64,000 bases of DNA from Treponema sp. (lineage in GTDB: Bacteria; Spirochaetota; Spirochaetia; Treponematales; Treponemataceae), in NCBI GenBank assembly GCA_016288205.1, contig JAEEYO010000067.1, positions 1 through 64,000 on the forward strand, written 5' to 3'. Positions 1 through 64,000 of this stretch are shown here, in pieces. Each line of letters starts with the position of its first letter. The first letter of the stretch is position 1. Both the position numbers and the translations under genes were made by a program. Under the pieces are notes generated by a model that saw only the letters and a program-made list of their open reading frames with translations, was not told the DNA's origin and made no database searches.

Positions 1-1
1 G

Positions 2-406
2 GAAAGCGGAGAGGGAAATTTCAGGCTCACATATCCCTCCAATTTTTGGGACGACATCAGCATTCCGTTTTGGTCCATGCCGGAAAACACAGACCATCCC
101 ACGCAGAAACCAGAGAAACTTTATGCAAAGCTGATTCTCGCGTCATCCGAAAAAGGCGACGTGATTTTTGATCCGTTTTTGGGAAGCGGAACTGCAAGCG
201 TAGTGGCAAAAAAACTCGGCCGCAATTACTGCGGGATCGAAATGAACGAGGAATACTGCATCTGGGCCGAAAAAAGGCTTTTGATGGCGGAAAGCGACCC
301 CTCAATCCAGGGATATTCCGACGGCGTGTTTTGGGAAAGGAACTCGCTCGGTGAGCAGCGGAAAGAAAAAAAGGAAGCTGGTGCGCAATCAGATTTGTTC
401 ACTTGA
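2..406 (+). CDS. DNA methyltransferase, C-terminal part (5' end outside window)
   Basis: The reading frame is open from the first bases, so the start lies upstream of the window. About 134 residues remain. The visible part carries the HPTQKP segment followed by DPFLGSGT, the SAM-binding motif I, and then NYCGIEMNEEYC. Having motif I near the C-terminus fits the beta class of amino-methyltransferases (N6-adenine or N4-cytosine, S-adenosylmethionine-dependent). These usually belong to a restriction-modification system or act as orphan methylases. The catalytic DPPY/SPPY motif and the target-recognition region would be upstream and cannot be checked. No restriction endonuclease is visible on this side. 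The family call is firm; the base modified is not known. Confidence 0.9.
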   Translation, partial: ESGEGNFRLTYPSNFWDDISIPFWSMPENTDHPTQKPEKLYAKLILASSEKGDVIFDPFLGSGTASVVAKKLGRNYCGIEMNEEYCIWAEKRLLMAESDPSIQGYSDGVFWERNSLGEQRKEKKEAGAQSDLFT

Positions 407-442
407 TAAAAATTTGAGTGACAGACAAAAGACTTTTCAATT

Positions 443-1795
443 TCACATCATCGAAGCCATATAAACCGGAAGATAGATTATGTCGTCCTCTTCCTTAAAA
501 TCCGAAGTGTGCAGGACATAACAGGCATCTGCATATTCCGCGTATTTTGCCTTAAACTTTTTCAGGGAGGAAAGCGTGTAGCGTTTTGTGGACTTTACTT
601 CGATTCCCTGAATGTTGTGCCGGGACGTAACCTTGTTTTTCGTAATCAGAAAATCAATTTCCATCCTGGAAGAAGCGTCCCCGTTGTCTGGCTTTGAATA
701 AAAATAAAGTTTGTGACCGTTTGCAATGAGCATTTGTGCAACGATGTTTTCAAAAATCATTCCTTCGTTTAGCTCAAGTTTTCCGAAAAGCAGCTTTTTG
801 TAAATTTCTTCGCTAACCAGTCCGTTTTCATCGAATGCGTGGCTGATCAGAAGTCCTGTGTCTGCCATGTAGCATTTTAGTGTAGTTCGCGTCATATTCA
901 GTTTTAGTGCGATGTTCGGCTCGTCGGCATTATAACAGATATTCACGATTCTCGAATCCTTGAGCCACATGAACGCATCATCATAATCGCGCATTTTGGC
1001 ATTTTTTTTAAGGGAACTAAGCTTGAACTTCTTTTCGTGCCTTGAAAGCTGGGCTGGAATCTCATCAAAAATGGCCTCGGCTTTCAGTTCTGATCCTTTT
1101 GCATGCTTTTGAATGTCGTTGCGGTAGAGTTCCAGAATCTCACGCTTAATCTGATCAACCCTTTCAAAGTTTTTAGATGCCACATACTCTTTTACGGCCT
1201 GTGGCATTCCCCCGACAATCAGATAAAGACGGAACAAATCCATCGCCTTTCTGTGCAAAGCCTGCCCCAGGGGATTTTTCTTTTCAAAACAATCTTTTAT
1301 AAAAGGAAACAATGTGTCATTCCCGATTGCAAGAAGAAATTCCTCAAAATCCATCGGGTTCAATCTCAAATGCCGCTCTTCCGAAGGAATCAAAATGTCC
1401 TGCGTGTTTTTTTTGATGGAAAGAAGCGAGCCTGTTTCAATAAAATCATAGCGTCCGTCCGCGACCAGATATTTTATTGCAGCCCTTGCCCGTGGAAAAA
1501 ACTGGACCTCATCAAAAATAAAGAGCGTGTTTCGCTCATGCAGCCTTATCGAATAATAGGCGGAAAGACGCATAAAAAGCGTGTCCAAATCAGAAAGGTA
1601 TTTTTCAAAAAGTTCTTTCACTTCATCAGGTGCCGTAAAAAAATCTATGAGGATATATGACTCGTATTCATTTTTTGCGAATTCCTGTGCAAGATAGCTT
1701 TTTCCGACACGTCGGGCACCATCAATCATAATGGCACAGCTCCCTTTTTCTTCATTTTTCCACTGCAAAAGATTCTGATACGCTTTTCGGTACAT
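443..1795 (-). CDS. AAA-family ATPase with DUF4143 domain
   Basis: A 450-residue cytoplasmic protein. The Walker A loop GARRVGKS is at residues 26-33 and a Walker B-like LFIFDEVQ follows near residue 90, giving the AAA_14 ATPase module. The C-terminal third has the DUF4143 layout, with a GMIFENIVAQ stretch and then EIDFLI...GIEVKS, which resembles the acidic and E-x-K positions of PD-(D/E)XK nuclease folds. The family is common in bacteria, often in several copies per genome, and its role is unknown; a defence or mobile-element role is often suspected. It is transcribed leftward from a promoter loaded with direct repeats (1801-1886), which points to tight self-regulation. The AAGGTG ribosome-binding site is itself part of the nearest repeat. 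Confidence 0.9.
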   Translation of the reverse strand: MYRKAYQNLLQWKNEEKGSCAIMIDGARRVGKSYLAQEFAKNEYESYILIDFFTAPDEVKELFEKYLSDLDTLFMRLSAYYSIRLHERNTLFIFDEVQFFPRARAAIKYLVADGRYDFIETGSLLSIKKNTQDILIPSEERHLRLNPMDFEEFLLAIGNDTLFPFIKDCFEKKNPLGQALHRKAMDLFRLYLIVGGMPQAVKEYVASKNFERVDQIKREILELYRNDIQKHAKGSELKAEAIFDEIPAQLSRHEKKFKLSSLKKNAKMRDYDDAFMWLKDSRIVNICYNADEPNIALKLNMTRTTLKCYMADTGLLISHAFDENGLVSEEIYKKLLFGKLELNEGMIFENIVAQMLIANGHKLYFYSKPDNGDASSRMEIDFLITKNKVTSRHNIQGIEVKSTKRYTLSSLKKFKAKYAEYADACYVLHTSDFKEEDDIIYLPVYMASMM

Positions 1796-1800
1796 AACTT

Positions 1801-1886
1801 ACACCTTTTTGACTTTTATTTCTTTTAAAATATACACCTTTTTGAGCTTATTGACAAGGAAATTTCACACCTTTTTGACTTTTATT
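1801..1886. repeat. three iteron-like direct repeats with 33-bp period
   Basis: The unit ACACCTTTTTGACTTTTATT starts at 1801 and recurs with 20/20 identity at 1867. A middle copy starting at 1834 shares the first 12 bases (ACACCTTTTTGA) and then diverges. Starts are exactly 33 bp apart, about three helical turns, so all copies face the same side of the DNA. On the minus strand the copies lie upstream of the -35 box, between -35 and -10, and over the ribosome-binding site of the ATPase gene. The upstream copy also overlaps the last codon and stop of the beta-propeller gene. This is the arrangement of a multi-site operator; the binding protein is unknown. Confidence 0.8.
1829..1857 (-). promoter_or_regulatory. 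sigma-70-type promoter of the AAA/DUF4143 gene
   Basis: Read on the minus strand, TTGTCA (1857-1852), a 17-bp spacer and TATATT (1834-1829) form a good -35/-10 pair about 35 bp ahead of the start codon. The middle copy of the 33-bp-period repeat fills the spacer, so a protein bound there would compete directly with RNA polymerase. Seen by eye only; no transcript data. Confidence 0.65.
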
Positions 1887-2850
1887 GTACTAAGGTCTCA
1901 ATCTCGCCGACAAAAGTGCCGCCCCATGTCCCAATGATGTAGCACCGGTCGTCATTGTACATTGTGAAGTTGGAGACATAATCATAGGAAAATTCTTTTA
2001 CGGTCTTCAATGTTCTCATATCATACAGTGCGGAAAGACTTGGCGCGAGTTTTATTTCCGACACGCGTGTTTTTTCGATGTCGCATTGTTTGCCGTAATC
2101 TACAAAAAGGTATTTTTCGTCAGGCGAAACCCAGATTTTTTTTGCCTTTGTCACGGAATTTGTTTCTGGCAGATTGAGGGAACCGAGCTTCTTAAAATCT
2201 TTGCCGCACTTGATGATTTTTTCCTCCTTAAAATCATACCAATAATTGTGCTTTTTGCAGAACGAAAGTCCGTGGATATGGTCGGGGAGCTCCTTCTTAA
2301 AATCCCGCACGGTCTCATAAGTGACTTGTTCCGGGGAAAGATGATTTTCGTCAATGCATGTGGTCTGAACAATGCCGGGACCGTAGCCCAAGCCGTTTGC
2401 CATAAAGCGGTAGATTTTTTTACTGAAACGGTCGTAGTGAATGAAATCGCACCTGAAAAGCGGACGTGTGTTGTCAAGAATTGAGTGTGATTTTGTGCCG
2501 CAGTCAAAGAGCATCGTCCTGCCGCCCCAGTCCAAATCAATTATGAGCTTCCCGCTGGATGTAAAAAACATCGGCTCGCCCTCAGTCCTTTCCATGTCGT
2601 CGCGGCAAAGTTCCTCCCCGGATTTCATGTCATAGAGCGCAAGTGTGCCTGATGTGTTTTTGACCGCAAGCAGATTTTTGTCAGGAGAAACGGCGGCACA
2701 ATCAAGATTGCTCAAAGACTTTGTCTTGAAAATCGTTTTCCTTGTCTCAATGCTGTGAACGTACACTGAGTTTCTGCTTACTGTCGCAAAAAGAGATTCG
2801 TCATCATTTATAAAAACGCAGTCACCTGAAAACTTTTTATCCTTGGTCAT
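1882..2850 (-). CDS. beta-propeller (WD40-like) repeat protein, unknown function
   Basis: A 322-residue protein without signal peptide or membrane segment. Repeating units of roughly 40 residues contain patterns such as AAVSPDKNLLAV, KSGEELC and IWVSPDEKYLFVDYG, typical of WD40 or YVTN-type beta-propellers, which act as binding scaffolds. No catalytic motif is visible. The start codon overlaps the stop of the small upstream gene by four bases (ATGA), so the two are probably translated together. The 3' end runs into the repeat array controlling the ATPase gene. No specific function can be assigned. Confidence 0.7.
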   Translation of the reverse strand: MTKDKKFSGDCVFINDDESLFATVSRNSVYVHSIETRKTIFKTKSLSNLDCAAVSPDKNLLAVKNTSGTLALYDMKSGEELCRDDMERTEGEPMFFTSSGKLIIDLDWGGRTMLFDCGTKSHSILDNTRPLFRCDFIHYDRFSKKIYRFMANGLGYGPGIVQTTCIDENHLSPEQVTYETVRDFKKELPDHIHGLSFCKKHNYWYDFKEEKIIKCGKDFKKLGSLNLPETNSVTKAKKIWVSPDEKYLFVDYGKQCDIEKTRVSEIKLAPSLSALYDMRTLKTVKEFSYDYVSNFTMYNDDRCYIIGTWGGTFVGEIETLVQ

Positions 2851-3056
2851 TTTTTCCCAAAATCATAATTTGTCACAGAACCTGAGCCAAGCTTTTTTGC
2901 TTTTCGTGCCTCTTTTATGTGCCGTTTGATTTCGAGCTTCTTCCGCCATTCAGCCACCGCATAATCGGGATTTCCCACGTCGCACATTTCCTCAATTTCT
3001 CGCGTTGATTTTTGTGCAAACAGTTTTTTAAGTGTCCAATGAATGCTTCTCGACAT
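2847..3056 (-). CDS. small basic protein of unknown function (69 aa)
   Basis: The ATG at 3056 is chosen because AAGGGA stands just upstream and because a longer reading from 3137 would run through the divergent promoter at 3131-3159. The 69-residue product is rich in Lys and Arg, has no hydrophobic segment and ends in a polar tail (GSGSVTNYDFGKK). It overlaps the beta-propeller gene by four bases. I do not recognise the family; it may be a partner of the propeller protein. Confidence 0.55.
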   Translation of the reverse strand: MSRSIHWTLKKLFAQKSTREIEEMCDVGNPDYAVAEWRKKLEIKRHIKEARKAKKLGSGSVTNYDFGKK

Positions 3057-3130
3057 TTGTCCCTTCTTTTCCCTCAAATCTGTTTGTTGTTTCATTTTAT
3101 CGTGTTTTTGGGTAAGCAGCAAGGCGAATA

Positions 3131-3159
3131 TTGACAAAATACCACTTTCTAATTAAAAT
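3131..3159 (+). promoter_or_regulatory. promoter of the AT-rich glycan operon
   Basis: TTGACA (3131-3136), a 17-bp spacer and TAAAAT (3154-3159) form a near-consensus promoter. It lies about 30 bp ahead of the first gene of the ten-gene block, and no equally good promoter was noticed inside the block. The perfect -35 box suggests strong, possibly constitutive expression. Confidence 0.7.
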
Positions 3160-3188
3160 GGCCACTAAAATAAACTTGGAAATAGAGA

Positions 3189-3953
3189 ATGAAAGTACTT
3201 CAATGCGGCTATGGAAATATCGGTAAAGTTTTATATAACGAATTCTCTTATTTAACTAAAGCGGTCAATGGTTCATTAGATGTATTTGATCCATTTGTAG
3301 ATGACTGTCCTAAAAAGATTACAAATTTAGATACAAAGTATGATATAACTTTTGTATGTGTACCAACAGATAAAAAAGATGATGGATCTGCAAATATAGA
3401 TTCAGTCCTTGAAGTTTGCGAACAAGTAAATTCTGAAATCATAGTTATAAAGTCTACAATTCCAGTCAATATTATTGACAAACTTCCAGAAAATGCTATT
3501 TATTCTCCAGAATTTACAGGAACCACGCCACATTCTTGTAAACAGGATTTTGTTATTTTAGGTGGTAGAAGAGAGTTTTGTAATAAAGTTGCTTCTCTTT
3601 ATAAACATGCTTACTCTGGTGATTTTCATATTCATTATACTGATATTAAAACAGCTATAATTGCAAAATATGCAGAAAATTGTTTTCTTGCAACAAAAGT
3701 CACCTTTTTTAATGAAATAGCCCAAGCCTGTAAAATAGCAGGTGTCGAATATGATGATGTAAGAAACCTTCTACTTGCAGATAGTCGTATAAATCCAAGC
3801 CATACATTTGTTTATGAAGAACAACCATATTATGATTCTCACTGTTTAAATAAAGATATTCCGGCTTTTATAGCACAGTTTGATTTACCGTTGATGAAAT
3901 CTATTTATCAGATAAATAATAATATGAAAAAATTTAAAGACAGGTGTAAATAA
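3189..3953 (+). CDS. short UDP-glucose/GDP-mannose dehydrogenase-like protein
   Basis: The 254-residue protein starts with a Rossmann NAD-binding fold (GYGNIG, residues 7-12), continues with TFVCVPTD and the IKSTIP segment, and ends with DSHCLNKD. That last motif matches the catalytic Cys-x-x-Lys-Asp of nucleotide-sugar 6-dehydrogenases (Cys219, Lys222, Asp223). Full family members are about 390-450 residues; here the C-terminal nucleotide-binding domain is absent, with no sign of a frameshift. It may oxidise a sugar not carried on UDP or GDP in the usual way, or work with a partner. It is the first gene of a co-directional, AT-rich, ten-gene operon, with two bases to the next gene. Confidence 0.8.
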   Translation: MKVLQCGYGNIGKVLYNEFSYLTKAVNGSLDVFDPFVDDCPKKITNLDTKYDITFVCVPTDKKDDGSANIDSVLEVCEQVNSEIIVIKSTIPVNIIDKLPENAIYSPEFTGTTPHSCKQDFVILGGRREFCNKVASLYKHAYSGDFHIHYTDIKTAIIAKYAENCFLATKVTFFNEIAQACKIAGVEYDDVRNLLLADSRINPSHTFVYEEQPYYDSHCLNKDIPAFIAQFDLPLMKSIYQINNNMKKFKDRCK

Positions 3954-3955
3954 GG

Positions 3956-4687
3956 ATGCTGTTAAAAATAGTTTGTGGTATTATTTATATATTAGTAATT
4001 TTTTTATTTCTTTTTGTTCTATTTATTATATCTAATAATACTAGCCCAGAAGAAGATATATATTCAAAGAAAATATTAAAAATATCTAATGGTATAATTA
4101 AAATTAATAAATATGCGTTTGAAAATTGGGGAGGTACAATAATTGAACTTCCTGATACAATTAAAAAGATTGATGACGGGGCTTTTCTTGGATGTGGTTC
4201 ATTACATTATATTAAATTGCCTAATGGACTGACTGAAATTGGTCGTCATTGTTTTGCTTCAGCAATTTCTTTGGAGTCAATAAGTATTCCTAAAACAGTC
4301 AACCATATAGGAGCATCTGCATTTGTAAAATGCAAATCTCTAAAGCATATAACAATTCCTGAAAATTTAATAGAAATTGAAGGATATGTGTTTGCAGATT
4401 GCATATCTTTAGAACACATAGAAATACCCAATAATATCAAAAAAATACATAGCTATGCATTTGAAAATTGTAAAAACTTGAATTATGTATTAATAAAAAA
4501 AGGAATTATTGAAATTGATGCAAATGCCTTTATTCCATGTCCTCAGCTTAAATATATCGATTATGAGGGAACTATAGAAGAATGGAAACAAATAAAGATT
4601 TCGTCATATGCTTTTGATGATGAAGTTGTTATCAAATGTACAGATGGTTTTGTAAAGCTAAATCATCAAGCATGGGGAAAAAAATGA
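3956..4687 (+). CDS. membrane-anchored BspA-like leucine-rich repeat protein
   Basis: A 243-residue protein with one strongly hydrophobic segment at residues about 4-26 that can anchor it in the inner membrane. It is followed by about seven LRR_5 (BspA/TpLRR type) repeats of roughly 23 residues, with the pattern I-x-x-I-x-x-x-A-F-x-x-C-x-x-L and segments such as IELPDTIKKIDDGAF. Such repeats are common in treponemes and mediate protein or host binding. Lying inside a glycosylation operon, it could be the acceptor that is glycosylated, or a scaffold for the enzymes; this is inference. Its stop overlaps the start of the next gene (ATGA). Confidence 0.8.
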   Translation: MLLKIVCGIIYILVIFLFLFVLFIISNNTSPEEDIYSKKILKISNGIIKINKYAFENWGGTIIELPDTIKKIDDGAFLGCGSLHYIKLPNGLTEIGRHCFASAISLESISIPKTVNHIGASAFVKCKSLKHITIPENLIEIEGYVFADCISLEHIEIPNNIKKIHSYAFENCKNLNYVLIKKGIIEIDANAFIPCPQLKYIDYEGTIEEWKQIKISSYAFDDEVVIKCTDGFVKLNHQAWGKK

Positions 4688-5889
4688 AAATAGGATTTAT
4701 AGCCGAAGGATATCCTCCAATGTCGGGAGGAGTTGCTACATCAGCACAACGAATAGCAAGAGAACTCGTAAAATTGAATTGTGAGGTTGTAATACTTACA
4801 TTTGAAAATACAGTTCCTATTACTTCAGAAGATGTTTGTTTTGAAGAAGTAGATGAAGGTGTAAAAGTATATAGAGTAGGTCCTTTCTTTTTAAAAAATG
4901 CAACGATGAAGACTACTGTTGAAATGTTAGATGAGAAATATAAAGCAGTGTTACGTAGACGTGCATTTAATCAAATGTTACATATTTTACAGAATGAAGA
5001 TGTTAATATAATACTTTCTTTTTATGTACTTAATTCTGGTTATTTAGCACAAATGTTAGCAAACGAATTGCATATGAAACATGTCGTTGGAATCAGAGGC
5101 AATGATATTGGTAGAAATGTTTTTCATGTTAATCGTTTTGCTGTTACAAAATGGGTTCTAGATGAATGTGATTCGATTATTACTGTTAATCATCATTTGA
5201 TGAATAGAACTTTAACAGTTTTCAAAGAAGTTAAAGATAAAATATGTTGTATCGAAAATGGTTTTTTATATAAAGACATTGAAAGCAATAATACATTAAA
5301 ACAACAGATAATAGAAAAAAATGGCTGGAGTGAAAATGATCCAATTATAACTTTTATTGGTTCTTTAAGAGAAAAGAAAGGTACTGTAATTCTTGCTAAA
5401 GCTTTAAGACAAATCGTAGAAAAGAATATTCCAGTTAGACTTATGGTCATCGGACCTGATATTTCCGGAGCAGAAAAAATGATTATCGGTCCATTATGGG
5501 AAGAATTAAAAGAAAAACATATTATTTATATTACTGGTCAAATTCCAAGAACTGAAGTATTACATTATGCTTCGATTGCTGATGTCGTTTGTATTCCTAG
5601 TTTAGATGATGGTATGGCAAACGGTTTGTTAGAGGGTATGTCAGTAGGTTTGTGTCCTATTACAACTACAATTATGAATGATGTTGTTACAGATAAAGAG
5701 AATGGTCGTGTAGTCAAAGCAGGAGATATTTCTGGACTTGCAGATACAATAGTTGATGTAATAAGCAATAAGGAAGAATTAAAGTTATATGGTGATTCTG
5801 CTAGAGAGACTATAATCCAAAAACATAATCCAAAATTGGAAGCGGAACGCTACATAAAAGTATTTGAGGATATACTAAAAAGAAAATGA
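4684..5889 (+). CDS. glycosyltransferase, GT4 family (first of two)
   Basis: The ATG at 4684 overlaps the preceding stop and opens the classic GT-B start MKIGFIAEGYPPMSGGVA; a longer in-frame reading from 4636 would lie within the LRR gene. The 401-residue protein has an acceptor-binding N-terminal half and a C-terminal glycosyltransferase group 1 domain with TFIGSLREKKGT and DDGMANGLLEGMSVG, where the E-x7-E nucleotide-sugar site of retaining GT4 enzymes would lie. It probably transfers a sugar from a nucleotide donor at the cytoplasmic face. It overlaps the aminotransferase gene by four bases, showing translational coupling. Donor and acceptor are unknown. Confidence 0.88.
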   Translation: MKIGFIAEGYPPMSGGVATSAQRIARELVKLNCEVVILTFENTVPITSEDVCFEEVDEGVKVYRVGPFFLKNATMKTTVEMLDEKYKAVLRRRAFNQMLHILQNEDVNIILSFYVLNSGYLAQMLANELHMKHVVGIRGNDIGRNVFHVNRFAVTKWVLDECDSIITVNHHLMNRTLTVFKEVKDKICCIENGFLYKDIESNNTLKQQIIEKNGWSENDPIITFIGSLREKKGTVILAKALRQIVEKNIPVRLMVIGPDISGAEKMIIGPLWEELKEKHIIYITGQIPRTEVLHYASIADVVCIPSLDDGMANGLLEGMSVGLCPITTTIMNDVVTDKENGRVVKAGDISGLADTIVDVISNKEELKLYGDSARETIIQKHNPKLEAERYIKVFEDILKRK

Positions 5890-6992
5890 AATCGATACCT
5901 CTATATAAACCATATATTCCATTTGCTCTTAAACATTCAATTGCTTTACCGCTTAAAACAGGGTGGTTAGGTTATGGACGTTATGCAAAACAAATAGAAA
6001 ACATGTTTACCAACAAATTTGGTGGTTTTGCAATTTCCACAAATAGTTGTACATCAGCTTTATATGTAGCAGCTAGACTTATATATTCTACTCCAAATGA
6101 TGAAGTTATTGTTCCTGCAATTACATTTGTAAGCACAGCAATGGCTTTCAAAACAGCCGGATTAAGAGTTGTGATAGCCGATGTTAATGAATCTGGAATA
6201 TTAGACGTTTCTTTAATTCATAAATATATTACAAAAAAAACTAAAGCAATTGTTATAGTTGACTTATATGGCCAAAAAGCTGAAATAAATAAACTTAAAA
6301 ATATTTGTATAGAAAAAAATATTACACTTATAGAAGATTGTGCACATCGAATTGGTTTTTATGATGCAGAAAAAATTGCTGATATATGTTGTTTTTCTTT
6401 CAATGTAATGAAAGAATTACCTTCCGGAGAAGGTGGTCTTATATGGTGCAAAAATACATCTCTAGAAAACAAAGCACGAAGTATCGCGAATGTTGGTCTA
6501 TGTGAAGATACAATAAAGAGAACATCGTCATTAATGCATCGCAATTACTTTTTTAGTAATACTCATGGCTTAAAACTATTACAAAACGATTTGGTAGCTT
6601 TTTATACAATAAATTTGTTCAAATCACGATACAAAAAAAACATATCTGCAAGAAAACAAATCTTTAATAAATATGATAAAGCTTTATTAAAAATTAATCA
6701 TATAACATTGCTATCTCGTTCAGAGCAAGATTCTTTTTTGATGTATGTAATTAAAATACCTGCTGAAATTCGTAATGATTTTAGAGAATACTTAGCAAAT
6801 AATAACATTTCTACAAGTATGCATTATCCCAATCTTGCCGATCATCCTCTTTTTTCAACAATAGAGTTATGTACAAATGCAAAAAAATTTTCTAATGAGA
6901 TAGTTACACTTCCTTGCTATCCAGCCTTAACTAAAAGGAATCAAGAGTACATCATTAAGAAAATTGAGGATTATTTTAATAATGAGAATTGA
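5886..6992 (+). CDS. DegT/DnrJ/EryC1/StrS-type sugar aminotransferase
   Basis: A 368-residue PLP enzyme. The segment SFNVMKELPSGEGG matches the cofactor-lysine motif of the family, placing the Schiff-base lysine at about residue 176. TNSCTSALYVAARL near residue 55 forms the phosphate-binding part, and EDCAHRIG supplies the PLP-contacting acidic residue. Family members transfer an amino group, usually from glutamate, to a keto-sugar nucleotide to make amino sugars. Together with the next gene, a GNAT-like protein, this suggests an N-acylated amino sugar. No 4,6-dehydratase is in the operon, so the keto substrate must come from elsewhere or from the dehydrogenase at the operon head. Confidence 0.88.
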   Translation: MKSIPLYKPYIPFALKHSIALPLKTGWLGYGRYAKQIENMFTNKFGGFAISTNSCTSALYVAARLIYSTPNDEVIVPAITFVSTAMAFKTAGLRVVIADVNESGILDVSLIHKYITKKTKAIVIVDLYGQKAEINKLKNICIEKNITLIEDCAHRIGFYDAEKIADICCFSFNVMKELPSGEGGLIWCKNTSLENKARSIANVGLCEDTIKRTSSLMHRNYFFSNTHGLKLLQNDLVAFYTINLFKSRYKKNISARKQIFNKYDKALLKINHITLLSRSEQDSFLMYVIKIPAEIRNDFREYLANNNISTSMHYPNLADHPLFSTIELCTNAKKFSNEIVTLPCYPALTKRNQEYIIKKIEDYFNNEN

Positions 6993-7548
6993 TTATAAGA
7001 ATATATATTTACATTCATTTCAAGAAGAAAATCTTGAGAGATGTTCTCAATCAAGAATAACTAACTCATATTTTTTCTTTTCTGAAGTCGAGAATATAAA
7101 ACAGTCATGTACTTGGATTACAAATCATATTAATAACATTCAAGATACTCTCCTTGAAATTCATTTAAAAGAAAATAATGCTTATATTGGTGCTATTGGT
7201 TATAAAATAGAAAATGGAAGATGTGAAGTAGGCCGTTTTACTCTAGATATTCCATATTTAAGAAAAAATATATCCTTATATCAATTAGCAAATCAATTCA
7301 GTCCAACAAAAGAAGCTTGTATTGCAATGCTTTCATATTTATATAACATAATAATAAGTCAAGAAGAAATCTTTGCGAGAGTTTTAGCTTCCAATAATTA
7401 TTCTAATTCACTATGCAGTTTTTTTTCTGATATTTGTGAGACAAAAACTATTAACTTAAATAATCAAAAATGTTATGAATACATAATAAATAAAGAGAAA
7501 TTTTTGGAAAAATATAATGAAGAAAAAGTGTTTATTTTATATTCATAA
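6982..7548 (+). CDS. GNAT-like N-acyltransferase (putative)
   Basis: The ATG at 6982 lies inside the end of the aminotransferase gene and gives 188 residues; an in-frame ATG at 6964 is less likely because GAGG stands about 12 bases before 6982. The middle shows the GNAT-like run AYIGAIGYKIENGRCEVGRF followed by the LASNNYSNSLCSFF segment that resembles the RimJ/RimL acetyl-CoA site. Similarity is weak and judged by eye. If correct, it would acylate the amino group placed by the preceding aminotransferase, possibly using the acyl carrier protein at the operon end as donor. It overlaps the next gene by 32 bases. Confidence 0.55.
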   Translation: MRIDYKNIYLHSFQEENLERCSQSRITNSYFFFSEVENIKQSCTWITNHINNIQDTLLEIHLKENNAYIGAIGYKIENGRCEVGRFTLDIPYLRKNISLYQLANQFSPTKEACIAMLSYLYNIIISQEEIFARVLASNNYSNSLCSFFSDICETKTINLNNQKCYEYIINKEKFLEKYNEEKVFILYS

Positions 7549-8557
7549 TTTTTTGGAAAGTAATCATTATGCAATAATGAGTTTCTTAGATTTTATGAAA
7601 GATTATGTTGATTTTACGATATGCGCAAAATATTTTTATGATAATCATAAAGCTATATTTGAAAAATTTTCCAATAAGATTCTTTTAAATGAACTTTCTG
7701 TCACTGAGGAGTTCTGGAAAGGTTTTGATATTGTTCATATAGTTTTCGATGGTTTACCATCTCTTAGTATTGTTGCACTTTCAAAGATTTTTGATATACC
7801 ATATATAATTACTTTTCATGGTGGTTATGATACAAATACAAAAATATATAATCCTGATATCTGTTCAAAACTAGCTTTTTTTGTTAATGGTGCAAAATAT
7901 GCTACCGTGGTTTGTAAAAAAGATAAAATAAAATTACAAGAATTACATTGCTTAAAAAATAAGTTACTAATTATTCCTCCCTCAATAGAGGAAAAGTATG
8001 TACAGATAAATCAAGATTCAGAACTAAATAATAATATTACTGTTGTCGGAAGGTTTATTCCTAAAAAAGGTATTGATATTGCTATAAAAGCTTTACAAGA
8101 ACTTCCAAATGATTATAAATTATATATTATAGGCGATGGGGATGAAAAAGAATATTTACAGGAATTAGCTTCAGATTTAATGCTAAATAAGAGAATTACA
8201 TGGCTTGGGGAGCAACCTTTAGAAACTACATTGGAAATAATTAAACAAAATTCTATTTTATGGCATCCAGCACGCAAAGATAAAAAAGGAAATGCAGAAG
8301 GAATTCCCCAAGTAATTTTATATGCCATGGCTATGGGTAAATTAATTATAACAACAAATACTGGGAGTATTAGTTCTGTAGTAAAAAATAAAAAAAATGG
8401 TATTTTTTTTAAAACAGATATTCCAGAATCATTATCAAAGCAAACTATCAAATATAACAATTTAAAAAGTAAGAAAATCAGAAATGAGGCACAAAATGAT
8501 AGTAAGCAGTTCTTTAAGCAAAATCAATTTAATATTTGGATAAACTTATACAATTAA
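7517..8557 (+). CDS. glycosyltransferase, GT4 family (second of two)
   Basis: The 346-residue protein has a GT-B layout. The N-terminal half ends near FHGGYDTN, and the C-terminal half contains VVGRFIPKKGIDIAIKAL, YIIGDGDEKE and WHPARKDKKGNAEGIPQVIL, as in group 1 glycosyltransferases. In the usual E-x7-E motif the second glutamate is replaced: EGIPQVILYAMAMG has Tyr where Glu is expected. This may change donor handling. The start lies within the previous gene, showing tight packing. It probably adds the second sugar of a short glycan; specificity cannot be read from sequence. Confidence 0.85.
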   Translation: MKKKCLFYIHNFLESNHYAIMSFLDFMKDYVDFTICAKYFYDNHKAIFEKFSNKILLNELSVTEEFWKGFDIVHIVFDGLPSLSIVALSKIFDIPYIITFHGGYDTNTKIYNPDICSKLAFFVNGAKYATVVCKKDKIKLQELHCLKNKLLIIPPSIEEKYVQINQDSELNNNITVVGRFIPKKGIDIAIKALQELPNDYKLYIIGDGDEKEYLQELASDLMLNKRITWLGEQPLETTLEIIKQNSILWHPARKDKKGNAEGIPQVILYAMAMGKLIITTNTGSISSVVKNKKNGIFFKTDIPESLSKQTIKYNNLKSKKIRNEAQNDSKQFFKQNQFNIWINLYN

Positions 8558-8571
8558 TTGGATGTAAAAAA

Positions 8572-9501
8572 ATGGCACTTTCTTTTGAAGAAATACAAAT
8601 CATTATCGCAAATGAAGAAACGCAAACGATATTTCAAGAAATAAAAAATAAATATGGAATAGAATTATCAATTCTAAATTTATTAACCTGGGGTGGACAA
8701 GGCCTAATATTTAAAACGCAAGATAGAATTACAAATGAGAATATTATAATAAAAATTCCGATTTATTCTCCAAACAAGAATAGAGCAATTATTGAACATA
8801 CTTTATTAAAGGAAATTCAAATATATGAATATACAACTAAAATTCATACAACTTGTGTTCCTTCATTAGTTACTTTTTCTGAAGAAGGGAAATACCTTAT
8901 TCATTCCTACATAGAAGGTGAAAATTTAAGAGAGTATATTAAAAAGCATTCAAATATCAGCAACAAACTTGTTCAGCTAGAATGGCAAATGGCAACGGAA
9001 CTATTTAATATATTTCATAACCATACTCCTTCATATATATTAAGAGATTTTAAGGAAAAGAATATTATCATTACAGCAAATAATAGTTTATTCTTTTTGG
9101 ATTTCGGAAGTGTCCGACAAGAGTTCTCAACTGCATCTTCAGTAAATAAAAAAAATAGATTGGGAACAAATGCTTTTCTACATTGGCCATTAGAACAGTT
9201 AGTTGATTTAAAACATGGTAATTCAAGAAAATCTGATTATTTTTCTTTTGGTGTCATGCTTTATTTTACATTATTTGGGACATATCCATTTACAAATAAT
9301 GAAGAAAACTATGAATGTGCTGTAGAAATTCGTAAAAACGAATATTATAAGGTTGTTGAACAACTAGAAAAATATTATTATAATAATGAGATGGAGGAGA
9401 TGGTTTTTCAGATTTTGATTAGTACTCTAAATCCAGAATCTGAAAGAAGACTTTTTATAGAATATGACGACAAATATTTTGGTAAGTCACTTAAAGAATA
9501 G
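8572..9501 (+). CDS. protein-kinase-like enzyme
   Basis: The ATG at 8572 is used; a TTG at 8536 would extend it into the preceding gene. The 309-residue protein has a complete eukaryotic-like kinase core: glycine loop WGGQG, ATP lysine Lys61 (IIIKIP), catalytic loop LRDFKEKN with Asp159 and Asn, Mg-binding DFG at Asp177, and an activation segment GTNAFLHWPLEQL before helix F (KSDYFSFGVML). The HRD histidine is Leu, as in some bacterial kinases. No membrane segment or sensor domain is present. It could phosphorylate a protein, or a sugar or lipid intermediate. The downstream histidine-phosphatase-like gene overlaps it by 38 bases, hinting at an opposing pair. Confidence 0.85.
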   Translation: MALSFEEIQIIIANEETQTIFQEIKNKYGIELSILNLLTWGGQGLIFKTQDRITNENIIIKIPIYSPNKNRAIIEHTLLKEIQIYEYTTKIHTTCVPSLVTFSEEGKYLIHSYIEGENLREYIKKHSNISNKLVQLEWQMATELFNIFHNHTPSYILRDFKEKNIIITANNSLFFLDFGSVRQEFSTASSVNKKNRLGTNAFLHWPLEQLVDLKHGNSRKSDYFSFGVMLYFTLFGTYPFTNNEENYECAVEIRKNEYYKVVEQLEKYYYNNEMEEMVFQILISTLNPESERRLFIEYDDKYFGKSLKE

Positions 9502-9928
9502 TTATGCTCTTGAAAAAAAGTATTGTGGTCAAATAGCTTGTTCCATTCTTTCTGGTCAACATATAGAAATCCCAATGGATGTTTCATACTTGTCAAAGAA
9601 GAATGTATTTACAATATATGGTTCATCATTAGTAAGATTTAGACAAACTACTGGATTACTAAATGAAAAAAAAATAGGAATCCTTGAGGGACATTCAAAG
9701 CTAGATTCTCAATTGAACCAAAATGAAATAAAAGAATATTGGAAAGATAAGTATGCAAAGCCTGAAGGAGGAGAAAGCTTAGCTGAAGCAAGAAAAAGAT
9801 TAACATTAGGTATGAACGAAATATTAGAAAGAAATGTTCACATAATTGTTATTATTACTCATCAGGGAATCCTGATATATAGATATTTTGGTTTTAATAA
9901 TTTAAAAAAATTATCACGGGCGAAGTAA
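9464..9928 (+). CDS. histidine-phosphatase-like protein with altered catalytic motif
   Basis: A 154-residue protein resembling the phosphoglycerate-mutase/histidine phosphatase fold: YGSSLVRFRQTTGLL matches the S-x-L-x-R-x-x-x-T strand-helix, GGES matches the acidic loop, and ITHQGIL holds the second histidine. The first motif, normally L-x-R-H-G, reads LVSHLKNS, so the phosphohistidine is kept but the preceding Arg is Ser and the Gly is Leu. Activity is therefore uncertain; it might be a pseudo-enzyme or have a changed substrate. It starts inside the kinase gene, so both are likely made in similar amounts. No other family fits better. Confidence 0.7.
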   Translation: MTTNILVSHLKNSYALEKKYCGQIACSILSGQHIEIPMDVSYLSKKNVFTIYGSSLVRFRQTTGLLNEKKIGILEGHSKLDSQLNQNEIKEYWKDKYAKPEGGESLAEARKRLTLGMNEILERNVHIIVIITHQGILIYRYFGFNNLKKLSRAK

Positions 9929-9940
9929 GGAGTATAGTTT

Positions 9941-11329
9941 ATGAATAAAAAAGAATATAAAAACTTCTTACATGCAGATTTTTCATCAGTGCTAAATTAT
10001 ATTGTTCATAATTATTCAGATAAAGTAGCTTTTAAATATTTTAGTGACGGAAATTGGATAAATAAAACTTATAATGATTTTTATAACGACGTTGCAAATA
10101 CATCTAATTCATTTAAAGAGTTATTTGGAGAGCGAAAAAAAATATATATAAAACAATTAAAATCATATAATTGGTTTGTTGTTTTCTTTTCTACTATTGT
10201 AAGTAATAATATTTCTGTAGTATTAAATCCCGAATTATCTGATGAAGAATTCCAAAAAGAAAATAATTTTTTAGATATAGATTATATTATTGATTCATTT
10301 GAATTTAATCAAATTCGAACGCAAAAAGAAAACATAGATAAAAACATTCCAAAAAACTGTTCAGTAATAATTAAGACATCAGGGACAACAGATTGGCCGA
10401 AATATGTTATGCTTTCGCAGAAGAATATTATTTGTTCTTTATTAAATGAAATAAGTAAGATAAATCTAAATTCTAACGGAAAATCATTAGCCGTACTTCC
10501 TCTTTGGCATTTATATGAACTGTGTCTTGAAATAATGTTTAATTTTATAACTTGTAATACAACTATTTTTAATGATGTAAAAGATAATTTTTTATTAAAT
10601 CTAAAAAGATTTAAACCAGATCATCTTTTTGTAGTCCCATCGCTAGTAAAATTACTATCTTTGATATATTCAAGTCCTAATCAGGATAATGAAGTTATAA
10701 AGGAGAACTTGAAAATTATTTTTTGTGGAAGTGCCTCACTTTCAAATGATTTGGTCTTATTTTTTCAGAATCAAGGAGTTATTTTAGTTCAAGGATACGG
10801 GGCTACAGAATGTTCCCCGCTTGTAACAGTTCAAGAATTAACAAATATTGTTGTAGGAACAGTTGGAAAAGAAGGAATTTGTAACAAAATACGCATAAAA
10901 AATGGTGAGATTCAAGTAAAAGGTAAGAATGTTATGCTTGGATATTACAAAAATAAAGAAGCAACAAGAGCTGTGTTTGAAGGAAAATGGTACAAGACTG
11001 GTGACCTTGGTCTATTTGATAAAAACAAAAATCTTATTATTCATGGAAGAAAGAATAGTCTGATAGTGTTAAGTAATGGTGAAAAATTCTATCCTGAGGA
11101 AGTAGAGGAAGTTATACTGCATAATCCAAAAATTGATTATTGTAAGATAATATTTAGAGGGCAAAAAATTTATGCGGAAATATTTTCTAATTCATTATCA
11201 AAGTCGGAATTATTAGATTACATAAAAGTTGTGAATTCAAACTTGATTTTACATAAAAGAATTTCTGAAACAAAAATTTTAGACTCACAACCTCAAAAAA
11301 CAGATTTAGGAAAAACTTATAGGAAATAA
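9941..11329 (+). CDS. AMP-forming acyl/aminoacyl ligase (ANL family)
   Basis: A 462-residue adenylating enzyme with the core motifs in order: KTSGTTDWPK (residues about 146-154, the ATP P-loop, with Asp replacing the usual Gly), GYGATECSPL, KTGDLG and HGRKNSLIVLSNGEKFYPEEVEE, and a C-terminal LGKTYRK holding the catalytic lysine. The family activates a carboxylic acid as acyl-AMP and passes it to CoA or a carrier protein. The gene directly downstream, two bases away, encodes an acyl carrier protein, so loading of that carrier is the natural reading. The acid is not predictable. The AT-rich codon use matches the rest of the operon. Confidence 0.9.
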   Translation: MNKKEYKNFLHADFSSVLNYIVHNYSDKVAFKYFSDGNWINKTYNDFYNDVANTSNSFKELFGERKKIYIKQLKSYNWFVVFFSTIVSNNISVVLNPELSDEEFQKENNFLDIDYIIDSFEFNQIRTQKENIDKNIPKNCSVIIKTSGTTDWPKYVMLSQKNIICSLLNEISKINLNSNGKSLAVLPLWHLYELCLEIMFNFITCNTTIFNDVKDNFLLNLKRFKPDHLFVVPSLVKLLSLIYSSPNQDNEVIKENLKIIFCGSASLSNDLVLFFQNQGVILVQGYGATECSPLVTVQELTNIVVGTVGKEGICNKIRIKNGEIQVKGKNVMLGYYKNKEATRAVFEGKWYKTGDLGLFDKNKNLIIHGRKNSLIVLSNGEKFYPEEVEEVILHNPKIDYCKIIFRGQKIYAEIFSNSLSKSELLDYIKVVNSNLILHKRISETKILDSQPQKTDLGKTYRK

Positions 11330-11331
11330 TA

Positions 11332-11562
11332 ATGAATAATTGGATAGAAAAAATTGATGCCTTTTTGATATCTGAACTTAAAACAGAAATAGAAGTAATT
11401 AAAAATGCAACATCTTTTACCGAGCTTGGAATAGATTCTTTCGGGATTATTTATTTAGTTCAAAATATTGAATCCCTATTAAATATTCAAATCAAAGATG
11501 AGGATTTGTTCAAAATCAGCAATTATGATGAATTGCTGAATTACGTGGATAGTGTACAATAA
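11332..11562 (+). CDS. acyl carrier protein
   Basis: A 76-residue acidic four-helix protein. ELGIDSFGI carries the phosphopantetheine serine (Ser36) in a DSF version of the usual DSL motif. It follows the AMP-forming ligase by two bases and is the last gene of the AT-rich operon, so it probably carries the acyl or aminoacyl group that the ligase activates. In Pseudomonas syringae flagellin glycosylation, ACP-type proteins help make an acylated viosamine (from memory), which gives a precedent for this gene set. No phosphopantetheinyl transferase lies nearby. Confidence 0.9.
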   Translation: MNNWIEKIDAFLISELKTEIEVIKNATSFTELGIDSFGIIYLVQNIESLLNIQIKDEDLFKISNYDELLNYVDSVQ

Positions 11563-11590
11563 TGGTCAGTTATTTAATAATAGCAGGCAG

Positions 11591-11673
11591 GCACGGATTT
11601 AAATCTTTTATGGGGGACTCTAAAACAGCAAAAATCAAGTAATCCCCCGCAAAATCCGCATTGTGCTTTTTTT
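11591..11673 (+). terminator. long imperfect hairpin with T-run ending the AT-rich operon
   Basis: GCACGGATT (11591-11599) pairs with AATCCG and GTGC (11653-11666), and an inner GGGGGA (11612) pairs with TCCCCC (11643). Seven T follow at once. The loop is longer than in a simple terminator, so it may also be a small structured RNA. It separates the operon from the next gene, and base composition changes here. Confidence 0.5.
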
Positions 11674-11735
11674 GATTTTCATATTATAATGAAAAAATCG
11701 TGCCGTTGTCGGATTCAAAAAAGGAGGAAATCAAC

Positions 11736-13499
11736 ATGGGGCATTACAAGAATTTTAAGTCGGTCATTTATTGTCCGGTGCACTGGGTGGTGAACGTCAA
11801 GGAAGAGGAGCTTGAGGAGCAGCTTGCCTTTTACGAGCGATACGTCGGGGTGGACAAAGTTTACGTCGAGCCATACCGCTCTGGAGAACTTGCGAGCAGG
11901 GAAAAACTCCTGCTTCTGAAATCATTTTTTGAAAAGCACGGGATTGAGGTCGCCGGTGGATTTACGACCACATCAAAATGGGGAGACATTCCGGGAAAGG
12001 AATACAAGAGCCAGAGACTCTTTGACACATACTGCTACACCGACAAGGATTTCCGCGCGGAGATTCAGAAGAACATTGAGTTTACGGCGAGCATCTTTGA
12101 TGAAATAATTTTGGACGATTATTATTTTACGAACTGCACTTGCGAAGACTGCATCAAGGCGAAGGGAGACCGAACATGGCAGGAGTACAGGCTTGCTTTG
12201 ATGAAGGACGTGAGCGAGAACGTGATTGTGGGTCCCGCGAAAAAGGTGAACCCGAAGTGCAAGGTCGTAATCAAGTACCCGAACTGGATGGAAAGCTATG
12301 CCGAGGCAGGTTACAATCCCGGCGAGCAGCGGGATATTTTTGACGGAGTTTACACTGGAACCGAGACACGCAACATAATGGATCAGGACCAGAATCTTCC
12401 GCGATACCTTTCCTATTCTCTTGTCCGGTGGATGGAAAATCTTGCGCCGGGAAGAAATGGGGGCGGATGGTTTGACGCTTATCAGTGCTATCCCATGGAG
12501 GATTATCTGGAGCAGGCTTATCTTACGGCATTTGCGCGTGCCCGTGAGCTGATGATTTTCTGCTGGCCCTTGGTTTACGACCATTATTTTGTTCCGACGC
12601 TTGGATTCCAAATGCAAAAAATCGACGCGCTTATGTCTCAGGTTGGAGAGTGCGTGGGTGTGGCCGAGTATCATCCTGTGAACGCCCAGGGTGAGGATCA
12701 TCTTGCGGACTATCTGGGATTGCAGGGAATTCCCTTTGAGCCGACACCTGAGTTTCCGGAAAAAGAGAAGACCATTTTCTTTACGGCGGCTTCCACAGCG
12801 GATCCGTGCGTCATGGAAAAATTGGAGAGCTATGTGCGTAACGGCGGACATGCAATCGTCACAAGCGGATTCGTCAAGCTGATGCTCGGAAAAGGAATTG
12901 AGCAGATGACTTCAATCCGCTACAGGGACCGGCACCTCACGGCGACGCATTATCAGGTTCAGGCGAACGACTCATGGGAGCAATACAAGATTCCCGCAAT
13001 CAGTCCGATCACATTCCCGCTGATGGAGCACCGCAACAACACGAGCTGGATGCTTTTGAAGGGAATGACGAGCGAAAAGAATTTCCCCATACTGATTCGT
13101 GACTGCTATGGAAAGGGACAGATGGTAACTCTTGTCGTCCCGGATAATTTCAGCGACATACAGAATCTGCCAAGGGATGTCCTCAGCGCAATCAGGCAGG
13201 AATTCGCGACGAATCTGGATGTCTATCTTGAGTGCGCGAAAAACGTGGGGCTTTTCCTTTACGACAACGGAAGCTTCATCACCTACGCCTATGAGTATAT
13301 GAACGAGGGTGCCCAGCCGTGCTATGTCCATGTGAAGGGTGGAGCGAAAAAACTCGTGTGCCTGAACCGCAAGTTCCGCAATGAGGTCGAGCCGTTCAAG
13401 CAGATCCCTGAGAACAAATGGACCCACGCGCCGTCCGAGACAGTCTTCAAGATTGAGACTCACCCGGATATGTTCGAGTTCTGGAAAGTGGAGCGATGA
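11736..13499 (+). CDS. putative glycoside-hydrolase-like TIM-barrel protein
   Basis: The ATG at 11736 is preceded by AAGGAGG at the right spacing; a GTG at 11700 is rejected. The 587-residue product has no signal peptide. The first 350 residues look like an (alpha/beta)8 barrel, with EIILDDYYFTNCTCEDC resembling the acidic strand end followed by a Cys pair seen in uncharacterised glycosidase-like proteins. The rest resembles a glutamine-amidotransferase-like or beta-galactosidase trimerisation-like domain (VRNGGHAIVTSGF) plus a beta-rich tail. Family and substrate are not established; cytoplasmic breakdown of imported oligosaccharides is a guess. The last codons (VER-stop) lie within a purine-rich repeat that recurs at another gene end. 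Confidence 0.6.
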   Translation: MGHYKNFKSVIYCPVHWVVNVKEEELEEQLAFYERYVGVDKVYVEPYRSGELASREKLLLLKSFFEKHGIEVAGGFTTTSKWGDIPGKEYKSQRLFDTYCYTDKDFRAEIQKNIEFTASIFDEIILDDYYFTNCTCEDCIKAKGDRTWQEYRLALMKDVSENVIVGPAKKVNPKCKVVIKYPNWMESYAEAGYNPGEQRDIFDGVYTGTETRNIMDQDQNLPRYLSYSLVRWMENLAPGRNGGGWFDAYQCYPMEDYLEQAYLTAFARARELMIFCWPLVYDHYFVPTLGFQMQKIDALMSQVGECVGVAEYHPVNAQGEDHLADYLGLQGIPFEPTPEFPEKEKTIFFTAASTADPCVMEKLESYVRNGGHAIVTSGFVKLMLGKGIEQMTSIRYRDRHLTATHYQVQANDSWEQYKIPAISPITFPLMEHRNNTSWMLLKGMTSEKNFPILIRDCYGKGQMVTLVVPDNFSDIQNLPRDVLSAIRQEFATNLDVYLECAKNVGLFLYDNGSFITYAYEYMNEGAQPCYVHVKGGAKKLVCLNRKFRNEVEPFKQIPENKWTHAPSETVFKIETHPDMFEFWKVER

Positions 13500-13533
13500 G
13501 AGTTGAAAACTGAAAGATGAAAGTGGAAAGCTG
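13482..13533 (+). repeat. purine-rich repeat overlapping a gene 3' end
   Basis: The stretch contains GTGGAGCGATGA, which supplies Val-Glu-Arg and the stop codon of the preceding gene, followed by AAGTGGAAAGCTG-type units. The same motif family appears on the minus strand at 53742-53671, also supplying Val-Glu-Arg-stop to an unrelated gene. Confidence 0.6.
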
Positions 13534-13551
13534 GGGGAATTTCCTTCCCCC
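13533..13551. other. GC-rich hairpin between convergent genes
   Basis: GGGGGAA (13533-13539) pairs with TTCCCCC (13545-13551) around a five-base loop. It lies between two convergent genes and may stop transcription, but the plus-strand T-run comes about 15 bases later, so it is not a classic intrinsic terminator. Confidence 0.4.
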
Positions 13552-13575
13552 GGTACCGATGGAATTTTTTTGATT

Positions 13576-13983
13576 CTAGTCCTTCATCTTTAGTTTTTCG
13601 TGCATTTCTTCAAGCGGGAGTTTTGCACCCTTGAAATCCGGGACTCCGCGAATGCCGTCATTTTCCTTTCTCGGGATTATGTGGACATGGAAATGGAATA
13701 CGGACTGATGCGCACATTCGTTCGTACAGTTGAAGAGATTCACGCCGCCGTATCCGCAGTCGTTGATGTAATGCGCGCTGATTTTTTGAACGCTTTCCAT
13801 AACGTGCGTCATGGTCTCGGGATCACATTCAAGCATGCTCCGCACGTGTTTTTTCGGAATGACCAGAGTGTGTCCGTCCACATCCTTCGCAATGTCCAAA
13901 AATGCATAGGTATACTCATCCTCATAAATCTTAAAGCTGGGAATCTCTCCCTTGATGATTTTACAGAAAATACAGTCGTCCAT
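13576..13983 (-). CDS. HIT family protein (histidine triad nucleotide hydrolase)
   Basis: A 135-residue protein with the histidine triad HFHVHIIP (His97, His99, His101), whose middle His is the nucleophile in nucleotide phosphoramidate and dinucleotide hydrolysis. The N-terminus CIFCKIIKGEIPS has the C-x-x-C half of a common zinc site. The length fits the HINT/HIT branch. It is a soluble housekeeping enzyme, probably acting on AMP-lysine or similar adducts. GGAG stands ahead of the ATG. It lies downstream of and in the same direction as the orphan solute-binding protein, 50 bases apart, but a functional link is unlikely. Confidence 0.92.
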   Translation of the reverse strand: MDDCIFCKIIKGEIPSFKIYEDEYTYAFLDIAKDVDGHTLVIPKKHVRSMLECDPETMTHVMESVQKISAHYINDCGYGGVNLFNCTNECAHQSVFHFHVHIIPRKENDGIRGVPDFKGAKLPLEEMHEKLKMKD

Positions 13984-14033
13984 TTTTTGCTCCGTGTTTT
14001 TTTGATTTGTACCAATATATCTAAACTTGGAAT

Positions 14034-15701
14034 TTATAATCCCATTGTATTATAAACCCACTCCTTGAAATAAGTAAGAGCTTCGGCCTTGGTCTTTTCG
14101 CCCAGCTGATAAGCGGTTACAGCCTCTGTCCAAAGAGCCTCAATCTGCAGGTCGGTACCTTGAGTAAGAGAGCCGTCAACACCCTTTGCCATTTCGCAGA
14201 ACTGTGCGTAGTGGTTTTGTCCAGCAAGGAAGGGTTCTGAGAAATTCTTTTTAATTTTCTTCTGAACGTTGATGTTGCTTACTACGTATCCAGAGTCTTT
14301 GGCCATTGCCTCAAGAAATTTGTCATCTGTTGCAATATATCTGATCAGCTCCTTTGCGGCCTTGGGGTTCTTTGTTCCTTTGTATGCGCCAATCCAAGTT
14401 CCACCCCAGCGATAAGGAGCGGGTCCTGCACACATTGCCCAATCACCAGATGTTCTGGGGGCATTTGTCTTAAGGACATAGTGAAGTCCCCAGGGCGGAA
14501 GGAAGTAGCACATAACCTCAATGTCGGCACCAGTCTCGTCCCTCAAAGTTCCGTTCATACCGGCAAACCAACTCTCTGACCACTGGCTGACACCGCTAAC
14601 GGCAAGTTTTTCATCCTCAAAAATCTTGCACACCTCCATGTATTTCTCCATTGCTGGATCAATAACAAGTCTGTCGTTTACGACCCAGGGCTGCTTGCGG
14701 GCACCCTTGTACGGCATAAAGAGGTCTCCGGTTGTAGAAACAATTCTGCATTTTCCTCGTGATAATTTTTTTAGCTCGCGCGCCGTGGCAAGGAATGTGT
14801 CAAGATCGGAAAGTTTTTTCTGCACTTCCACAGGATCATCTGTTCCCCAGTATTTTTTTGCAAGGCTTCTGTGATAAAACACTGCGCCGGGTTCCACATC
14901 CCATGACATCGCATATACATGACCGTTGTAGCTGCCGACTTTCATTGGGTAATCATTCATTTTGTCCTTGACTTCCGCATAGAGATCATCAAGTTCTAGA
15001 AGGTATCCGGACTCAACGTATTTGCGTACAAAGGCATCCTCAAGACCGAATACATCCGGAGCTCCGATTCCAGATGCAAGAACAGGATCCAGTTTGCTTG
15101 GAAACTGATCTGTGGGTGTGAATGAGTATTTCAATTCTATATCAGGATGAGTTGCTTTGTAGCCATATTTTTCCTTGTTAAGGAATCCTTTGATTTCATC
15201 TGTGAAAGACCAGACCGAAAGTTCTTGGGAAGCTGTCAATTCGCTTATTGCATCCGAAGTGGACATACCTTGAAATATTGTTTTGTTGGTATTGTAAGCT
15301 GTCTGTGTAATAAAATACCGTATGCGTACAAAACCGAAATCGCCATAGAAATCTAACTCTTCCTTTGTTGTCGGTGCGAATGCCTTGAATTTTTTTAATA
15401 TCTCTTGATAAATGTTCTTGGATTCATACTGAGCCCTTGAATTAACGGATTTGACAAGAACCTTGCTTTCAAAAGCAATTTCCTTTACCTTTTGAAACTC
15501 AGAGGAATCATACAATAGAACATTTACCTCTGCTTTCATTGAATCGGTGAAAATTGCAGTTCGTATGTTACTCTCGCTGCTAAAGTAAAAACCCACAGTT
15601 TCTTGCCCAAGCTTTTCCTCAAAAACTGTATTGTTTTTTTTGGGGGCGGCATACAGGCTAAAGCTGCACAGTAAACATAAAATAAAAAATAATCGTTTCA
15701 T
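14034..15701 (-). CDS. ABC transporter solute-binding protein with N-terminal extension
   Basis: The ATG giving MKRLFFILCLLCSFSLYA, a clean signal peptide, is chosen; a GTG 15 bases earlier overlaps the AGGAG itself. The AGGAG-to-ATG spacing of about 14 is long. Residues from about 150 onward match family 1 sugar-binding proteins (SGIGAPDVFGLEDAFVRKY, WDVEPGAVFYHRSLAKKYW, PYRWGGTWIGAYKGTKNP). The first 150 mature residues are extra and unassigned. No lipobox is visible, so it should be periplasmic. No permease is adjacent, so it is an orphan that may share the ABC system at 18.7-23 kb or one elsewhere. The promoter carries a perfect palindrome. Confidence 0.82.
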   Translation of the reverse strand: MKRLFFILCLLCSFSLYAAPKKNNTVFEEKLGQETVGFYFSSESNIRTAIFTDSMKAEVNVLLYDSSEFQKVKEIAFESKVLVKSVNSRAQYESKNIYQEILKKFKAFAPTTKEELDFYGDFGFVRIRYFITQTAYNTNKTIFQGMSTSDAISELTASQELSVWSFTDEIKGFLNKEKYGYKATHPDIELKYSFTPTDQFPSKLDPVLASGIGAPDVFGLEDAFVRKYVESGYLLELDDLYAEVKDKMNDYPMKVGSYNGHVYAMSWDVEPGAVFYHRSLAKKYWGTDDPVEVQKKLSDLDTFLATARELKKLSRGKCRIVSTTGDLFMPYKGARKQPWVVNDRLVIDPAMEKYMEVCKIFEDEKLAVSGVSQWSESWFAGMNGTLRDETGADIEVMCYFLPPWGLHYVLKTNAPRTSGDWAMCAGPAPYRWGGTWIGAYKGTKNPKAAKELIRYIATDDKFLEAMAKDSGYVVSNINVQKKIKKNFSEPFLAGQNHYAQFCEMAKGVDGSLTQGTDLQIEALWTEAVTAYQLGEKTKAEALTYFKEWVYNTMGL

Positions 15702-15719
15702 AGGCTTTTGATGCACTCC

Positions 15720-15757
15720 TTAATCTATAGATTAACACTGGTACACGCTTTTGTCTA
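15720..15757 (-). promoter_or_regulatory. promoter with 16-bp palindromic operator candidate
   Basis: On the minus strand TAGACA (15757-15752), a 17-bp spacer and TAATCT (15734-15729) form a promoter for the solute-binding protein gene. The perfect palindrome TTAATCTATAGATTAA (15735-15720) covers the -10 box and the likely start site, just before the AGGAG. A dimeric repressor bound there would block initiation. The -35 box overlaps the last bases of the upstream gene. Confidence 0.55.
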
Positions 15758-16261
15758 GGCTCTTGCGCATGCGGAAATCAGCTTGCCGATGAGACGGAAA
15801 ATCACGTCCCGGATCAGATGGCGGATTATGAACACGAGTGCGACTCCGAGACATGCGCCTTGTATGGACTTCAGGATAAAATAACCCGCTGCGGCTCCTA
15901 TGGGGAGAAAAAGCAGGCCTGTCCTGAATGTGAGCATTTGCAAAAGCAACTGGATTAAAAAGGCACCTAAGCTGATTGCGGTTGTGATGTAAAGCACTTT
16001 GTCCCAATGCAGGAAATACGCCGCGACCGAGACAAGGGAAATTGCAATGTAAAAAATGTAGCTTAGATGCATGAGGGTCATGAACGCATTTCCTATGGCC
16101 TCTTCCGTTTTCTCTGTTTCCGCCGACACATTTTCCGCTGGATTCCGGCTGTCTTTGTCCACCTTTGAACCACACTCCGGGCAGACAAGATTGTCCAAAT
16201 CTTTCATGCTCTTTATGGCAAAATCAAATTCTTTCTGACAGTTCGTGCAATATCTTTTCAT
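15755..16261 (-). CDS. zinc-ribbon membrane protein, unknown function
   Basis: The 168-residue protein begins with a zinc ribbon (C-x-x-C at residues 5-8, CPEC near residue 28) on the cytoplasmic side. An acidic linker and three or four hydrophobic segments (residues about 60-85, 88-108, 112-130, 135-150) follow. Such small ribbon-plus-membrane proteins are widespread and uncharacterised. It is transcribed toward the solute-binding protein gene, which has its own promoter. No function can be assigned. Confidence 0.7.
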   Translation of the reverse strand: MKRYCTNCQKEFDFAIKSMKDLDNLVCPECGSKVDKDSRNPAENVSAETEKTEEAIGNAFMTLMHLSYIFYIAISLVSVAAYFLHWDKVLYITTAISLGAFLIQLLLQMLTFRTGLLFLPIGAAAGYFILKSIQGACLGVALVFIIRHLIRDVIFRLIGKLISACARA

Positions 16262-16390
16262 TTTTATCCGTCAACTCCTGCCCCATTATATCACAAGATG
16301 TCTGTAGAAAAAAAGATGTTAAATGTGTAAAATGAAAAAAAAGTAAAATAGAGCCAAGGTAAAAAAGGAACAAAAAAAACAGGAGGAAAA

Positions 16391-16840
16391 ATGAATAAAA
16401 AAACAATCGTTGGTGTTATGCTGATTTTATGTGCAAGCTTAGTTTTTTCTGCCGGTTTGAAGAAAGGCAAAGCCAGTCCCGGAACAAAAAAAACTGAAGA
16501 TGGGCATTGGAATGTTGCTCTCATAAAGGCTTCTTTGCAGGAATGGAATCCTGGACCATTCAATCTTCCTGATGAAACGCTGAGTAATCTTTCCGAACTT
16601 GCTGAAAAGGGAGACGGAAAAGCATGCCGTCAGCTTGCAAGATATTTCTATTGCAATGGGCAGATTGATGAATATATTGATTTTATAAAAAAGGGCTGTG
16701 TCCTTCTTTATACGAAATCCTTGACAACCGTAGAAATCAGATTCCTCGCATCGATGATGAAAAGTTGCGTTACCGCGCGCAACTTAAGCAACTCGCTGAA
16801 AGTGAAAATGCTCAGACATGCTGGGATATACTCAACATAA
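16391..16840 (+). CDS. small secreted protein, possible SEL1/TPR-like
   Basis: A 149-residue protein with a strong AGGAGG site and a signal peptide (MNKKTIVGVMLILCASLVFSA). The mature part is helical, and LSELAEKGDGKACRQLARYF resembles one SEL1-like repeat, a protein-interaction unit. The end is abrupt (HAGIYST), so a longer ancestral protein with more repeats is possible. It precedes a small membrane protein gene by 22 bases. Function unknown. Confidence 0.6.
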   Translation: MNKKTIVGVMLILCASLVFSAGLKKGKASPGTKKTEDGHWNVALIKASLQEWNPGPFNLPDETLSNLSELAEKGDGKACRQLARYFYCNGQIDEYIDFIKKGCVLLYTKSLTTVEIRFLASMMKSCVTARNLSNSLKVKMLRHAGIYST

Positions 16841-16862
16841 ACGATAGAAAAAGAGGAAACGA

Positions 16863-17141
16863 ATGAATTTATTAAAAAGGATAGGGTGCGTTCTGGATGC
16901 CGTTGCTTTTACATCATTTATTATTCATTTCATAATAACTAAGTCTTTTCCGAAACTTATTATACTGTATTTTTTTCTCTTGTTTGTTGGCACTTCAATG
17001 CAGATTCCAGCGCAGTATAGGGAATTGAAATCCAATGAAGATGTGGGTGCGTTGGATATAAAAATATTTTGGGGACTTATTGTAGGCAGCATTGGTTTTC
17101 TTGGATTGACTATTTTTTTTATAAAAGACTTTTATTTTTGA
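16863..17141 (+). CDS. small three-segment membrane protein (92 aa)
   Basis: GAGGAAACGA precedes the ATG. The product is almost wholly hydrophobic, with segments at about 10-30, 32-50 and 66-88. The loop after the second segment, QIPAQYRELKSNEDVGALDI, recalls the turn of PQ-loop/SemiSWEET proteins, but the Pro-Gln pair is inverted, so that family is only a possibility. It lies next to the secreted helical protein and may be co-transcribed. Unknown function. Confidence 0.5.
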   Translation: MNLLKRIGCVLDAVAFTSFIIHFIITKSFPKLIILYFFLLFVGTSMQIPAQYRELKSNEDVGALDIKIFWGLIVGSIGFLGLTIFFIKDFYF

Positions 17142-17362
17142 AGGGTCATTCTCATAGTTTTACCCCACATCTAGCGTCCTACGCATGCCGGAATCCAAAC
17201 CCTCTTGGCCCCACAGATCTCCATTCATGTGACTAAGACATTTCCTCAAATTTTTTCCAATTTTTTAAAAATTTTTTGTCAATTTGATTACCGTGGCGAA
17301 GATTCGCGGCTATTATATTATATGAAGGGATTTTTCTGAATCGCTGTTGATTTATAAAATCC

Positions 17363-17391
17363 TTCACATTTCAAAAGAAATGCATTATAAT
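17363..17391 (+). promoter_or_regulatory. promoter of the Rpn-like gene
   Basis: TTCACA (17363-17368), 17 bp, then a perfect TATAAT (17386-17391), followed by AAGGAG. It falls in the 271-bp gap after the small membrane protein. The rest of that gap is AT-rich with poly-T tracts and shows nothing else I can name. Confidence 0.6.
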
Positions 17392-17412
17392 ATAAAGGAG
17401 CGATTGAGGCTT

Positions 17413-18378
17413 ATGGCGGAGAAAGACATTCCCGGCGGCGGGAACCGCAGGATAAAGGACAGCATGTTCGTAGACCTCTTCGGAAAGGACATAAACGCAA
17501 AGGAGAACTTCCTTTCGCTTTACAATGCCCTGCACGGAACGGACCTGAGGCTGGAGGACACTAAGCTTGAGCCCGAGATGATTGACGGGGCGGTGTACAT
17601 GAGCTATGCGAACGACGTCGCCATGATGGTGAACGGACAGGTCGTGGTTCTGATAGAGCACCAGTCCACGATAAACCAGAACATGCCGCTTCGTCTTTTG
17701 GATTATGTTACGCGGATTTACGAGAGGATAATTCCCGCGAGGAAAAAGTACTATCGGAGCCGAATCCAGATTCCGATGCCCGAGTTCTACGTGCTCTACA
17801 ACGGAACGGACGACTTTCCCGCCGAGGAGGTTATGAGGCTCTCCGACGCATATATCCGTCCCGAGGGGAGAGAGCCTGATGATGCGACTCTGGAGCTCGT
17901 GGTGAGGGTGTACAACATAAACGTGGGAAAGGGGGATGCCCTGCTTGAGAAATGTGTTGCGCTGAGGCAGTACTCACAGTTCATCGCGTTGCTCAGGGAG
18001 GCCCACAGGACAGGGAAGATGGATCCGCTTAGCTGGGCAGTGCGTGAGGCCGTCAGGAAGGGGATCCTGCCTGAGTATTTGGAAAGGAAATCTACGGAGG
18101 TGTTCAATATGTTTTTGATGGAATATGACTACAAGGATGACATTGCCTCGCAGAGAGAGGAGTCCCTTGAGGAAGGGATCAGAATAGGAGAGAAACGGGG
18201 CTTGGAGGAGGGGCTTAAAAAAGGGCGTTTGACTGGTCTGGAAGAGGGGCTTGAGAAAGGGCGCTTGGAATCCATGCGGCTCATGATGCAAAAACTGAAC
18301 ATGCCGCTTCCCCAGGTCATGGAGACCTTAAATATTCCACCTGAGAAGCGGGGCAAGTATGCCTCGCTGCTGTCATAG
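17413..18378 (+). CDS. Rpn family recombination-promoting nuclease / putative transposase
   Basis: The ATG at 17413 gives 321 residues beginning MAEKDIPGGGNRRIKDSMF. The block ANDVAMMVNGQVVVLIEHQS matches the PD-(D/E)XK nuclease core of the Rpn (formerly transposase_31) family, which contains the E. coli RpnA-D DNA endonucleases. The C-terminal third is built of degenerate units of the type GLEEGLEKGRL (residues about 255-290), the low-complexity helix usual in this family. These genes are multi-copy in many gut bacteria and linked to phage defence or recombination. No terminal inverted repeats were seen around it. Confidence 0.85.
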   Translation: MAEKDIPGGGNRRIKDSMFVDLFGKDINAKENFLSLYNALHGTDLRLEDTKLEPEMIDGAVYMSYANDVAMMVNGQVVVLIEHQSTINQNMPLRLLDYVTRIYERIIPARKKYYRSRIQIPMPEFYVLYNGTDDFPAEEVMRLSDAYIRPEGREPDDATLELVVRVYNINVGKGDALLEKCVALRQYSQFIALLREAHRTGKMDPLSWAVREAVRKGILPEYLERKSTEVFNMFLMEYDYKDDIASQREESLEEGIRIGEKRGLEEGLKKGRLTGLEEGLEKGRLESMRLMMQKLNMPLPQVMETLNIPPEKRGKYASLLS

Positions 18379-18714
18379 GACGTTCGGCATGATGAATCCT
18401 TTTGTGTGGAAATCAGGAAAATAAAAATGAAAAAGAAATTATATATTATCTTATTATTGATTGTCTCTATTCTCAAAGTCCACGGACAGCGTGACTGACT
18501 GTAACAAAGGTCAAAACGCGCGATGAAAAAACTTAGAAAATTAAATTCGTTGGCATTGAAAATTACAGGTGGAAATTTTCTTTCCAAAAAATCATAGTAA
18601 ACAGCTACAAAATTTGTGGTTTTAATTAAGTCAAAATAAGTTGATAATGGACTCAGTTAATTAGGATGAAAGACGGCTTTGTCCCTTTCCCTTTTTTAAG
18701 TGAGGAGTCAAAAA
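18379..18714 (+). other. intergenic stretch with a signal-peptide-like remnant
   Basis: This 336-bp gap holds one short reading frame at 18427-18498. It encodes a 23-residue peptide with a basic N-terminus, a hydrophobic core and HGQRD before the stop, which looks like an isolated signal peptide. It could be the 5' stump of a lost secreted-protein gene or chance. No RNA gene or clear terminator is visible. The purine-rich AGGAG at 18703 belongs to the next gene. Confidence 0.35.
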
Positions 18715-20190
18715 GTGCCTGAGATTGAGAAATCTTTGACCGCAAAGGAACGCGCGAATAAAATCTTCTATTATGTCTTGCGGATTCTGGTAGTGCTTTA
18801 TGTTGTTCTTTTGTTTTTGCCGGGTATTAATCCTGCGAGAATCAGCGGAAAAATCAACCGGAACCTGTCTCTGTTCACGTCCGGATTTTTCTACAAGAGC
18901 CTGACTGACGGACTTGGACGCATGATGAAAAACGGATGGATCCCGGAATCTTCCATACGCCTTGATTTTTTTGCGAGCATGTTCTGTTGTTTCGGCGCGA
19001 TGCTTGCAGGTGTGGGCGGATGCATGTCCGTGGGAAACAACAAGCTCAAGAGACTCGGGAACATTCTTACGGCAAGCGGCGGGGCTCTCGGTTTGGTCTG
19101 TATATTCGGAATCAAGGCGGCGCAGGTTCAGCTGGCAAACATCGTGACGGCAGATTCTTCCCTCGCTTCAAGGACCAGCCCGATGAATCCTTTTGGAATT
19201 CTTTTCTTCGGAATCCTCGCGGCCTGTGTCATGCTTTTTTCAGTCCTTACTTTTATCTTTACTCCTTCCCCGCAAAAAGGAGAGAAGGCGCATGTTGAGC
19301 CCAAGTTTCAGCTTTTCCTGATGTTCCTTCCCTTCGCCGTGCTTCTCTTTGTGTTTGCCTATCTGCCGCTCTGGGGATGGCGTTACGCTTTCTTTGACTA
19401 TCATGCGGGTGACACTCTTTCCATGGACAAGTTCCGCGGATTCTACTGGTTCACGAATCTTTTCAAAAATCCTGCGACGGCAAAGCATATCGGACGCGTG
19501 ATGATAAACACTCTTGCTATGTCAGGAATCGGAATTGCGTTCAGCTGGCTCCCGATGGTTTTTGCAATCTTCCTTTCCGAAGTGAAGAACAAGCATGTGC
19601 GGCGCATAGTTCAGACTTGCACAACAATTCCAAACTTCATCTCATGGGTTTTGGTCTATGCCGTAGCTCTCGCAATCTTCAGTACGGACGGATTCCTCTC
19701 TACTTTCTTTGTGCAGCAGGGAATCTGGGACAAGGGAAAAAATCTCCTGATGAGCGGCTCTCATACTTGGTTCAAGATGTGGGCATGGGGAACGTGGAAG
19801 GGACTGGGATGGAGCGCAATCATCTATCTCTCTGCAATCAGCGGAATTGACCAGCAGCTTTACGAGGCGGCTACGGTGGACGGCGCGGGACGTTTCCAGA
19901 AAATGTGGCACATCACTTTGCCCGAGCTGATTCCGACATACTGTGTTCTTCTTACGCTTTCCATCGCCGGAATCCTGAGCAACGGAATGGAGCAGTATCT
20001 TTGTTTTGAGAATCCCCAGAACACGACCGCCATTGAGGTGCTCGATCTCTACGTTTATAAGATTGGTATTAACGGAGGACTCATTCCTCTTTCAACTGTA
20101 ATCGGTATGCTCAAGTCCGTAATCAGCGTCGTGCTCCTTATTCTGGCAAACGGCATTTCAAAGCTTGTGCGCGGTCAGAGTGTGGTTTGA
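18715..20190 (+). CDS. sugar ABC transporter permease (LplB-type) with long N-terminal extension
   Basis: The GTG at 18715 sits seven bases after AGGAG and gives 491 residues. The last 300 residues are a standard LplB/UgpA-like binding-protein-dependent permease with the EAA loop EAATVDGAGRFQKMWHITLP. The first 190 residues are extra, with about four hydrophobic segments not found in ordinary 290-320-residue permeases. It forms the inner-membrane channel with the next gene for an oligosaccharide-type substrate. Operon order is permease, permease, binding lipoprotein. No ATPase is in the operon, so a shared MsmX-like ATPase is expected elsewhere. Confidence 0.88.
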   Translation: MPEIEKSLTAKERANKIFYYVLRILVVLYVVLLFLPGINPARISGKINRNLSLFTSGFFYKSLTDGLGRMMKNGWIPESSIRLDFFASMFCCFGAMLAGVGGCMSVGNNKLKRLGNILTASGGALGLVCIFGIKAAQVQLANIVTADSSLASRTSPMNPFGILFFGILAACVMLFSVLTFIFTPSPQKGEKAHVEPKFQLFLMFLPFAVLLFVFAYLPLWGWRYAFFDYHAGDTLSMDKFRGFYWFTNLFKNPATAKHIGRVMINTLAMSGIGIAFSWLPMVFAIFLSEVKNKHVRRIVQTCTTIPNFISWVLVYAVALAIFSTDGFLSTFFVQQGIWDKGKNLLMSGSHTWFKMWAWGTWKGLGWSAIIYLSAISGIDQQLYEAATVDGAGRFQKMWHITLPELIPTYCVLLTLSIAGILSNGMEQYLCFENPQNTTAIEVLDLYVYKIGINGGLIPLSTVIGMLKSVISVVLLILANGISKLVRGQSVV

Positions 20191-20205
20191 TAGGAGGTTA
20201 TGAAA

Positions 20206-21132
20206 ATGGAAAAAACGAGGGTTCGCAGGAACACATATATAAAAGCCGGTGACGTAATTTTCAATGTGCTGAATTATTCTTTTTTCATCGCGTTTACTTT
20301 GATGTGCATTTTTCCGTTCTATTATCTTTTCATAAATACTATTTCGGGAAATGATTTGGTCAATCAGGGCGTGATAAATTTTTACCCGAGGAAGATTCAT
20401 TTCGGCAACTACATCAGAATCGTGACGAGCAACAAGGATTTGCTGGCGGCTCTCATTGTCACAATATCGCGCACTCTTTTGGGGACGAGTCTCATGGTGA
20501 TGGCGAGCGGATTCATCGGCTACCTGATGACGAAGCAGGAGATGTGGGGAAGGAAATTCTGGTACCGCTTCCTGATTATCACGATGTATTTCAACGCCGG
20601 TATAATCCCTGCTTTTATGACCATGCAGATGTTAGGCCTTACTAACAACTATCTTGTTTACATCATTCCCGGCATTGTGGCTCCATACAACATCATTCTG
20701 GTGAAGACTTACATTGAGTCAATCCCGGCTGAGCTTGAGGAGTCCGCTTCCATTGACGGGGCATCCTACTGGGTCATCTTTACTAAAATAATCTGGCCGC
20801 TTTGCAAACCGATTCTTGCAACCATCGCGATTTTCGGTGCCGTGGGAAACTGGAACTCGTTTCAGGACTCTTTGATTTTCATGCAGGCAAAACCGGCTCT
20901 GTTCACACTTCAGCACAGGCTCTGGAATTATCTGAACACATCCACGAACCTTGCGGCACAGATGTCGGCTGGAACCACGGTGATTTCGGATGCCCTCCGC
21001 GAGCAGCTGAGCAGTCAGAAGGTGATTAAGTATACCATATCAATGGTGACGGCAATTCCTATTCTGATTGTCTATCCCTTCATGTCAAAATACTTTGAGA
21101 AGGGAATCATGCTCGGTGCGGTCAAGGGGTGA
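20206..21132 (+). CDS. sugar ABC transporter permease (YtcP/LplC-type)
   Basis: The ATG at 20206 is preferred over 20200 because AGGAGG at 20192 gives a spacing of eight. The 308-residue protein has six hydrophobic segments and the EAA loop EESASIDGASYWVIFTKIIWPL that docks the ATPase. It pairs with the upstream permease (16 bases apart) as the second half of the channel. Family members carry complex sugars or oligosaccharides; the substrate is not readable here. Confidence 0.9.
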   Translation: MEKTRVRRNTYIKAGDVIFNVLNYSFFIAFTLMCIFPFYYLFINTISGNDLVNQGVINFYPRKIHFGNYIRIVTSNKDLLAALIVTISRTLLGTSLMVMASGFIGYLMTKQEMWGRKFWYRFLIITMYFNAGIIPAFMTMQMLGLTNNYLVYIIPGIVAPYNIILVKTYIESIPAELEESASIDGASYWVIFTKIIWPLCKPILATIAIFGAVGNWNSFQDSLIFMQAKPALFTLQHRLWNYLNTSTNLAAQMSAGTTVISDALREQLSSQKVIKYTISMVTAIPILIVYPFMSKYFEKGIMLGAVKG

Positions 21133-21221
21133 TCCTGCGGGTCGCTTTTGGATTCAATTTCCACTCTTTCGCAGGGCGGATAAATCATATTAGTATTAAA
21201 CGTAGTTCTTTAGGAGGAATT

Positions 21222-22955
21222 ATGAAAAAATTGGTAAAGGCTGTCGGCTGTACGGCTCTCGTGCTTGCGGCTGTTTCAATGATGAGTTGCGGAGGAGAAA
21301 AGAAACCTGTTTCCGCTTCCGGCTCCAGTTCTGCTTCTGGTGAAAGCAGCAGCATCATTCCTGAGAAGACTGTTACCCTGCAGGTTTACGATCAGCTCGC
21401 AAACTATTCAGGAGAGCAGCTTGGTTGGTTCGGTCAGGTCATGCTGGAAAAGTTCAACGTAAAGCTGAACATCATCCCTGAGTCCGGCAACACTTACACG
21501 ACCCGTATGGAGAGCGGAAACCTCGGTGACATCGTTATCTGGGGAAATGATTCTGATGACTATCTTGGTGCCGCTGAGGGCGGAATGCTTTTTGACTGGG
21601 AAGAGGAGGACCTGCTTTCAAACTACGGTTCCTACATCAAGAAGAACATGCCGCTTGCCCTTGAGAAGAACCGCAACATTTCCTCAACAGGAAAAATCTA
21701 CGGATTCGGACATGGAGTTTCCACAACTTCAAAGGACCGCCAGGGATTCTTCTATACTTGGGATCTCCGCTTTGACCTTTATGACAAGCTTGGAAGACCT
21801 GAGATTAAAAATCTGGATGACCTGCACAAGGTTTTAAAGCAGATGAAGGAAATCTGCCCGACCGACGATCAGGGAAATGAGACCTATGGTGTTTCTCTCT
21901 TCCCGGATTGGGACGGAAACATGGTCATGTATGTTAAGTCACTTGGAACCGCTTACGTCGGATGGGATGAATTCGGATTCGGCCTTTATGATCCAACCAC
22001 CGGAACCTATCACTCATGCCTGGAGGAGAACGGTCCTTATTTGAAGGCTCTCAAATTCCTGAACGATCTTTATCAGGACGGACTTCTTGATCCAGACAGC
22101 CAGACTCAGCAGTATGACGGCATGAGCGAGAACTATGTGAACGGAACCGCTTTCTGGAACATCTTCAACTGGATGGCATCAGGATCCTACAACACGGATG
22201 CTCACGTTCAGAGCGGAAAGGCGATGTATCCTGTTCGCCCGACCGAGGCGTCTCCAATCTGCTACGGACAGTCTGTTTATGGTGGAAACCGCATCTGGTC
22301 AATCGGTGCAAAGACAGAATATCCTGAGCTTTGTATGGCAATCATCAACTGGCTCTGTACTCCCGAGGGATTCATGACATCGCTTTACGGCCCCAAGGGT
22401 GTGGCATGGGATTATGACGCAAACGGAAAGACCTACTTCACCGACCTTGGAAAGAAGTGCCAGAGCGACCAGAGCACTCCGATGCCAGCTCCTTATGCCG
22501 GTACATACAAGGACGGACTTTTCCAGATGAACAACATCACATGGGCAAACGACGCTACAAACCCCGAGTCAAACGGAGAGACCTACAACAAGGATTCATG
22601 GGCAAGCAACGCTCTCCCGCCTCAGTCTGAAATTGAATCCAAGTGGAGGGAATGGGCAAATTCTGTTTCCGTCGAGGATTATCTTGGAAAGGGTGCATAT
22701 ACGCTCGCTCCTTCATCAACCTATTCCGAGGGACCGAAATCCGACGAGCTGCAGGTTGTCGCAAATCAGGTTGCCACGGCGATCAAGACGGGAACATGGC
22801 GTGCGATGTATGCAAAGAATGACGCGGAGTTTAAGTCCTTGGTTGACAGCATGATCAAGGAAGCTCGTGAGCTGGGTGTCGCCGATGTGGATGCTTTCTA
22901 TGTCAAGGAAGCCGCCAAGAAAAAGGCCGCTGAGGACGAGGCTGCAAAGGACTAA
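21222..22955 (+). CDS. sugar ABC transporter substrate-binding lipoprotein
   Basis: TAGGAGGAATT precedes the ATG at 21222. A 577-residue protein with a lipoprotein signal: hydrophobic core then SMMSC, so Cys is the predicted lipidated residue, followed by a Ser-rich linker. The rest is a large extracellular solute-binding fold of the LplA type (TYTTRMESGNLGDIVIWGND, GFFYTWDLRFDLYDKLG, WLCTPEGFMTSLYGPKG). The C-terminus is a Lys/Ala/Glu-rich helix. It captures the substrate for the two preceding permeases. A strong terminator follows, so the operon ends here. Confidence 0.9.
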   Translation: MKKLVKAVGCTALVLAAVSMMSCGGEKKPVSASGSSSASGESSSIIPEKTVTLQVYDQLANYSGEQLGWFGQVMLEKFNVKLNIIPESGNTYTTRMESGNLGDIVIWGNDSDDYLGAAEGGMLFDWEEEDLLSNYGSYIKKNMPLALEKNRNISSTGKIYGFGHGVSTTSKDRQGFFYTWDLRFDLYDKLGRPEIKNLDDLHKVLKQMKEICPTDDQGNETYGVSLFPDWDGNMVMYVKSLGTAYVGWDEFGFGLYDPTTGTYHSCLEENGPYLKALKFLNDLYQDGLLDPDSQTQQYDGMSENYVNGTAFWNIFNWMASGSYNTDAHVQSGKAMYPVRPTEASPICYGQSVYGGNRIWSIGAKTEYPELCMAIINWLCTPEGFMTSLYGPKGVAWDYDANGKTYFTDLGKKCQSDQSTPMPAPYAGTYKDGLFQMNNITWANDATNPESNGETYNKDSWASNALPPQSEIESKWREWANSVSVEDYLGKGAYTLAPSSTYSEGPKSDELQVVANQVATAIKTGTWRAMYAKNDAEFKSLVDSMIKEARELGVADVDAFYVKEAAKKKAAEDEAAKD

Positions 22956-22997
22956 TAGAAGACAAGAGTTGCAATGTTAGCGCTTTAATCTGAATGA

Positions 22998-23052
22998 CCC
23001 CCGGAGGGCCGGATGTTGAGTCTGTGTTTCCGGGGGATTTTTTTATTTTTTT
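22998..23052 (+). terminator. Rho-independent terminator after the sugar ABC operon
   Basis: CCCCCGGA (22998-23005) pairs perfectly with TCCGGGGG (23029-23036). An A and then a long T-rich tract follow. It closes the permease-permease-lipoprotein operon. Confidence 0.85.
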
Positions 23053-23079
23053 CGCTTGATATCTTTTAGCAATGACTAA

Positions 23080-23256
23080 GAAAGTCACAACGGAATAAAA
23101 TACATCGCGAGTTTCTTGCCCACATTCTGGTTCACGGAATATTGTCTGAATCCAAATGTCTACGGAATTGTCTCACTCGCAGTTTCGTTCGCCCTGACTC
23201 TGGTTTATGTCGCGATTACAATCCCCATGCAGGTAAGGAGGTCCGCATCTTATTGA
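23080..23256 (+). pseudogene. remnant of a membrane-protein gene (3' end only)
   Basis: An open frame with no start codon runs to TGA at 23254-23256. It encodes about 58 residues with the membrane-like run YGIVSLAVSFALTLVYVAI and a basic tail. It begins just after a terminator and its end overlaps the 3' end of the convergent DUF998 gene by seven bases. The codon use looks like real coding sequence of this genome. It is best explained as the 3' end of a transporter gene left after a deletion; the parent family is not identifiable. Confidence 0.5.
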
Positions 23257-23882
23257 GATGTTGAGGTAATGGCGGCAATTAAAAGCGGCAGATACATAAA
23301 AATCAAATTTAATCTTTGCCACAAGCCCTCGCTGCTGATGAGTGTTCCGGAAAATTCAGGTTTATCCGACATGACAAAAAGAACGAAAAATGCCATGGAG
23401 ATTACAAAGGAGCACACGCTGATTATTCCGATTATGCCCTCGTCGTTTTTAAATGACATGATTCCAAGCAAGAGAGGGACGAAAAGAAAAAGCATAAAGC
23501 CAAGCGCTGAACCCACGCCGTGGATTTTTGAGGAGACGGTCACGACATCCTTTGACTCATTGACGCTGAAAAAGCATGTGAACACGCACGCACCGATTGC
23601 AAAAAGCGCGATGAAAACGAGCATCACATTTGTGAGCACGGACGAGACCGCATGATATTTTTTGAACAGGGCGGGCAGGGAAAAAAGAAAAAGAATCCCT
23701 TCCGCGAGCATCCACAAATTAAAAATCAGTCTTACGGGACTCTGCGGATTTCCCAAGGCACTGATGGACATTTTGGAAATGCTGTAGGTCTTGTAAAAAA
23801 GTGGCAGCACAAAAGAAATCGCAATGTCGCCGAGCATCGCAATTATAAGTGAAAGCCAGGAAAGCTTAATAATTGTCGTCAT
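23250..23882 (-). CDS. DUF998 family membrane protein
   Basis: The ATG at 23882 is preceded by AGGAGGAAG at good spacing; an upstream in-frame start would have no such site. The 210-residue protein has about six hydrophobic segments and the conserved polar pattern of DUF998 (SISALGNPQSPVRLIFN, SKIHGVGSALGFMLF). DUF998 proteins are membrane proteins of unknown function, sometimes encoded near TetR regulators; a second member is at 60058-60711. It is 17 bases downstream of the 2H phosphoesterase gene and probably in the same transcript. Confidence 0.75.
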   Translation of the reverse strand: MTTIIKLSWLSLIIAMLGDIAISFVLPLFYKTYSISKMSISALGNPQSPVRLIFNLWMLAEGILFLFSLPALFKKYHAVSSVLTNVMLVFIALFAIGACVFTCFFSVNESKDVVTVSSKIHGVGSALGFMLFLFVPLLLGIMSFKNDEGIIGIISVCSFVISMAFFVLFVMSDKPEFSGTLISSEGLWQRLNLIFMYLPLLIAAITSTSQ

Positions 23883-23899
23883 AATCTTCCTCCTGAATT

Positions 23900-24397
23900 T
23901 TATCCCTTGAGATGAACCGTAAGAATATGCCGGGCGGGCCAAAACTCGTACAGATAAAGCACGCTCACCTTTGCGACAAAGTGATGAAAATCAGCCATCA
24001 CATTTGGGACGGCTTTGTGAACAACATCGCTCTTGTCAATCAGCAGCGTGGTGTGCGGGGTCCAGTCAAAGCTTTCACCGAAGTTTTCCTTTAAATCGAG
24101 CAGGGGCCTGTTTATGTCCGGAGCGACAAAAAGGACATTCACATCGGATCCGCCAAAGATCCCGACATGATTGACGGTCACATCAAATGCCCACGTCTTT
24201 TGCGCAATCTGCTCAAGCTGTTTTTTCAACTCGCTTTCTTTTTCACAAGGAAAGGAGCCGAGCGTTATGTGCATGGGAATGTTTTTTGTCTGCACTCCTT
24301 CAAATCCAGACGCATAAAGTTTTTCTTGCATGGCGGAAAGATTTTTCTCTGTCTCGTCCTCATACCCTGCAAGGACGTAAAGGGCTTTGTTTTCCAT
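23900..24397 (-). CDS. 2'-5' RNA ligase family / 2H phosphoesterase
   Basis: A 165-residue protein with the two H-x-T motifs that define 2H phosphoesterases: MHITLG near residue 42 and PHTTLLID near residue 115. These histidines hydrolyse or ligate 2',5' and cyclic phosphodiesters in RNA or nucleotides. AGAGGAG precedes the ATG; a TTG six bases upstream is less likely. It is placed between a methyltransferase gene and a DUF998 gene in one leftward operon. The substrate is unknown. Confidence 0.85.
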   Translation of the reverse strand: MENKALYVLAGYEDETEKNLSAMQEKLYASGFEGVQTKNIPMHITLGSFPCEKESELKKQLEQIAQKTWAFDVTVNHVGIFGGSDVNVLFVAPDINRPLLDLKENFGESFDWTPHTTLLIDKSDVVHKAVPNVMADFHHFVAKVSVLYLYEFWPARHILTVHLKG

Positions 24398-24399
24398 TT

Positions 24400-25023
24400 T
24401 CAACTCCTCTGAAAATCCAGACGCACCAGTGCCTTTCCGTTCGGGAGCGCCTTTGATTCTTGAAATATCAGCGAATATCCAATCTCTTTCATTGAACCGC
24501 TGAGGGCTTTTTCTTCCATCTGATGATGAACTTCATCGAGCCGGTCAAATGCATGGAGATAGGGTGAGTCCGAAACCCATTTCTTTTTATCCGTGTTAAT
24601 CTGAATCACGCAGGACACATATTCAGGATTTACCTTTAAGACGCTTTTCTTGAAAACTTCATAGCCGATGTATTCAACCAAAAGATTCGCGATTATCAAA
24701 TCTGCATGCGGAAGTTTTTCAGTCTCATTGTTTAGGTCAATCTTCATGCAAGTAAGGACATCAGAGAAATCGGAATAACGCTCGGCAACGGCTTTAAGAT
24801 ATTCCTCGTTAATGTCAATTCCATAAACCGCCTTGTATTTGCTCCGGTTTATATGCTCCACCCCGTTACCGCCGGCAATTCCAAGAATCATCGCGCTTGT
24901 GACAGGATATTTTTCAAACTGATTTTTCATTATGACGTTCATAGTCTGAAGCTGCATCACGGACTCAAGGCACATGTGATTTTCGTAATCTTCCAGACTA
25001 ATTTCTTCCCAAGGATTTTTCAT
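24400..25023 (-). CDS. class I SAM-dependent methyltransferase
   Basis: A 207-residue protein with the SAM-binding glycine motif MILGIAGGNGVEH (residues about 46-58), the acidic end of strand 2 (VYGIDINEEYL) and the motif IV region ADLIIANLLVEYIG. It lacks a recognisable target-binding domain, so the acceptor, small molecule or otherwise, is unknown. Its stop nearly touches the start of the phosphoesterase gene, showing an operon of methyltransferase, 2H enzyme and DUF998 protein. Confidence 0.85.
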   Translation of the reverse strand: MKNPWEEISLEDYENHMCLESVMQLQTMNVIMKNQFEKYPVTSAMILGIAGGNGVEHINRSKYKAVYGIDINEEYLKAVAERYSDFSDVLTCMKIDLNNETEKLPHADLIIANLLVEYIGYEVFKKSVLKVNPEYVSCVIQINTDKKKWVSDSPYLHAFDRLDEVHHQMEEKALSGSMKEIGYSLIFQESKALPNGKALVRLDFQRS

Positions 25024-25106
25024 TTTCTTTCACCGCCTGATTGTAAACCGAATAAGTATATTTTACATTAAAACAAAACTTTTTCGCAAGATGATTTTGG
25101 GCGCGG

Positions 25107-25135
25107 TTGCCAATCGCCCGATTTCCTGTTATATT
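25107..25135 (+). promoter_or_regulatory. promoter placed for a leaderless transcript
   Basis: TTGCCA (25107-25112), 17 bp, TATATT (25130-25135). The ATG of the next gene begins only seven bases after the -10 box, and no ribosome-binding site is visible, so transcription should begin at or next to the start codon. Confidence 0.6.
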
Positions 25136-25141
25136 ATAAAT

Positions 25142-25759
25142 ATGTCATTATTCAGTCCCGAAAGCAAACTCTACAAGGGTCTCTCTTTTTTTGCCAGTGT
25201 CCTGCTTTTAAATTTCTGCTGGATTTTATTCAGCCTCCCAATAATCACGGTGGGGGCTTCCACGCTCGCCGCATATTCGGTCGTGTTCAAGATGCTTGAG
25301 AACAAAGAGGGATATGTCTTCAAGGATTTCTGGAAGGGATTCAAGGAAAACTGGAAGCAGGGCACCGTCCTGTGGCTGATTACTCTCGTCGCAATCTACG
25401 GATTTTATCTTGATGTGCAGATTCTGAAAACTGACCCCGGCATTCCTGTGATTGTCGCAAGCATAGTTGCCTTTGTGCTCGTCGCATTTTCCCTGATTTA
25501 CGCCTATCCCCTTGCCGCGAGATATGAGAACAAAGTTTTCTTTCACATAAAAAACTCTTTCCTTTTAAGCGTGTCCTATCTTGGAAGAACCTTTTTCCTC
25601 GTCCTGATTCTTTTTACTGAAATCGGAGTGTTTTTGTGGAACACCCACACGCTGATTTTTCTCGTGCTTGTAGGTCCCGCCGTTTTGATTTACAGCGTTG
25701 CCGGAAGCGCAAAAAAAATCTTTTCCATAAATGACGAGAAAAACAAAAATGCCACATAA
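25142..25759 (+). CDS. YesL-like DUF624 membrane protein
   Basis: A 205-residue protein with four or five hydrophobic segments, starting MSLFSPESKLYKGLSFFASV. The WILFSLPIITVGASTLAAY motif is the hallmark of DUF624 (YesL), a family usually encoded near oligosaccharide ABC transporters and plant-polysaccharide genes. Its biochemical role is not known. The ATG follows a promoter so closely that translation is probably leaderless. It stands alone between a divergent operon and the methionine transporter. Confidence 0.8.
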   Translation: MSLFSPESKLYKGLSFFASVLLLNFCWILFSLPIITVGASTLAAYSVVFKMLENKEGYVFKDFWKGFKENWKQGTVLWLITLVAIYGFYLDVQILKTDPGIPVIVASIVAFVLVAFSLIYAYPLAARYENKVFFHIKNSFLLSVSYLGRTFFLVLILFTEIGVFLWNTHTLIFLVLVGPAVLIYSVAGSAKKIFSINDEKNKNAT

Positions 25760-25812
25760 TTTTCGATTTATCGTTTTATATCACGTATGGGAATCTTTAA
25801 TTCAATAATATA

Positions 25813-25840
25813 GATTACCGGATCGAGCTCGGTAATGACA
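25813..25840. repeat. 28-bp palindromic repeat element, copy 1
   Basis: ATTACCG and CGGTAAT are the arms of a hairpin within a 28-base unit that ends in ATGACA and is followed by TTTTTT. The same unit recurs at 61182-61209 with five base differences, one of which (A-T to G-C) is fully compensatory. It resembles short intergenic REP-like elements and here may also terminate the DUF624 transcript. Confidence 0.6.
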
Positions 25841-25909
25841 TTTTTTGAACTTTTTAGACAGATCCATCCTTATATCTTTTTCCTATATGTCACCATTGAA
25901 ATTTTATAT

Positions 25910-25938
25910 TTGAACAAAGCCCGGCAAAATACTAAGAT
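25910..25938 (+). promoter_or_regulatory. promoter of the metNIQ operon
   Basis: TTGAAC (25910-25915), a 17-bp spacer and TAAGAT (25933-25938), about 33 bp ahead of the ATPase gene. The leader is too short for a SAM riboswitch, and none was seen upstream. Confidence 0.5.
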
Positions 25939-25971
25939 ATTGGCATAAAGAACTGATTAAAGGGATTTGCA

Positions 25972-27063
25972 ATGGGAAAGATAGTTGAGCTTAGGGACGT
26001 TACCAAAACTTTTTCAAGCGGTGAGAAAAAACTGACGGCCGTGGACAATGTTTCTCTTTCTGTGGAAGAGGGAGAAATCTTCGGCATCATCGGTTTCTCA
26101 GGAGCCGGAAAATCTACGTTAGTCCGAACTATCAATTTGCTTGAAAATCCAGACAAGGGATTTGTAAGCGTGAACGGCACGAAACTTGCGTGGGAAGAAA
26201 ATGGAGTGGAAAAAATCATTTCCAGCAAGGAACTAAAAAAAGTCCGCAGCCAGGTCGGGATGATTTTCCAGCACTTCAATCTTCTTGACCGCTCCACGGT
26301 TTTTGAAAATGTTGCCTATCCATTGCAGTTTACGGGAAAATCAAAAAAGGAGATTACGGGACGTGTCTTTGAGCTTTTGGATTTGGTCGGACTTACTGAA
26401 AAGGCAAATGTTTATCCGAGCCAGCTTTCGGGCGGACAAAAACAGAGGGTCGCGATCGCACGTGCCTTGGCAAATAATCCCGCGATTCTTTTAAGTGACG
26501 AGGCAACCAGCGCGCTTGATCCTGAGGCGACGGAATCAATTCTTGAGTTGTTGAAGGAGTTGAACAAAAAACTCAGGCTCACAATCATTTTGATTACACA
26601 TGAGATGGCTGTCATAAAGTCAGTTTGTCAGAAAGTCGCCGTGATGGAAAACGGCAGGATTGTTGAAAGCGGAAGCGTCTACGAGATTTTTGCAAATCCG
26701 GAAAAAGAGATAAGCAAAAGGTTCGTGGAGTCGCAGTCATCGCTTTCAAATCTTGGAAAACTTGTCAGGGAAAAATCAGGGCTCGTGGATGTGGCGGAGA
26801 GTGGAAAACTTTTGCGCCTACAGTTTGAAGGCGATGTCGCCGGTAAGGCCGCCATTTCTGAAATCTCCAGGCTCTTTTCGGTGGACGTGAACATCGTGCT
26901 CGCAAACATCGACATACTTTCGGAAGGCGCGCTCGGACGGATAATCGTCGTGCTGAATGGCAATGAAAAATCGGTAGGGGACGCTTTGGCATATCTTGAG
27001 GAAAAGAAAATCAAAGTGACGGAAATCAATCCGGCTGTTTTTTTGACAGGAGGAAATGAATGA
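25972..27063 (+). CDS. metN: methionine ABC transporter ATP-binding protein
   Basis: A 363-residue ABC ATPase: Walker A GFSGAGKST (residues about 39-47), Q-loop FQHFNLL, signature LSGGQKQR, Walker B ILLSDEATSALD and the switch His in THEM. The C-terminal 90 residues form the NIL domain (LRLQFEGDVAGKAAISEISR), which binds methionine and inhibits transport when methionine is plentiful. It is the first gene of a metN-metI-metQ operon and overlaps metI by four bases. It drives uptake of methionine, probably both D and L. Confidence 0.95.
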   Translation: MGKIVELRDVTKTFSSGEKKLTAVDNVSLSVEEGEIFGIIGFSGAGKSTLVRTINLLENPDKGFVSVNGTKLAWEENGVEKIISSKELKKVRSQVGMIFQHFNLLDRSTVFENVAYPLQFTGKSKKEITGRVFELLDLVGLTEKANVYPSQLSGGQKQRVAIARALANNPAILLSDEATSALDPEATESILELLKELNKKLRLTIILITHEMAVIKSVCQKVAVMENGRIVESGSVYEIFANPEKEISKRFVESQSSLSNLGKLVREKSGLVDVAESGKLLRLQFEGDVAGKAAISEISRLFSVDVNIVLANIDILSEGALGRIIVVLNGNEKSVGDALAYLEEKKIKVTEINPAVFLTGGNE

Positions 27064-27767
27064 ACTTTGTGGAAAAATATCTGCCCAATCTGTACGCATA
27101 CTGGTACAAGTTTTTGAATAACTGCTCCGCGACATTCAGGATGTTCGTAATCTCTGGCCTCATTTCTTTTTTCTTCGGAATGATTTTTGGAACCGTGCTT
27201 GTTGTTTTCAAAAAAGACGGAATCAAACCGAACAAAATTATTCATGCCGTTGTGAGTGGAGTCATAAATCTTTTCCGCTCCATTCCGTTCATAATTCTTT
27301 TGGTCTTCCTGATTCCATTTACACGCAAAATTGTTGGAACCGCAATCGGAGTAAAGGGAGCCATCATTCCGCTGGTCTTCGGGACCGTGCCGTTTTTTTC
27401 AAGACAGGTTGAGACTGCTCTGGAAACAGTGAGCCCGGGAAAAATTGAGGCTGCAAAAAGTATGGGAAGCGGAACATTTGGTCTGATTTTCAGGGTCTAC
27501 CTGCATGAGTCGGTTCCTGAGTTGATCCGCGTGACGACAATCACGGCAATTTCGCTTGTGGGGCTTACGACGATGGCTGGTGCGGTGGGTGCCGGCGGTC
27601 TGGGAGATTTCGCCATCAATTATGGTCAGGGCTTAAATCACCAGGACATAATTTATGCGTGTATAATTGTGCTTCTTGCGTTCATTTGTCTTTTGCAGTT
27701 CGTGGGATCCTTCCTTGCAAAAAAGACGACGAACAGCAGGTTGTTCACTAAAAAAGTTACAAATTAA
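27060..27767 (+). CDS. metI: methionine ABC transporter permease
   Basis: A 235-residue permease with five hydrophobic segments and the EAA loop KIEAAKSMGSGTFGLIFRVYLHE that contacts MetN. The motifs FRSIPFIILLVFLIPFTR and LTTMAGAVGAGGLGDFAINYG are characteristic of MetI. The gene starts within the end of metN. It forms a homodimeric channel for methionine in the inner membrane. Confidence 0.95.
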   Translation: MNFVEKYLPNLYAYWYKFLNNCSATFRMFVISGLISFFFGMIFGTVLVVFKKDGIKPNKIIHAVVSGVINLFRSIPFIILLVFLIPFTRKIVGTAIGVKGAIIPLVFGTVPFFSRQVETALETVSPGKIEAAKSMGSGTFGLIFRVYLHESVPELIRVTTITAISLVGLTTMAGAVGAGGLGDFAINYGQGLNHQDIIYACIIVLLAFICLLQFVGSFLAKKTTNSRLFTKKVTN

Positions 27768-27802
27768 AATGCCTGTCGGAAAGAACAGGATAGGAGGTAA
27801 AT

Positions 27803-28726
27803 ATGAAAAAGAGAATTATTACAGTGGCAGCTCTTGCTGTTCTCGGTGCGGTTTTTGCAGTGGGTGCTTTCGCCAAGCCAAAGACAAAGACTGTTAAAGT
27901 AGGTGTGTGCGGAGCTTCCAATGATCAGTGGAAGGCGGTGCAATATGTTCTTGACAGTCAGAAGAGCGGAATCAAAATTGAGCTGGTGGAGTTCTCCGCC
28001 TACAATCTTCCTAACGAAGCTTTGAACAGCGGCGACATTGATTTGAACGCTTTCCAGCACAAGGCATATCTGAACAACGAGATTGCAAACAACGGCTACA
28101 AGCTTTCTGTAATCGGCGACACTCTGATAGCTCCTTTGACCCTGTACTCAAAGAAGTACAAGTCCATCGACGCAATTAAGGCAGCGGCAGGAAAAATTGA
28201 TGCGGCGTCCCCTTCAGCAAACGCGCTTAAGATTGCAATTCCAAGTGACGGAACAAACCTGAGCCGTGGAATCAAACTGATTGAAGCCGCAGGTTTGATT
28301 GAAGTAAATCCGGCCGCAGGATATACTCCTGAGCTCAAGGACATCACAAAGTATGTTTACAATGTGGAAGTCGTGCCTCAGACCGCAAACACCCTGCCAC
28401 AGACACTCAATGATTACGCAGGTGCCACAATCAACGGAACTTATGCAATCCCAACGGGACTTGTTCCCTCAAGGGACGGACTGATTATTGAAAAGCAGTC
28501 GGAGGGCGGAAACAATCCTTATGTAAATGTCATCGTTGCAAGAACCAAGGATGTAAATAACGAGACTTACAAAAAGATTGTGGATGCATTCCATTCACAG
28601 GTTGTGGCCGAATACCTGCTTACAAAGTTCAATGAGGCGTTCTTTCCCTCGTTCAACTACAAGTCCTTCAGTGCGGCTGACGGAGCAAAGACCGTAAAGA
28701 CCGTGGACAAAGCCGTAAGATGGTAA
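27803..28726 (+). CDS. metQ: methionine-binding protein of the MetNIQ transporter
   Basis: A 307-residue NlpA/MetQ-family protein with AGGAGGTAAAT before the ATG. The N-terminal signal peptide (core AALAVLGAVFAVGAFA) has no lipobox cysteine, so unlike many MetQ proteins it is predicted to be periplasmic and soluble. Binding motifs include DIDLNAFQHKAYL and AIPSDGTNLSRGI. It delivers methionine to MetNI. A terminator directly follows. Confidence 0.93.
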   Translation: MKKRIITVAALAVLGAVFAVGAFAKPKTKTVKVGVCGASNDQWKAVQYVLDSQKSGIKIELVEFSAYNLPNEALNSGDIDLNAFQHKAYLNNEIANNGYKLSVIGDTLIAPLTLYSKKYKSIDAIKAAAGKIDAASPSANALKIAIPSDGTNLSRGIKLIEAAGLIEVNPAAGYTPELKDITKYVYNVEVVPQTANTLPQTLNDYAGATINGTYAIPTGLVPSRDGLIIEKQSEGGNNPYVNVIVARTKDVNNETYKKIVDAFHSQVVAEYLLTKFNEAFFPSFNYKSFSAADGAKTVKTVDKAVRW

Positions 28727-28736
28727 AAAAAATCAG

Positions 28737-28765
28737 GGCTGATTCGTAAATGGATCAGCCTTTTT
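28737..28765 (+). terminator. Rho-independent terminator after metQ
   Basis: GGCTGAT (28737-28743) pairs with ATCAGCC (28754-28760), followed by five T. An ATG inside the loop at 28750 is therefore unlikely to start the next gene. Confidence 0.75.
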
Positions 28766-28779
28766 CGATTGAGGAAAAT

Positions 28780-29970
28780 ATGAGGGATTTCGACAAATCA
28801 ATTTTGCAGCAGATAAACGAAGACCATCCGCGCGTGGTTGAGTTGCGGCGTTACTTCCACAAAAATCCTGAGATTGCGAAGGAGGAGTTTAATACCGCAA
28901 AAAGGATTGAAGAGGAACTTGATTTGCTGGGGCTCCACCATCAGCGTGTGGGTGAAACCGGAGTATATTCCGAAATCAAGGGAAACCTGCCCGGAGAAAG
29001 GACAATCGTTCTTCGTGCGGACATTGACGCTCTCCCGATTCAAGAAACCCACGAGTGCGAGTATAAGTCGCGGATTCCGAACCGGATGCATGCCTGCGGT
29101 CACGATTCCCATGCGGCAAGTCTTTTAGGGGCGGCTAAAATCCTTTGTGCAAACAGGGACTCTTTCGGAGGAACAATAAGGCTTTGTTTCCAGCAGGGTG
29201 AGGAAATCGGTTACGGGGCACGTCTTTTTGTTGACGGCGGATTCCTTGACGGAGCGCACAGGTGCTTCGGTGTCCATGCGGCCTCAAATATCGCCACAGG
29301 AAAAATCGCCGTGGTTCCGGGTGCGAACAATGCTTCCGTTGACTGGTTCAAAATAAACGTCCACGGTGCTCCGGCCCATGTTTCCACTCCCCAGCTCGGT
29401 TCGGATGCCGTGTACATCGCAAGTCAGATTGTGGTCTCGTTGCAGGCCATAATCACGCGGACCATTTCTCCCATGGAAAATATTTTGGTCGGCATTGGAA
29501 AAATCACGGCGGGAGACGCGTATAATATCGTTGCGAAGAGTGCGGAATTGGAAGGAACGGTCAGAGTTTTCGACGGCAAAATCAGAAAGGAAGTGCGGCT
29601 CAAAATGGAAAAGCTTGCTTCAAATATTGCGGAAAGTTTCGGCGGCTCCGTTTCCTTTGAGTGGACTGATTTTACATCCCCTCTTGTAAACAATCCTGCT
29701 GTTTCACTTGAAGTTCAACAAACTGCGGACAGAATTTTCGGTGCGGAAAATGTAATAAAAGAAAGAACCCCTGCCTTGGGAGGAGATGATTTTGCCGAGT
29801 TCATTTTGAAGGTTCCGGGTGTCTATGCTTACTTTGGGACTGGCAATCCTGAAAAAGCGGAAACAACGGCTTCCCATCACGATTCTGCTTTCGACATTGA
29901 CGAAGACGGAATGTTGACAAGCACCGCCATATACACATTCTATGCCCTTGATTTTTTGAGCGGGAAATAA
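28780..29970 (+). CDS. M20D-family amidohydrolase / peptidase
   Basis: The ATG at 28780 has GAGGA five bases upstream, while 28750 sits in a terminator loop. The 396-residue protein has the M20D pattern: ADIDALPIQE, MHACGHDSHAA with metal ligands, QQGEEIGYGA with the catalytic Glu, and the dimerisation domain, ending near LGGDDFAEF. The family hydrolyses N-acyl amino acids or auxin-type conjugates, releasing the free amino acid. Its location after metNIQ suggests it may free methionine or another amino acid from N-acyl derivatives; that is inference from context. No signal peptide, so cytoplasmic. Confidence 0.9.
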   Translation: MRDFDKSILQQINEDHPRVVELRRYFHKNPEIAKEEFNTAKRIEEELDLLGLHHQRVGETGVYSEIKGNLPGERTIVLRADIDALPIQETHECEYKSRIPNRMHACGHDSHAASLLGAAKILCANRDSFGGTIRLCFQQGEEIGYGARLFVDGGFLDGAHRCFGVHAASNIATGKIAVVPGANNASVDWFKINVHGAPAHVSTPQLGSDAVYIASQIVVSLQAIITRTISPMENILVGIGKITAGDAYNIVAKSAELEGTVRVFDGKIRKEVRLKMEKLASNIAESFGGSVSFEWTDFTSPLVNNPAVSLEVQQTADRIFGAENVIKERTPALGGDDFAEFILKVPGVYAYFGTGNPEKAETTASHHDSAFDIDEDGMLTSTAIYTFYALDFLSGK

Positions 29971-30004
29971 AAAACTGCCACCCCAAATTGCTTCGGAGTG
30001 ACAG
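29969..30004 (-). terminator. intrinsic terminator of the clostripain-like gene
   Basis: On the minus strand CTGTCACTCC pairs with GGGGTGGCAG (two G-U pairs) and six T follow. On the plus strand the same positions give C-A mismatches, so it works best for the leftward peptidase gene. Confidence 0.6.
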
Positions 30005-30022
30005 CCGTTTGTAAGACTTGAC

Positions 30023-32515
30023 TTAGAACTCCAGGCTCGGTGTCCAGTATTCCTGATTGTAGATGTCCGTGAAGCGGTAGCAGATTTTTACGTCCGCGCC
30101 CACATCCACGTTGCTGATTTCCATCTTGTTTTGTACGGTCATCGGCTCGCCAAGATAGTAGCTGTCCGAATAGTCGCCGTCGTAGCTGTAGTAGTCGCAG
30201 AGGAATTCCAGCTTGTCCCCCACGTTGAGCTTCGTCAGGTTCTTTGCCGCTGTGAGAGTCTCATTCTCATGGTAGTCGGTTGAGGCCCCCGCAATGTAGC
30301 CCTTGGGATTCTTGTCGTCAAACACAATCCACAGGTTTACGCGCGTGCCGTTGAGCATGGCTGGAACACGTCCTGAGATGGTGTACTCATCTCCGGTGTC
30401 GCTCGTGTACTCATGGTAATAAGCGACCGGCTGACCGTTGATTGCAAGCCATGTGCGGTCTGATGCCGCGATGAGTTTTCCGTCATCCGTCCAGTCGTAA
30501 ACATTGTCCAGTCCCATGTCGATGAATCCCTCGCCGTCATCCACGAACATGTTCAGATCCAACGCGTGCACGAGTTTCCATTGTGACTCAGGCAAATCAA
30601 GGATGATATTGCTGCCGGACTTTTTCCATACGAGATTGCTCGCGTCAAAGTGATTGCTTGCGATGTAATTTGCAGTGTCATTTACAGAGAGCGCGGGATC
30701 TGACATAAAGTCGATGTTTCTTCCGGAAAGTCCGCTGATGATTCCAGATCCACCGCCGAGGAATGATGAAAGCAGGTCCCCGATCACATCCGCATTGCCG
30801 GAAGCGGAAGAGGAAGAGTAGGATCCGCCGCCCAAAGTGCCGAGCAGAGAGCCGAAGAGTGAGCCTGATGAAGCCGAGGAGCCTCCCGCCGCAACCTGTC
30901 CGCTGACCTCAAGACTCGCGAACTGTTTGATTGCCGCCGCATAATCGTCGTCCATGCCAATCTGCTCGTAGGTGTCGCAGACCGTATCGACATAAGCCGC
31001 TTTCTGGTACGGGAAATAGATGGAGACTCCGTATGCGTTGGTCATGCTTGATGAAGTCTTGTTGTATTTGACCGCGCCCTGTATGGATTTCGCGAGGGCA
31101 AGGCTTTCGCTGGTGTTGAGCTTTTTGCAGAGGTCCACTAAATCAATCTGGTCGATTCTGGAGCTGGTCGCGAATTCCCTTGTGGCATAACGCGCGTCGG
31201 AAACGGTCTGGTAGTCCTTGTTCTTAATCTGCTTGGTGATTGATTTTGAGAATGACGTGAGCGAGTCGGGGACTGTGTTGGAGAACTCCGCGAGGTCGAT
31301 TACTGAAAGCGTCGTTTTCTGTCCCGTGCACTGCTGGTTGCATTTTGCGACAAAATCATCCACTATGGTTTTTCCAAGGTCAAGAGTTGGTGTGGAAGTG
31401 TTGCTTCCAAGCTGTGAGAGCCAGTTCGTGTAGTACCAGCCGATTCCAGGCTCAGTTTCCTCAGATGCGATCATATAGTCAGCGTGGTTGTTGAGCATGA
31501 GGGCTGTTTCCGCCGTGGCCATGAGACAGGCATCAAATCCGATGAAGTCAAACTGGATTCCTCCTGCCTTGAGCGCCTTGTTGATTCCTGCAAGATTCAT
31601 GGAGCCTTTTGACGCGAATTTTTCGTCATATCCGTATCCGCTGATGGATCCTCCGCCGTGGTCCCAGAGAATGAGCTCGTAGCGGCTTGCGGGATAATTT
31701 TTCGCGGCCCACTTGATGAATGCAGAAAGGGTCGCCGGATCGGTCATCACTTTGGAGCCGTCGTTGTCAACCAGCTTTTTGAGTCCTCCGCTCACCACCT
31801 GATAAATCTGGTTGGTCGAGTTGCTGATTCCGCCCTGCTTCCATTTTTTGCATCCGCCCGTGTAGACGATTATTTTCACGTTGTCGCCGAATTTAGCTCC
31901 CGCCATCTCGCTTAGGTCGGAGGTCGCCATGCCGTACTTTGATTCCAAGTCTGTTCCGCACATATAGACCATGAGTGTGACAGTGTCGTTTCCGTTGCCC
32001 ACAAACTGAGTGCGCTTTGCCCTGGATCCCGCTGCCACGGATGTGTCAACCTTGCTGTAGGATGTCGCCGATGAAGTGCCCGATGATGATGAGAATGAGC
32101 TGTTTCCGTCAGAGGAGCCGCCGAAGAGTCCTCCTAGAACTCCGCCCAGTCCGGAGCCTGATGATTCAATGGGAGTGCTTTCCTGCTCGTAGATTTCCGT
32201 GGAATCATCTTGAGATGAACCGGTGAGACCTCCTAAAAGTCCTCCAAGTCCGCCTCCTTTCAAAAGGAAGAAAATGACAATTCCGATTATGAGCGGCAGA
32301 GAGAGTCCTCCGCCCAATGCGGCTTTGTTTGGTCCGCTTGAGGGCCTGCTTGAGTTTGAGTTTCCGGAACTGCTTGAATGACTGCTTCCGGTTCTTCCTG
32401 AGTATCCGTTTGAGGAGCCTACAGGTCCTGTCCCAAGTCCGTCTCCCCGCTTGTGTACACCGGTGCTGTTGTTGGTTACATTTTTCTCTCTTCCGCGTGG
32501 CCGATTCTGATCCAT
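30023..32515 (-). CDS. clostripain-family (C11) cysteine peptidase, membrane-anchored
   Basis: The 830-residue protein starts with a Ser/Gly/Asn-rich, polar region, then one membrane segment (LSLPLIIGIVIFFLLKGGG, about residues 74-92) and a second low-complexity Gly/Ser stretch. The peptidase domain begins near residue 175 (TVTLMVYMCGTDLESKYG). It carries the catalytic His in LWDHGGGS (about 285) and the Cys in FDACLMA (about 328), as in clostripain and gingipain-like C11 enzymes, which cut after Arg or Lys. A second Ser/Gly-rich linker separates a C-terminal beta-rich domain. It probably faces outward as a type II membrane protein. Targets unknown. Confidence 0.88.
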   Translation of the reverse strand: MDQNRPRGREKNVTNNSTGVHKRGDGLGTGPVGSSNGYSGRTGSSHSSSSGNSNSSRPSSGPNKAALGGGLSLPLIIGIVIFFLLKGGGLGGLLGGLTGSSQDDSTEIYEQESTPIESSGSGLGGVLGGLFGGSSDGNSSFSSSSGTSSATSYSKVDTSVAAGSRAKRTQFVGNGNDTVTLMVYMCGTDLESKYGMATSDLSEMAGAKFGDNVKIIVYTGGCKKWKQGGISNSTNQIYQVVSGGLKKLVDNDGSKVMTDPATLSAFIKWAAKNYPASRYELILWDHGGGSISGYGYDEKFASKGSMNLAGINKALKAGGIQFDFIGFDACLMATAETALMLNNHADYMIASEETEPGIGWYYTNWLSQLGSNTSTPTLDLGKTIVDDFVAKCNQQCTGQKTTLSVIDLAEFSNTVPDSLTSFSKSITKQIKNKDYQTVSDARYATREFATSSRIDQIDLVDLCKKLNTSESLALAKSIQGAVKYNKTSSSMTNAYGVSIYFPYQKAAYVDTVCDTYEQIGMDDDYAAAIKQFASLEVSGQVAAGGSSASSGSLFGSLLGTLGGGSYSSSSASGNADVIGDLLSSFLGGGSGIISGLSGRNIDFMSDPALSVNDTANYIASNHFDASNLVWKKSGSNIILDLPESQWKLVHALDLNMFVDDGEGFIDMGLDNVYDWTDDGKLIAASDRTWLAINGQPVAYYHEYTSDTGDEYTISGRVPAMLNGTRVNLWIVFDDKNPKGYIAGASTDYHENETLTAAKNLTKLNVGDKLEFLCDYYSYDGDYSDSYYLGEPMTVQNKMEISNVDVGADVKICYRFTDIYNQEYWTPSLEF

Positions 32516-32602
32516 AAAAATCTCCTGTAAAAAAGATAGGAATATTATATCAGATTTGCTTGAAAATGTGTAGGGCGAAAAAAAAGCGGATGGAAATAAG
32601 TT

Positions 32603-32649
32603 TAAAAAAAAGGGGCTTTCCCAAGACCTTTGTCCCGAGAAGCCCTTTT
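32603..32649. terminator. bidirectional terminator-like hairpin
   Basis: GGGCTT (32613-32618) pairs with AAGCCC (32640-32645). TTTT follows on the plus strand and a run of A precedes it, giving a T-run for the leftward lipoprotein gene. Confidence 0.65.
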
Positions 32650-32683
32650 GTTCAGCATATTTAGAAATTTGCTCTAAATGCTC

Positions 32684-33109
32684 TTACTTTCTTGTTGCGA
32701 TAAGCTCCATGTCCACGGACATCTCCTCACCGAGAAGGGCCATGGTTATCTTGATTTTGCGGGAAAGCTTTCCCTTTGAGTAATTGAAGCCCTTTGTGTC
32801 ACCGCTTATGGTCACTTTTCCGAGTTCCTCATCCTCAACCTCTGTCTGGGAAACTTCTTCGTCAAAGCTCTTCAATCCGTCGATGAATTCCTTGAAATCG
32901 TCCTCGTTTTCGATTGTGATCTCATCAGTCTCTGGCTCATTCTCTTCTCCGGCGAAAGTTGATTTCATTACAACTTCCCAAGTTCCTTTGAACTCTTTCC
33001 AATCCTTCTTTGAGAGCTGCTCAGCTGTAAAGACTCCAGATCCGCTGCCACAAGAAACGAACATAAATACTGAGAGTGCCGCGAAAAGTGCGAGCACAAT
33101 GTTTGCCAT
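32684..33109 (-). CDS. small lipoprotein with possible frameshifted start
   Basis: The 141-residue frame begins at an ATG whose AAGGAG is 16 bases upstream. A better-placed ATG at 33119-33117 is followed by eight A and is out of frame by one base; with seven A the protein would begin MKKMANIV, a normal lipoprotein signal. This suggests slippage, phase variation or a sequencing error. The signal ends in FMFVSC, with Cys as lipidated residue. The mature part is acidic (EENEPETDEITIENEDD) with a beta-rich end, and resembles no family I know. Probably an outer- or inner-membrane surface lipoprotein. Confidence 0.7.
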   Translation of the reverse strand: MANIVLALFAALSVFMFVSCGSGSGVFTAEQLSKKDWKEFKGTWEVVMKSTFAGEENEPETDEITIENEDDFKEFIDGLKSFDEEVSQTEVEDEELGKVTISGDTKGFNYSKGKLSRKIKITMALLGEEMSVDMELIATRK

Positions 33110-33188
33110 TTTTTTTCATAGCTTTCTCCTTAGATGTTAAAAATCTTCCGTGATTATTTCACAAATTAAGTGATTTGTAAAGTCCCAC

Positions 33189-33217
33189 TTGAATAAATGA
33201 TAAAATTTTATTAAAAT
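33189..33217 (+). promoter_or_regulatory. promoter of the acyl-carrier/ligase operon
   Basis: TTGAAT (33189-33194), 17 bp, TAAAAT (33212-33217), in the AT-rich gap between the divergent lipoprotein gene and the first acyl carrier gene. Confidence 0.55.
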
Positions 33218-33260
33218 ATTGCAATCTAGCGCTGAATTTTTTTGACGGGGGGTGGCTTTT

Positions 33261-33527
33261 ATGGAAAATTTAAATCAGCAAATAAAAGAAGTGATAATTT
33301 CGTCCCTGGAGCTTGAGGACGTAACTCCTGAAGACATTGTGGATTCGGAGCCTCTGTTCGGAGAAGGTCTGGGCCTTGATTCCATAGACGCTCTTGAGCT
33401 TGGTGTCGCGTTGAAAAAGAAATTCGGCGTGAAATTCTCTTCTGAAAGCGCGGAAAATAAACAGCACTTTGCTTCTGTTGACGCTTTGGCAAAGTATATT
33501 ACCGCAGAAACGGCTAAGGAAAACTAA
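33261..33527 (+). CDS. acyl carrier protein (ApeE-like)
   Basis: The ATG at 33261 follows a G-rich site. The 88-residue protein has FGEGLGLDSIDALELGVAL with the phosphopantetheine Ser41. The long GEGLGLDSIDALEL motif resembles the first of the paired carrier proteins in aryl polyene and flexirubin-type clusters. It heads six tightly packed genes in the order ACP, ACP, ligase, dehydratase, GT2, acyltransferase. It probably carries the growing or starter acyl group in the cytoplasm. Confidence 0.9.
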   Translation: MENLNQQIKEVIISSLELEDVTPEDIVDSEPLFGEGLGLDSIDALELGVALKKKFGVKFSSESAENKQHFASVDALAKYITAETAKEN

Positions 33528-33528
33528 G

Positions 33529-33774
33529 ATGACGAAAGATGAAATCTTCAATAAATTAAAGACAATCCTCGTGGATGATTTTGAGATTGACGAGGAAAAA
33601 ATAACCATGGATGCAAATGTCGTGGATGATTTGGACTTGGACTCAATCGACGTGATAGATCTGATCGGTAAGATGAAGCAGTTCATTCCCGGAAAAATCA
33701 GTCCGGACACATTCAAGGACGTGCATACCATAAGCGATGTCATTGAGACAATAGAGCCTCTTACGGCGGGTTGA
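33529..33774 (+). CDS. acyl carrier protein (ApeF-like)
   Basis: An 81-residue carrier protein starting one base after the previous stop. VDDLDLDSIDVIDLIGKM holds Ser39 for the phosphopantetheine arm. The pair of unlike carrier proteins side by side is typical of aryl polyene-like pathways, where one accepts the starter and the other the elongating chain. It is followed by the AMP-forming ligase after three bases. Confidence 0.9.
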   Translation: MTKDEIFNKLKTILVDDFEIDEEKITMDANVVDDLDLDSIDVIDLIGKMKQFIPGKISPDTFKDVHTISDVIETIEPLTAG

Positions 33775-33777
33775 AAG

Positions 33778-35187
33778 ATGTCTGCGAGTGAAGTTCCGTT
33801 CATAACGAAATTCAGGTTCGATTCCCATCCCGATGACTGTGTGGTCTGCTACGAAGGCAAATGGTCGTCCGGCAATTATAAGACATGGCTTGATTTTTTG
33901 AGAGACACCGCGAAAGTGCGTGCGTTCCTTTCCTCAAGCGATGTCAACGAGTGGATTCTGCATTGCGAGGATTACTGGTACTTCCTTGTGGTTTTCGTCG
34001 CTTTGTTGCAGTGCGGAAAAACCGTGATGCTCACACAGAACATCAGCGAGTCCTTCTTGAATGAGATCAAGACTGACGGATGCGGATTTTTGACCGACCA
34101 GAACGCAGCGTCCTCCGTTTTCATTCCCGACATGATTGAAAAATCCCCTTTGCCGAAAGAGAGCGAGATCCGCTGTTCTCCCGGGATCAATTCCGATGAG
34201 ACCAAAATCTTCATGTACACATCTGGAAGCACGGGCAAACCGAAAGCCGTCCATCAGCGCATGACGGAATTTGAGACGGACAACGCGTTTATAATCTCAA
34301 AGTGGAGGGAGGAATTCACAAGACGAAAGCTTGTCACCACCGTGAGCCAGCACCACATCTACGGATTCCTTTTCGGCATTTCACTTCCTTTTGCCATGTC
34401 CGTTCCATTCCGGAGAAAGAGGATTGAATTCCCGGAAGAGTTTGAGTCTCTTGATGACTCCCAGTACATGATAATCGCGACGCCGGCATTTTTAAAGAGA
34501 ACCGTGGAGATTGAGTCATCCCTTCCCACAAAGGACTGCTTTATCTTCACGAGCGGAGGACTCCTGCTTCCGTCCCTTGCTGAAAAAACCGACTCTGTTT
34601 TCGGGGCATGGCCTCTTGAGGTCTATGGTTCCACAGAGACAAGCGGCATAGCTTACCGGCAGTCTAAATTCGGGCTTGAATGGACACCCTTTGACAATGC
34701 GAAAATCTGGAAGGGTGATGACGGCTGTCTGGTGATTGTCTCTCCCTACATAAAGGACAAGGCCGGATTTGCCACCGCTGATTTGGTTGACATTTTGCCC
34801 GACGGAAGATTCCTGCTCAAGGGACGCTCGGATTCCATAGTCAAAATAGAAGAGAAAAGAATCAGCATGACCGAAGTTGAGAACCGTCTCCTGCAGACAG
34901 GTCTTGTTGAGGACGTGAAGGTCATCGCTATGGAGGACAGACGTCAGTATCTCGCGGCGGCACTTTCGCTTAATGACGAGGGTAAGAAAAAATTCGAGGG
35001 TCAGCGCAAACTTTCTCTCAACAAATTCTTCCATGATTTTTTGATGCAGTATTTTGAGAACGTGGTGATTCCGAAAAAATGGCGCTTCGTGGAAAAACTC
35101 CCGACCGATGTGCAGGGAAAGAAGCACAAGGAAGACATTGAGGCTCTTTTTGACAACAGTTCCGATGGAGATGAGTCTCAGAAATGA
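33778..35187 (+). CDS. AMP-forming acyl/aryl ligase (ApeH-like)
   Basis: A 469-residue adenylating enzyme: P-loop MYTSGSTGKPKAVHQ (residues about 144-158), EVYGSTETSGIAYRQ, then DGRFLLKGRSDSIVKIEEKRISMTEVE, and a C-terminal GKKHK. Proteins of this sub-type in aryl polyene clusters load an aromatic or fatty starter acid onto a carrier protein. The location immediately after two carrier proteins, and the four-base overlap with a hot-dog dehydratase, support this. The acid cannot be predicted; no ammonia-lyase or chorismate lyase lies nearby. Confidence 0.88.
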   Translation: MSASEVPFITKFRFDSHPDDCVVCYEGKWSSGNYKTWLDFLRDTAKVRAFLSSSDVNEWILHCEDYWYFLVVFVALLQCGKTVMLTQNISESFLNEIKTDGCGFLTDQNAASSVFIPDMIEKSPLPKESEIRCSPGINSDETKIFMYTSGSTGKPKAVHQRMTEFETDNAFIISKWREEFTRRKLVTTVSQHHIYGFLFGISLPFAMSVPFRRKRIEFPEEFESLDDSQYMIIATPAFLKRTVEIESSLPTKDCFIFTSGGLLLPSLAEKTDSVFGAWPLEVYGSTETSGIAYRQSKFGLEWTPFDNAKIWKGDDGCLVIVSPYIKDKAGFATADLVDILPDGRFLLKGRSDSIVKIEEKRISMTEVENRLLQTGLVEDVKVIAMEDRRQYLAAALSLNDEGKKKFEGQRKLSLNKFFHDFLMQYFENVVIPKKWRFVEKLPTDVQGKKHKEDIEALFDNSSDGDESQK

Positions 35188-35570
35188 CAGCAGTGGCAGA
35201 GAAAGTGCATGGCGTAGAAAATGAGATTGTAAATGTGCGCACTGAAAATCATCTGGAGATTGTGTTTTCTGTCCCTGCCGAGAGTGATTTTTTTGACGGA
35301 CATTTCCCGGACTTTAAGCTCCTTCCGGCCGTAGCCCAGCTTGAGATTGTGACACGCTTTTCCAAAAAATATTTCGGCATAGAGCGCGGCGTGGAAAAAA
35401 TCCGCAGGATGAAATTCTCCTCACCCATTCTTCCCGGCACGAGTCTTCTTATGAGTCTGGATGTTGATTCGGAAAAAAATCAGGTCGCTTTTGAAATCTC
35501 TGACGCTACGGACAAAAGGGTTTATTCCTGCGGTGCGTTTAAGGCTTTTCCCAAGGATTCCGCGAAATGA
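35184..35570 (+). CDS. hot-dog fold 3-hydroxyacyl-ACP dehydratase (ApeI-like)
   Basis: A 128-residue protein with the FabZ/ApeI-type signature FFDGHFPDFKLLPAVAQLE, in which the His (about residue 37) is the catalytic base. Single hot-dog proteins of this length dehydrate 3-hydroxyacyl-ACP to the trans-2-enoyl form. Without a ketosynthase or ketoreductase next to it, its substrate must be made by general fatty-acid enzymes or by genes elsewhere. It overlaps both neighbours by four bases. Confidence 0.85.
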   Translation: MTAVAEKVHGVENEIVNVRTENHLEIVFSVPAESDFFDGHFPDFKLLPAVAQLEIVTRFSKKYFGIERGVEKIRRMKFSSPILPGTSLLMSLDVDSEKNQVAFEISDATDKRVYSCGAFKAFPKDSAK

Positions 35571-36331
35571 TCAAAACAGGATTTATTGTTCCGGTGTACA
35601 ATCATGGAGCGACGCTTGAACTTGTGGTAAAAAATCTCCTGCAGTATGAGCTTCCCATAATCGTCGTGGATGACGGAAACGATGAGGCCAACAGAGCTTT
35701 CATCAATGATGTCGCTGAAAAATATTCGCTAGTGACTTTGGTGGTTAGAAAGAAAAACGGTGGAAAGGGACGAGCCATGAATGACGGCGTGAGAAAGGCG
35801 AGGGAGCTTGGCTTGACCCATGCTTTCCAGCTTGATGCCGATGCCCAGCATGATACCGCTGTGTGCAGGGAATTTCTGGATGCGGCGGAGAAAAATCCTG
35901 AGGCGGTCATCTGCGGATTTCCCATCTATGATGAAAGCGCCCCTGCCCTAAGAAAAAACGGACGCGAGTTCTCGAACAATTGGGCGCGGGTAGTCACTCT
36001 GAATGAAAACATCAGGGACGTTCTCTGCGGATTCAGGATATATCCGGTGGAGCCGTACGCAAAACTTCTGGACCGCCACGCATGGATAAACGCACGCATG
36101 GCTTACGACGTGGACATACTCGTACATCTGCTATGGAAAAATGTTCCGCTCGTGAACATGGGCGTGAGGGTGACATATCCTGCCGACGGAATCTCAAATT
36201 TCAGGATGGTGCGCGACAATGTTGCAATCTCCCTGACTTTTACCCGGCTTTGCATCGGAATGATTCTCCGTTTTCCAGTCCTTTTGATCCGTGCGATCCG
36301 GCGGAGGAAAGATGAAAAATCAGGACGATAA
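35567..36331 (+). CDS. family 2 glycosyltransferase
   Basis: A 254-residue GT-A enzyme: N-terminal FIVPVYNHGATLELVV, the nucleotide-binding IIVVDDGND (Asp pair near residue 30), and the metal-binding DADAQHD (about residue 86). The end, near residues 225-250, is hydrophobic and basic, so it may sit at the membrane. In aryl polyene clusters the equivalent domain is part of ApeJ, fused to an acyltransferase; here it is separate but overlaps the acyltransferase gene by 20 bases. It likely glycosylates the acyl product or its lipid anchor. Confidence 0.88.
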   Translation: MIKTGFIVPVYNHGATLELVVKNLLQYELPIIVVDDGNDEANRAFINDVAEKYSLVTLVVRKKNGGKGRAMNDGVRKARELGLTHAFQLDADAQHDTAVCREFLDAAEKNPEAVICGFPIYDESAPALRKNGREFSNNWARVVTLNENIRDVLCGFRIYPVEPYAKLLDRHAWINARMAYDVDILVHLLWKNVPLVNMGVRVTYPADGISNFRMVRDNVAISLTFTRLCIGMILRFPVLLIRAIRRRKDEKSGR

Positions 36332-37283
36332 AAAATCCCTGCATTGGTCTCAGGAAAAGGAAGTCGCGAAATCAAACCGTCCCATAAGATTTCTTGTGTG
36401 GCTCGTAAAAATTCTGCCGTTCGGAGTCCTCGCTTTCATTGCCCTTCCCGTGAGTTTTTTCTACTGGATTTTTTCAAAGCGCGCAAGGATTGAAGCGAAG
36501 CGTTATCAGAAAAGAATAATCGCGTTTTCGGAAGGGCACTCTCTCAAAAGACCTCGCACTTATCCGCAGGTTCTTTCATTTGCCCTCACTCTGGTTGAGA
36601 AAGTCGCCGGTTGGTGTGGGAAAGCGAGCCTTGAGGAAGTTGTGTTTCATGATGACGACATTGCCGGACTTAACGAAAGACTTTGCCGCGGAGAGGGAGT
36701 CATGCTGATCGGATCCCATCTCGGAAACATGGAGCTTCTTCGTACCCTTGCGACATACAATCAGACGAGCGTTGACAAGGAGCTTCCCGTCGTGGCGATT
36801 ATGGACATGAACGTGACTGCCCGATTCAATCAGACTCTTGCGGATTTGAATCCACTTTACAAAATGGATTTGATCTCGGCTTCGGACATCGGTGTGGACA
36901 CGGTGGAAAAATTGCAGGACTGCATAGCGCGCGGGGGACTCGTGGTGATTGCTGGAGACAGGACTTCGGCAAATGCGCAGGACAGGAATTTTGAAAAGGA
37001 TTTCCTTGGGCAGAAAGCGGCGTTTCCTTACGGCTCTTTTTTTCTCGCATCAATTTTGAACGCGAGCGTTTATTTTGTCTTTGCGCTCAGACAGAAAACA
37101 TTTATGTTCCGCCCAAAATACGACATGATCGTGAAAAAATCTTCCATTGAGTTTGATTGCGGACGAAAGGAAAGAATCGCAAGGTCGGAAAAGCTCTGCG
37201 GTGAATATGTCTCTCTCTTGGAAAAATACGCCATGGAAAGACCCTTCCAGTGGTACAATTTCTTTGATTTCTGGTCGATTTAA
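36312..37283 (+). CDS. LPLAT-superfamily acyltransferase
   Basis: The ATG at 36312 has GGAGGAAAG upstream. The 323-residue protein has a membrane segment at about 33-57 (LPFGVLAFIALPVSFFYWIF). The LpxL-like lysophospholipid acyltransferase motif SHLGNMELL, an H-x4-E active site, lies near residue 137, and VIAGDRTSA follows. It transfers an acyl chain from a carrier protein to a lipid or glycolipid. In aryl polyene systems the matching domain attaches the polyene to an outer-membrane lipid. It is the last gene of the overlapping block; 66 bases follow before the oxidoreductase. Confidence 0.85.
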   Translation: MKNQDDKKSLHWSQEKEVAKSNRPIRFLVWLVKILPFGVLAFIALPVSFFYWIFSKRARIEAKRYQKRIIAFSEGHSLKRPRTYPQVLSFALTLVEKVAGWCGKASLEEVVFHDDDIAGLNERLCRGEGVMLIGSHLGNMELLRTLATYNQTSVDKELPVVAIMDMNVTARFNQTLADLNPLYKMDLISASDIGVDTVEKLQDCIARGGLVVIAGDRTSANAQDRNFEKDFLGQKAAFPYGSFFLASILNASVYFVFALRQKTFMFRPKYDMIVKKSSIEFDCGRKERIARSEKLCGEYVSLLEKYAMERPFQWYNFFDFWSI

Positions 37284-37349
37284 AAAAACACTTGCCCTAA
37301 AAAACGCATTCGTGTATTCTGAAAAAAGCACCTAAAAATGGAGAGAATT

Positions 37350-38342
37350 ATGGAAGAAAAAATTCGCTGGGGCATTTTGGGGACCGGAAGAATCGCAAAG
37401 ACATTCGCCGAGGCACTCAGGGGAACCGAGGGATGCAGCTGTTATGCGGTCGCGTCAAGAACAAAGGACAAGGCCGATGCATTTGCAAAGGAAAACGGAT
37501 TTGAAAAAGCCTATGGATCTTACGCTGAGCTTGCGGCTGACAAAAACGTGGACATAGTTTACATCGCGACACCGATGAGCAGCCACTACGGAGATTCCCT
37601 TCTCTGCCTGAAAAATGGCCGTCACGTTCTCTGTGAAAAATCGCTTGCCCTGAACACGGCACAGTCCCTTGAGATGATTGAGTGCGCGAAAAAGAACGGG
37701 CGCTTTTTTATGGAAGCCATGTGGATGAAATGCCGTCCCTCGTTTTTGAAAATCAAGGAATGGATTGCGGAAGGAAAAATCGGAACACCGCAATATGTGC
37801 GCGCTGATTTCTGCTCCCACATTCCATACAACTCAAACGACAGGCTTTTCCGTGCGGACTGTGGCGGAGGAGCCCTTTTGGACATGAGTGTTTATGACCT
37901 CGCTTTTGCCACGTCAATTTTGGGAACCAAGCCCGAAAAGATTGAGAGCACGGCGCGTCTCGGAAGGGAGGGCGTGGACCTGAGCAACGCAATCATCCTG
38001 AAATATAAAAACGGATCCAGCGCGTCCCTTTTGGCAAGTTTCGAGCTGCCAAGCCTGAACAATGCCGTGGTGGTCGGAGACAGGGGCTCCATCGTGACCG
38101 ACAAATGGTTCTTCTGCTGCAACGAGGCGACCCTTTATGACGCTGACGGAATTGTGGTTGAAAAATGCTCTCTCCCGGTCAAAGTCAACGGCTACGAATA
38201 CGAAATCATGGAAGCAAACCGATGCCTCCGCGAAGGACTCTTGGAAAGCCCGATGATTCCGCACGCGGACACAATCGCAATCATGCAGATAATGGATGAG
38301 TGCAGGAAACAGTGGAACATGAAATTTCCTGAGGAGAAATAA
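37350..38342 (+). CDS. Gfo/Idh/MocA-family oxidoreductase
   Basis: The ATG at 37350 has GGAGA six bases upstream, better than an ATG at 37338. The 330-residue protein has the NAD(P)-binding GILGTGRIAKTF and the CEKSLALN loop, a variant of the family EKP motif whose Lys binds the cofactor and acts in catalysis. The C-terminal half is the alpha/beta substrate-binding domain. Members act on sugars, inositols or dihydrodiols; length and NGRHVLCEKSLALNT resemble the dimeric dihydrodiol dehydrogenase-like group. Substrate unknown. It is one base from the polysaccharide deacetylase gene, so the pair is co-expressed. Confidence 0.88.
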   Translation: MEEKIRWGILGTGRIAKTFAEALRGTEGCSCYAVASRTKDKADAFAKENGFEKAYGSYAELAADKNVDIVYIATPMSSHYGDSLLCLKNGRHVLCEKSLALNTAQSLEMIECAKKNGRFFMEAMWMKCRPSFLKIKEWIAEGKIGTPQYVRADFCSHIPYNSNDRLFRADCGGGALLDMSVYDLAFATSILGTKPEKIESTARLGREGVDLSNAIILKYKNGSSASLLASFELPSLNNAVVVGDRGSIVTDKWFFCCNEATLYDADGIVVEKCSLPVKVNGYEYEIMEANRCLREGLLESPMIPHADTIAIMQIMDECRKQWNMKFPEEK

Positions 38343-38343
38343 T

Positions 38344-38973
38344 ATGGAAGGAAAATTACGCATTTCATTTACATTTGATGACGGACCCAACACTGACACA
38401 AGCCTTGAGGTTCTGGACCTGCTGAAGAGCCACGGCATAAGGGCATCTTTCTTTTTGATCGGACAGAACATCACGGACGAAAGCAAATCCACGATCAAGC
38501 GCGAGATTGACGAGGGACACACGGTGGAATGTCATTCCTGGACCCATCCCGCTTTCCCCGATCTGACGGCTGAGCAGATGAGAAATGAGGTGGAGAGAAC
38601 CAACGAGATGATAGAGGCCTGCACCGGAATTGCGCCCATGTTCTTCCGTCCGCCGTACATCGCGGTAAACGACCTGATGTTTGAGACAATCCACATGCCC
38701 TTTATATGCGGACTTGGAATAAGGGACTGGGAGCCAGATGCGAGCGCGGAAGAAAGATGCAAGCTGCTTTTGGACAATGTTCATGACGGACAGATTATCC
38801 TCCTGCATGACCTGAGCGGAAACGGAAAGACCGTGGAGGCCCTGAAAAACGCCATTCCCGTCCTGAAAGAAAGGGGCGCGGAATTTTTCACCGTAAGAGA
38901 TTTGTTCAAGGTATGCGATGTGAATCCCGTGCGTCCTGCGAGCGAGAAAAAAGTTTGGACAGATTTGTTTTAA
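38344..38973 (+). CDS. polysaccharide deacetylase (NodB-like, CE4)
   Basis: A 209-residue enzyme made of just the NodB domain: motif 1 TFDDGP (Asp12 base, Asp13 metal ligand), motif 2 HSWTHP (His64 and His68 metal ligands), motif 3 FFRPPY and motif 5 ILLHDL. It removes N-acetyl groups from chitin-type oligosaccharides or related sugars using a divalent metal. There is no signal peptide or membrane segment, so it seems cytoplasmic and may act on precursors or imported oligosaccharides. GAGGAGAAATA is before the ATG. Confidence 0.9.
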   Translation: MEGKLRISFTFDDGPNTDTSLEVLDLLKSHGIRASFFLIGQNITDESKSTIKREIDEGHTVECHSWTHPAFPDLTAEQMRNEVERTNEMIEACTGIAPMFFRPPYIAVNDLMFETIHMPFICGLGIRDWEPDASAEERCKLLLDNVHDGQIILLHDLSGNGKTVEALKNAIPVLKERGAEFFTVRDLFKVCDVNPVRPASEKKVWTDLF

Positions 38974-39039
38974 AAGTAACATTTTTATAAAATTTGTGTT
39001 ATAATTAAGGAAAGTATTTTTCATTTAAGGAGGAGTTAC

Positions 39040-41175
39040 ATGAAAAAAAGCTTTTTGCTAATGATCTTGTCCGCATCCGTGCTTTTCACCGCTTTTTCAG
39101 AGGCAAGAATCCGAAGACAGGCGAACCCTGATTTTAATCCTGCGCTTCCGGAAAAAATACCGGTAATCAAAATCAAGTCGGAGACCGGCAAGAATGATTT
39201 CGCTTCCAAGCCTGTTGCGGCCCATGTCACGGAATCCAGAAAAAGTTGGGGAGAGTTCAGGAACGATCCTGCTCCGTATTATGAGAAATGCACCATTACA
39301 ATCAATGACGGCTCAAAGAGTCCTGCCATTTCCAATGCAAGTGCGAAGGTCAAGGTACGCGGAAACTGGACCACGGACTATCCGAAAAAGCCGCTTAGAA
39401 TCCGCTTTGATGAAAAGCAGTCGGTGCTCGGAATCAACAACGGAAATCAGAACAGGGACTGGGTTCTTCTCGCTGGATTCAAGGACTGGTCTCTTACGCG
39501 CGATGCCGTCGGACTTTATATAGGAAACCTGATTTCTCCGGGCTACACGAGCGACTTCAAATTTGTCGAGGTGGAAATCAACGGAAAGCCATGGGGACTC
39601 TATCTTCTTGCCGAGCTGATGGAGACCGGCAAAAACAAAATCAACGTGACCGAGCCGAAAAAGGACTATGCCGGCACCGACATCGGATACTTCCTTGAGA
39701 TGGACGGATATGCATGGGCCGAAAAAAATGCGTTTGAAATCAATCACGGCTGCAAGCTGAAGGACATCAACGGAAATGAGGTTGCCGTTGAGAAGTTGGG
39801 ATACACAATCAAGAGCCAGATAACGAACGATTCACAGAAAGCCTTCATCGGCGACTACATGGACAAAGTCTGGAAAATCTGCTACGAGGCCGCCTACAAC
39901 TGGAATTTCCTTGAGTTCGACCGCTCATACAATCTTGTGAAATCCAGCGCGACAAATCCCTATGACTGCATCTCAAAGGTGATCGACATGGAATCCCTGA
40001 TTTCCACATACGTAATCACCGAGCTTGTGGTTGACCCGGATTTGTATTACTCAAGTTTCTATTTCTCCGTTGATTTCGGACCCGGCGGAGACAAGAAAAT
40101 CCATTTTGAGGCACCCTGGGACTTTGACTCGGGATTGGGAAACAAGAATTTCTGTGCTGACGGAAAGGGACTTCATGCTGCCGTAAGACAGTGGGACGTA
40201 AATCATCAGGAGCCCTTCCATGCGAACCCCTGGATGATGGTTTTCGTGAACCACGACTGGTTCCAGAAGGCCGTAAAGAACAAGTGGGCTGAGGTGCAGG
40301 AAATCGGAACTCTCGACAAGCTTCTTGAGCTGATTGATTTCGTCACAAAAAAATATGCGAAGAGCATCAAGACCGACCAGAAAGTCTGGAAGAACATCGG
40401 CGACCCGTCGATTGTGGGACATGAGCTCTGCGACGCAAGCAAAGCGTGTAAGACACAGCAGCAGGCAGCCGAGCGTCTGAAGGGATGGCTTAAGACACGT
40501 TTCGCTTATCTTGACTCAATTTGGAAGACAAATAAGGTGACGGTCTCCAAGGTGACGAACACTTCTTACAAGGGAATCAAGTTCAAGCTCAGGAACGTAC
40601 CGAAGAATGCTTTTGCCAGAAAAATCTTCTTGAACGGAAGTTGTCTCGCTGATTCAGCTCAGGACAATGACCAGGCAAAATACATTACGCAGACTGAATA
40701 CGGATATCCTTTTACCGAGCCCGGAAACTCATATAAGTTTGATTTCATTTATTACGACAAGGACTGGAAGGAGATTGATTCCGTAACTTACACGGCATAC
40801 GCGACAAACGGTCAGGGTGAATTTTATGTCGCGAACAGACCCGCCTACACGGTTTCAAACAATAGGCTGGTTTTGAATCCTGCACCGGTGTTGAAAATCG
40901 GCAAAAAGGATGCTGCGCTGGAAGACAACTGGGACGAGTTCTTTGTCGTTGAGGTGATGAAAAAGAACTGGGATTACCAGAGCTGGAACTATCTGGGTGC
41001 CTCGGCGAACAATTTCGACTTCTCGGGAAAGAACAGCTTCGGGAATGATGTCGTTAATGACAAGTCCGCGGAACTTATGTTCAGGCTTTCGTATCAGGTG
41101 AACAACAAGACCTACGGAAACTATCATCTGGAAATATTCCCTGCTGATCAGTCAAAGGCATTCAAACTAAAATAA
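39040..41175 (+). CDS. secreted CotH kinase family protein
   Basis: A 711-residue protein with a signal peptide (LLMILSASVLFTAFSEA) and AGGAGGAG upstream. The CotH kinase core is clear: KVRGNWTTDYPKKPLRIRF, WVLLAGFKDWSLTRDAVG, PWGLYLLAELMETGKNKI, and the metal-binding APWDFDSGLG. CotH proteins are atypical protein kinases; in Bacillus they phosphorylate spore-coat proteins, and in rumen bacteria CotH domains are often attached to cellulosome or surface proteins. The C-terminal 200 residues are beta-rich. It stands alone with a strong bidirectional terminator downstream. Target unknown. Confidence 0.88.
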   Translation: MKKSFLLMILSASVLFTAFSEARIRRQANPDFNPALPEKIPVIKIKSETGKNDFASKPVAAHVTESRKSWGEFRNDPAPYYEKCTITINDGSKSPAISNASAKVKVRGNWTTDYPKKPLRIRFDEKQSVLGINNGNQNRDWVLLAGFKDWSLTRDAVGLYIGNLISPGYTSDFKFVEVEINGKPWGLYLLAELMETGKNKINVTEPKKDYAGTDIGYFLEMDGYAWAEKNAFEINHGCKLKDINGNEVAVEKLGYTIKSQITNDSQKAFIGDYMDKVWKICYEAAYNWNFLEFDRSYNLVKSSATNPYDCISKVIDMESLISTYVITELVVDPDLYYSSFYFSVDFGPGGDKKIHFEAPWDFDSGLGNKNFCADGKGLHAAVRQWDVNHQEPFHANPWMMVFVNHDWFQKAVKNKWAEVQEIGTLDKLLELIDFVTKKYAKSIKTDQKVWKNIGDPSIVGHELCDASKACKTQQQAAERLKGWLKTRFAYLDSIWKTNKVTVSKVTNTSYKGIKFKLRNVPKNAFARKIFLNGSCLADSAQDNDQAKYITQTEYGYPFTEPGNSYKFDFIYYDKDWKEIDSVTYTAYATNGQGEFYVANRPAYTVSNNRLVLNPAPVLKIGKKDAALEDNWDEFFVVEVMKKNWDYQSWNYLGASANNFDFSGKNSFGNDVVNDKSAELMFRLSYQVNNKTYGNYHLEIFPADQSKAFKLK

Positions 41176-41191
41176 TCATAGCCGCTGATTT

Positions 41192-41227
41192 AAAATGGCA
41201 GGGGGATAAAAATCTCCTTGCCATTTT
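41192..41227. terminator. bidirectional Rho-independent terminator
   Basis: AAAATGGCAGGGGGAT pairs with ATCTCCTTGCCATTTT across a four-base loop with one mismatch. It lies between the convergent CotH and pseudouridine synthase genes, with T-rich sequence on both strands. Confidence 0.85.
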
Positions 41228-41232
41228 CTCTT

Positions 41233-42057
41233 TCATCTTTCCTGCATTTGTAGTATCTCTCTTTCACAAAGGTACCGCCACTCGCCCGGTTTCAAACTGG
41301 CATCCAGAAAAAGATTTCCCATCGAAATGCGTTTCAGAAAAATCACCTCGTTTCCCATTGCGGCGAACATTCTCTTCACCTGATGGAATTTTCCCTCGGT
41401 CAAAGTGAGACGGCAGAATGTAAGGCCTGAGCCGGACAAAGTGCAGTATTCATCCTCCTCGTCTGGCCATTCCAAAAGCGCGGGTTTTGTCCTGAAAGAG
41501 GGCGCACGTTTTTCTTCCTTCACAAAAAGATTTCCATCCGCAAATGTGTCGCAGTATCTTTTTCTTTCCGCCTCATCGCAGGGGTCCCGCAGGTAGACGA
41601 GATATGTTTTTTTCACATGGGACTCAGGGGTTGTGAGCCTGTGACTGAGCTTTCCGTCGGTCGTAAAAACCAAAAGGCCTTCCGTGTCAATGTCCAGCCG
41701 ACCCACGCTGTGTAATATTGGAAGATTTTTTGGATGAAGCAAATCTTCCGGGAACATCGAGTACACGGATTTGTTCCAGCCATCAAGTACGGTTGTGCAC
41801 ACCACGCCCTGACACTTGTTCATCATAAGATAAATGTGAGAGCTTACGGTTACGCTTTCTCCGTCCACCGAAAGACTGTCGCTCTTTGTGTTGAGCCTGA
41901 ATCCCGGCTCCAAAACACGCACGCCGTTTACCGTAACATTTTTATTTTTCAAGAGCTTTCTCACGGCACGATAGGTCTTGAATCCATGCTCGGTAAAAAA
42001 ATCGTCGAGGCGCATTTCGTATGGATTTTCCAAAGTTGATTCGTCAGAAATTTTCAC
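41233..42057 (-). CDS. RsuA/RluB/E/F-family rRNA pseudouridine synthase
   Basis: A 274-residue protein: N-terminal S4 RNA-binding domain (MRLDDFFTEHGFKTYRAVRKLLKNK), then the synthase domain with GRLDIDTEGLLVFTTDG, whose Asp is the catalytic residue, and the RKxF-type FHQVKRMFAAMGNEV region. It converts specific uridines of rRNA to pseudouridine. The exact paralogue (RsuA, RluB, RluE or RluF) is uncertain. Its start directly follows the stop of the upstream hydrolase gene, so both are probably transcribed together. Confidence 0.9.
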   Translation of the reverse strand: MKISDESTLENPYEMRLDDFFTEHGFKTYRAVRKLLKNKNVTVNGVRVLEPGFRLNTKSDSLSVDGESVTVSSHIYLMMNKCQGVVCTTVLDGWNKSVYSMFPEDLLHPKNLPILHSVGRLDIDTEGLLVFTTDGKLSHRLTTPESHVKKTYLVYLRDPCDEAERKRYCDTFADGNLFVKEEKRAPSFRTKPALLEWPDEEDEYCTLSGSGLTFCRLTLTEGKFHQVKRMFAAMGNEVIFLKRISMGNLFLDASLKPGEWRYLCEREILQMQER

Positions 42058-42990
42058 TCACCTCTTCTCAGAATTTGAGATGAAATCGGAGACCGCTTTT
42101 TTCACTTCCTCGGTATGACCCGCCATCAAGTGACCGCCGTCCTCAAAAGAGACGAATGTGCAGGATGGAAAACGTGGCACGGCTTTTTCTGTCTTTGTGT
42201 AATCCGCAAGCTTGTCATCCTTCGCATGAAGAATCAGAGTGGGGACTTCAAGGCTCTCCACGTTATAGCTTTCGAAATTTCTTTCCATGTCACCGTTCGT
42301 AACGCTCGCATCAAGGACTGCTCCCTTTTTTCTTTCGCTGACCGGAAGCATGGAATAGATTGTAGAAGGCTCCATTCCCATAATCGGCTTGAACAAGGGG
42401 CTCATAAGAAACATCGCGAAATCGTTGCACAAAAAAGGAGGCGGTCCTGAATATCCCGGCATCTTCTCAGGCTTTTCCACGCAAGGCATACCGGAGCAAT
42501 AAAGAATCAGCCCTTTGCATCTCTCGGGAAAATCAAGGGCGAAACGGATTGCGACGCTTCCACCTGCCGAAGTTGCGAGCACGAAGACTTTTTGAATCTG
42601 CAATTTGTCCAAAAGCTCACAATATGCCGCGGTCTGCTCGGATGGAGTTCCGTTCCCTGAGACATCGCTTCCTAAATATCCGAAGCGCGAGGGGGAAATA
42701 ATTCTGTAGTCGGAGGAAAAATCCCTGCAAGTCTCAAAGCCCTGGTCGTATCCGCCGAAGATTCCATGCACTGAAAGAATCACACTCTCTCCGCTTCCCT
42801 TGTCCACGTAGCTCATTTTTCCGTAAGACAAATCCGCGGTCCTCGACCCATAGCTCAAAAGATTCGCCCTTGCTTTTTTTACCGCCAATGCACATCGCAC
42901 ACCCTGCACGGTTAAAAAGATCAAAAGCACAAGGAAAATAAGCATGAGGATTTTTGACGCGACTTTCTTTTTCTTTTTTGTTTCTTCCAT
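42058..42990 (-). CDS. alpha/beta hydrolase, membrane-anchored
   Basis: A 310-residue protein with a basic start, one membrane segment (residues about 11-28) and an alpha/beta hydrolase fold outside. The oxyanion HGIFGGYDQGFE, nucleophile elbow ATSAGGS (Ser near residue 143), acid LILHAKDDK and His in FEDGGHLM make a full catalytic triad. The elbow is T-S-A-G rather than the usual G-x-S-x-G. It is probably an esterase or lipase-like enzyme facing the periplasm. Operon with the pseudouridine synthase is by position only. Confidence 0.85.
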   Translation of the reverse strand: MEETKKKKKVASKILMLIFLVLLIFLTVQGVRCALAVKKARANLLSYGSRTADLSYGKMSYVDKGSGESVILSVHGIFGGYDQGFETCRDFSSDYRIISPSRFGYLGSDVSGNGTPSEQTAAYCELLDKLQIQKVFVLATSAGGSVAIRFALDFPERCKGLILYCSGMPCVEKPEKMPGYSGPPPFLCNDFAMFLMSPLFKPIMGMEPSTIYSMLPVSERKKGAVLDASVTNGDMERNFESYNVESLEVPTLILHAKDDKLADYTKTEKAVPRFPSCTFVSFEDGGHLMAGHTEEVKKAVSDFISNSEKR

Positions 42991-43013
42991 GATTTACTCC
43001 TAAGCCTGCAAAT

Positions 43014-43772
43014 TTAAAGAAGTATAGCACGCAGTGCAACATCCAGAGCAATGAAAAGCTTCGCCACTCCATGATTCGCATTGTCCAAGTCTTTGACGTC
43101 GTAATCATTTTCGGAAAGGACATCCCCGGCCTCAAGGAAATCATACAGGCTCAGTCCGTAAAAATCACAGGCTGCCTGAACTCCGGCAAGCTCCATGTCA
43201 ACCGCGATGCATCCTTCTTCTTTTCGTTTCGCCACAAGTCCCCGGGTCTCTCGGTCCATGCAGTCGGTGGTCCAGACACGTCCCTTCACAAACGGAATTT
43301 TTAAATCCGTAAAAATCTCCTCCATCGCATTGCAGGTCTTTATGTCGATGAAATCCGATGAGGGCGCATAATAATACGAGGCTCCCTCGCCCCGGTAAGC
43401 CTGAGTGGGAAGAATATATTTGCCGCTCGTTTTTTCAGGATCCAATGAACCACAAGAGCCGAACATGATGAAAAATGTCGCTCCGGTAAGCCAGTGGGCT
43501 TCATAACAGCGTGCGGCGGCCATTGCGGATCCCAGTGAGCTCAGGTAAAAGCAGATTTTCTCACCCTTGTATTCCATGGCATAAATCGGAATGTTTCCAT
43601 TGCATGACTTTATCAAAGCCACCTGCTCGCATTTGCAATGAGACAAAAGATGGTCGTGAATTACTTTGGAAAAAATAATTAGGCATTTGTCCGTGACAAA
43701 CTTTTGAGGGCCATAAAAGGCTTCCGGCTTTACGACAGGTTCAGTTTCATCATCAAAAAAATCTTCCAGCAT
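43014..43772 (-). CDS. nucleoside phosphorylase (PNP/UDP family)
   Basis: A 252-residue protein of the phosphorylase superfamily 1: FIMFGSCGSLDPEKTSG is the phosphate and ribose loop, and AVDMELAGVQAAC carries the M-E-x-x nucleoside ribose contact with the following helix. It splits purine or uridine nucleosides with phosphate to free base and ribose-1-phosphate. The base preference is not clear; the N-terminus, with DDETEPVVKPEAFYGP, resembles the uridine phosphorylase-like group. Cytoplasmic salvage enzyme. Confidence 0.85.
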   Translation of the reverse strand: MLEDFFDDETEPVVKPEAFYGPQKFVTDKCLIIFSKVIHDHLLSHCKCEQVALIKSCNGNIPIYAMEYKGEKICFYLSSLGSAMAAARCYEAHWLTGATFFIMFGSCGSLDPEKTSGKYILPTQAYRGEGASYYYAPSSDFIDIKTCNAMEEIFTDLKIPFVKGRVWTTDCMDRETRGLVAKRKEEGCIAVDMELAGVQAACDFYGLSLYDFLEAGDVLSENDYDVKDLDNANHGVAKLFIALDVALRAILL

Positions 43773-43893
43773 AAACGTCTCCTAAAAAGTATTTTTTGAC
43801 TTTCCGCTTTTCCCTTTTTTAATTCTATCCAATAATTTTTTCGCTGTCAAGTTTCATTCAAGCATCATAAAATCTACGGGTCAAAAGGTTTTG

Positions 43894-44409
43894 TTAGTCT
43901 GATATAAAACTTTTCTTTTCCACGGCGGGAACTCCTGCGGCAAGGGTGTTTTCCGCAACGTCATCCAGCACTACGGCTCCAGCTCCGACTACAGCACCGT
44001 CGCCTATTTTTTCACAAAGGACCGTGCACCGCATTCCCATCCACACGCCGCTTCCAACGCTTATGCCATGATGCACGCACTCTCCCGCACGATGATCCTT
44101 TTCTCCCACTTGATGAGTCTGGCAATTAAAAGCGCACTCGGGTCCAATCTCTGTGTTCGCTCCGACTTCCACACCCGCATTTCCGATGGTATAAAAATGA
44201 CAGTTGCGTCCGATCCACACGTCGTCGTTAAAAAACAAGGGGCCTGATCCGTAGACCCTGAATCCCGAGTTCACACGCACGGATTTTTTTACGCGGACTC
44301 CCATCAGGCGAAGGACAAAACGCCTCCATGCGAAACATGACGAAGGAAGCAGGTCTGTCATGCGGTTAAATAAAAAACGTCTCAAAGTCAAAAACATTTT
44401 CCACCTCAT
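43894..44409 (-). CDS. hexapeptide-repeat acetyltransferase
   Basis: A 171-residue left-handed beta-helix protein with repeats of the type [I/V]-G-x-x-x-x: DDVWIGRNCHFYTIGNAGVE, GVWMGMRCTVLCEKIGDGA, VVGAGAVVLDDV. The insert AGECVHHGISVGSGVWMG contains the catalytic His of the maltose/galactoside/serine O-acetyltransferase group. It probably O-acetylates a sugar using acetyl-CoA. It overlaps the multi-membrane protein gene by four bases and is the last of a four-gene envelope operon. Confidence 0.88.
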   Translation of the reverse strand: MRWKMFLTLRRFLFNRMTDLLPSSCFAWRRFVLRLMGVRVKKSVRVNSGFRVYGSGPLFFNDDVWIGRNCHFYTIGNAGVEVGANTEIGPECAFNCQTHQVGEKDHRAGECVHHGISVGSGVWMGMRCTVLCEKIGDGAVVGAGAVVLDDVAENTLAAGVPAVEKKSFISD

Positions 44410-45953
44410 TTTTTAGATTTTATTTTTCTTATATAATCTGGGCGGACTTCGTGCGGATTATACCAGTTGCAAAGTGCCTCGGCAATGTCGCTCTCTTCAT
44501 GCGAAAGATACTCCTGCCATAAATCCTCACGCAAAAGCACGTAGTTCTGGTCAATTCCTCGGATTAAATCTTTCGCTGTCTCAGGCATCGCATTGCAGGA
44601 CTCAAGCACATCCCTGATTCGTCTCTCGCTCACACCATAGGCAAGCCGCCACAATTTTTCCTTTGCCACATCAAAGTTCGGAAGCCAGTTCAGGCAATCC
44701 TTCAAATCCTTTTCGTAAGTGTAGACGTGATTCAATCCCAGGTGTGCGATTAAAAGAGAGTCTTTTTCCAAATCAATGTCTCTCACAACTTTTTTGTAAT
44801 ACAAATACGGCGGGTCAGTTTTAGGGTCGTAAAAGCGGAGAGTAAAAAATGTCGCAATCACTGAGAGAAAATTTAACACGCAGAGTACCGCGGGAAAAAT
44901 CTTTTTTGAAAGCTTTACGTCAGCCGGCAAAATCGAGCTGAAAAAATAAAGGAGCAGGGGAATGCCCAGAGGAACGGCGGTCATCCATAGACGCAGGCCC
45001 ATGTCGCTTTCCAGATTCCAAAACGGAAAATAAATTGCGGGAACCAAAAGCAAAAGATGACGCTTGGGACCTTTCAGAATCAGGACGCAGATTGCCGCCA
45101 AATATAAAAGAGGCGCGTAGACCGACATTTCGACAGTGCCCAAACCGAGCGCGTTTTGCATGGATTTGTGGGAAAGGGCCGGAAGACTGGGTAGGGCAAA
45201 TGCGTTTGCAAAGCGTGGACTGTGCAGGCGGAAAAATTTGAACGCAAAAAATCCGCCGGCTAAAAAAATCAAAATGCCGCAGAGCCAGACGATGAGATTT
45301 AATGTGCGGTACTTTTTCAGGATGCGGAAAAAAATCGGAAGCAGGACGACAAAGCTCAGGACGAAGGAAAACACAAGGGTGAGCTTATGGCTCAGGGCGG
45401 AAAAGACGAAAAGACACAGGGTGAGTGCGCATAAAAATATTTTTGACGCGGGCTTGCAATTTTTTTCAGGAAGGATTTTTGAAAGTTCTGAAAGACTTGC
45501 CGCATATAAAATCAAAAAGAGAATGCCGGTCTGATTGTTGATGTAATTTATTCCCATGAGCGAAATCGTGGGGGAGGCGGAGGCAAGAAAAAATCCGAAG
45601 AGGGACAGGATGATTTTTCCGGTGAGCGAATAGAGCAGTAAAAAAATCGCGAGGGAAATGCCTGCCGAAGAAAGTGCCGACCAAACTTTTACACCCACAA
45701 TCGGATTTCGGAAAATGAATGAACATGCGCCGCACAAAAAATATCCGCACTGAAAGCTGGGATTTTCCAGATGGCCTGTTTCCAAGAGGGACTTTGCCTG
45801 TAGCGCATAAAAATATCCGTCAAGTCCGTTGGGCTCAGGGGACTTTTGCAACATGAAAAAACGGACTCCCGTAACGAGAGCGAAGGAAATGAGCAGGGTG
45901 AAAAATAAAACGACGCGTCTTGATTTTTTTAAACTGCATTTTCTTTCCATCAT
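44406..45953 (-). CDS. multi-membrane GT-C-like glycosyltransferase (putative)
   Basis: A 515-residue protein with about eleven hydrophobic segments. The first periplasmic loop has EPNGLDGYFYALQAKSLLETG, an Asp-containing motif placed like the catalytic loop of GT-C enzymes such as PMT/ArnT (GT39). The C-terminal 110 residues are soluble. GT-C enzymes take a sugar from a polyprenyl-phosphate donor and act on the outer face of the inner membrane. Similarity is by topology and motif, not a firm family. It is coupled by four-base overlaps to VanW upstream and the acetyltransferase downstream. Confidence 0.6.
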   Translation of the reverse strand: MMERKCSLKKSRRVVLFFTLLISFALVTGVRFFMLQKSPEPNGLDGYFYALQAKSLLETGHLENPSFQCGYFLCGACSFIFRNPIVGVKVWSALSSAGISLAIFLLLYSLTGKIILSLFGFFLASASPTISLMGINYINNQTGILFLILYAASLSELSKILPEKNCKPASKIFLCALTLCLFVFSALSHKLTLVFSFVLSFVVLLPIFFRILKKYRTLNLIVWLCGILIFLAGGFFAFKFFRLHSPRFANAFALPSLPALSHKSMQNALGLGTVEMSVYAPLLYLAAICVLILKGPKRHLLLLVPAIYFPFWNLESDMGLRLWMTAVPLGIPLLLYFFSSILPADVKLSKKIFPAVLCVLNFLSVIATFFTLRFYDPKTDPPYLYYKKVVRDIDLEKDSLLIAHLGLNHVYTYEKDLKDCLNWLPNFDVAKEKLWRLAYGVSERRIRDVLESCNAMPETAKDLIRGIDQNYVLLREDLWQEYLSHEESDIAEALCNWYNPHEVRPDYIRKIKSKK

Positions 45954-46858
45954 TTTTTCTCCTCATCTGCCCTGGATTCCAAAAGAGGCTCGTACATCAT
46001 AAGCGCATGGTTTTCCGTCACATATTCATCGCTCAAAAGTCTGCGTCCGGCCTCAGGACTCTCCTCCACAAAATGCTTTCTCCAGATTGTGTTGTGCCTC
46101 ACGTAAACGCCACCCATCTCAGAGCTTATCCAGTGCTCCTTTTGATATACCTCATAAAAATCTCTCACGGGATTTTTTGTCCGCCACTCACCGTGCAAAA
46201 CACCGCCGTCAATCCAAATCAGAATGGCATAATCCGAGGAAGTGTCATTTCGGATCATCAGGTCGCGATAATTGTAAACGCAGGTCGCACCGCTTCCGAA
46301 AGGCTGTGTCCGGTTGGAGTCGGGAAAAACATCGTAGCTGTGACGGAATCGCTCAATCACGGAAAGAGGCGTGTGAAGTGTGAGCCAGTACAAGAGGTTT
46401 GAGAGGGCGCAAAGTCCACCACCGATTGCGGCGACAGGTTTTCCGTTTACGAGCATCATGCCGTTTTGGTATCCTTTTTTTTGCGTGGGATTTCCAATCA
46501 GCTTCCAGTAAGAAAAGATTTTCCCCGGGGGCAAGACAAGGCCGGAGATTTTTTTTAATGCGACGGAGACATTGTTCACTTTTCCATCTTGCAAGGCCGT
46601 ATCCGTTTCCGAAAGATTCCTGTAAAGGGGGCTTGAATGACTTGCGGCTACAAAAGGAAACTGCTCGCGGATTTTTGACTCGTCGAGGGAATTTTTTCCA
46701 AGGGAAGCAAAGAGACTGCGGTACCGGACCCACACGCAATGCCGGATGAAGCAATAAAATTTTTCGCCCAGCTTTACGCGGAGAACCGACCTGTGTTTCT
46801 GAGGAACAAAGCGGTACACCTTATTACGGACCGTCCCAGTAACGCCAGTCAGAGACAT
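45950..46858 (-). CDS. VanW family protein
   Basis: A 302-residue protein with a VanW-type core: PPGKIFSYWKLIGNPTQKKG, GGGLCALSNLLYWLTLHTPL and RFRHSYDVFPDS..QPFGSG. VanW was first seen in vancomycin-resistance clusters, but its role is unknown; related YoaR-like proteins bind or act on the cell wall. No clear signal peptide is present. The gene overlaps the lipoprotein gene upstream by 35 bases and the multi-membrane gene downstream by four, so all are translated as a unit. Confidence 0.88.
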   Translation of the reverse strand: MSLTGVTGTVRNKVYRFVPQKHRSVLRVKLGEKFYCFIRHCVWVRYRSLFASLGKNSLDESKIREQFPFVAASHSSPLYRNLSETDTALQDGKVNNVSVALKKISGLVLPPGKIFSYWKLIGNPTQKKGYQNGMMLVNGKPVAAIGGGLCALSNLLYWLTLHTPLSVIERFRHSYDVFPDSNRTQPFGSGATCVYNYRDLMIRNDTSSDYAILIWIDGGVLHGEWRTKNPVRDFYEVYQKEHWISSEMGGVYVRHNTIWRKHFVEESPEAGRRLLSDEYVTENHALMMYEPLLESRADEEKK

Positions 46859-48116
46859 CTTTTCCAGAAAGGACTTTGTATTTTGTTCCGTTCAGGTAGA
46901 TTGTGTTGCCTTCAATTTTTGCGATGATCGCAGTGGTTGTCTCGACATAAGCGATGGATTCTGTTTTCAAGATGCGGTGGTTGCCAAGAGTATACTTTGT
47001 CCTCGTGTAGCTGCTCCATTTCCAGCCCAGAAGCGCGTATTTTGTTTTGGGGAATTCCTCGAAATCCTTGAAGAATTTTTTCTCTTCCTTGTTCAGGTAC
47101 ATATCGGCATACTGTGATTTTTCTATCTCAGCATATAAAGCGGACTGAGAGTCACCGACCTCGACCAGATCAGAGGAACCGGGACGGAATAAATATTCGT
47201 CGTTGCCATCCTCGTCCTTGCCATAATCGAGTATGGTCTTAAAATCATTCGGATCATCACCGACCAGATAAATTACGTCGCTGCCCCTGAACAAATCGCG
47301 GAACTGTTTTCTGAACGACTCATCGCTCTTTTCCGAAAGCATCTGTTTTGAGTTTTCTTCCTGCAGGGATTTCAGCTCCGTTATATTGGTGAAAGGAATC
47401 ACCTTGCCCTTGTACAAAAGCCGGATGTCGTCCAAACATGTGTCGTCGTATTTTTCGCCCTTGTAAATGTCGTTGATCTTTATCGTGATTGTCTGCGCGG
47501 TCTGTGGAAGCTCAAATTTAATCGGCTGCCAGTCTGGGATTCCGTCCTCAAGAAAATACACTTTCTGCTGGAAGTGATTTTTGGTCTCAACGTTGTACTG
47601 TGACTTTTCGCTGTCCCAATCCTTGACTTCCATCTTGGTCGCGGTCTGGGTGAGGGTGATTGATTTTACGCGGTTGTTCTTTTCGTAATAATCCTTGGAG
47701 GCAAATCCGTTCACAATCTGGATTTCATCAAAACTCACCGGCTCCGCAAATTCCACGGTAAGCGACTCGCCGATTCCAGAACCATTCTCATCAGCCTCGC
47801 ACCAAGTGCTGTCAAAATCTCCGTCCAAAATATTGATCGGGGGATAGAGATAGCGACCCTCAAACTGAGCCTCAACCAACTCGCTTGTGGCCACCACGGA
47901 TTTTACCGGGGCATAATCGGTCTGTGCCATGAACCACTCCCCATAATCAGGCTCGGATTCCTCTTCGGAGGTCACATCCGGCTGAGCGGCGGTTTCAGCC
48001 TCCGTTTTTTTTCCCGCTCCTTTTCCAGTCTTATCTTTTTCACGGCAGGAAACGAGCAGGGCAAGCGCGCCCATAATTGCAAGAACCGCAGTTTTCGTAT
48101 TTTTCATCACTTTCAC
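46824..48116 (-). CDS. lipoprotein with NADase-type/discoidin-like glycan-binding domain
   Basis: The GTG at 48116 is seven bases after AGGGG and leads into a lipoprotein signal (ALALLVSC); an ATG nine bases on is the alternative start. The mature protein, about 430 residues, has a charged linker and then a beta-sandwich: INILDGDFDSTWCEADENGSGIGE and VEFAEPVSFDEIQIVNG match the NADase-type glycan-binding domain (discoidin-like). The DDTCLDDIRLLYKGK end of the domain follows, then an unassigned C-terminal half with a repetitive YIVxTTTAI segment. It probably binds sugars at the cell surface and works with the VanW/GT-C-like operon behind it. Confidence 0.75.
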   Translation of the reverse strand: MKVMKNTKTAVLAIMGALALLVSCREKDKTGKGAGKKTEAETAAQPDVTSEEESEPDYGEWFMAQTDYAPVKSVVATSELVEAQFEGRYLYPPINILDGDFDSTWCEADENGSGIGESLTVEFAEPVSFDEIQIVNGFASKDYYEKNNRVKSITLTQTATKMEVKDWDSEKSQYNVETKNHFQQKVYFLEDGIPDWQPIKFELPQTAQTITIKINDIYKGEKYDDTCLDDIRLLYKGKVIPFTNITELKSLQEENSKQMLSEKSDESFRKQFRDLFRGSDVIYLVGDDPNDFKTILDYGKDEDGNDEYLFRPGSSDLVEVGDSQSALYAEIEKSQYADMYLNKEEKKFFKDFEEFPKTKYALLGWKWSSYTRTKYTLGNHRILKTESIAYVETTTAIIAKIEGNTIYLNGTKYKVLSGKDVSDWRYWDGP

Positions 48117-48299
48117 AATCATTCCCCTACAGATAGTTTTCCATATTATATTGTAAAGACTTAAACATTTCAATACCAGGCCGCGGCTGAAAAAATCCAA
48201 AAAACTTTCCATTTTTTTCAATTCAACCTTGTCGGCAAAACAAACGCGTGTTAAAATGATATATGGGTGCATTTGCATCCTAGAGTGAGGTTATCTTTT

Positions 48300-50186
48300 A
48301 TGGAATACAATTATGGAAATCGTGCCGCATTTAATAAAAAGGCCTATGCAGCGTTGCTTTACTGCTATCTTTTTCCTGTCCTTGTCTTCGGGCCTGTCGC
48401 ATTGTTCACCGAAGCCGTAAACGTGAAGGAATATCTTTCGCTTGCCTTTGATCCGCTTCTTTTTCCGACGGTCATCGGCTCCTTAATCGCAATTCCGACT
48501 CTTTCATACTATCTTTACAGGCAAAAACTGAAGGCCTACGACGGATCAAAAAAAGCCGTGGAATCCACAAACAGATTTTTCAAGCTTTGGTACATTGTCA
48601 ACATCGCGCTGGTAATGATCGCATACATATCCCTTGCTTTCATCGTAATCATGCGTGCGAACGCCAAGGGACTGAGCTTGCATGCATTTGAGTCAAACTG
48701 GAAGAGCTATTACTCTTGGTTTTCACTGCTTATGGGTGTGTCATTTACCTTTGCGCTTTTTGGTTTTGTAATGCTCCTTGCAATCTGTGAACAATCCCTG
48801 TGTTGGCTTCCGCATTACAAGGAAGTGCAGATTATGGGATTCATTCCAAGATGTCTTACCGTTATGTGTTTTGCCATAATCTCCATCGTTTTTATAATAG
48901 AGCACGTAGTTTCTGTTCCCGGAAACCTTCTTCAAGGAACGCATTATCTTCTGCTGAAAAAAATCATGCCGATGGCAATAGCATTTGCGGTTGTGAACCT
49001 CATAAACATTTTCTTTACGACAAAGGCTATCAATGACGGAATCAATGCCGTTCAGGAGCATACGTCGGAGCTTTCAAAAAAGAATTATCATCTGCCTGCC
49101 CTCAAGGTGGAGTGCCGGTGTGAGATTGGAAGCCTCGTCAACAACATCAATCAGTTCCGCGAGGCAATGAAATCCCTTCTGAGCAACATGAACGCGTCCG
49201 CACAGGATTCCGTAACAACGGCAGGTCTTCTCAAGGACAATCTTACTCTGGCAAATTCCAATGTCGGCGACATAGAAAAGAACATTGATCTGGTTGTGGA
49301 TGAGATGAGAAATCAGGCGGCCGGTGTGGATGAGTCGAACGCTTCGGTCAATCAGATTGTGGCAAGGATCCGCGAGCTTAACGACAGCATTGAAAATCAG
49401 TCTGCGTCGGTCAACCAGTCTTCCGCCTCTGTTGATGAGATGGTCGCGAACATCAACTCCGTCACACATATTCTGGAAAAGAACAACGAGGCCGTAAATC
49501 AGCTTGGAGCGGCATCTGATGAGGGCCGTGGCCGTGTCCAGCATGCGGCGAATATTTCAAAGGATGTCCTTGCACAGTCAGCCGGATTGATGGAGGCAAG
49601 CAAAATCATTCAGACAATAGCGAGCCAGACGAACCTTCTCGCCATGAACGCCGCAATTGAGTCCGCACACGCAGGAGAGGCTGGACGTGGATTTGCCGTT
49701 GTTGCCGATGAAATCCGAAAGCTGGCCGAGCAGTCCAACAAGCAGGGTAAGGCAATCAACTCCAACCTGAAAACGCTTTCCGAGGCTATCGGACAGATTA
49801 ACATGAGCATTGCGGGAGTCCAGCAGCAGTTCGACGTCATCTACAATCTTGCGCAGACTGTGCGGGAGCAGGAGCTTGTGGTTAAAAACGCGATGGACGA
49901 GCAGAACGAAGGAAACAAGCAGGTCCTTGAGGCAATGAAGAGCATCAGCAATTCCACGATTACGGTAAAGGACAACTCGGCGGAAATGCTTGAGGGCGCG
50001 GATCAGGTCGTTAAGGAAATGAAGGTTCTTTCGGATGTCTCAAGGCGCATTACGGAAAGCATGCAGTCCATGACAAGAAGCATTTCATCCATTACTGATT
50101 CGGTAAAGAAAGTGCAGTTGAGCTCAGACCAGAACCAGCACGACACAATGGAGCTTGCGGCCCAGCTCGGCACGTTCAAGCTTTAG
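48300..50186 (+). CDS. methyl-accepting chemotaxis protein
   Basis: The ATG at 48300 has GAGG upstream; an in-frame start at 48267 would lack one. The 628-residue receptor has an N-terminal membrane part with about six hydrophobic segments and only short loops, so it lacks a large periplasmic sensor. A HAMP-like stretch and a long helical signalling domain follow. The tip motif is [20 protein letters not shown], then [18 protein letters not shown], which binds CheA/CheW. It may sense a membrane-related or intracellular cue. Clear family; ligand unknown. Confidence 0.93.
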
Positions 50187-50212
50187 TATCAGACAAACGA
50201 AAAAAATCAGTT

Positions 50213-50240
50213 GGGGGGTCCGTCGGAGCCCTCATTTTTT
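50213..50240 (+). terminator. terminator after the chemoreceptor gene
   Basis: A GGGGTCC arm pairs with GGAGCCC around a three-base loop, followed by six T. It overlaps the last bases of the convergent regulator gene. Confidence 0.55.
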
Positions 50241-50900
50241 ATAGAGCACTCTTGGCCGTCCGCCGGTCTCATAACTTATGCTCTGTTCCGCCTTTCCGCT
50301 TTCAACCAGATAAGCCATGTAATGTCTGACGGTTACATTCGAAAGTCCCACGCTTTCGGAAATGTCGTCCACCGTGGTCCATTGCTTATGCTCATCCAAA
50401 AATGAAAGAATCAGGTCCAGAGTTTTTTCCTGTATTCCTTTCGGGAGTCCCTTTTGCGAAACGGGCTTTGTGTTCGTGATGATGCAGTCCACACGGCTCT
50501 GATCCAAGACTACGGCATCTTTCAGTACGGAGACTTTGGCTACAAATTTTTCAAGCGCAACCTGAAAACGCTCATAGGCAAAGGGTTTTATCAGATAGTC
50601 AATTACGCCAAGGTGCATGGTGTTTTCCAATGTGGAGGGATCGTTCGCCGCCGTCACCATAATCACTTCGGTGCTGAATTTTCGCTCGCGGATTTTTTTC
50701 AGTGTCTCAACTCCGTCCATGACCGGCATGTAAACGTCCATAATCACAAGGTCGGTTTTGTTGTTCTCAAGAAATTCCAGCGCGTCCTGCCCAGTCCTGC
50801 ATGAGCCGCACACAGAAAAACTCTTGTTCTTGCGGACATACTCCTCGTTAATCATCGCGACCATCGGATCATCTTCAACAATCAAAACATTGTAAGCCAT
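50232..50900 (-). CDS. CitB/DcuR-family response regulator
   Basis: A 222-residue regulator: receiver domain with acidic pocket E9-D10-D11, phospho-acceptor Asp55 in VIMDVYMPVMDG, Thr in VTAAND and Lys in LIKPF. The DNA-binding part (residues about 160-222, TTVDDISESVGLSNVTVRHYM) is the DpiA/DcuR-type helix-turn-helix. It is phosphorylated by the adjacent kinase and controls uptake or use of citrate or C4-dicarboxylates in characterised relatives. No such transporter lies in the window. It is 13 bases downstream of the kinase gene. Confidence 0.92.
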   Translation of the reverse strand: MAYNVLIVEDDPMVAMINEEYVRKNKSFSVCGSCRTGQDALEFLENNKTDLVIMDVYMPVMDGVETLKKIRERKFSTEVIMVTAANDPSTLENTMHLGVIDYLIKPFAYERFQVALEKFVAKVSVLKDAVVLDQSRVDCIITNTKPVSQKGLPKGIQEKTLDLILSFLDEHKQWTTVDDISESVGLSNVTVRHYMAYLVESGKAEQSISYETGGRPRVLYKK

Positions 50901-50913
50901 ACGCGCCCCTTAA

Positions 50914-52533
50914 TCAACTCTGTTTGAAGTTTACCATAAAACACGTTCCGTTTCCAGCCTGAGACTCAAAGGAAATCTTTCCGCCCAAACTTTCCACCAG
51001 ATTTTTTGTGTGATAGAGTCCCACGCCGCGTCCCGTTCCCTTTGTGGAAAAACCGTTCTCAAAAATCTTGTCGCGAAGTTCCTTGGGGATTCCGCACCCA
51101 CGGTCCTTTACCGTAATCAAAAGCTCGCCGGGTTTTGTGAACGCACCGAAAATCAGCTCGCGGGATGAGGATCCGGTGACAGATTCCAATGACGCTTTTT
51201 GATTCATCGCATCAAGGGCGTTGTCAATCAAGTTTCCGACAATCGTGACAAGGGCCTCTGACGGAAGCTGTATGTCCGCGCTGCTGAAATGCAGTCCTTC
51301 TTTCAAAACAAATTTTACGTTGCACTCCGATGCCCTCGCAATCTTACCGATGAGCAGGGCCGCGAAAGAAGGATTGTCCACCAGACGTATGACCTGGCTC
51401 AATGTTTCGCGCTGGATTATCGAAATGTTTTCTATATATGAAACGGCCTTGTCATAAGCACCGATCTGAATCAGTCCGAGAATTACGTGCAGCTTGTTCG
51501 TAAAGTCGTGGTTGTTCGCACGCATTGAGTCCACGAGATATTTTGTACCCGCAAGGTCTTCCATGAGCTTTGTGTATTCCGTCCGGTCGTGGAGGATTGC
51601 CACGGCTCCGTCAATGTGTCCGTCCTTTTTCACGGGGATGCAGTCAATCAGAAGCTCGGTTCCCGACTCAGTTTTTTCCCTCACGCCAAAAATGCTCTCT
51701 CCGTTTTTCAAAATCCGTGCGAGGAATTTTTCTGCGAAGATTTTTTTCTTCATGTCCGCCTGTGATTTTTCATCATCCCCAAGGATTTTCTCGGCGACGG
51801 TATTTACAAATTGCACCTGGTTTTCACTGTCCACCGAAAGAACTCCGTCGTGGATTGACTCCAAAATATTGTCGCGGATTGTGAACATGGATGAAAAAGT
51901 CTCGGGTTCATATCCCAAAAGTTTTTGTTTCAGCCGGTGTGAAATCGTCCTTGAGATTGCTATCTCTATCAGGATTGCGGCGATGGTCACAATTATAAAA
52001 AGCATGACGGTCTTTACCATTGCCGAATGTATGGAGGTTTTCAGGATGATTGTCATTATGAAACCGCAGTAGTCTCCGTTGTCGTCGTAAATGGCGGAAT
52101 ATGTTCTTCGCTGTGGTCCTGAAGGTCCGTTTTCGTCTACAATGTGCAGGTCTTTCTGCGCAACTTCCAAATGCGGGTTCGTGCCTCCGTAGATGGTCCC
52201 GATCAGATTATTGTTCGTGTGGTAGAGACGGAAGTTGCTTGAGTTCACTATGGAAATTACGTCCACGTCTGGAAGCTCCTCGCACACTGAGTTAAAGTAT
52301 TTTCGGAATTCATCCTGCGGAAGATTTTTCGTAAAACTGTAGAGGCGGGAAATCAGGTCGGCGGTGTTCAGGAGATTCTGATCCATCGCCTGTGTGTTCG
52401 CGTTGATGTTGATGCACGCGCCTCCCACGCTCAGAAGAATTGTGATGACCACAATCAAAATCAAATGGGTTCGCTGCATTTCTTTTCTAATAGAATTCAG
52501 CGGCGCTTTTTTTTGTTCCTTATTCTTTCTCAC
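50914..52533 (-). CDS. CitA/DcuS-family sensor histidine kinase
   Basis: A 539-residue membrane kinase: membrane helix about 20-40, periplasmic PAS-like sensor (about 45-170), second helix (about 175-195), cytoplasmic PAS (about 215-325), dimerisation His342 in NNHDFTNKLHVILGL, and HATPase with NLIDNALDAM and DRGCGIPKELRDKIFENGFSTKG. Residues VDSMRANNHDF match the CitA/DcuS class. The periplasmic domain lacks a readable carboxylate-binding signature by eye. It controls the regulator next to it. A start at ATG 52533 is not tested further. Confidence 0.92.
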   Translation of the reverse strand: MRKNKEQKKAPLNSIRKEMQRTHLILIVVITILLSVGGACININANTQAMDQNLLNTADLISRLYSFTKNLPQDEFRKYFNSVCEELPDVDVISIVNSSNFRLYHTNNNLIGTIYGGTNPHLEVAQKDLHIVDENGPSGPQRRTYSAIYDDNGDYCGFIMTIILKTSIHSAMVKTVMLFIIVTIAAILIEIAISRTISHRLKQKLLGYEPETFSSMFTIRDNILESIHDGVLSVDSENQVQFVNTVAEKILGDDEKSQADMKKKIFAEKFLARILKNGESIFGVREKTESGTELLIDCIPVKKDGHIDGAVAILHDRTEYTKLMEDLAGTKYLVDSMRANNHDFTNKLHVILGLIQIGAYDKAVSYIENISIIQRETLSQVIRLVDNPSFAALLIGKIARASECNVKFVLKEGLHFSSADIQLPSEALVTIVGNLIDNALDAMNQKASLESVTGSSSRELIFGAFTKPGELLITVKDRGCGIPKELRDKIFENGFSTKGTGRGVGLYHTKNLVESLGGKISFESQAGNGTCFMVNFKQS

Positions 52534-52706
52534 GCTTTCATTATAGCAGATTTTTAAATAAGCAAAACCTTTTTTAAGTAAAAAAAATTGCGGTGACTGA
52601 AAAAATTATTTTTTATCTTTCTTAAAATTGCAATCCATTTTTCAAGTTGATATGATTGAGTCATAAAAAAAAGGGACGGAGCAAAGGTCCCACGGAGGAA
52701 AAAATA

Positions 52707-53576
52707 ATGGCATCAATTTTTGAAGCTGGAATGTTAGTCTGTTTCGGATTTTCCTGGCCGCTTAACGTAATCAAGGCGTACAAGGCAAAATCCGCGAAAG
52801 GAACGAGCCTCGCTTTTATCCTTTTGATTATTACGGGCTATCTTGCGGGAATAACGGCAAAAGTAATGAACCACCAGATTAATTACGTTCTTGCGGTTTA
52901 TCTTTTGAATCTTTTAATCGTACTTACAAATCTAATCATATATTTCAGAAATCGTTCATTGGACAGGAGGACAGAAGTTATGTTCAAGTCAAACACAGAA
53001 AATGAGGCAGTGATTCTTTTCGGAGGATCAGCGGACAAAGAGATTCCGGTTGCGGAGATTGCTCAGAGCTACGAGCTGAACTTCCCCATGTACAACAGGA
53101 GCGTGCACGGTCTTTCTCTCAAGGATGCGAAGAAATCTTTCAGCGAAAAGATTGAGCCGATGAATCCTGAGGCAGTGATTCTGCACATCGGAAATGATGA
53201 TCTGGATCTTTTCAAGAAAAACTCCGCCGAGTTCGACATCAAGTACATCGACCTGATTTCCTATGTCAAAAAGGACAACAAAAAAAGAAGGGTCGCCCTG
53301 GTCTCCAACATTGACGCGACAAACGGACATTGCTTCGACGAGATGAACCGCCACATCAAGGCGATTGCGGAATCCGAGCACTGCACATTCATCGACATTG
53401 ACAACGCCAAACTCTGGAACCCTGAGAGCACAAAGGAGCTTATGTCCTTCATGTACAACATCGGTTTCGACCAGCCGCTCAACGTCAAAAAGCCGCTCGC
53501 AGATATTTCAGAAATCCTTTACAGCTACGCATATCAGAACGGAATCCTGCACGCTCTTGAAAGCAAGGCTGTGTGA
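52707..53576 (+). CDS. PQ-loop (SemiSWEET-like) domain fused to SGNH-like domain
   Basis: The ATG at 52707 has GGAGG ahead of it. The 289-residue protein begins with about three membrane segments including SWPLNVIKAYKAKSAKGTSL, a PQ-loop/SemiSWEET-type turn. From about residue 105 a soluble alpha/beta domain follows with LFGGS (block I position), NRSVHG (block II Gly) and HIGNDD (block III, G-x-N-D), resembling SGNH hydrolases. The block V D-x-x-H seems missing (NIGFDQPLN), so the hydrolase part may be inactive. A half-transporter joined to a soluble domain is unusual. It may move or sense a small metabolite. Confidence 0.6.
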   Translation: MASIFEAGMLVCFGFSWPLNVIKAYKAKSAKGTSLAFILLIITGYLAGITAKVMNHQINYVLAVYLLNLLIVLTNLIIYFRNRSLDRRTEVMFKSNTENEAVILFGGSADKEIPVAEIAQSYELNFPMYNRSVHGLSLKDAKKSFSEKIEPMNPEAVILHIGNDDLDLFKKNSAEFDIKYIDLISYVKKDNKKRRVALVSNIDATNGHCFDEMNRHIKAIAESEHCTFIDIDNAKLWNPESTKELMSFMYNIGFDQPLNVKKPLADISEILYSYAYQNGILHALESKAV

Positions 53577-53616
53577 GTTAAACAAAATCAGACTCAAAGA
53601 AGTCAGTCAATAAGGA

Positions 53617-53669
53617 TAAAAAACAAGCGGATTTGTTCCCATGAACCAATCCGTTTGTTAATTTTTTTT
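53617..53669. terminator. terminator after the PQ-loop/SGNH gene
   Basis: AACAAGCGGATT pairs with AATCCGTTTGTT (one G-T) and eight T follow. An A-run before the stem gives a matching T-run on the minus strand for the convergent gene. Confidence 0.8.
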
Positions 53670-53670
53670 C

Positions 53671-53742
53671 AACTTCTCAGCTTTCCACTCTCCACTTTCC
53701 GTTTTCCACTTTCATCTCTCCACTTTCATCTCTCCACTTCCT
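53671..53742 (-). repeat. purine-rich tandem repeat overlapping a gene 3' end
   Basis: Read on the minus strand, AAGTGGAGAGATGA occurs twice with a 15-bp period, then AAGTGGAAAACGG-type units. The first unit gives the Val-Glu-Arg-stop end of the DUF5718-like gene. The same family occurs at 13482-13533. Confidence 0.65.
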
Positions 53743-54583
53743 CAAACAAGAATGAGATGTCCTTGTGCGAGAAATCTTTTTCATGTAAAAAGCCTTTTAT
53801 GTCATCCGCGGAATATTCTGTTTCAGGATAAAGCACAACCACCGCAGCATCTCCGTTCTTTAAAAAATGTGTCTCTCCGAATTCCGTATAGCGCGTCGCA
53901 CCGATGGAAATCAGAATCCGCTCAGGCTTACCGGATGCAATCAGATAGTCGCGGATTTTCTCAACCGGTCCCTCGTCAATCTGCGTGTTGATTTTTTCGA
54001 TTATCCAGCGGACAAGCTTTTCGTAAAAATATGAGTAGTTTCTTACCGGGGAGTTTTCTCCGTACTCAAAGATTTCTCCGTCACGGATTAAATAAGATGC
54101 GATTCTGTATGTGCTGATGATTCCGTCCAGCGCAAATTTTTCTATGGGGATCAAATTAGCGGACGCACCCTTGCTGCACTCGCCCCAGTTTTTCTTTTCG
54201 CTGATTTTTTTCGCACCCTCGCGCCTTATGGAACAGTCGTTTGAAGCGCAAAAATATTCCGGCCTCAGATCTTCCACAGAATCTCCGCTCCATTTTACCG
54301 AGCAAACAAGCGCGCACTCAGGCTCAATCTGAAGCTTGCCGTCTGTGTCCGACGGAAAAATGATTTTTTCTGAGCTGAATGGAAAGACCTTCAAAAAATT
54401 CGGGACCACGCCGTCGCTTTTCACATGGGGAATGTAGCTTGGAAAAATCGCTTTGGGAGCATTTTCTTCCGCTGTCTTTATGTTCACAAAATCCTTTGCC
54501 TCGCCCGCCTGCTCAAGGTGTCCCGCAATGTTTCCGGCAATTCCGAAGCAGGGAATGTTCTTCAAATCAATTGTACCTGTCAT
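53726..54583 (-). CDS. DUF5718-like protein (fumarylacetoacetase-fold related)
   Basis: The ATG at 54583 has AGGAAGAG upstream and opens MTGTIDLKNIPCFGIAGN. The 285-residue protein contains CFGIAGNIAGHLEQAGEAKDF and EPECALVCSVKWSG, typical of the DUF5718 family, and NDCSIRREGAKKISEKKNW resembles the loop of the fumarylacetoacetate-hydrolase fold. No role is known for the family. It is a cytoplasmic single gene, divergent from the first cyclase. The family assignment is from memory of the motif and should be treated as likely, not certain. Confidence 0.65.
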   Translation of the reverse strand: MTGTIDLKNIPCFGIAGNIAGHLEQAGEAKDFVNIKTAEENAPKAIFPSYIPHVKSDGVVPNFLKVFPFSSEKIIFPSDTDGKLQIEPECALVCSVKWSGDSVEDLRPEYFCASNDCSIRREGAKKISEKKNWGECSKGASANLIPIEKFALDGIISTYRIASYLIRDGEIFEYGENSPVRNYSYFYEKLVRWIIEKINTQIDEGPVEKIRDYLIASGKPERILISIGATRYTEFGETHFLKNGDAAVVVLYPETEYSADDIKGFLHEKDFSHKDISFLFEEVER

Positions 54584-54660
54584 TTTCTCTTCCTTTTTTA
54601 TGCGCAAAGCCTATCAGATTTCAATGGGAAAATCTAGTGGGTGGAATCTCAGTCTCCCAC

Positions 54661-54689
54661 TGTCAATATTTTTTATTTCGTGGTACAAT
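54661..54689 (+). promoter_or_regulatory. promoter for a leaderless cyclase transcript
   Basis: TGTCAA (54661-54666), 17 bp, TACAAT (54684-54689). The ATG is seven bases after the -10 box and no ribosome-binding site is present. Confidence 0.55.
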
Positions 54690-54695
54690 ATCAGC

Positions 54696-56222
54696 ATGAA
54701 AATAAAGGATTTTTTTCTGAAGCGTCACATCTACGTTTACGGGCTCATCTGTCTTTTTGCAAATATACTTGCAGTGATTTCCTCAAACCTCTCAAATTTC
54801 CCCATGCCCGACACGGCTCCTCTCAAACTGTGGGACGAATTTATGGAGCAGCATCCCATACTCATAAATTCACTCAGCATATTCTGCTACGTGGTTCCGG
54901 TTTTTCTCTGTATAAGCTATACATTGCAGCTCAGAAAATTCAAAAAAAATGAAAAAGAGTATATAAAAATAATGGTGCACATACCCGGTGAGTTCGCCGC
55001 AAGGGGCATCTCTGGATGGATTGCAAATTTTGTTGTGGAGATGGTGGCCCTGATTTATTTCAAATATCATTTCAATACAGAGATTTCCTTCATCATGATT
55101 TCATCAATCACGTCGTATTTTTTTCTGTCGATATTTTCTTTTACCCTGATTTATTTTACTCTGGAGACCCTGAACCGCAATGTAGTGCTTCCTCATCTTT
55201 TTCCGGAGGGCAACATTTCGGAGATCGAGCGGACATCACTTTCTTCCATAAAACGAGTGTTCCTTTTTTATTTTTTCTCAAGCTCGGTTTTCCCGGCGTC
55301 GTATTTGGGAATCAGGCTTTTCTGCACGAAGCGGTACCACGTGGAGATTCCGAACTACACCGATTTTATTTTTACCACACTTTTGATTTTAATCGGACTG
55401 ATTCTGACCATGCTGATTTCATCTTACTTCCAAAAGCCTCTTAAAAAACTTACCGACAGCGCGAATGAAATTTCAAAGGGAAACTACGGCGTAAAAACCG
55501 TTATCTGCTCCAACGATGAGATGGGCGTGCTCGGCGACACTTTCAACTCCATGACAAAATCGCTCAAGGAAAAGGAGTTCATGCGTGACACTTTCGGAAA
55601 GATTGTAACGCCCCAGGTCAGGGATTATCTTTTGAGCGGAAACGTTGCGCTTGGAGGAGAGACCAGGGATGTCACCGTGATGTTCTGCGATATCCGTGGA
55701 TTTACAAGTCTTTCCGAGAATATGTCGCCTGAAAAAATCGTCGCGCTTTTGAACGAATATTTTACGGGCCTGGAAAAATGCATTACTTCCAATGGAGGCG
55801 TAATCAACAAATACATCGGGGACGCTGTCATGGCACTTTTCGGCGCACCGGTACATTCAGAAAATCATGCGACGGACGCTTACAGGGCTTCCCTTGCCAT
55901 GCGGCTTGAGCTGATTGAGATGAACAAGCGGTTCGCGCAAAAAGATTTCCCACAGATTCGCTTTGGAATCGGCCTTCACTCAGGACCTGTTCTTGCGGGA
56001 AACATAGGAGCGTCAAACCGCATGGAATATACCGTAATCGGAGACACCGTGAACACTGCGAGCCGCATTGAGGGGCTGTGCAAGACTTATCAGAAGGACC
56101 TGCTCATTTCGGAAAACACGGCAAGCCTCATAAAATCCTCCGCGCAATCTCTGGATCTGAGTTTTGTGGATGAGAGTGAAATCCGTGGAAGGAAGGAAAA
56201 GGTCAAGCTGTACACGGCATAG
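54696..56222 (+). CDS. membrane adenylate/guanylate cyclase with HAMP domain
   Basis: The ATG at 54696 gives 508 residues. About six hydrophobic segments (residues 10-240) lead to a HAMP domain (PLKKLTDSANEISKGNYG, about 245-295) and a class III cyclase domain (about 320-505). Metal Asp are in FCDIRGF and KYIGDAV, and the base and transition-state residues in IGDTVNTASR. The cyclase makes cAMP (or cGMP). No separate periplasmic sensor is visible; it may sense membrane state. A second cyclase follows 95 bases downstream with its own promoter. Confidence 0.88.
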   Translation: MKIKDFFLKRHIYVYGLICLFANILAVISSNLSNFPMPDTAPLKLWDEFMEQHPILINSLSIFCYVVPVFLCISYTLQLRKFKKNEKEYIKIMVHIPGEFAARGISGWIANFVVEMVALIYFKYHFNTEISFIMISSITSYFFLSIFSFTLIYFTLETLNRNVVLPHLFPEGNISEIERTSLSSIKRVFLFYFFSSSVFPASYLGIRLFCTKRYHVEIPNYTDFIFTTLLILIGLILTMLISSYFQKPLKKLTDSANEISKGNYGVKTVICSNDEMGVLGDTFNSMTKSLKEKEFMRDTFGKIVTPQVRDYLLSGNVALGGETRDVTVMFCDIRGFTSLSENMSPEKIVALLNEYFTGLEKCITSNGGVINKYIGDAVMALFGAPVHSENHATDAYRASLAMRLELIEMNKRFAQKDFPQIRFGIGLHSGPVLAGNIGASNRMEYTVIGDTVNTASRIEGLCKTYQKDLLISENTASLIKSSAQSLDLSFVDESEIRGRKEKVKLYTA

Positions 56223-56256
56223 GGAGATTTTTTTTGAGCATAGAGGAAATTATTCC

Positions 56257-56285
56257 TTTAAATTTTTCTATTTCAATGATATAAT
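56257..56285 (+). promoter_or_regulatory. promoter of the second cyclase gene
   Basis: A weak TTTAAA (56257-56262), 17 bp, then a perfect TATAAT (56280-56285), and AGGAAA before the start at 56318. Confidence 0.5.
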
Positions 56286-56317
56286 ATAAATAGAATTTTT
56301 TTTAGGAAAACTGCAAG

Positions 56318-58432
56318 ATGACTGACGTTACTAGGATTATCAGCATAGTATCTCTTATCTTTCTCTCTTTCTTCTGCTTTCAGGTCGGGATTTTTTTATG
56401 CTCCGGACATACGCTTAAACAAAACGGCAGACGGACCCTCATTTTCATCGAGTTCTTCACCGGCTTTCTGCTTCTTTCAGATGCCCTCGCCTACATTTTC
56501 CGGGGAAACACAAGCACGGCGGGTTGGTATATGGTGCGCCTCAGCAATTTCTTTGTTTTTATATGCAACTCTTCCGTGGCGTTTTTCTTCTGCTTTTATG
56601 TCTGCGAGTTCATAAAACAGTCGCGCCTGAGTTTTTCGCTGCTTTTGCATCCGAAATCTTCCGTAAAAGACGGGATCCCGGCTCAGCTTTTCGTGGTTCT
56701 CTTTTTGTGTCTTGCCGGAATTATCCTTACGGCCGTCAGTCAGTTCACGGATCTTTTCTATTTTTTTGACGAAAACAATATTTACCACAGAAGCACTTTT
56801 TATCCCCTGAGCGTCGCCTTGGGAATTCTGCCCGGACTTATCACGCTCACGATGCTTTTGCAGAACAGAAAAAAACTTGCGACGAATGTCTTTGTCTCCC
56901 TTATGCTTTATTTTATCCTGCCTCTGGCCGCCGTGGTTTTGATTCTTGTCAACTACGGATTCCCCTGGATAAATGTTTCCCTCGGACTTGGTTCACTCCA
57001 TCTTTTCTATTCCTCCATAAAACTGATGGAGCTTGAGTTTTATTCGGGGGAGCGCGCGTCCACTCGTTTAAGTCCGATTTATAAGGCGGAGCTTGTTTCA
57101 CCGGAAACACGAAAAAGAGTTAAAAGAAATCATCTCTGGCAGACCCTTTCCGTAAGCCTTGGGGGACTTCTTCTGATTCTTTTAATCATCTCAATCAAGG
57201 GCATATCGCTGCCGGAAAAAACTCTGGTGATCGATGAGCCTTATTCAGAAAACGACGCTTCAAAATCAGTCTGCGTGACTTTTGTAAGGAATGCGGACAA
57301 GCAGTGGGTTGACGAGGGTGATCTTGAGAGAATGGGAGCCCAGTTCGACGGCATGATTTTTAACAATATGAGCAGCACAATCATCACCGACTGGAATTTC
57401 TCAATTTTTGTCCCTGCTGACTGTTCTGTGGATCCGGGGCCATGGAACGGAACTTTCAATCTTTCGTCTGGTAAACTGAATGTCAAAAAACCGCGTGAGG
57501 GTGACAACGAAAATATCCATGGAGAGGATTTTTACAAAATCACACCATTGAAGACGCTGGGATTCGGATGCATCATGTATACGCCGCGTGACTATCAGCC
57601 GCTTGAACAAAAAATCACATTCAATTATTCGAGCATTTTGAAGCCGCTTACAAATGTGTTCTTTGACATTTTCCTTGCCCTGCTTTCCGTTGTATTTATC
57701 ATCTCAATGACCATCATGCTTTTTGAGGGAAAGCTCATCCGGGTTGAGGAAGAAAACAAAAAACTTGAGAACACCGTAAAGGAGCGCACGAAGGAACTTG
57801 AGACTGAAAAGAACCGATCGGAAAGTCTTCTTCTGAACATTCTGCCGAAAGAAATCGCGAAGGAGCTTACGGCCCACCCGAGCAGCACCATAGCGAAGGA
57901 ATATCCGAACGTCACCGTCCTTTTTACCGACATCGTGGGATTCACGAAAATAAGCGGGGGACTGAAGGCTGAGGAAGTCGTCACCATGCTGAACAAAATG
58001 TTTTCCATGTTTGACGAGCGTGCCCAGCGTGAGGGAATTGAGAAAATCAAGACGATCGGTGACGCATACATGGCGGCGACGGGACTTACGCAGGAAAGTG
58101 ACAACGACGGGGCTGCAAAAATGATTCATTTCGCGGAGGGACTTTTGGATGACGTGCGCTTGTTCAACGAAAGCTCACCTGTAAAACTTCAGCTCAGGCT
58201 CGGAATAAACTCAGGCTCACTGGTCGCGGGTGTAATCGGAAAGACAAAGTTCATTTACGACATCTGGGGCGACACAGTAAATGTTGCGAGCAGGATGGAA
58301 AGCACAGGACTTCCCATGAGAATCCACGTGACGGAGACCACGAGAGTACAGACCGAAAATCTTTTTCACTACAACGAAAGCATTGAGATTGACGTGAAGG
58401 GAAAGGGCATGATGCGGACTTACTTTTTATGA
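56318..58432 (+). CDS. membrane adenylate cyclase with CBM2-like outer domain
   Basis: A 704-residue protein: about seven N-terminal membrane segments (residues 5-245), another helix at about 274-294, then an outward-facing beta-domain (about 335-440), a helix at about 448-472, a coiled coil (about 478-505) and a class III cyclase domain (about 525-704). Catalytic residues are in FTDIVGFT, KTIGDAYM, WGDTVNVASR. The outer domain has NNMSSTIITDWNFSIFVP, GPWNGTF and TLGFGCI, the N-x-S-x-x-I...W, W-N-G and G-F-G pattern of CBM2 cellulose-binding modules. This suggests carbohydrate sensing coupled to cAMP. It ends directly against the convergent GH16 gene. Confidence 0.82.
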   Translation: MTDVTRIISIVSLIFLSFFCFQVGIFLCSGHTLKQNGRRTLIFIEFFTGFLLLSDALAYIFRGNTSTAGWYMVRLSNFFVFICNSSVAFFFCFYVCEFIKQSRLSFSLLLHPKSSVKDGIPAQLFVVLFLCLAGIILTAVSQFTDLFYFFDENNIYHRSTFYPLSVALGILPGLITLTMLLQNRKKLATNVFVSLMLYFILPLAAVVLILVNYGFPWINVSLGLGSLHLFYSSIKLMELEFYSGERASTRLSPIYKAELVSPETRKRVKRNHLWQTLSVSLGGLLLILLIISIKGISLPEKTLVIDEPYSENDASKSVCVTFVRNADKQWVDEGDLERMGAQFDGMIFNNMSSTIITDWNFSIFVPADCSVDPGPWNGTFNLSSGKLNVKKPREGDNENIHGEDFYKITPLKTLGFGCIMYTPRDYQPLEQKITFNYSSILKPLTNVFFDIFLALLSVVFIISMTIMLFEGKLIRVEEENKKLENTVKERTKELETEKNRSESLLLNILPKEIAKELTAHPSSTIAKEYPNVTVLFTDIVGFTKISGGLKAEEVVTMLNKMFSMFDERAQREGIEKIKTIGDAYMAATGLTQESDNDGAAKMIHFAEGLLDDVRLFNESSPVKLQLRLGINSGSLVAGVIGKTKFIYDIWGDTVNVASRMESTGLPMRIHVTETTRVQTENLFHYNESIEIDVKGKGMMRTYFL

Positions 58433-59251
58433 TTACTTAGCCTGATAAACCCTCACGTAATCAACTTCCATCTTGCACTCCTTCATGTCCTTGGGGATGT
58501 CGCCGCCAAGGGTTCCGCCCATCGCCACATTCATTATGATGTAGAAGGGCTGGTCAAAGGGCCATGCTTCCCATCCGGTCTGAGGATTCTTGTATTCGTT
58601 GATCTGCTTTCCGTCGTAGTACCACTGGATTTTATCTTCAGTCCAGAGCACCGCATAAGTGTGCCATTTTGTCACGTCGGGGATTTCGATGTAGTCGCTG
58701 CTCACAGCATTTCCGCCGGAGCCTGCCTTGCAATGGACCGTTCCGTAAGTTTTTTTGCCCCATGTGTTCGTTGCGTATTCCATCACGTCAATCTCGCCGC
58801 TCCTTGGCCACTGACCGTAAGTCGCAAGCTGAGGCATCATCCAGAGTGCAGGCCATGAGCCGCTTTCCACCGGAAGTTTCGCACGGAATTCGATGTAGCC
58901 GTACTTGAAGTTCTGCTTGAAGCTTGTTTTGAGACGCGCGCTTTCCCATCTGTCCTTGTCATTTTTCTTCGCCACAATCTTGAGCGTTCCTTTGCTTACA
59001 TAGGAGTGGGTTCTTTCCGCCGTGTAATACTGTCTCTCTCCGTTTCCCCATCCGTTGCCGTTGTTGCCAGTATCATAATCCCAGTTTTCGCTGTTCGGCT
59101 CATTACTTTCACCGCTGAATTCATCCGACCAGACAAGCTTCATGTTTTCCTTTACAAAATCCGGCCGCACATCCTTTTCTCCGCCGCATGAGACAAATCC
59201 CACGGCAGCCAAAGCAATCGCCAATGGCATAAACGCAAATTTTATTTTCAT
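58433..59251 (-). CDS. secreted glycoside hydrolase family 16 lipoprotein
   Basis: A 272-residue protein: lipoprotein signal ending VGFVSC, then a complete GH16 jelly roll with WSDEFSGE at the start, the catalytic GEIDVMEY (nucleophile and acid Glu near residues 150-157) and TYAVLWTEDKIQWYYDG after. GH16 enzymes cut beta-1,3 or beta-1,3-1,4 glucans, agars and similar polymers; the EIDVMEY form fits laminarinase/lichenase-type enzymes. As a surface lipoprotein it would trim beta-glucan outside the cell. GGAGG precedes the ATG. Its stop touches the stop of the cyclase on the other strand. Confidence 0.92.
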   Translation of the reverse strand: MKIKFAFMPLAIALAAVGFVSCGGEKDVRPDFVKENMKLVWSDEFSGESNEPNSENWDYDTGNNGNGWGNGERQYYTAERTHSYVSKGTLKIVAKKNDKDRWESARLKTSFKQNFKYGYIEFRAKLPVESGSWPALWMMPQLATYGQWPRSGEIDVMEYATNTWGKKTYGTVHCKAGSGGNAVSSDYIEIPDVTKWHTYAVLWTEDKIQWYYDGKQINEYKNPQTGWEAWPFDQPFYIIMNVAMGGTLGGDIPKDMKECKMEVDYVRVYQAK

Positions 59252-59321
59252 AAGTCCTCCACAAACTCGGCAGGCATCTCGAAAAAATCATTGCAAATGA
59301 GTTTTTCAAAATGCCCATTAC

Positions 59322-59340
59322 AGTATAGCACATATAGTGC
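59322..59340 (-). promoter_or_regulatory. -10 box and palindromic operator candidate of the GH16 gene
   Basis: On the minus strand, TATACT (59327-59322) is a good -10 box. The palindrome GCACTATATGTGC (59340-59328) lies directly upstream of it, in the spacer. The -35 box is poor, which fits an activator-dependent promoter. A sugar-responsive regulator or a CRP-like protein could act here, but the site is not a classic CRP box. Confidence 0.45.
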
Positions 59341-59385
59341 ATTTTGAATATATCATGTTAAAGCTAAAAAAATAAAAAAAATATC

Positions 59386-59415
59386 TTGACAAAAACTACC
59401 ATTCGGTCGTATTAT
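59386..59415 (+). promoter_or_regulatory. promoter and probable self-operator of the TetR gene
   Basis: TTGACA (59386-59391), 18 bp, TATTAT (59410-59415). The spacer holds CTACCATTCGGTCGTA, like the imperfect palindromes bound by many TetR repressors. The ATG is nine bases after the -10 box with no ribosome-binding site, so the transcript is probably leaderless. Confidence 0.6.
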
Positions 59416-59423
59416 ATTAACCG

Positions 59424-60071
59424 ATGAGTAGCACAAACAGAAAAAGCGACATTATCAAGGCGACACTGGAACTTGCTTCCGAAAATGGACTCGGCACTGT
59501 TTCCATGAACCAGATTGCGGACAAGGTTGGCATTTCAAAGCCCTCACTGTACAACCACTTTTCCTCCAAGGACGAGATTGTGCGCGAAATGTATTCCTTT
59601 TTGCGAAATCAGGCCAAGCAAAATCTTGGAAACAACGGAATGGATTTTGAATCTCTTGGTGACGGACGCTCCCTAAAAAAAATCCTCACGCAAATGGTTG
59701 AATCCTACAAGCAACTTTGCACAAGTCCGGAAATGTTCATGTTCTATAAAATAATCATGTCCCAAAGGAGCATAGACAAAAGTGCCGCCGAAATCATGGT
59801 GATGGAAACAAAAGCCATGATCGATGCGACAAAAAAATTGTTTTATGCATTGCAGGTAAAAAACATTGCAAATTTTTACGACGCGGATGCAGCGGCCCTT
59901 TCTTTTGCAATGGCGGTTCATTCCATAATTGATTTTGAGTGCGACTTGAATCAGCTTGACGACGGAGCAAAAAACACAAAGGGACCGGAAAAAAATATGA
60001 TGAAAAATTATATAGAAGAATTTTCCAGAATCTATTCGGCAAAGGAGGCTTGTAAAAATGGAAAGGAATGA
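59424..60071 (+). CDS. TetR/AcrR-family transcriptional regulator
   Basis: A 215-residue regulator with an N-terminal helix-turn-helix (IIKATLELASENGLGTVSMN, IADKVGISKPSLYNHFSSKD, residues about 8-55) and a helical ligand-binding domain. It probably represses its own promoter through the operator between the -35 and -10 boxes and the two following genes, the first overlapping by 14 bases. The inducer is unknown. The role of the DUF998 partner would be under its control. Confidence 0.92.
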   Translation: MSSTNRKSDIIKATLELASENGLGTVSMNQIADKVGISKPSLYNHFSSKDEIVREMYSFLRNQAKQNLGNNGMDFESLGDGRSLKKILTQMVESYKQLCTSPEMFMFYKIIMSQRSIDKSAAEIMVMETKAMIDATKKLFYALQVKNIANFYDADAAALSFAMAVHSIIDFECDLNQLDDGAKNTKGPEKNMMKNYIEEFSRIYSAKEACKNGKE

Positions 60072-60711
60072 TTTTAACAAAAGTGCAAAAATCTGGATTT
60101 TAGCTTGCGGAGTTTTGAGCGCGGTCTTTTATCTCCTGCATGATTGCATCGGTGCAAAATATTACCCGGGATATAATTGGATGGCTCAAGCTGTAAGTGA
60201 TTTAACGGCGGCTAATGCTCCATCACTCACTGTTTCGGGAGGACTCTCGCACATTCACGGCATTTTTTCGTGCGTCGCTTGTGCACTGATTTGCGTCTTT
60301 ACAAAACAGCTCTGGGACAAAAAATCCGAAAGGCTCCTGCGTCTTGGCATCTATCTTTTTGTACTGATGAACTGGATTTCAGCCATTGGCTACACTCTGT
60401 TTCCTTTGTCGGGAAGCGGATACGACGGAAGCTTTCAATCATTTGTACATGTGTTTGTCGTAACCGTGCTTGTAGTTTTGCTTTCCATCGTTTCCTTAAT
60501 TCTGATTGCGATCGGAGGATTCAAAAGCGGAAACAAAATCCTTGCGTGGCTTTCTGTCGTGGCCTTTTTGCTGATGTTCATTGGGGCTGCAGGAAGCGGT
60601 GCGGTTCCAAAACAATACTTCGGAATTGTCGAAAGATTCAGCACATACAGCGCGGTGATTTTTACGGCAATCCTTTCAATATGCGCATTTGTTAAATTTG
60701 AAAATCAATAG
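60058..60711 (+). CDS. DUF998 family membrane protein
   Basis: A 217-residue protein with about six membrane segments, including the DUF998 features AQAVSDLTAANAPS and SHIHGIFSCVACALI. It starts inside the TetR gene (GGAGG upstream), so they are co-translated. DUF998 function is unknown; the TetR link suggests a response to a hydrophobic compound. A paralogue is at 23250-23882. Confidence 0.82.
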   Translation: MERNDFNKSAKIWILACGVLSAVFYLLHDCIGAKYYPGYNWMAQAVSDLTAANAPSLTVSGGLSHIHGIFSCVACALICVFTKQLWDKKSERLLRLGIYLFVLMNWISAIGYTLFPLSGSGYDGSFQSFVHVFVVTVLVVLLSIVSLILIAIGGFKSGNKILAWLSVVAFLLMFIGAAGSGAVPKQYFGIVERFSTYSAVIFTAILSICAFVKFENQ

Positions 60712-60723
60712 GAGGAAAAACAA

Positions 60724-61164
60724 ATGAAGAAAAAGATTTTTACGGCTGTCTTATGTGTTCTTGCGGCTCTCTGCACGGGAAGTCTTTTTGCGGAAGAAAG
60801 TCCGAAGCTCAACAAAGTGAGCGTGGAGATTACGAAAATCGGATCAGCGGAAGGAGAAATAATCCTTTGCATCTACGACTCTGCCAAGGCCTACGACAAA
60901 AGGATTTCATATCAAGAAGCGCGTATTGAGCCAAAACTTGGATCCATCACTTTCGAGACGGAACTTCCAGATGGTGATTTCGCTTTTATGCTCTGCCAAG
61001 ACATCAACAAAAATGGCGAGCTTGACACAGGATTTTTAGGCATGCCAAAGGAGCCGGTCGGTTTAAGCAATTACGACGGAAAGGGCATTCCCGGCAAATT
61101 CAAAAAACACAAGGTTTCCATAAACAGCGACAAGAAAATCACAATTCCAATGGTAAGTTTCTAA
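60724..61164 (+). CDS. DUF2141 family secreted protein
   Basis: A 146-residue protein with a signal peptide (FTAVLCVLAALCTGSLFA) and a DUF2141 core: the GEIILCIYDSAKAY start and the DINKNGELDTGFLGMPKEPV segment, with its DxNxNGxLD calcium-loop-like turn, are the family hallmark. Its function is unknown; it is a periplasmic or surface beta-sandwich. AGGAGGAAAAACAA precedes the ATG. It is the third gene of the TetR operon, 12 bases after DUF998. Confidence 0.85.
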   Translation: MKKKIFTAVLCVLAALCTGSLFAEESPKLNKVSVEITKIGSAEGEIILCIYDSAKAYDKRISYQEARIEPKLGSITFETELPDGDFAFMLCQDINKNGELDTGFLGMPKEPVGLSNYDGKGIPGKFKKHKVSINSDKKITIPMVSF

Positions 61165-61181
61165 AGGCCATGCCATTATAA

Positions 61182-61209
61182 GATTGCCGGGTCCAGCCCG
61201 GCAATGACA
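61182..61209. repeat. 28-bp palindromic repeat element, copy 2
   Basis: ATTGCCGGG pairs with CCCGGCAAT across a five-base loop in a 28-base unit ending in ATGACA, followed by a G and a T-rich stretch. It is the same unit as 25813-25840. It follows the TetR operon and may serve as its terminator. Confidence 0.6.
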
Positions 61210-61372
61210 GGCTTTTATAAAACTCGAAATTACGCCTAATTCGAATCTTTTCTTCCCAAAATCAATTATCCCAACGAATCAAACAAAACGGAAGGTTTTC
61301 CTCTATCAAATTCTTCATTTGTATGATATAATTAAAGAATCTCATTTTTCACCCTGGAGGAAAAATTTAATA

Positions 61373-63007
61373 ATGCCCGTCACAGACTTTTTAGTACGCA
61401 ATGCAGAAAAATACGGGAACGAAACAGCCCTGATTGAACTGAACCCTGAACAAAAAGACACCCGTCGCGTTACATGGAAGGAATATTCCCTGATTCAACC
61501 CAGCACCGAAGCAAGCTACCGTCGTGAAATCACCTGGCATGTCTTTAATGAAAAAGCCAACCGAATGGCAAACATGCTTTTGAGCCGCGGAATCAAAAAG
61601 GGAGACAAGGTTGCCATACTGATGATGAACTGCCTTGAGTGGCTTCCAATCTATTTCGGAATTCTGAAAACCGGTGCCATAGCCGTTCCGTTTAACTTTC
61701 GCTACTCATCCGACGAAATAAAATACTGCGCCGACCTTGCCGAAGTTGACATCCTGCTTTTCGGACCTGAGTTCATCGGGCGCATTGAGTCCATTGCGGA
61801 CAGCATTTCAAAGAACCGTCTGCTGATTTATGTCGGTGAGGGATGCCCCACATTTGCCGAAAGTTACCGTGAGCTTGTTGCCGACTGCTCAAGTGTAGCG
61901 CCCGACATCAAGATTACCGACGATGATTTTGCCGCGATCTATTTTTCATCAGGAACGACCGGATTCCCCAAGGCCATCCTGCACAAGCACCGCTCGCTCA
62001 TGCACGCCGCAATCGTGGAGCAGAAGCACCATTCCACAAGCCGTGATGACTGTTTCCTCTGCATTCCGCCTCTCTATCACACTGGAGCCAAAATGCACTG
62101 GATGGGCTCTCTCGTCGCAGGAAGCAAGGCCGTGCTTCTCCGTGGAACAAAACCGCAGTATATTCTGGATGCCGTGAGCAAGGAGCATTGTACGATTGTT
62201 TGGCTGCTCGTACCCTGGGCTCAGGATATTCTTGATGCGCTTGACCGTGGGGATTTGAAAATCAGTGACTTTGCCCTTTCCCAGTGGAGGCTCATGCACA
62301 TTGGAGCACAGCCGGTTCCCCCGAGCCTTATCAAGCACTGGAGGGATTATTTCCCGAACCACCAGTACGACACGAACTACGGACTTTCGGAGTCTATCGG
62401 ACCGGGATGCGTGCACCTTGGAGTGGAGAACATACACAAAGTCGGTGCGATCGGTGTTCCCGGATTCGGCTGGGAGTGCAAGATTGTGGACGACTCAGGA
62501 AATCCAGTGAAGCAGGGTGAGTGCGGAGAGCTGTGCGTGAAGGGTCCGGGCGTGATGGAATGTTACTACAACAATCCCGAGGCGACTGCGGAAGTGCTCA
62601 AGGACGGATGGCTCTACACGGGAGATGTCGCGAAGCAGGATGACGACGGATTCATTTTCCTCGTGGACCGCAAGAAGGATGTGATTGTAAGCGGAGGAGA
62701 AAACCTCTATCCGGTTGAGATTGAGAACTTCATCCGCAAATTCGACAAGGTGAATGATGTCGCCGTAATCGGACTGCCGGACCGCCGTCAGGGAGAGATC
62801 GCGGGTGCCATCATCAGCATAAAGCCCGGAATGACCTGCACCGAAGAGGAGATGAACGAATACTGCCTTGGACTTCCACGCTACAAGAGGCCCAGAAAAA
62901 TTATCTTCGCCGAGGTTCCGCGGAATCCCACCGGAAAAATTGAAAAACCGCTCCTCAGAAAAACCTACGGAAAGGAGCATCTTGTGGCTTACGAAAACGA
63001 GGGCTGA
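61373..63007 (+). CDS. AMP-dependent acyl-CoA synthetase
   Basis: The ATG at 61373 opens MPVTDFLVRNAEKYGNETAL; GGAGG lies about 12 bases upstream, and TATAAT at 61327 is a promoter box. The 544-residue protein has YFSSGTTGFPKAILHKH, YGLSESIGPGCV, YTGDVAKQDDDGFIFLVDRKKD and the C-terminal NPTGKIEK with the catalytic Lys. These are standard for medium/long-chain fatty acyl or related carboxylic-acid CoA ligases. Substrate not predictable. It is followed eight bases later by a MATE exporter. Confidence 0.92.
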   Translation: MPVTDFLVRNAEKYGNETALIELNPEQKDTRRVTWKEYSLIQPSTEASYRREITWHVFNEKANRMANMLLSRGIKKGDKVAILMMNCLEWLPIYFGILKTGAIAVPFNFRYSSDEIKYCADLAEVDILLFGPEFIGRIESIADSISKNRLLIYVGEGCPTFAESYRELVADCSSVAPDIKITDDDFAAIYFSSGTTGFPKAILHKHRSLMHAAIVEQKHHSTSRDDCFLCIPPLYHTGAKMHWMGSLVAGSKAVLLRGTKPQYILDAVSKEHCTIVWLLVPWAQDILDALDRGDLKISDFALSQWRLMHIGAQPVPPSLIKHWRDYFPNHQYDTNYGLSESIGPGCVHLGVENIHKVGAIGVPGFGWECKIVDDSGNPVKQGECGELCVKGPGVMECYYNNPEATAEVLKDGWLYTGDVAKQDDDGFIFLVDRKKDVIVSGGENLYPVEIENFIRKFDKVNDVAVIGLPDRRQGEIAGAIISIKPGMTCTEEEMNEYCLGLPRYKRPRKIIFAEVPRNPTGKIEKPLLRKTYGKEHLVAYENEG

Positions 63008-63015
63008 AAACTGGA

Positions 63016-64000
63016 ATGAGCAGATTTAATAAAAGTCTTGACATGCTGAACGGTTCTCTGTGGGACAAAATCCTCCGCTATGCCTTGCCGCTTGCGTTGA
63101 CAGGAATCCTGCAGCAGCTTTTCAACGCTTCGGATGTTGCCGTGGTCGGTCATTTTGCGGGTGAGGCTGCCATGGCCGCTGTCGGCTGCAACACTCCGAT
63201 AATCTCATTTTTGGTAAATCTCTTTTTGGGCATGTCGCTCGGAAGCAATGTGGTCATCTCCCAGCTTACGGGGCAGAAGGATTTGGAGAAGGTCTCGAAG
63301 GCCGTGCATACCTCCATGGTCATTTCCGTCATTGGCGGTGTGACGATTGCTCTGATTGCGGAACTTTTGGCAGCTCCTATTTTACATCTGCTCGCTGTTC
63401 CTGATGAAGTTTATCCCATGGCTCTTTCCTACCTCAGGATTTACATTGCCGGTCTTCCTGTAATTTTCCTCTACAATTTTGAGGCCGCCATTTTCCGAAG
63501 TCAGGGAAAAACTGAGAAGCCGCTTATTGCTCTGGCTCTGACCGGTGTTCTGAACGTGGGACTGAATGTTTTCTTTGTCGTGGTCCTTCACAGAAAAGCC
63601 GATGGTGTGGCCCTTGCCACGGTGATTGCAAATGCCGTGAGCGCCTTAATCCTGCTTGTGATGCTCCTTAACGAAAAGACTGCAATCCGGGTGGAGTTTT
63701 CCAAACTGGCGATAGATCCCGTGCTCCTTAAAAAAATCATGCGGATTGGAATTCCGTCCGGTTTACAGGGCTGTGTTTTTTCACTTTCAAATATGTGCGT
63801 TCAGTCTGCGATCAACAGTTTGGGAACCGTCGTGATGGCGGCATCTTCCGCTGCGTTCAACATTGACTGCTTTTCCTTCTATATAATTAACTCATTCGGA
63901 CAGGCATGTACAACTTTTGTCGGTCAGAATTACGGGGCGGGAAAAGAGGATCGTTGCAAGAAGACTCTCAAATATTCCTTTTTGCTCGACGGTGCGTTTA
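63016..64000 (+). CDS. MATE family efflux transporter (3' end outside window)
   Basis: The ATG at 63016 begins a frame that stays open to the window edge, about 328 codons so far. The start MSRFNKSLDMLNGSLWDKIL and the helices after it, with LQQLFNASDVAVVGHFAGE, GSNVVISQLTGQKD and FEAAIFRSQGKTEKPL, match MATE (NorM/DinF-type) cation antiporters. The usual length is about 450 residues, so roughly a quarter is missing. It probably exports drugs or a metabolite. No strong ribosome-binding site; it may be coupled to the preceding ligase gene. Confidence 0.9.
   Translation, partial: MSRFNKSLDMLNGSLWDKILRYALPLALTGILQQLFNASDVAVVGHFAGEAAMAAVGCNTPIISFLVNLFLGMSLGSNVVISQLTGQKDLEKVSKAVHTSMVISVIGGVTIALIAELLAAPILHLLAVPDEVYPMALSYLRIYIAGLPVIFLYNFEAAIFRSQGKTEKPLIALALTGVLNVGLNVFFVVVLHRKADGVALATVIANAVSALILLVMLLNEKTAIRVEFSKLAIDPVLLKKIMRIGIPSGLQGCVFSLSNMCVQSAINSLGTVVMAASSAAFNIDCFSFYIINSFGQACTTFVGQNYGAGKEDRCKKTLKYSFLLDGAF

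Follow-up and report, generated by a model that had tools for sequence, protein, structure and literature searches.

In butirosin-type aminoglycoside pathways, an acyl side chain carried on an acyl carrier protein (ACP) is placed on an amino sugar, and in the ntdABC operon (kanosamine/neotrehalosadiamine) a DegT-family aminotransferase is combined with a phosphatase acting on a sugar. Phosphorylation of pathway compounds also occurs in sugar antibiotic pathways. Here, an operon at positions 3189-11562 of a 64,000-nucleotide stretch of Treponema sp. DNA (the whole stretch analysed, referred to as the window) was compared with these systems and with a homologous operon in a Clostridia genome (G797).

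The locus shares with butirosin-type pathways an AMP-ligase, a discrete ACP, a DegT aminotransferase and glycosyltransferases. However, the window and Clostridia operons themselves contain no 2-deoxy-scyllo-inosose (cyclitol) synthase and the window operon no deacetylase, whereas the window set has a Hanks-type kinase, a predicted GNAT-GT4 coupling and a ligase of the acyl/aryl type. The DegT-family aminotransferase and the phosphatase are also found in ntdABC, but the Gfo/Idh/MocA dehydrogenase of that operon is absent from both operons, and the two GT4 glycosyltransferases, the kinase, the ligase and the ACP of the window are additional. A further cluster, on the Kitasatospora plasmid NZ_CP107965 (L037), was reached independently via its short dehydrogenase (29%). 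It likewise encodes a short dehydrogenase, a DegT-like aminotransferase, an AMP-ligase, an ACP, a phosphotransferase, a HAD phosphatase and a glycosyltransferase, but has in addition a deacetylase, Gfo/Idh, asparagine synthase, NUDIX and GT2 genes. Its ligase, ACP and kinase show no detectable relationship to their window counterparts and the DegT match is weak. Since most of its proteins lack such a relationship, this cluster is a parallel in logic and not a relative.

The hallmarks of O-antigen and capsule loci (flippase, polymerase or ABC exporter, initiating transferase) could not be identified among the ORFs of either operon locus, in line with the earlier note, which had remarked on the missing polymerase and flippase. 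A multi-term search of the open-access literature retrieved no paper describing the gene set, which is weak evidence of absence, and the module is apparently undescribed.

Layout and composition of the ten-gene operon

The region 3189-11562 is occupied by ten ORFs on the + strand, listed here after a candidate promoter-like site 5' of them:

3131..3159, + strand: candidate promoter-like site TTGACA-17-TAAAAT from a consensus scan, 11 of 12 consensus matches, ~30 nt 5' of g1
3189..3953, + strand: g1, two-domain (short) nucleotide-sugar dehydrogenase (PF00984, 2.2e-15; without PF03720)
3956..4687, + strand: g2, BspA-type LRR protein with N-terminal membrane anchor (PF13306, 3.2e-47)
4684..5889, + strand: g3, GT4-A glycosyltransferase (ORF opens at 4636; assigned by Pfam; 48% identity, E 1.7e-137 to the Clostridia GT4-A)
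5886..6992, + strand: g4, DegT/DnrJ/EryC1 PLP aminotransferase, catalytic Lys intact (PF01041, 1.5e-63)
6964..7548, + strand: g5, GNAT-type acyltransferase (likely start 6982; by homology to the GNAT half of the Clostridia fusion)
7517..8557, + strand: g6, GT4-B glycosyltransferase (38%, E 2.7e-78 to the GT4 half of the Clostridia fusion)
8572..9501, + strand: g7, protein-kinase-fold kinase (ORF opens with TTG at 8536; PF00069, 1.7e-22)
9464..9928, + strand: g8, short histidine-phosphatase-like protein (PF00300, 3.9e-8)
9941..11329, + strand: g9, acyl-AMP ligase of the acyl-CoA-ligase branch (PF00501, 1.3e-36; 33%, E 1.7e-82 to the Clostridia ligase)
11332..11562, + strand: g10, acyl carrier protein, phosphopantetheine Ser in GIDSF (PF00550, 8.5e-10)

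Comparison with the Clostridia homologues placed the start of GT4-A probably at ATG 4684, which gives a 4-base overlap with the LRR stop, and that of the kinase probably at ATG 8572 instead of TTG 8536. With these refined starts, no gap between neighbouring genes exceeds 14 bases and overlaps amount to a few tens of bases, and the earlier description of ten co-directional, closely packed genes was borne out. The gene families named at that stage were recovered as well: Pfam assigned nine of the ten genes (UDPG_MGDP_dh, LRR_5, GT4, DegT, GT4, Pkinase, His_Phos_1, AMP-binding and PP-binding), and the GNAT protein, which has no Pfam match, was recognized by homology.

The GC content of the ten genes ranges from 0.236 to 0.310 (24-31%), compared to a mean of 0.469 (SD 0.028, minimum 0.415) for 31 flank ORFs. 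GC3 is 0.14-0.25 (about 0.17) versus 0.556 in flank genes, and the distance in synonymous codon use from the flank genes is 0.41-0.45 for all ten genes, with a flank maximum of 0.19. A GC shift is located near both ends of the operon. All three measures deviate, and therefore one foreign composition is common to all ten genes; the AT-richness that had been judged by eye is thus real, and no gene of the operon has the normal GC content or codon use of its flanks. Because the deviation is strong in GC, GC3 and codon use alike, the operon was most likely acquired horizontally, from an AT-rich source. It is flanked in the window by solute-binding, HIT and transposase-like genes. No tRNA was found within the window and no direct repeat framing the island was present among the repeat families shown. 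Promoter-like sites are no more numerous in the region than in shuffled sequence. A YhgA-like Transposase_31 protein is encoded at 17347-18378, 6 kb 3' of the island.

The homologous operon in a Clostridia genome

A kinase search of 344 genomes of one Clostridia order yielded one match, at E 1.9e-48. It belongs to an unrelated gut-type bacterium. The genus of the window accounts for much of the sample of its phylum, as suits a small phylum and not that of the Clostridia, and the two operons are probably in different phyla. The kinase gene lies in a seven-gene operon on contig 13 at about 93.5-100.8 kb, with the following genes (positions in locus L124):

11552-12793: DegT aminotransferase
12797-14005: GT4-A
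14012-15607: GNAT-GT4-B fusion
15604-16503: kinase
16503-17987: AMP-ligase
17977-18219: ACP
18212-18766: histidine phosphatase

Both operons contain the DegT, GT4-A, GNAT, GT4-B, kinase, AMP-ligase, ACP and histidine phosphatase families, and in both the GT4-B gene is directly followed by the kinase gene and the ligase gene by the ACP gene. In contrast to the window, GNAT and GT4-B of the Clostridia operon are on one polypeptide, DegT comes first and the phosphatase, with an intact RHG motif, last; the short dehydrogenase and the LRR protein are missing, and the GC content is just mildly below that of its own flanks. Therefore, eight of the ten families are shared and the two others are accessory. 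The suggestion that these genes might travel together thus holds for eight families in one operon, and they are not confined to unrelated contexts. GT4-A, GNAT, GT4-B, kinase, ligase and ACP are probably orthologues, the ACP mostly by position (weak pairwise match, 1.5e-4), and DegT and the phosphatase are common to both operons at the family level. The Clostridia operon is flanked by what, judged from sequence, are riboflavin genes, and its surroundings held no further obvious partner gene and no obvious acceptor gene. By hydropathy, no membrane segment could be identified in any protein of the shared core of either operon.

The kinases are 37% identical (E 2e-52). The window kinase keeps the G-loop, the Lys, RDxKxxN and DFG, and has an APE-like segment GT...LHWPLEQ (WPLEQ variant); the HRD His is replaced by Leu or Ile in both copies (Leu in the window). 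Apart from this His and the APE variant, the motif set is that of a Hanks-type kinase, and among solved structures PknB-like protein kinases come closest. An AlphaFold model of this kinase, built from a two-sequence alignment, had a pLDDT of 35 and was left out of the evidence. The phosphatase-like protein of the window reads SHL at the RHG position, so that the Arg and Gly are lost, and gave no significant pairwise match to the Clostridia phosphatase. The altered motif suggests that the window phosphatase is dispensable there or has another role.

The ligases contain LP(L/F)(W/F)H (LPLWH in the window copy), GYG.TE, TGDL and the Lys of a terminal LGK..R, and LPxxH, A5, A7 and A10 of the acyl/aryl-CoA-ligase branch are all present; the A3 loop of the window copy is unusual (TSGTTDWPK). 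Of the enzymes with solved structures, feruloyl/4-coumarate and o-succinylbenzoate CoA ligases are closest. Together with LPxxH, these relatives point to an aryl or fatty acid as the likely substrate and not to an alpha-amino acid. The earlier note had proposed that an acyl or aminoacyl group on the ACP decorates an amino sugar. The presence of an acyl carrier module beside an amino-sugar-type acyltransferase is supported, while the aminoacyl form of the proposal is weakened by the features of the ligase.

The DegT proteins are 26% identical (1e-34), a likeness at the family level. For both, the best solved match is TlmJ, a natural-product aminotransferase. The dTDP-glucose (RmlB) and GDP-mannose (Gmd) 4,6-dehydratases are encoded elsewhere in both host genomes, above curated cut-offs, and could therefore provide 4-keto substrates for DegT. 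The GNAT protein of the window is 29% identical (E 2.6e-18) to the GNAT half of the fusion, which scores as Acetyltransf_3. The EX7E motif reads DX7E in GT4-A, and the second Glu is absent from both copies of GT4-B (Tyr in the window, Asn in the homologue).

The short dehydrogenase of the window (254 aa) consists of the PF03721 and PF00984 regions only, lacks the C-terminal UDP-binding domain (PF03720) and keeps the catalytic Cys motif SHCLNKD. By alignment it is akin to short forms on IMG/VR (phage) contigs and the Kitasatospora plasmid; no further match was found at 1e-25 among 296 genomes of the phylum. As a guide to related operons it was rejected, since the dehydrogenases among the matches listed were at most 35% identical and came without multi-gene likeness. 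The hydropathy maximum of the LRR protein is 3.29 at residue 7, and given this N-terminal anchor it is probably extracytoplasmic.

Proposed pathway and alternative readings

The reading preferred here, at somewhat less than even confidence, is that of a horizontally acquired, self-contained operon making a cytosolic N-acylated amino-glycoside. DegT would aminate a 4-keto nucleotide sugar formed by the dehydratase of the host (RmlB or Gmd), and the AMP-ligase would activate a non-amino carboxylic acid and load it on the ACP. GNAT would then move the acyl group to the amino sugar, and GT4-A and GT4-B would assemble a short glycoside. In the simplest version, GT4-B would transfer the N-acylated amino sugar either afterwards or in the same step. 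GNAT and GT4-B would work as one unit; indeed, their occurrence on one polypeptide in the Clostridia genome suggests that acylation and transfer are coupled. The target of the kinase would be the sugar, the product or a protein of the pathway, and the phosphatase of the homologue could take the phosphate off. A further oxidation, of an additional sugar or an intermediate, may be carried out in the window by the short dehydrogenase. We infer every substrate, the order of the steps and a soluble or small, non-polymeric product. Such a product is favoured over a polymer because both genomes have the operon in a standalone position and without a core membrane protein, initiating transferase, flippase or polymerase.

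The homologous operon, the foreign codon use, the soluble core, the standalone loci, the 4,6-dehydratases, the TlmJ match and the Kitasatospora parallel all argue for the amino-glycoside. Against it, no exporter, regulator or self-resistance gene is recognizable, just two members are known, DegT matches at the family level and the phosphatases are not detectably orthologous. Moreover, a Hanks-type kinase is unusual as a small-molecule kinase, the A3 loop of the window ligase is altered and the use of acyl-ACP by GNAT is predicted.

The kinase and phosphatase may serve in pathway phosphorylation, product protection or regulation, and their role is the least settled part of the mechanism. Phosphorylation as a control step, as originally proposed, is weakened because the window phosphatase lacks the RHG Arg and Gly, whereas the kinase motifs are intact save the HRD His. 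An unlikely extension of the amino-glycoside reading is a new class of natural-product operon, spread between distant bacteria, in which the kinase phosphorylates a sugar product or intermediate of an ACP-fed, GNAT-GT4-coupled acyl-glycoside pathway and the histidine phosphatase later removes the phosphate, following a protecting-group logic.

Sets of DegT, GNAT and GT4 genes are usual in surface glycan loci, and it is possible, though doubtful, that a surface structure (lipid-linked or cell-wall glycan) receives an acylated amino-sugar side chain or a short glycan from this operon, with the initiating transferase and export of the host encoded elsewhere. Teichuronic-acid and LPS enzymes are indeed among the GT4 profile matches, which are all far below cut-off, and the short dehydrogenase could supply a uronic acid. 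However, neither copy has an acyl-lipid gene or any of the initiating, flipping, polymerizing or membrane components mentioned above, and both operons are apart from recognizable polysaccharide loci.

Soluble core enzymes and a protein-kinase fold, which suits a protein substrate, would also fit cytoplasmic protein glycosylation. In this case a protein (flagellin, an adhesin or the LRR protein) would directly receive an acylated sugar assembled by the two GT4 enzymes, and the kinase and phosphatase would adjust the process. In the window, the probable start of GT4-A lies within the LRR gene, whose product had been proposed earlier as an acceptor, but this gene is absent from the homologous operon, which leaves the acceptor idea unsupported. 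The probable extracytoplasmic location of the LRR protein and the lack of an obvious acceptor gene near the Clostridia operon also argue against protein glycosylation, which is considered decidedly unlikely.

That a regulatory or defence-type kinase lies by chance within a glycan operon, next to an unrelated or decayed phosphatase, would agree with the best PADLOC matches of the kinase (PD-T4-6 kinase models, 1.2e-23) and with the short g8 without RHG, but is very improbable, as the kinase gene is directly 3' of GT4-B in both operons, other defence partners are absent, and the PADLOC match reflects the kinase domain only, with no match for the other cluster proteins tested.

What began as an odd list of genes is now a defined module that recurs, and its fused GNAT-glycosyltransferase allows the hand-over between individual enzymes to be predicted. 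Should a small acylated amino-glycoside turn out to be the product, it would represent a new type of compound from bacteria whose natural products have been little explored, and an example of a Hanks-type kinase that may take part in a sugar pathway.

Distribution beyond the two operons

The module is real but rare within the genomes searched. No third member of the operon was found in further Clostridia samples of 299 (family), 196 (class) and 79 (genus, searched with GT4-A) genomes, which partly overlap. In 148 relatives, the window kinase matched general kinases only, at about 31% identity or less and with partial coverage. Virus contigs gave no match to GT4-A, ligase or fusion and one weak match to the kinase, and plasmid searches returned general family members only.

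The AMP-ligase has no other close relative in 200 genomes of its own genus, and a single-protein scan of named genomes gave no match. The sole other same-genus match at 1e-35 (G416, 35%) belongs to an AT-rich polyketide cluster of the ketosynthase type and was rejected as a homologous operon. This AT-rich island (L023, contig 9, 69-14029) is apparently an acquired polyketide cluster; its genes, named from sequence, encode a radical-SAM-like protein, a peptidase-domain ABC exporter, an HlyD-like protein, a ketosynthase-ketoreductase-ACP enzyme, a MATE-like exporter and the AMP-ligase. A Prevotella ligase (L087) was also set aside, since by its sequence and surroundings it is an ordinary fatty-acid-type ligase, at a distance from the dehydrogenase. 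In another genome (G516, contig 248; L118, 1066-2868), an AMP-ligase 34% identical to that of the window is apparently fused to an ACP domain and adjoins a radical-SAM-like protein and an AgrB-like membrane protein.

No ketosynthase, the hallmark of aryl polyene and PKS clusters, was matched among the ten proteins of the operon. A second ACP/ligase set of this genome, of native composition, is located at 33252-36331 of the window, where two tandem ACPs, an AMP-ligase, an ApeI-like dehydratase and a GT2 resemble part of an aryl polyene cluster. Adjoining genes 3' of this set (37338-41175) encode a Gfo/Idh/MocA oxidoreductase, a polysaccharide deacetylase and a CotH kinase protein.
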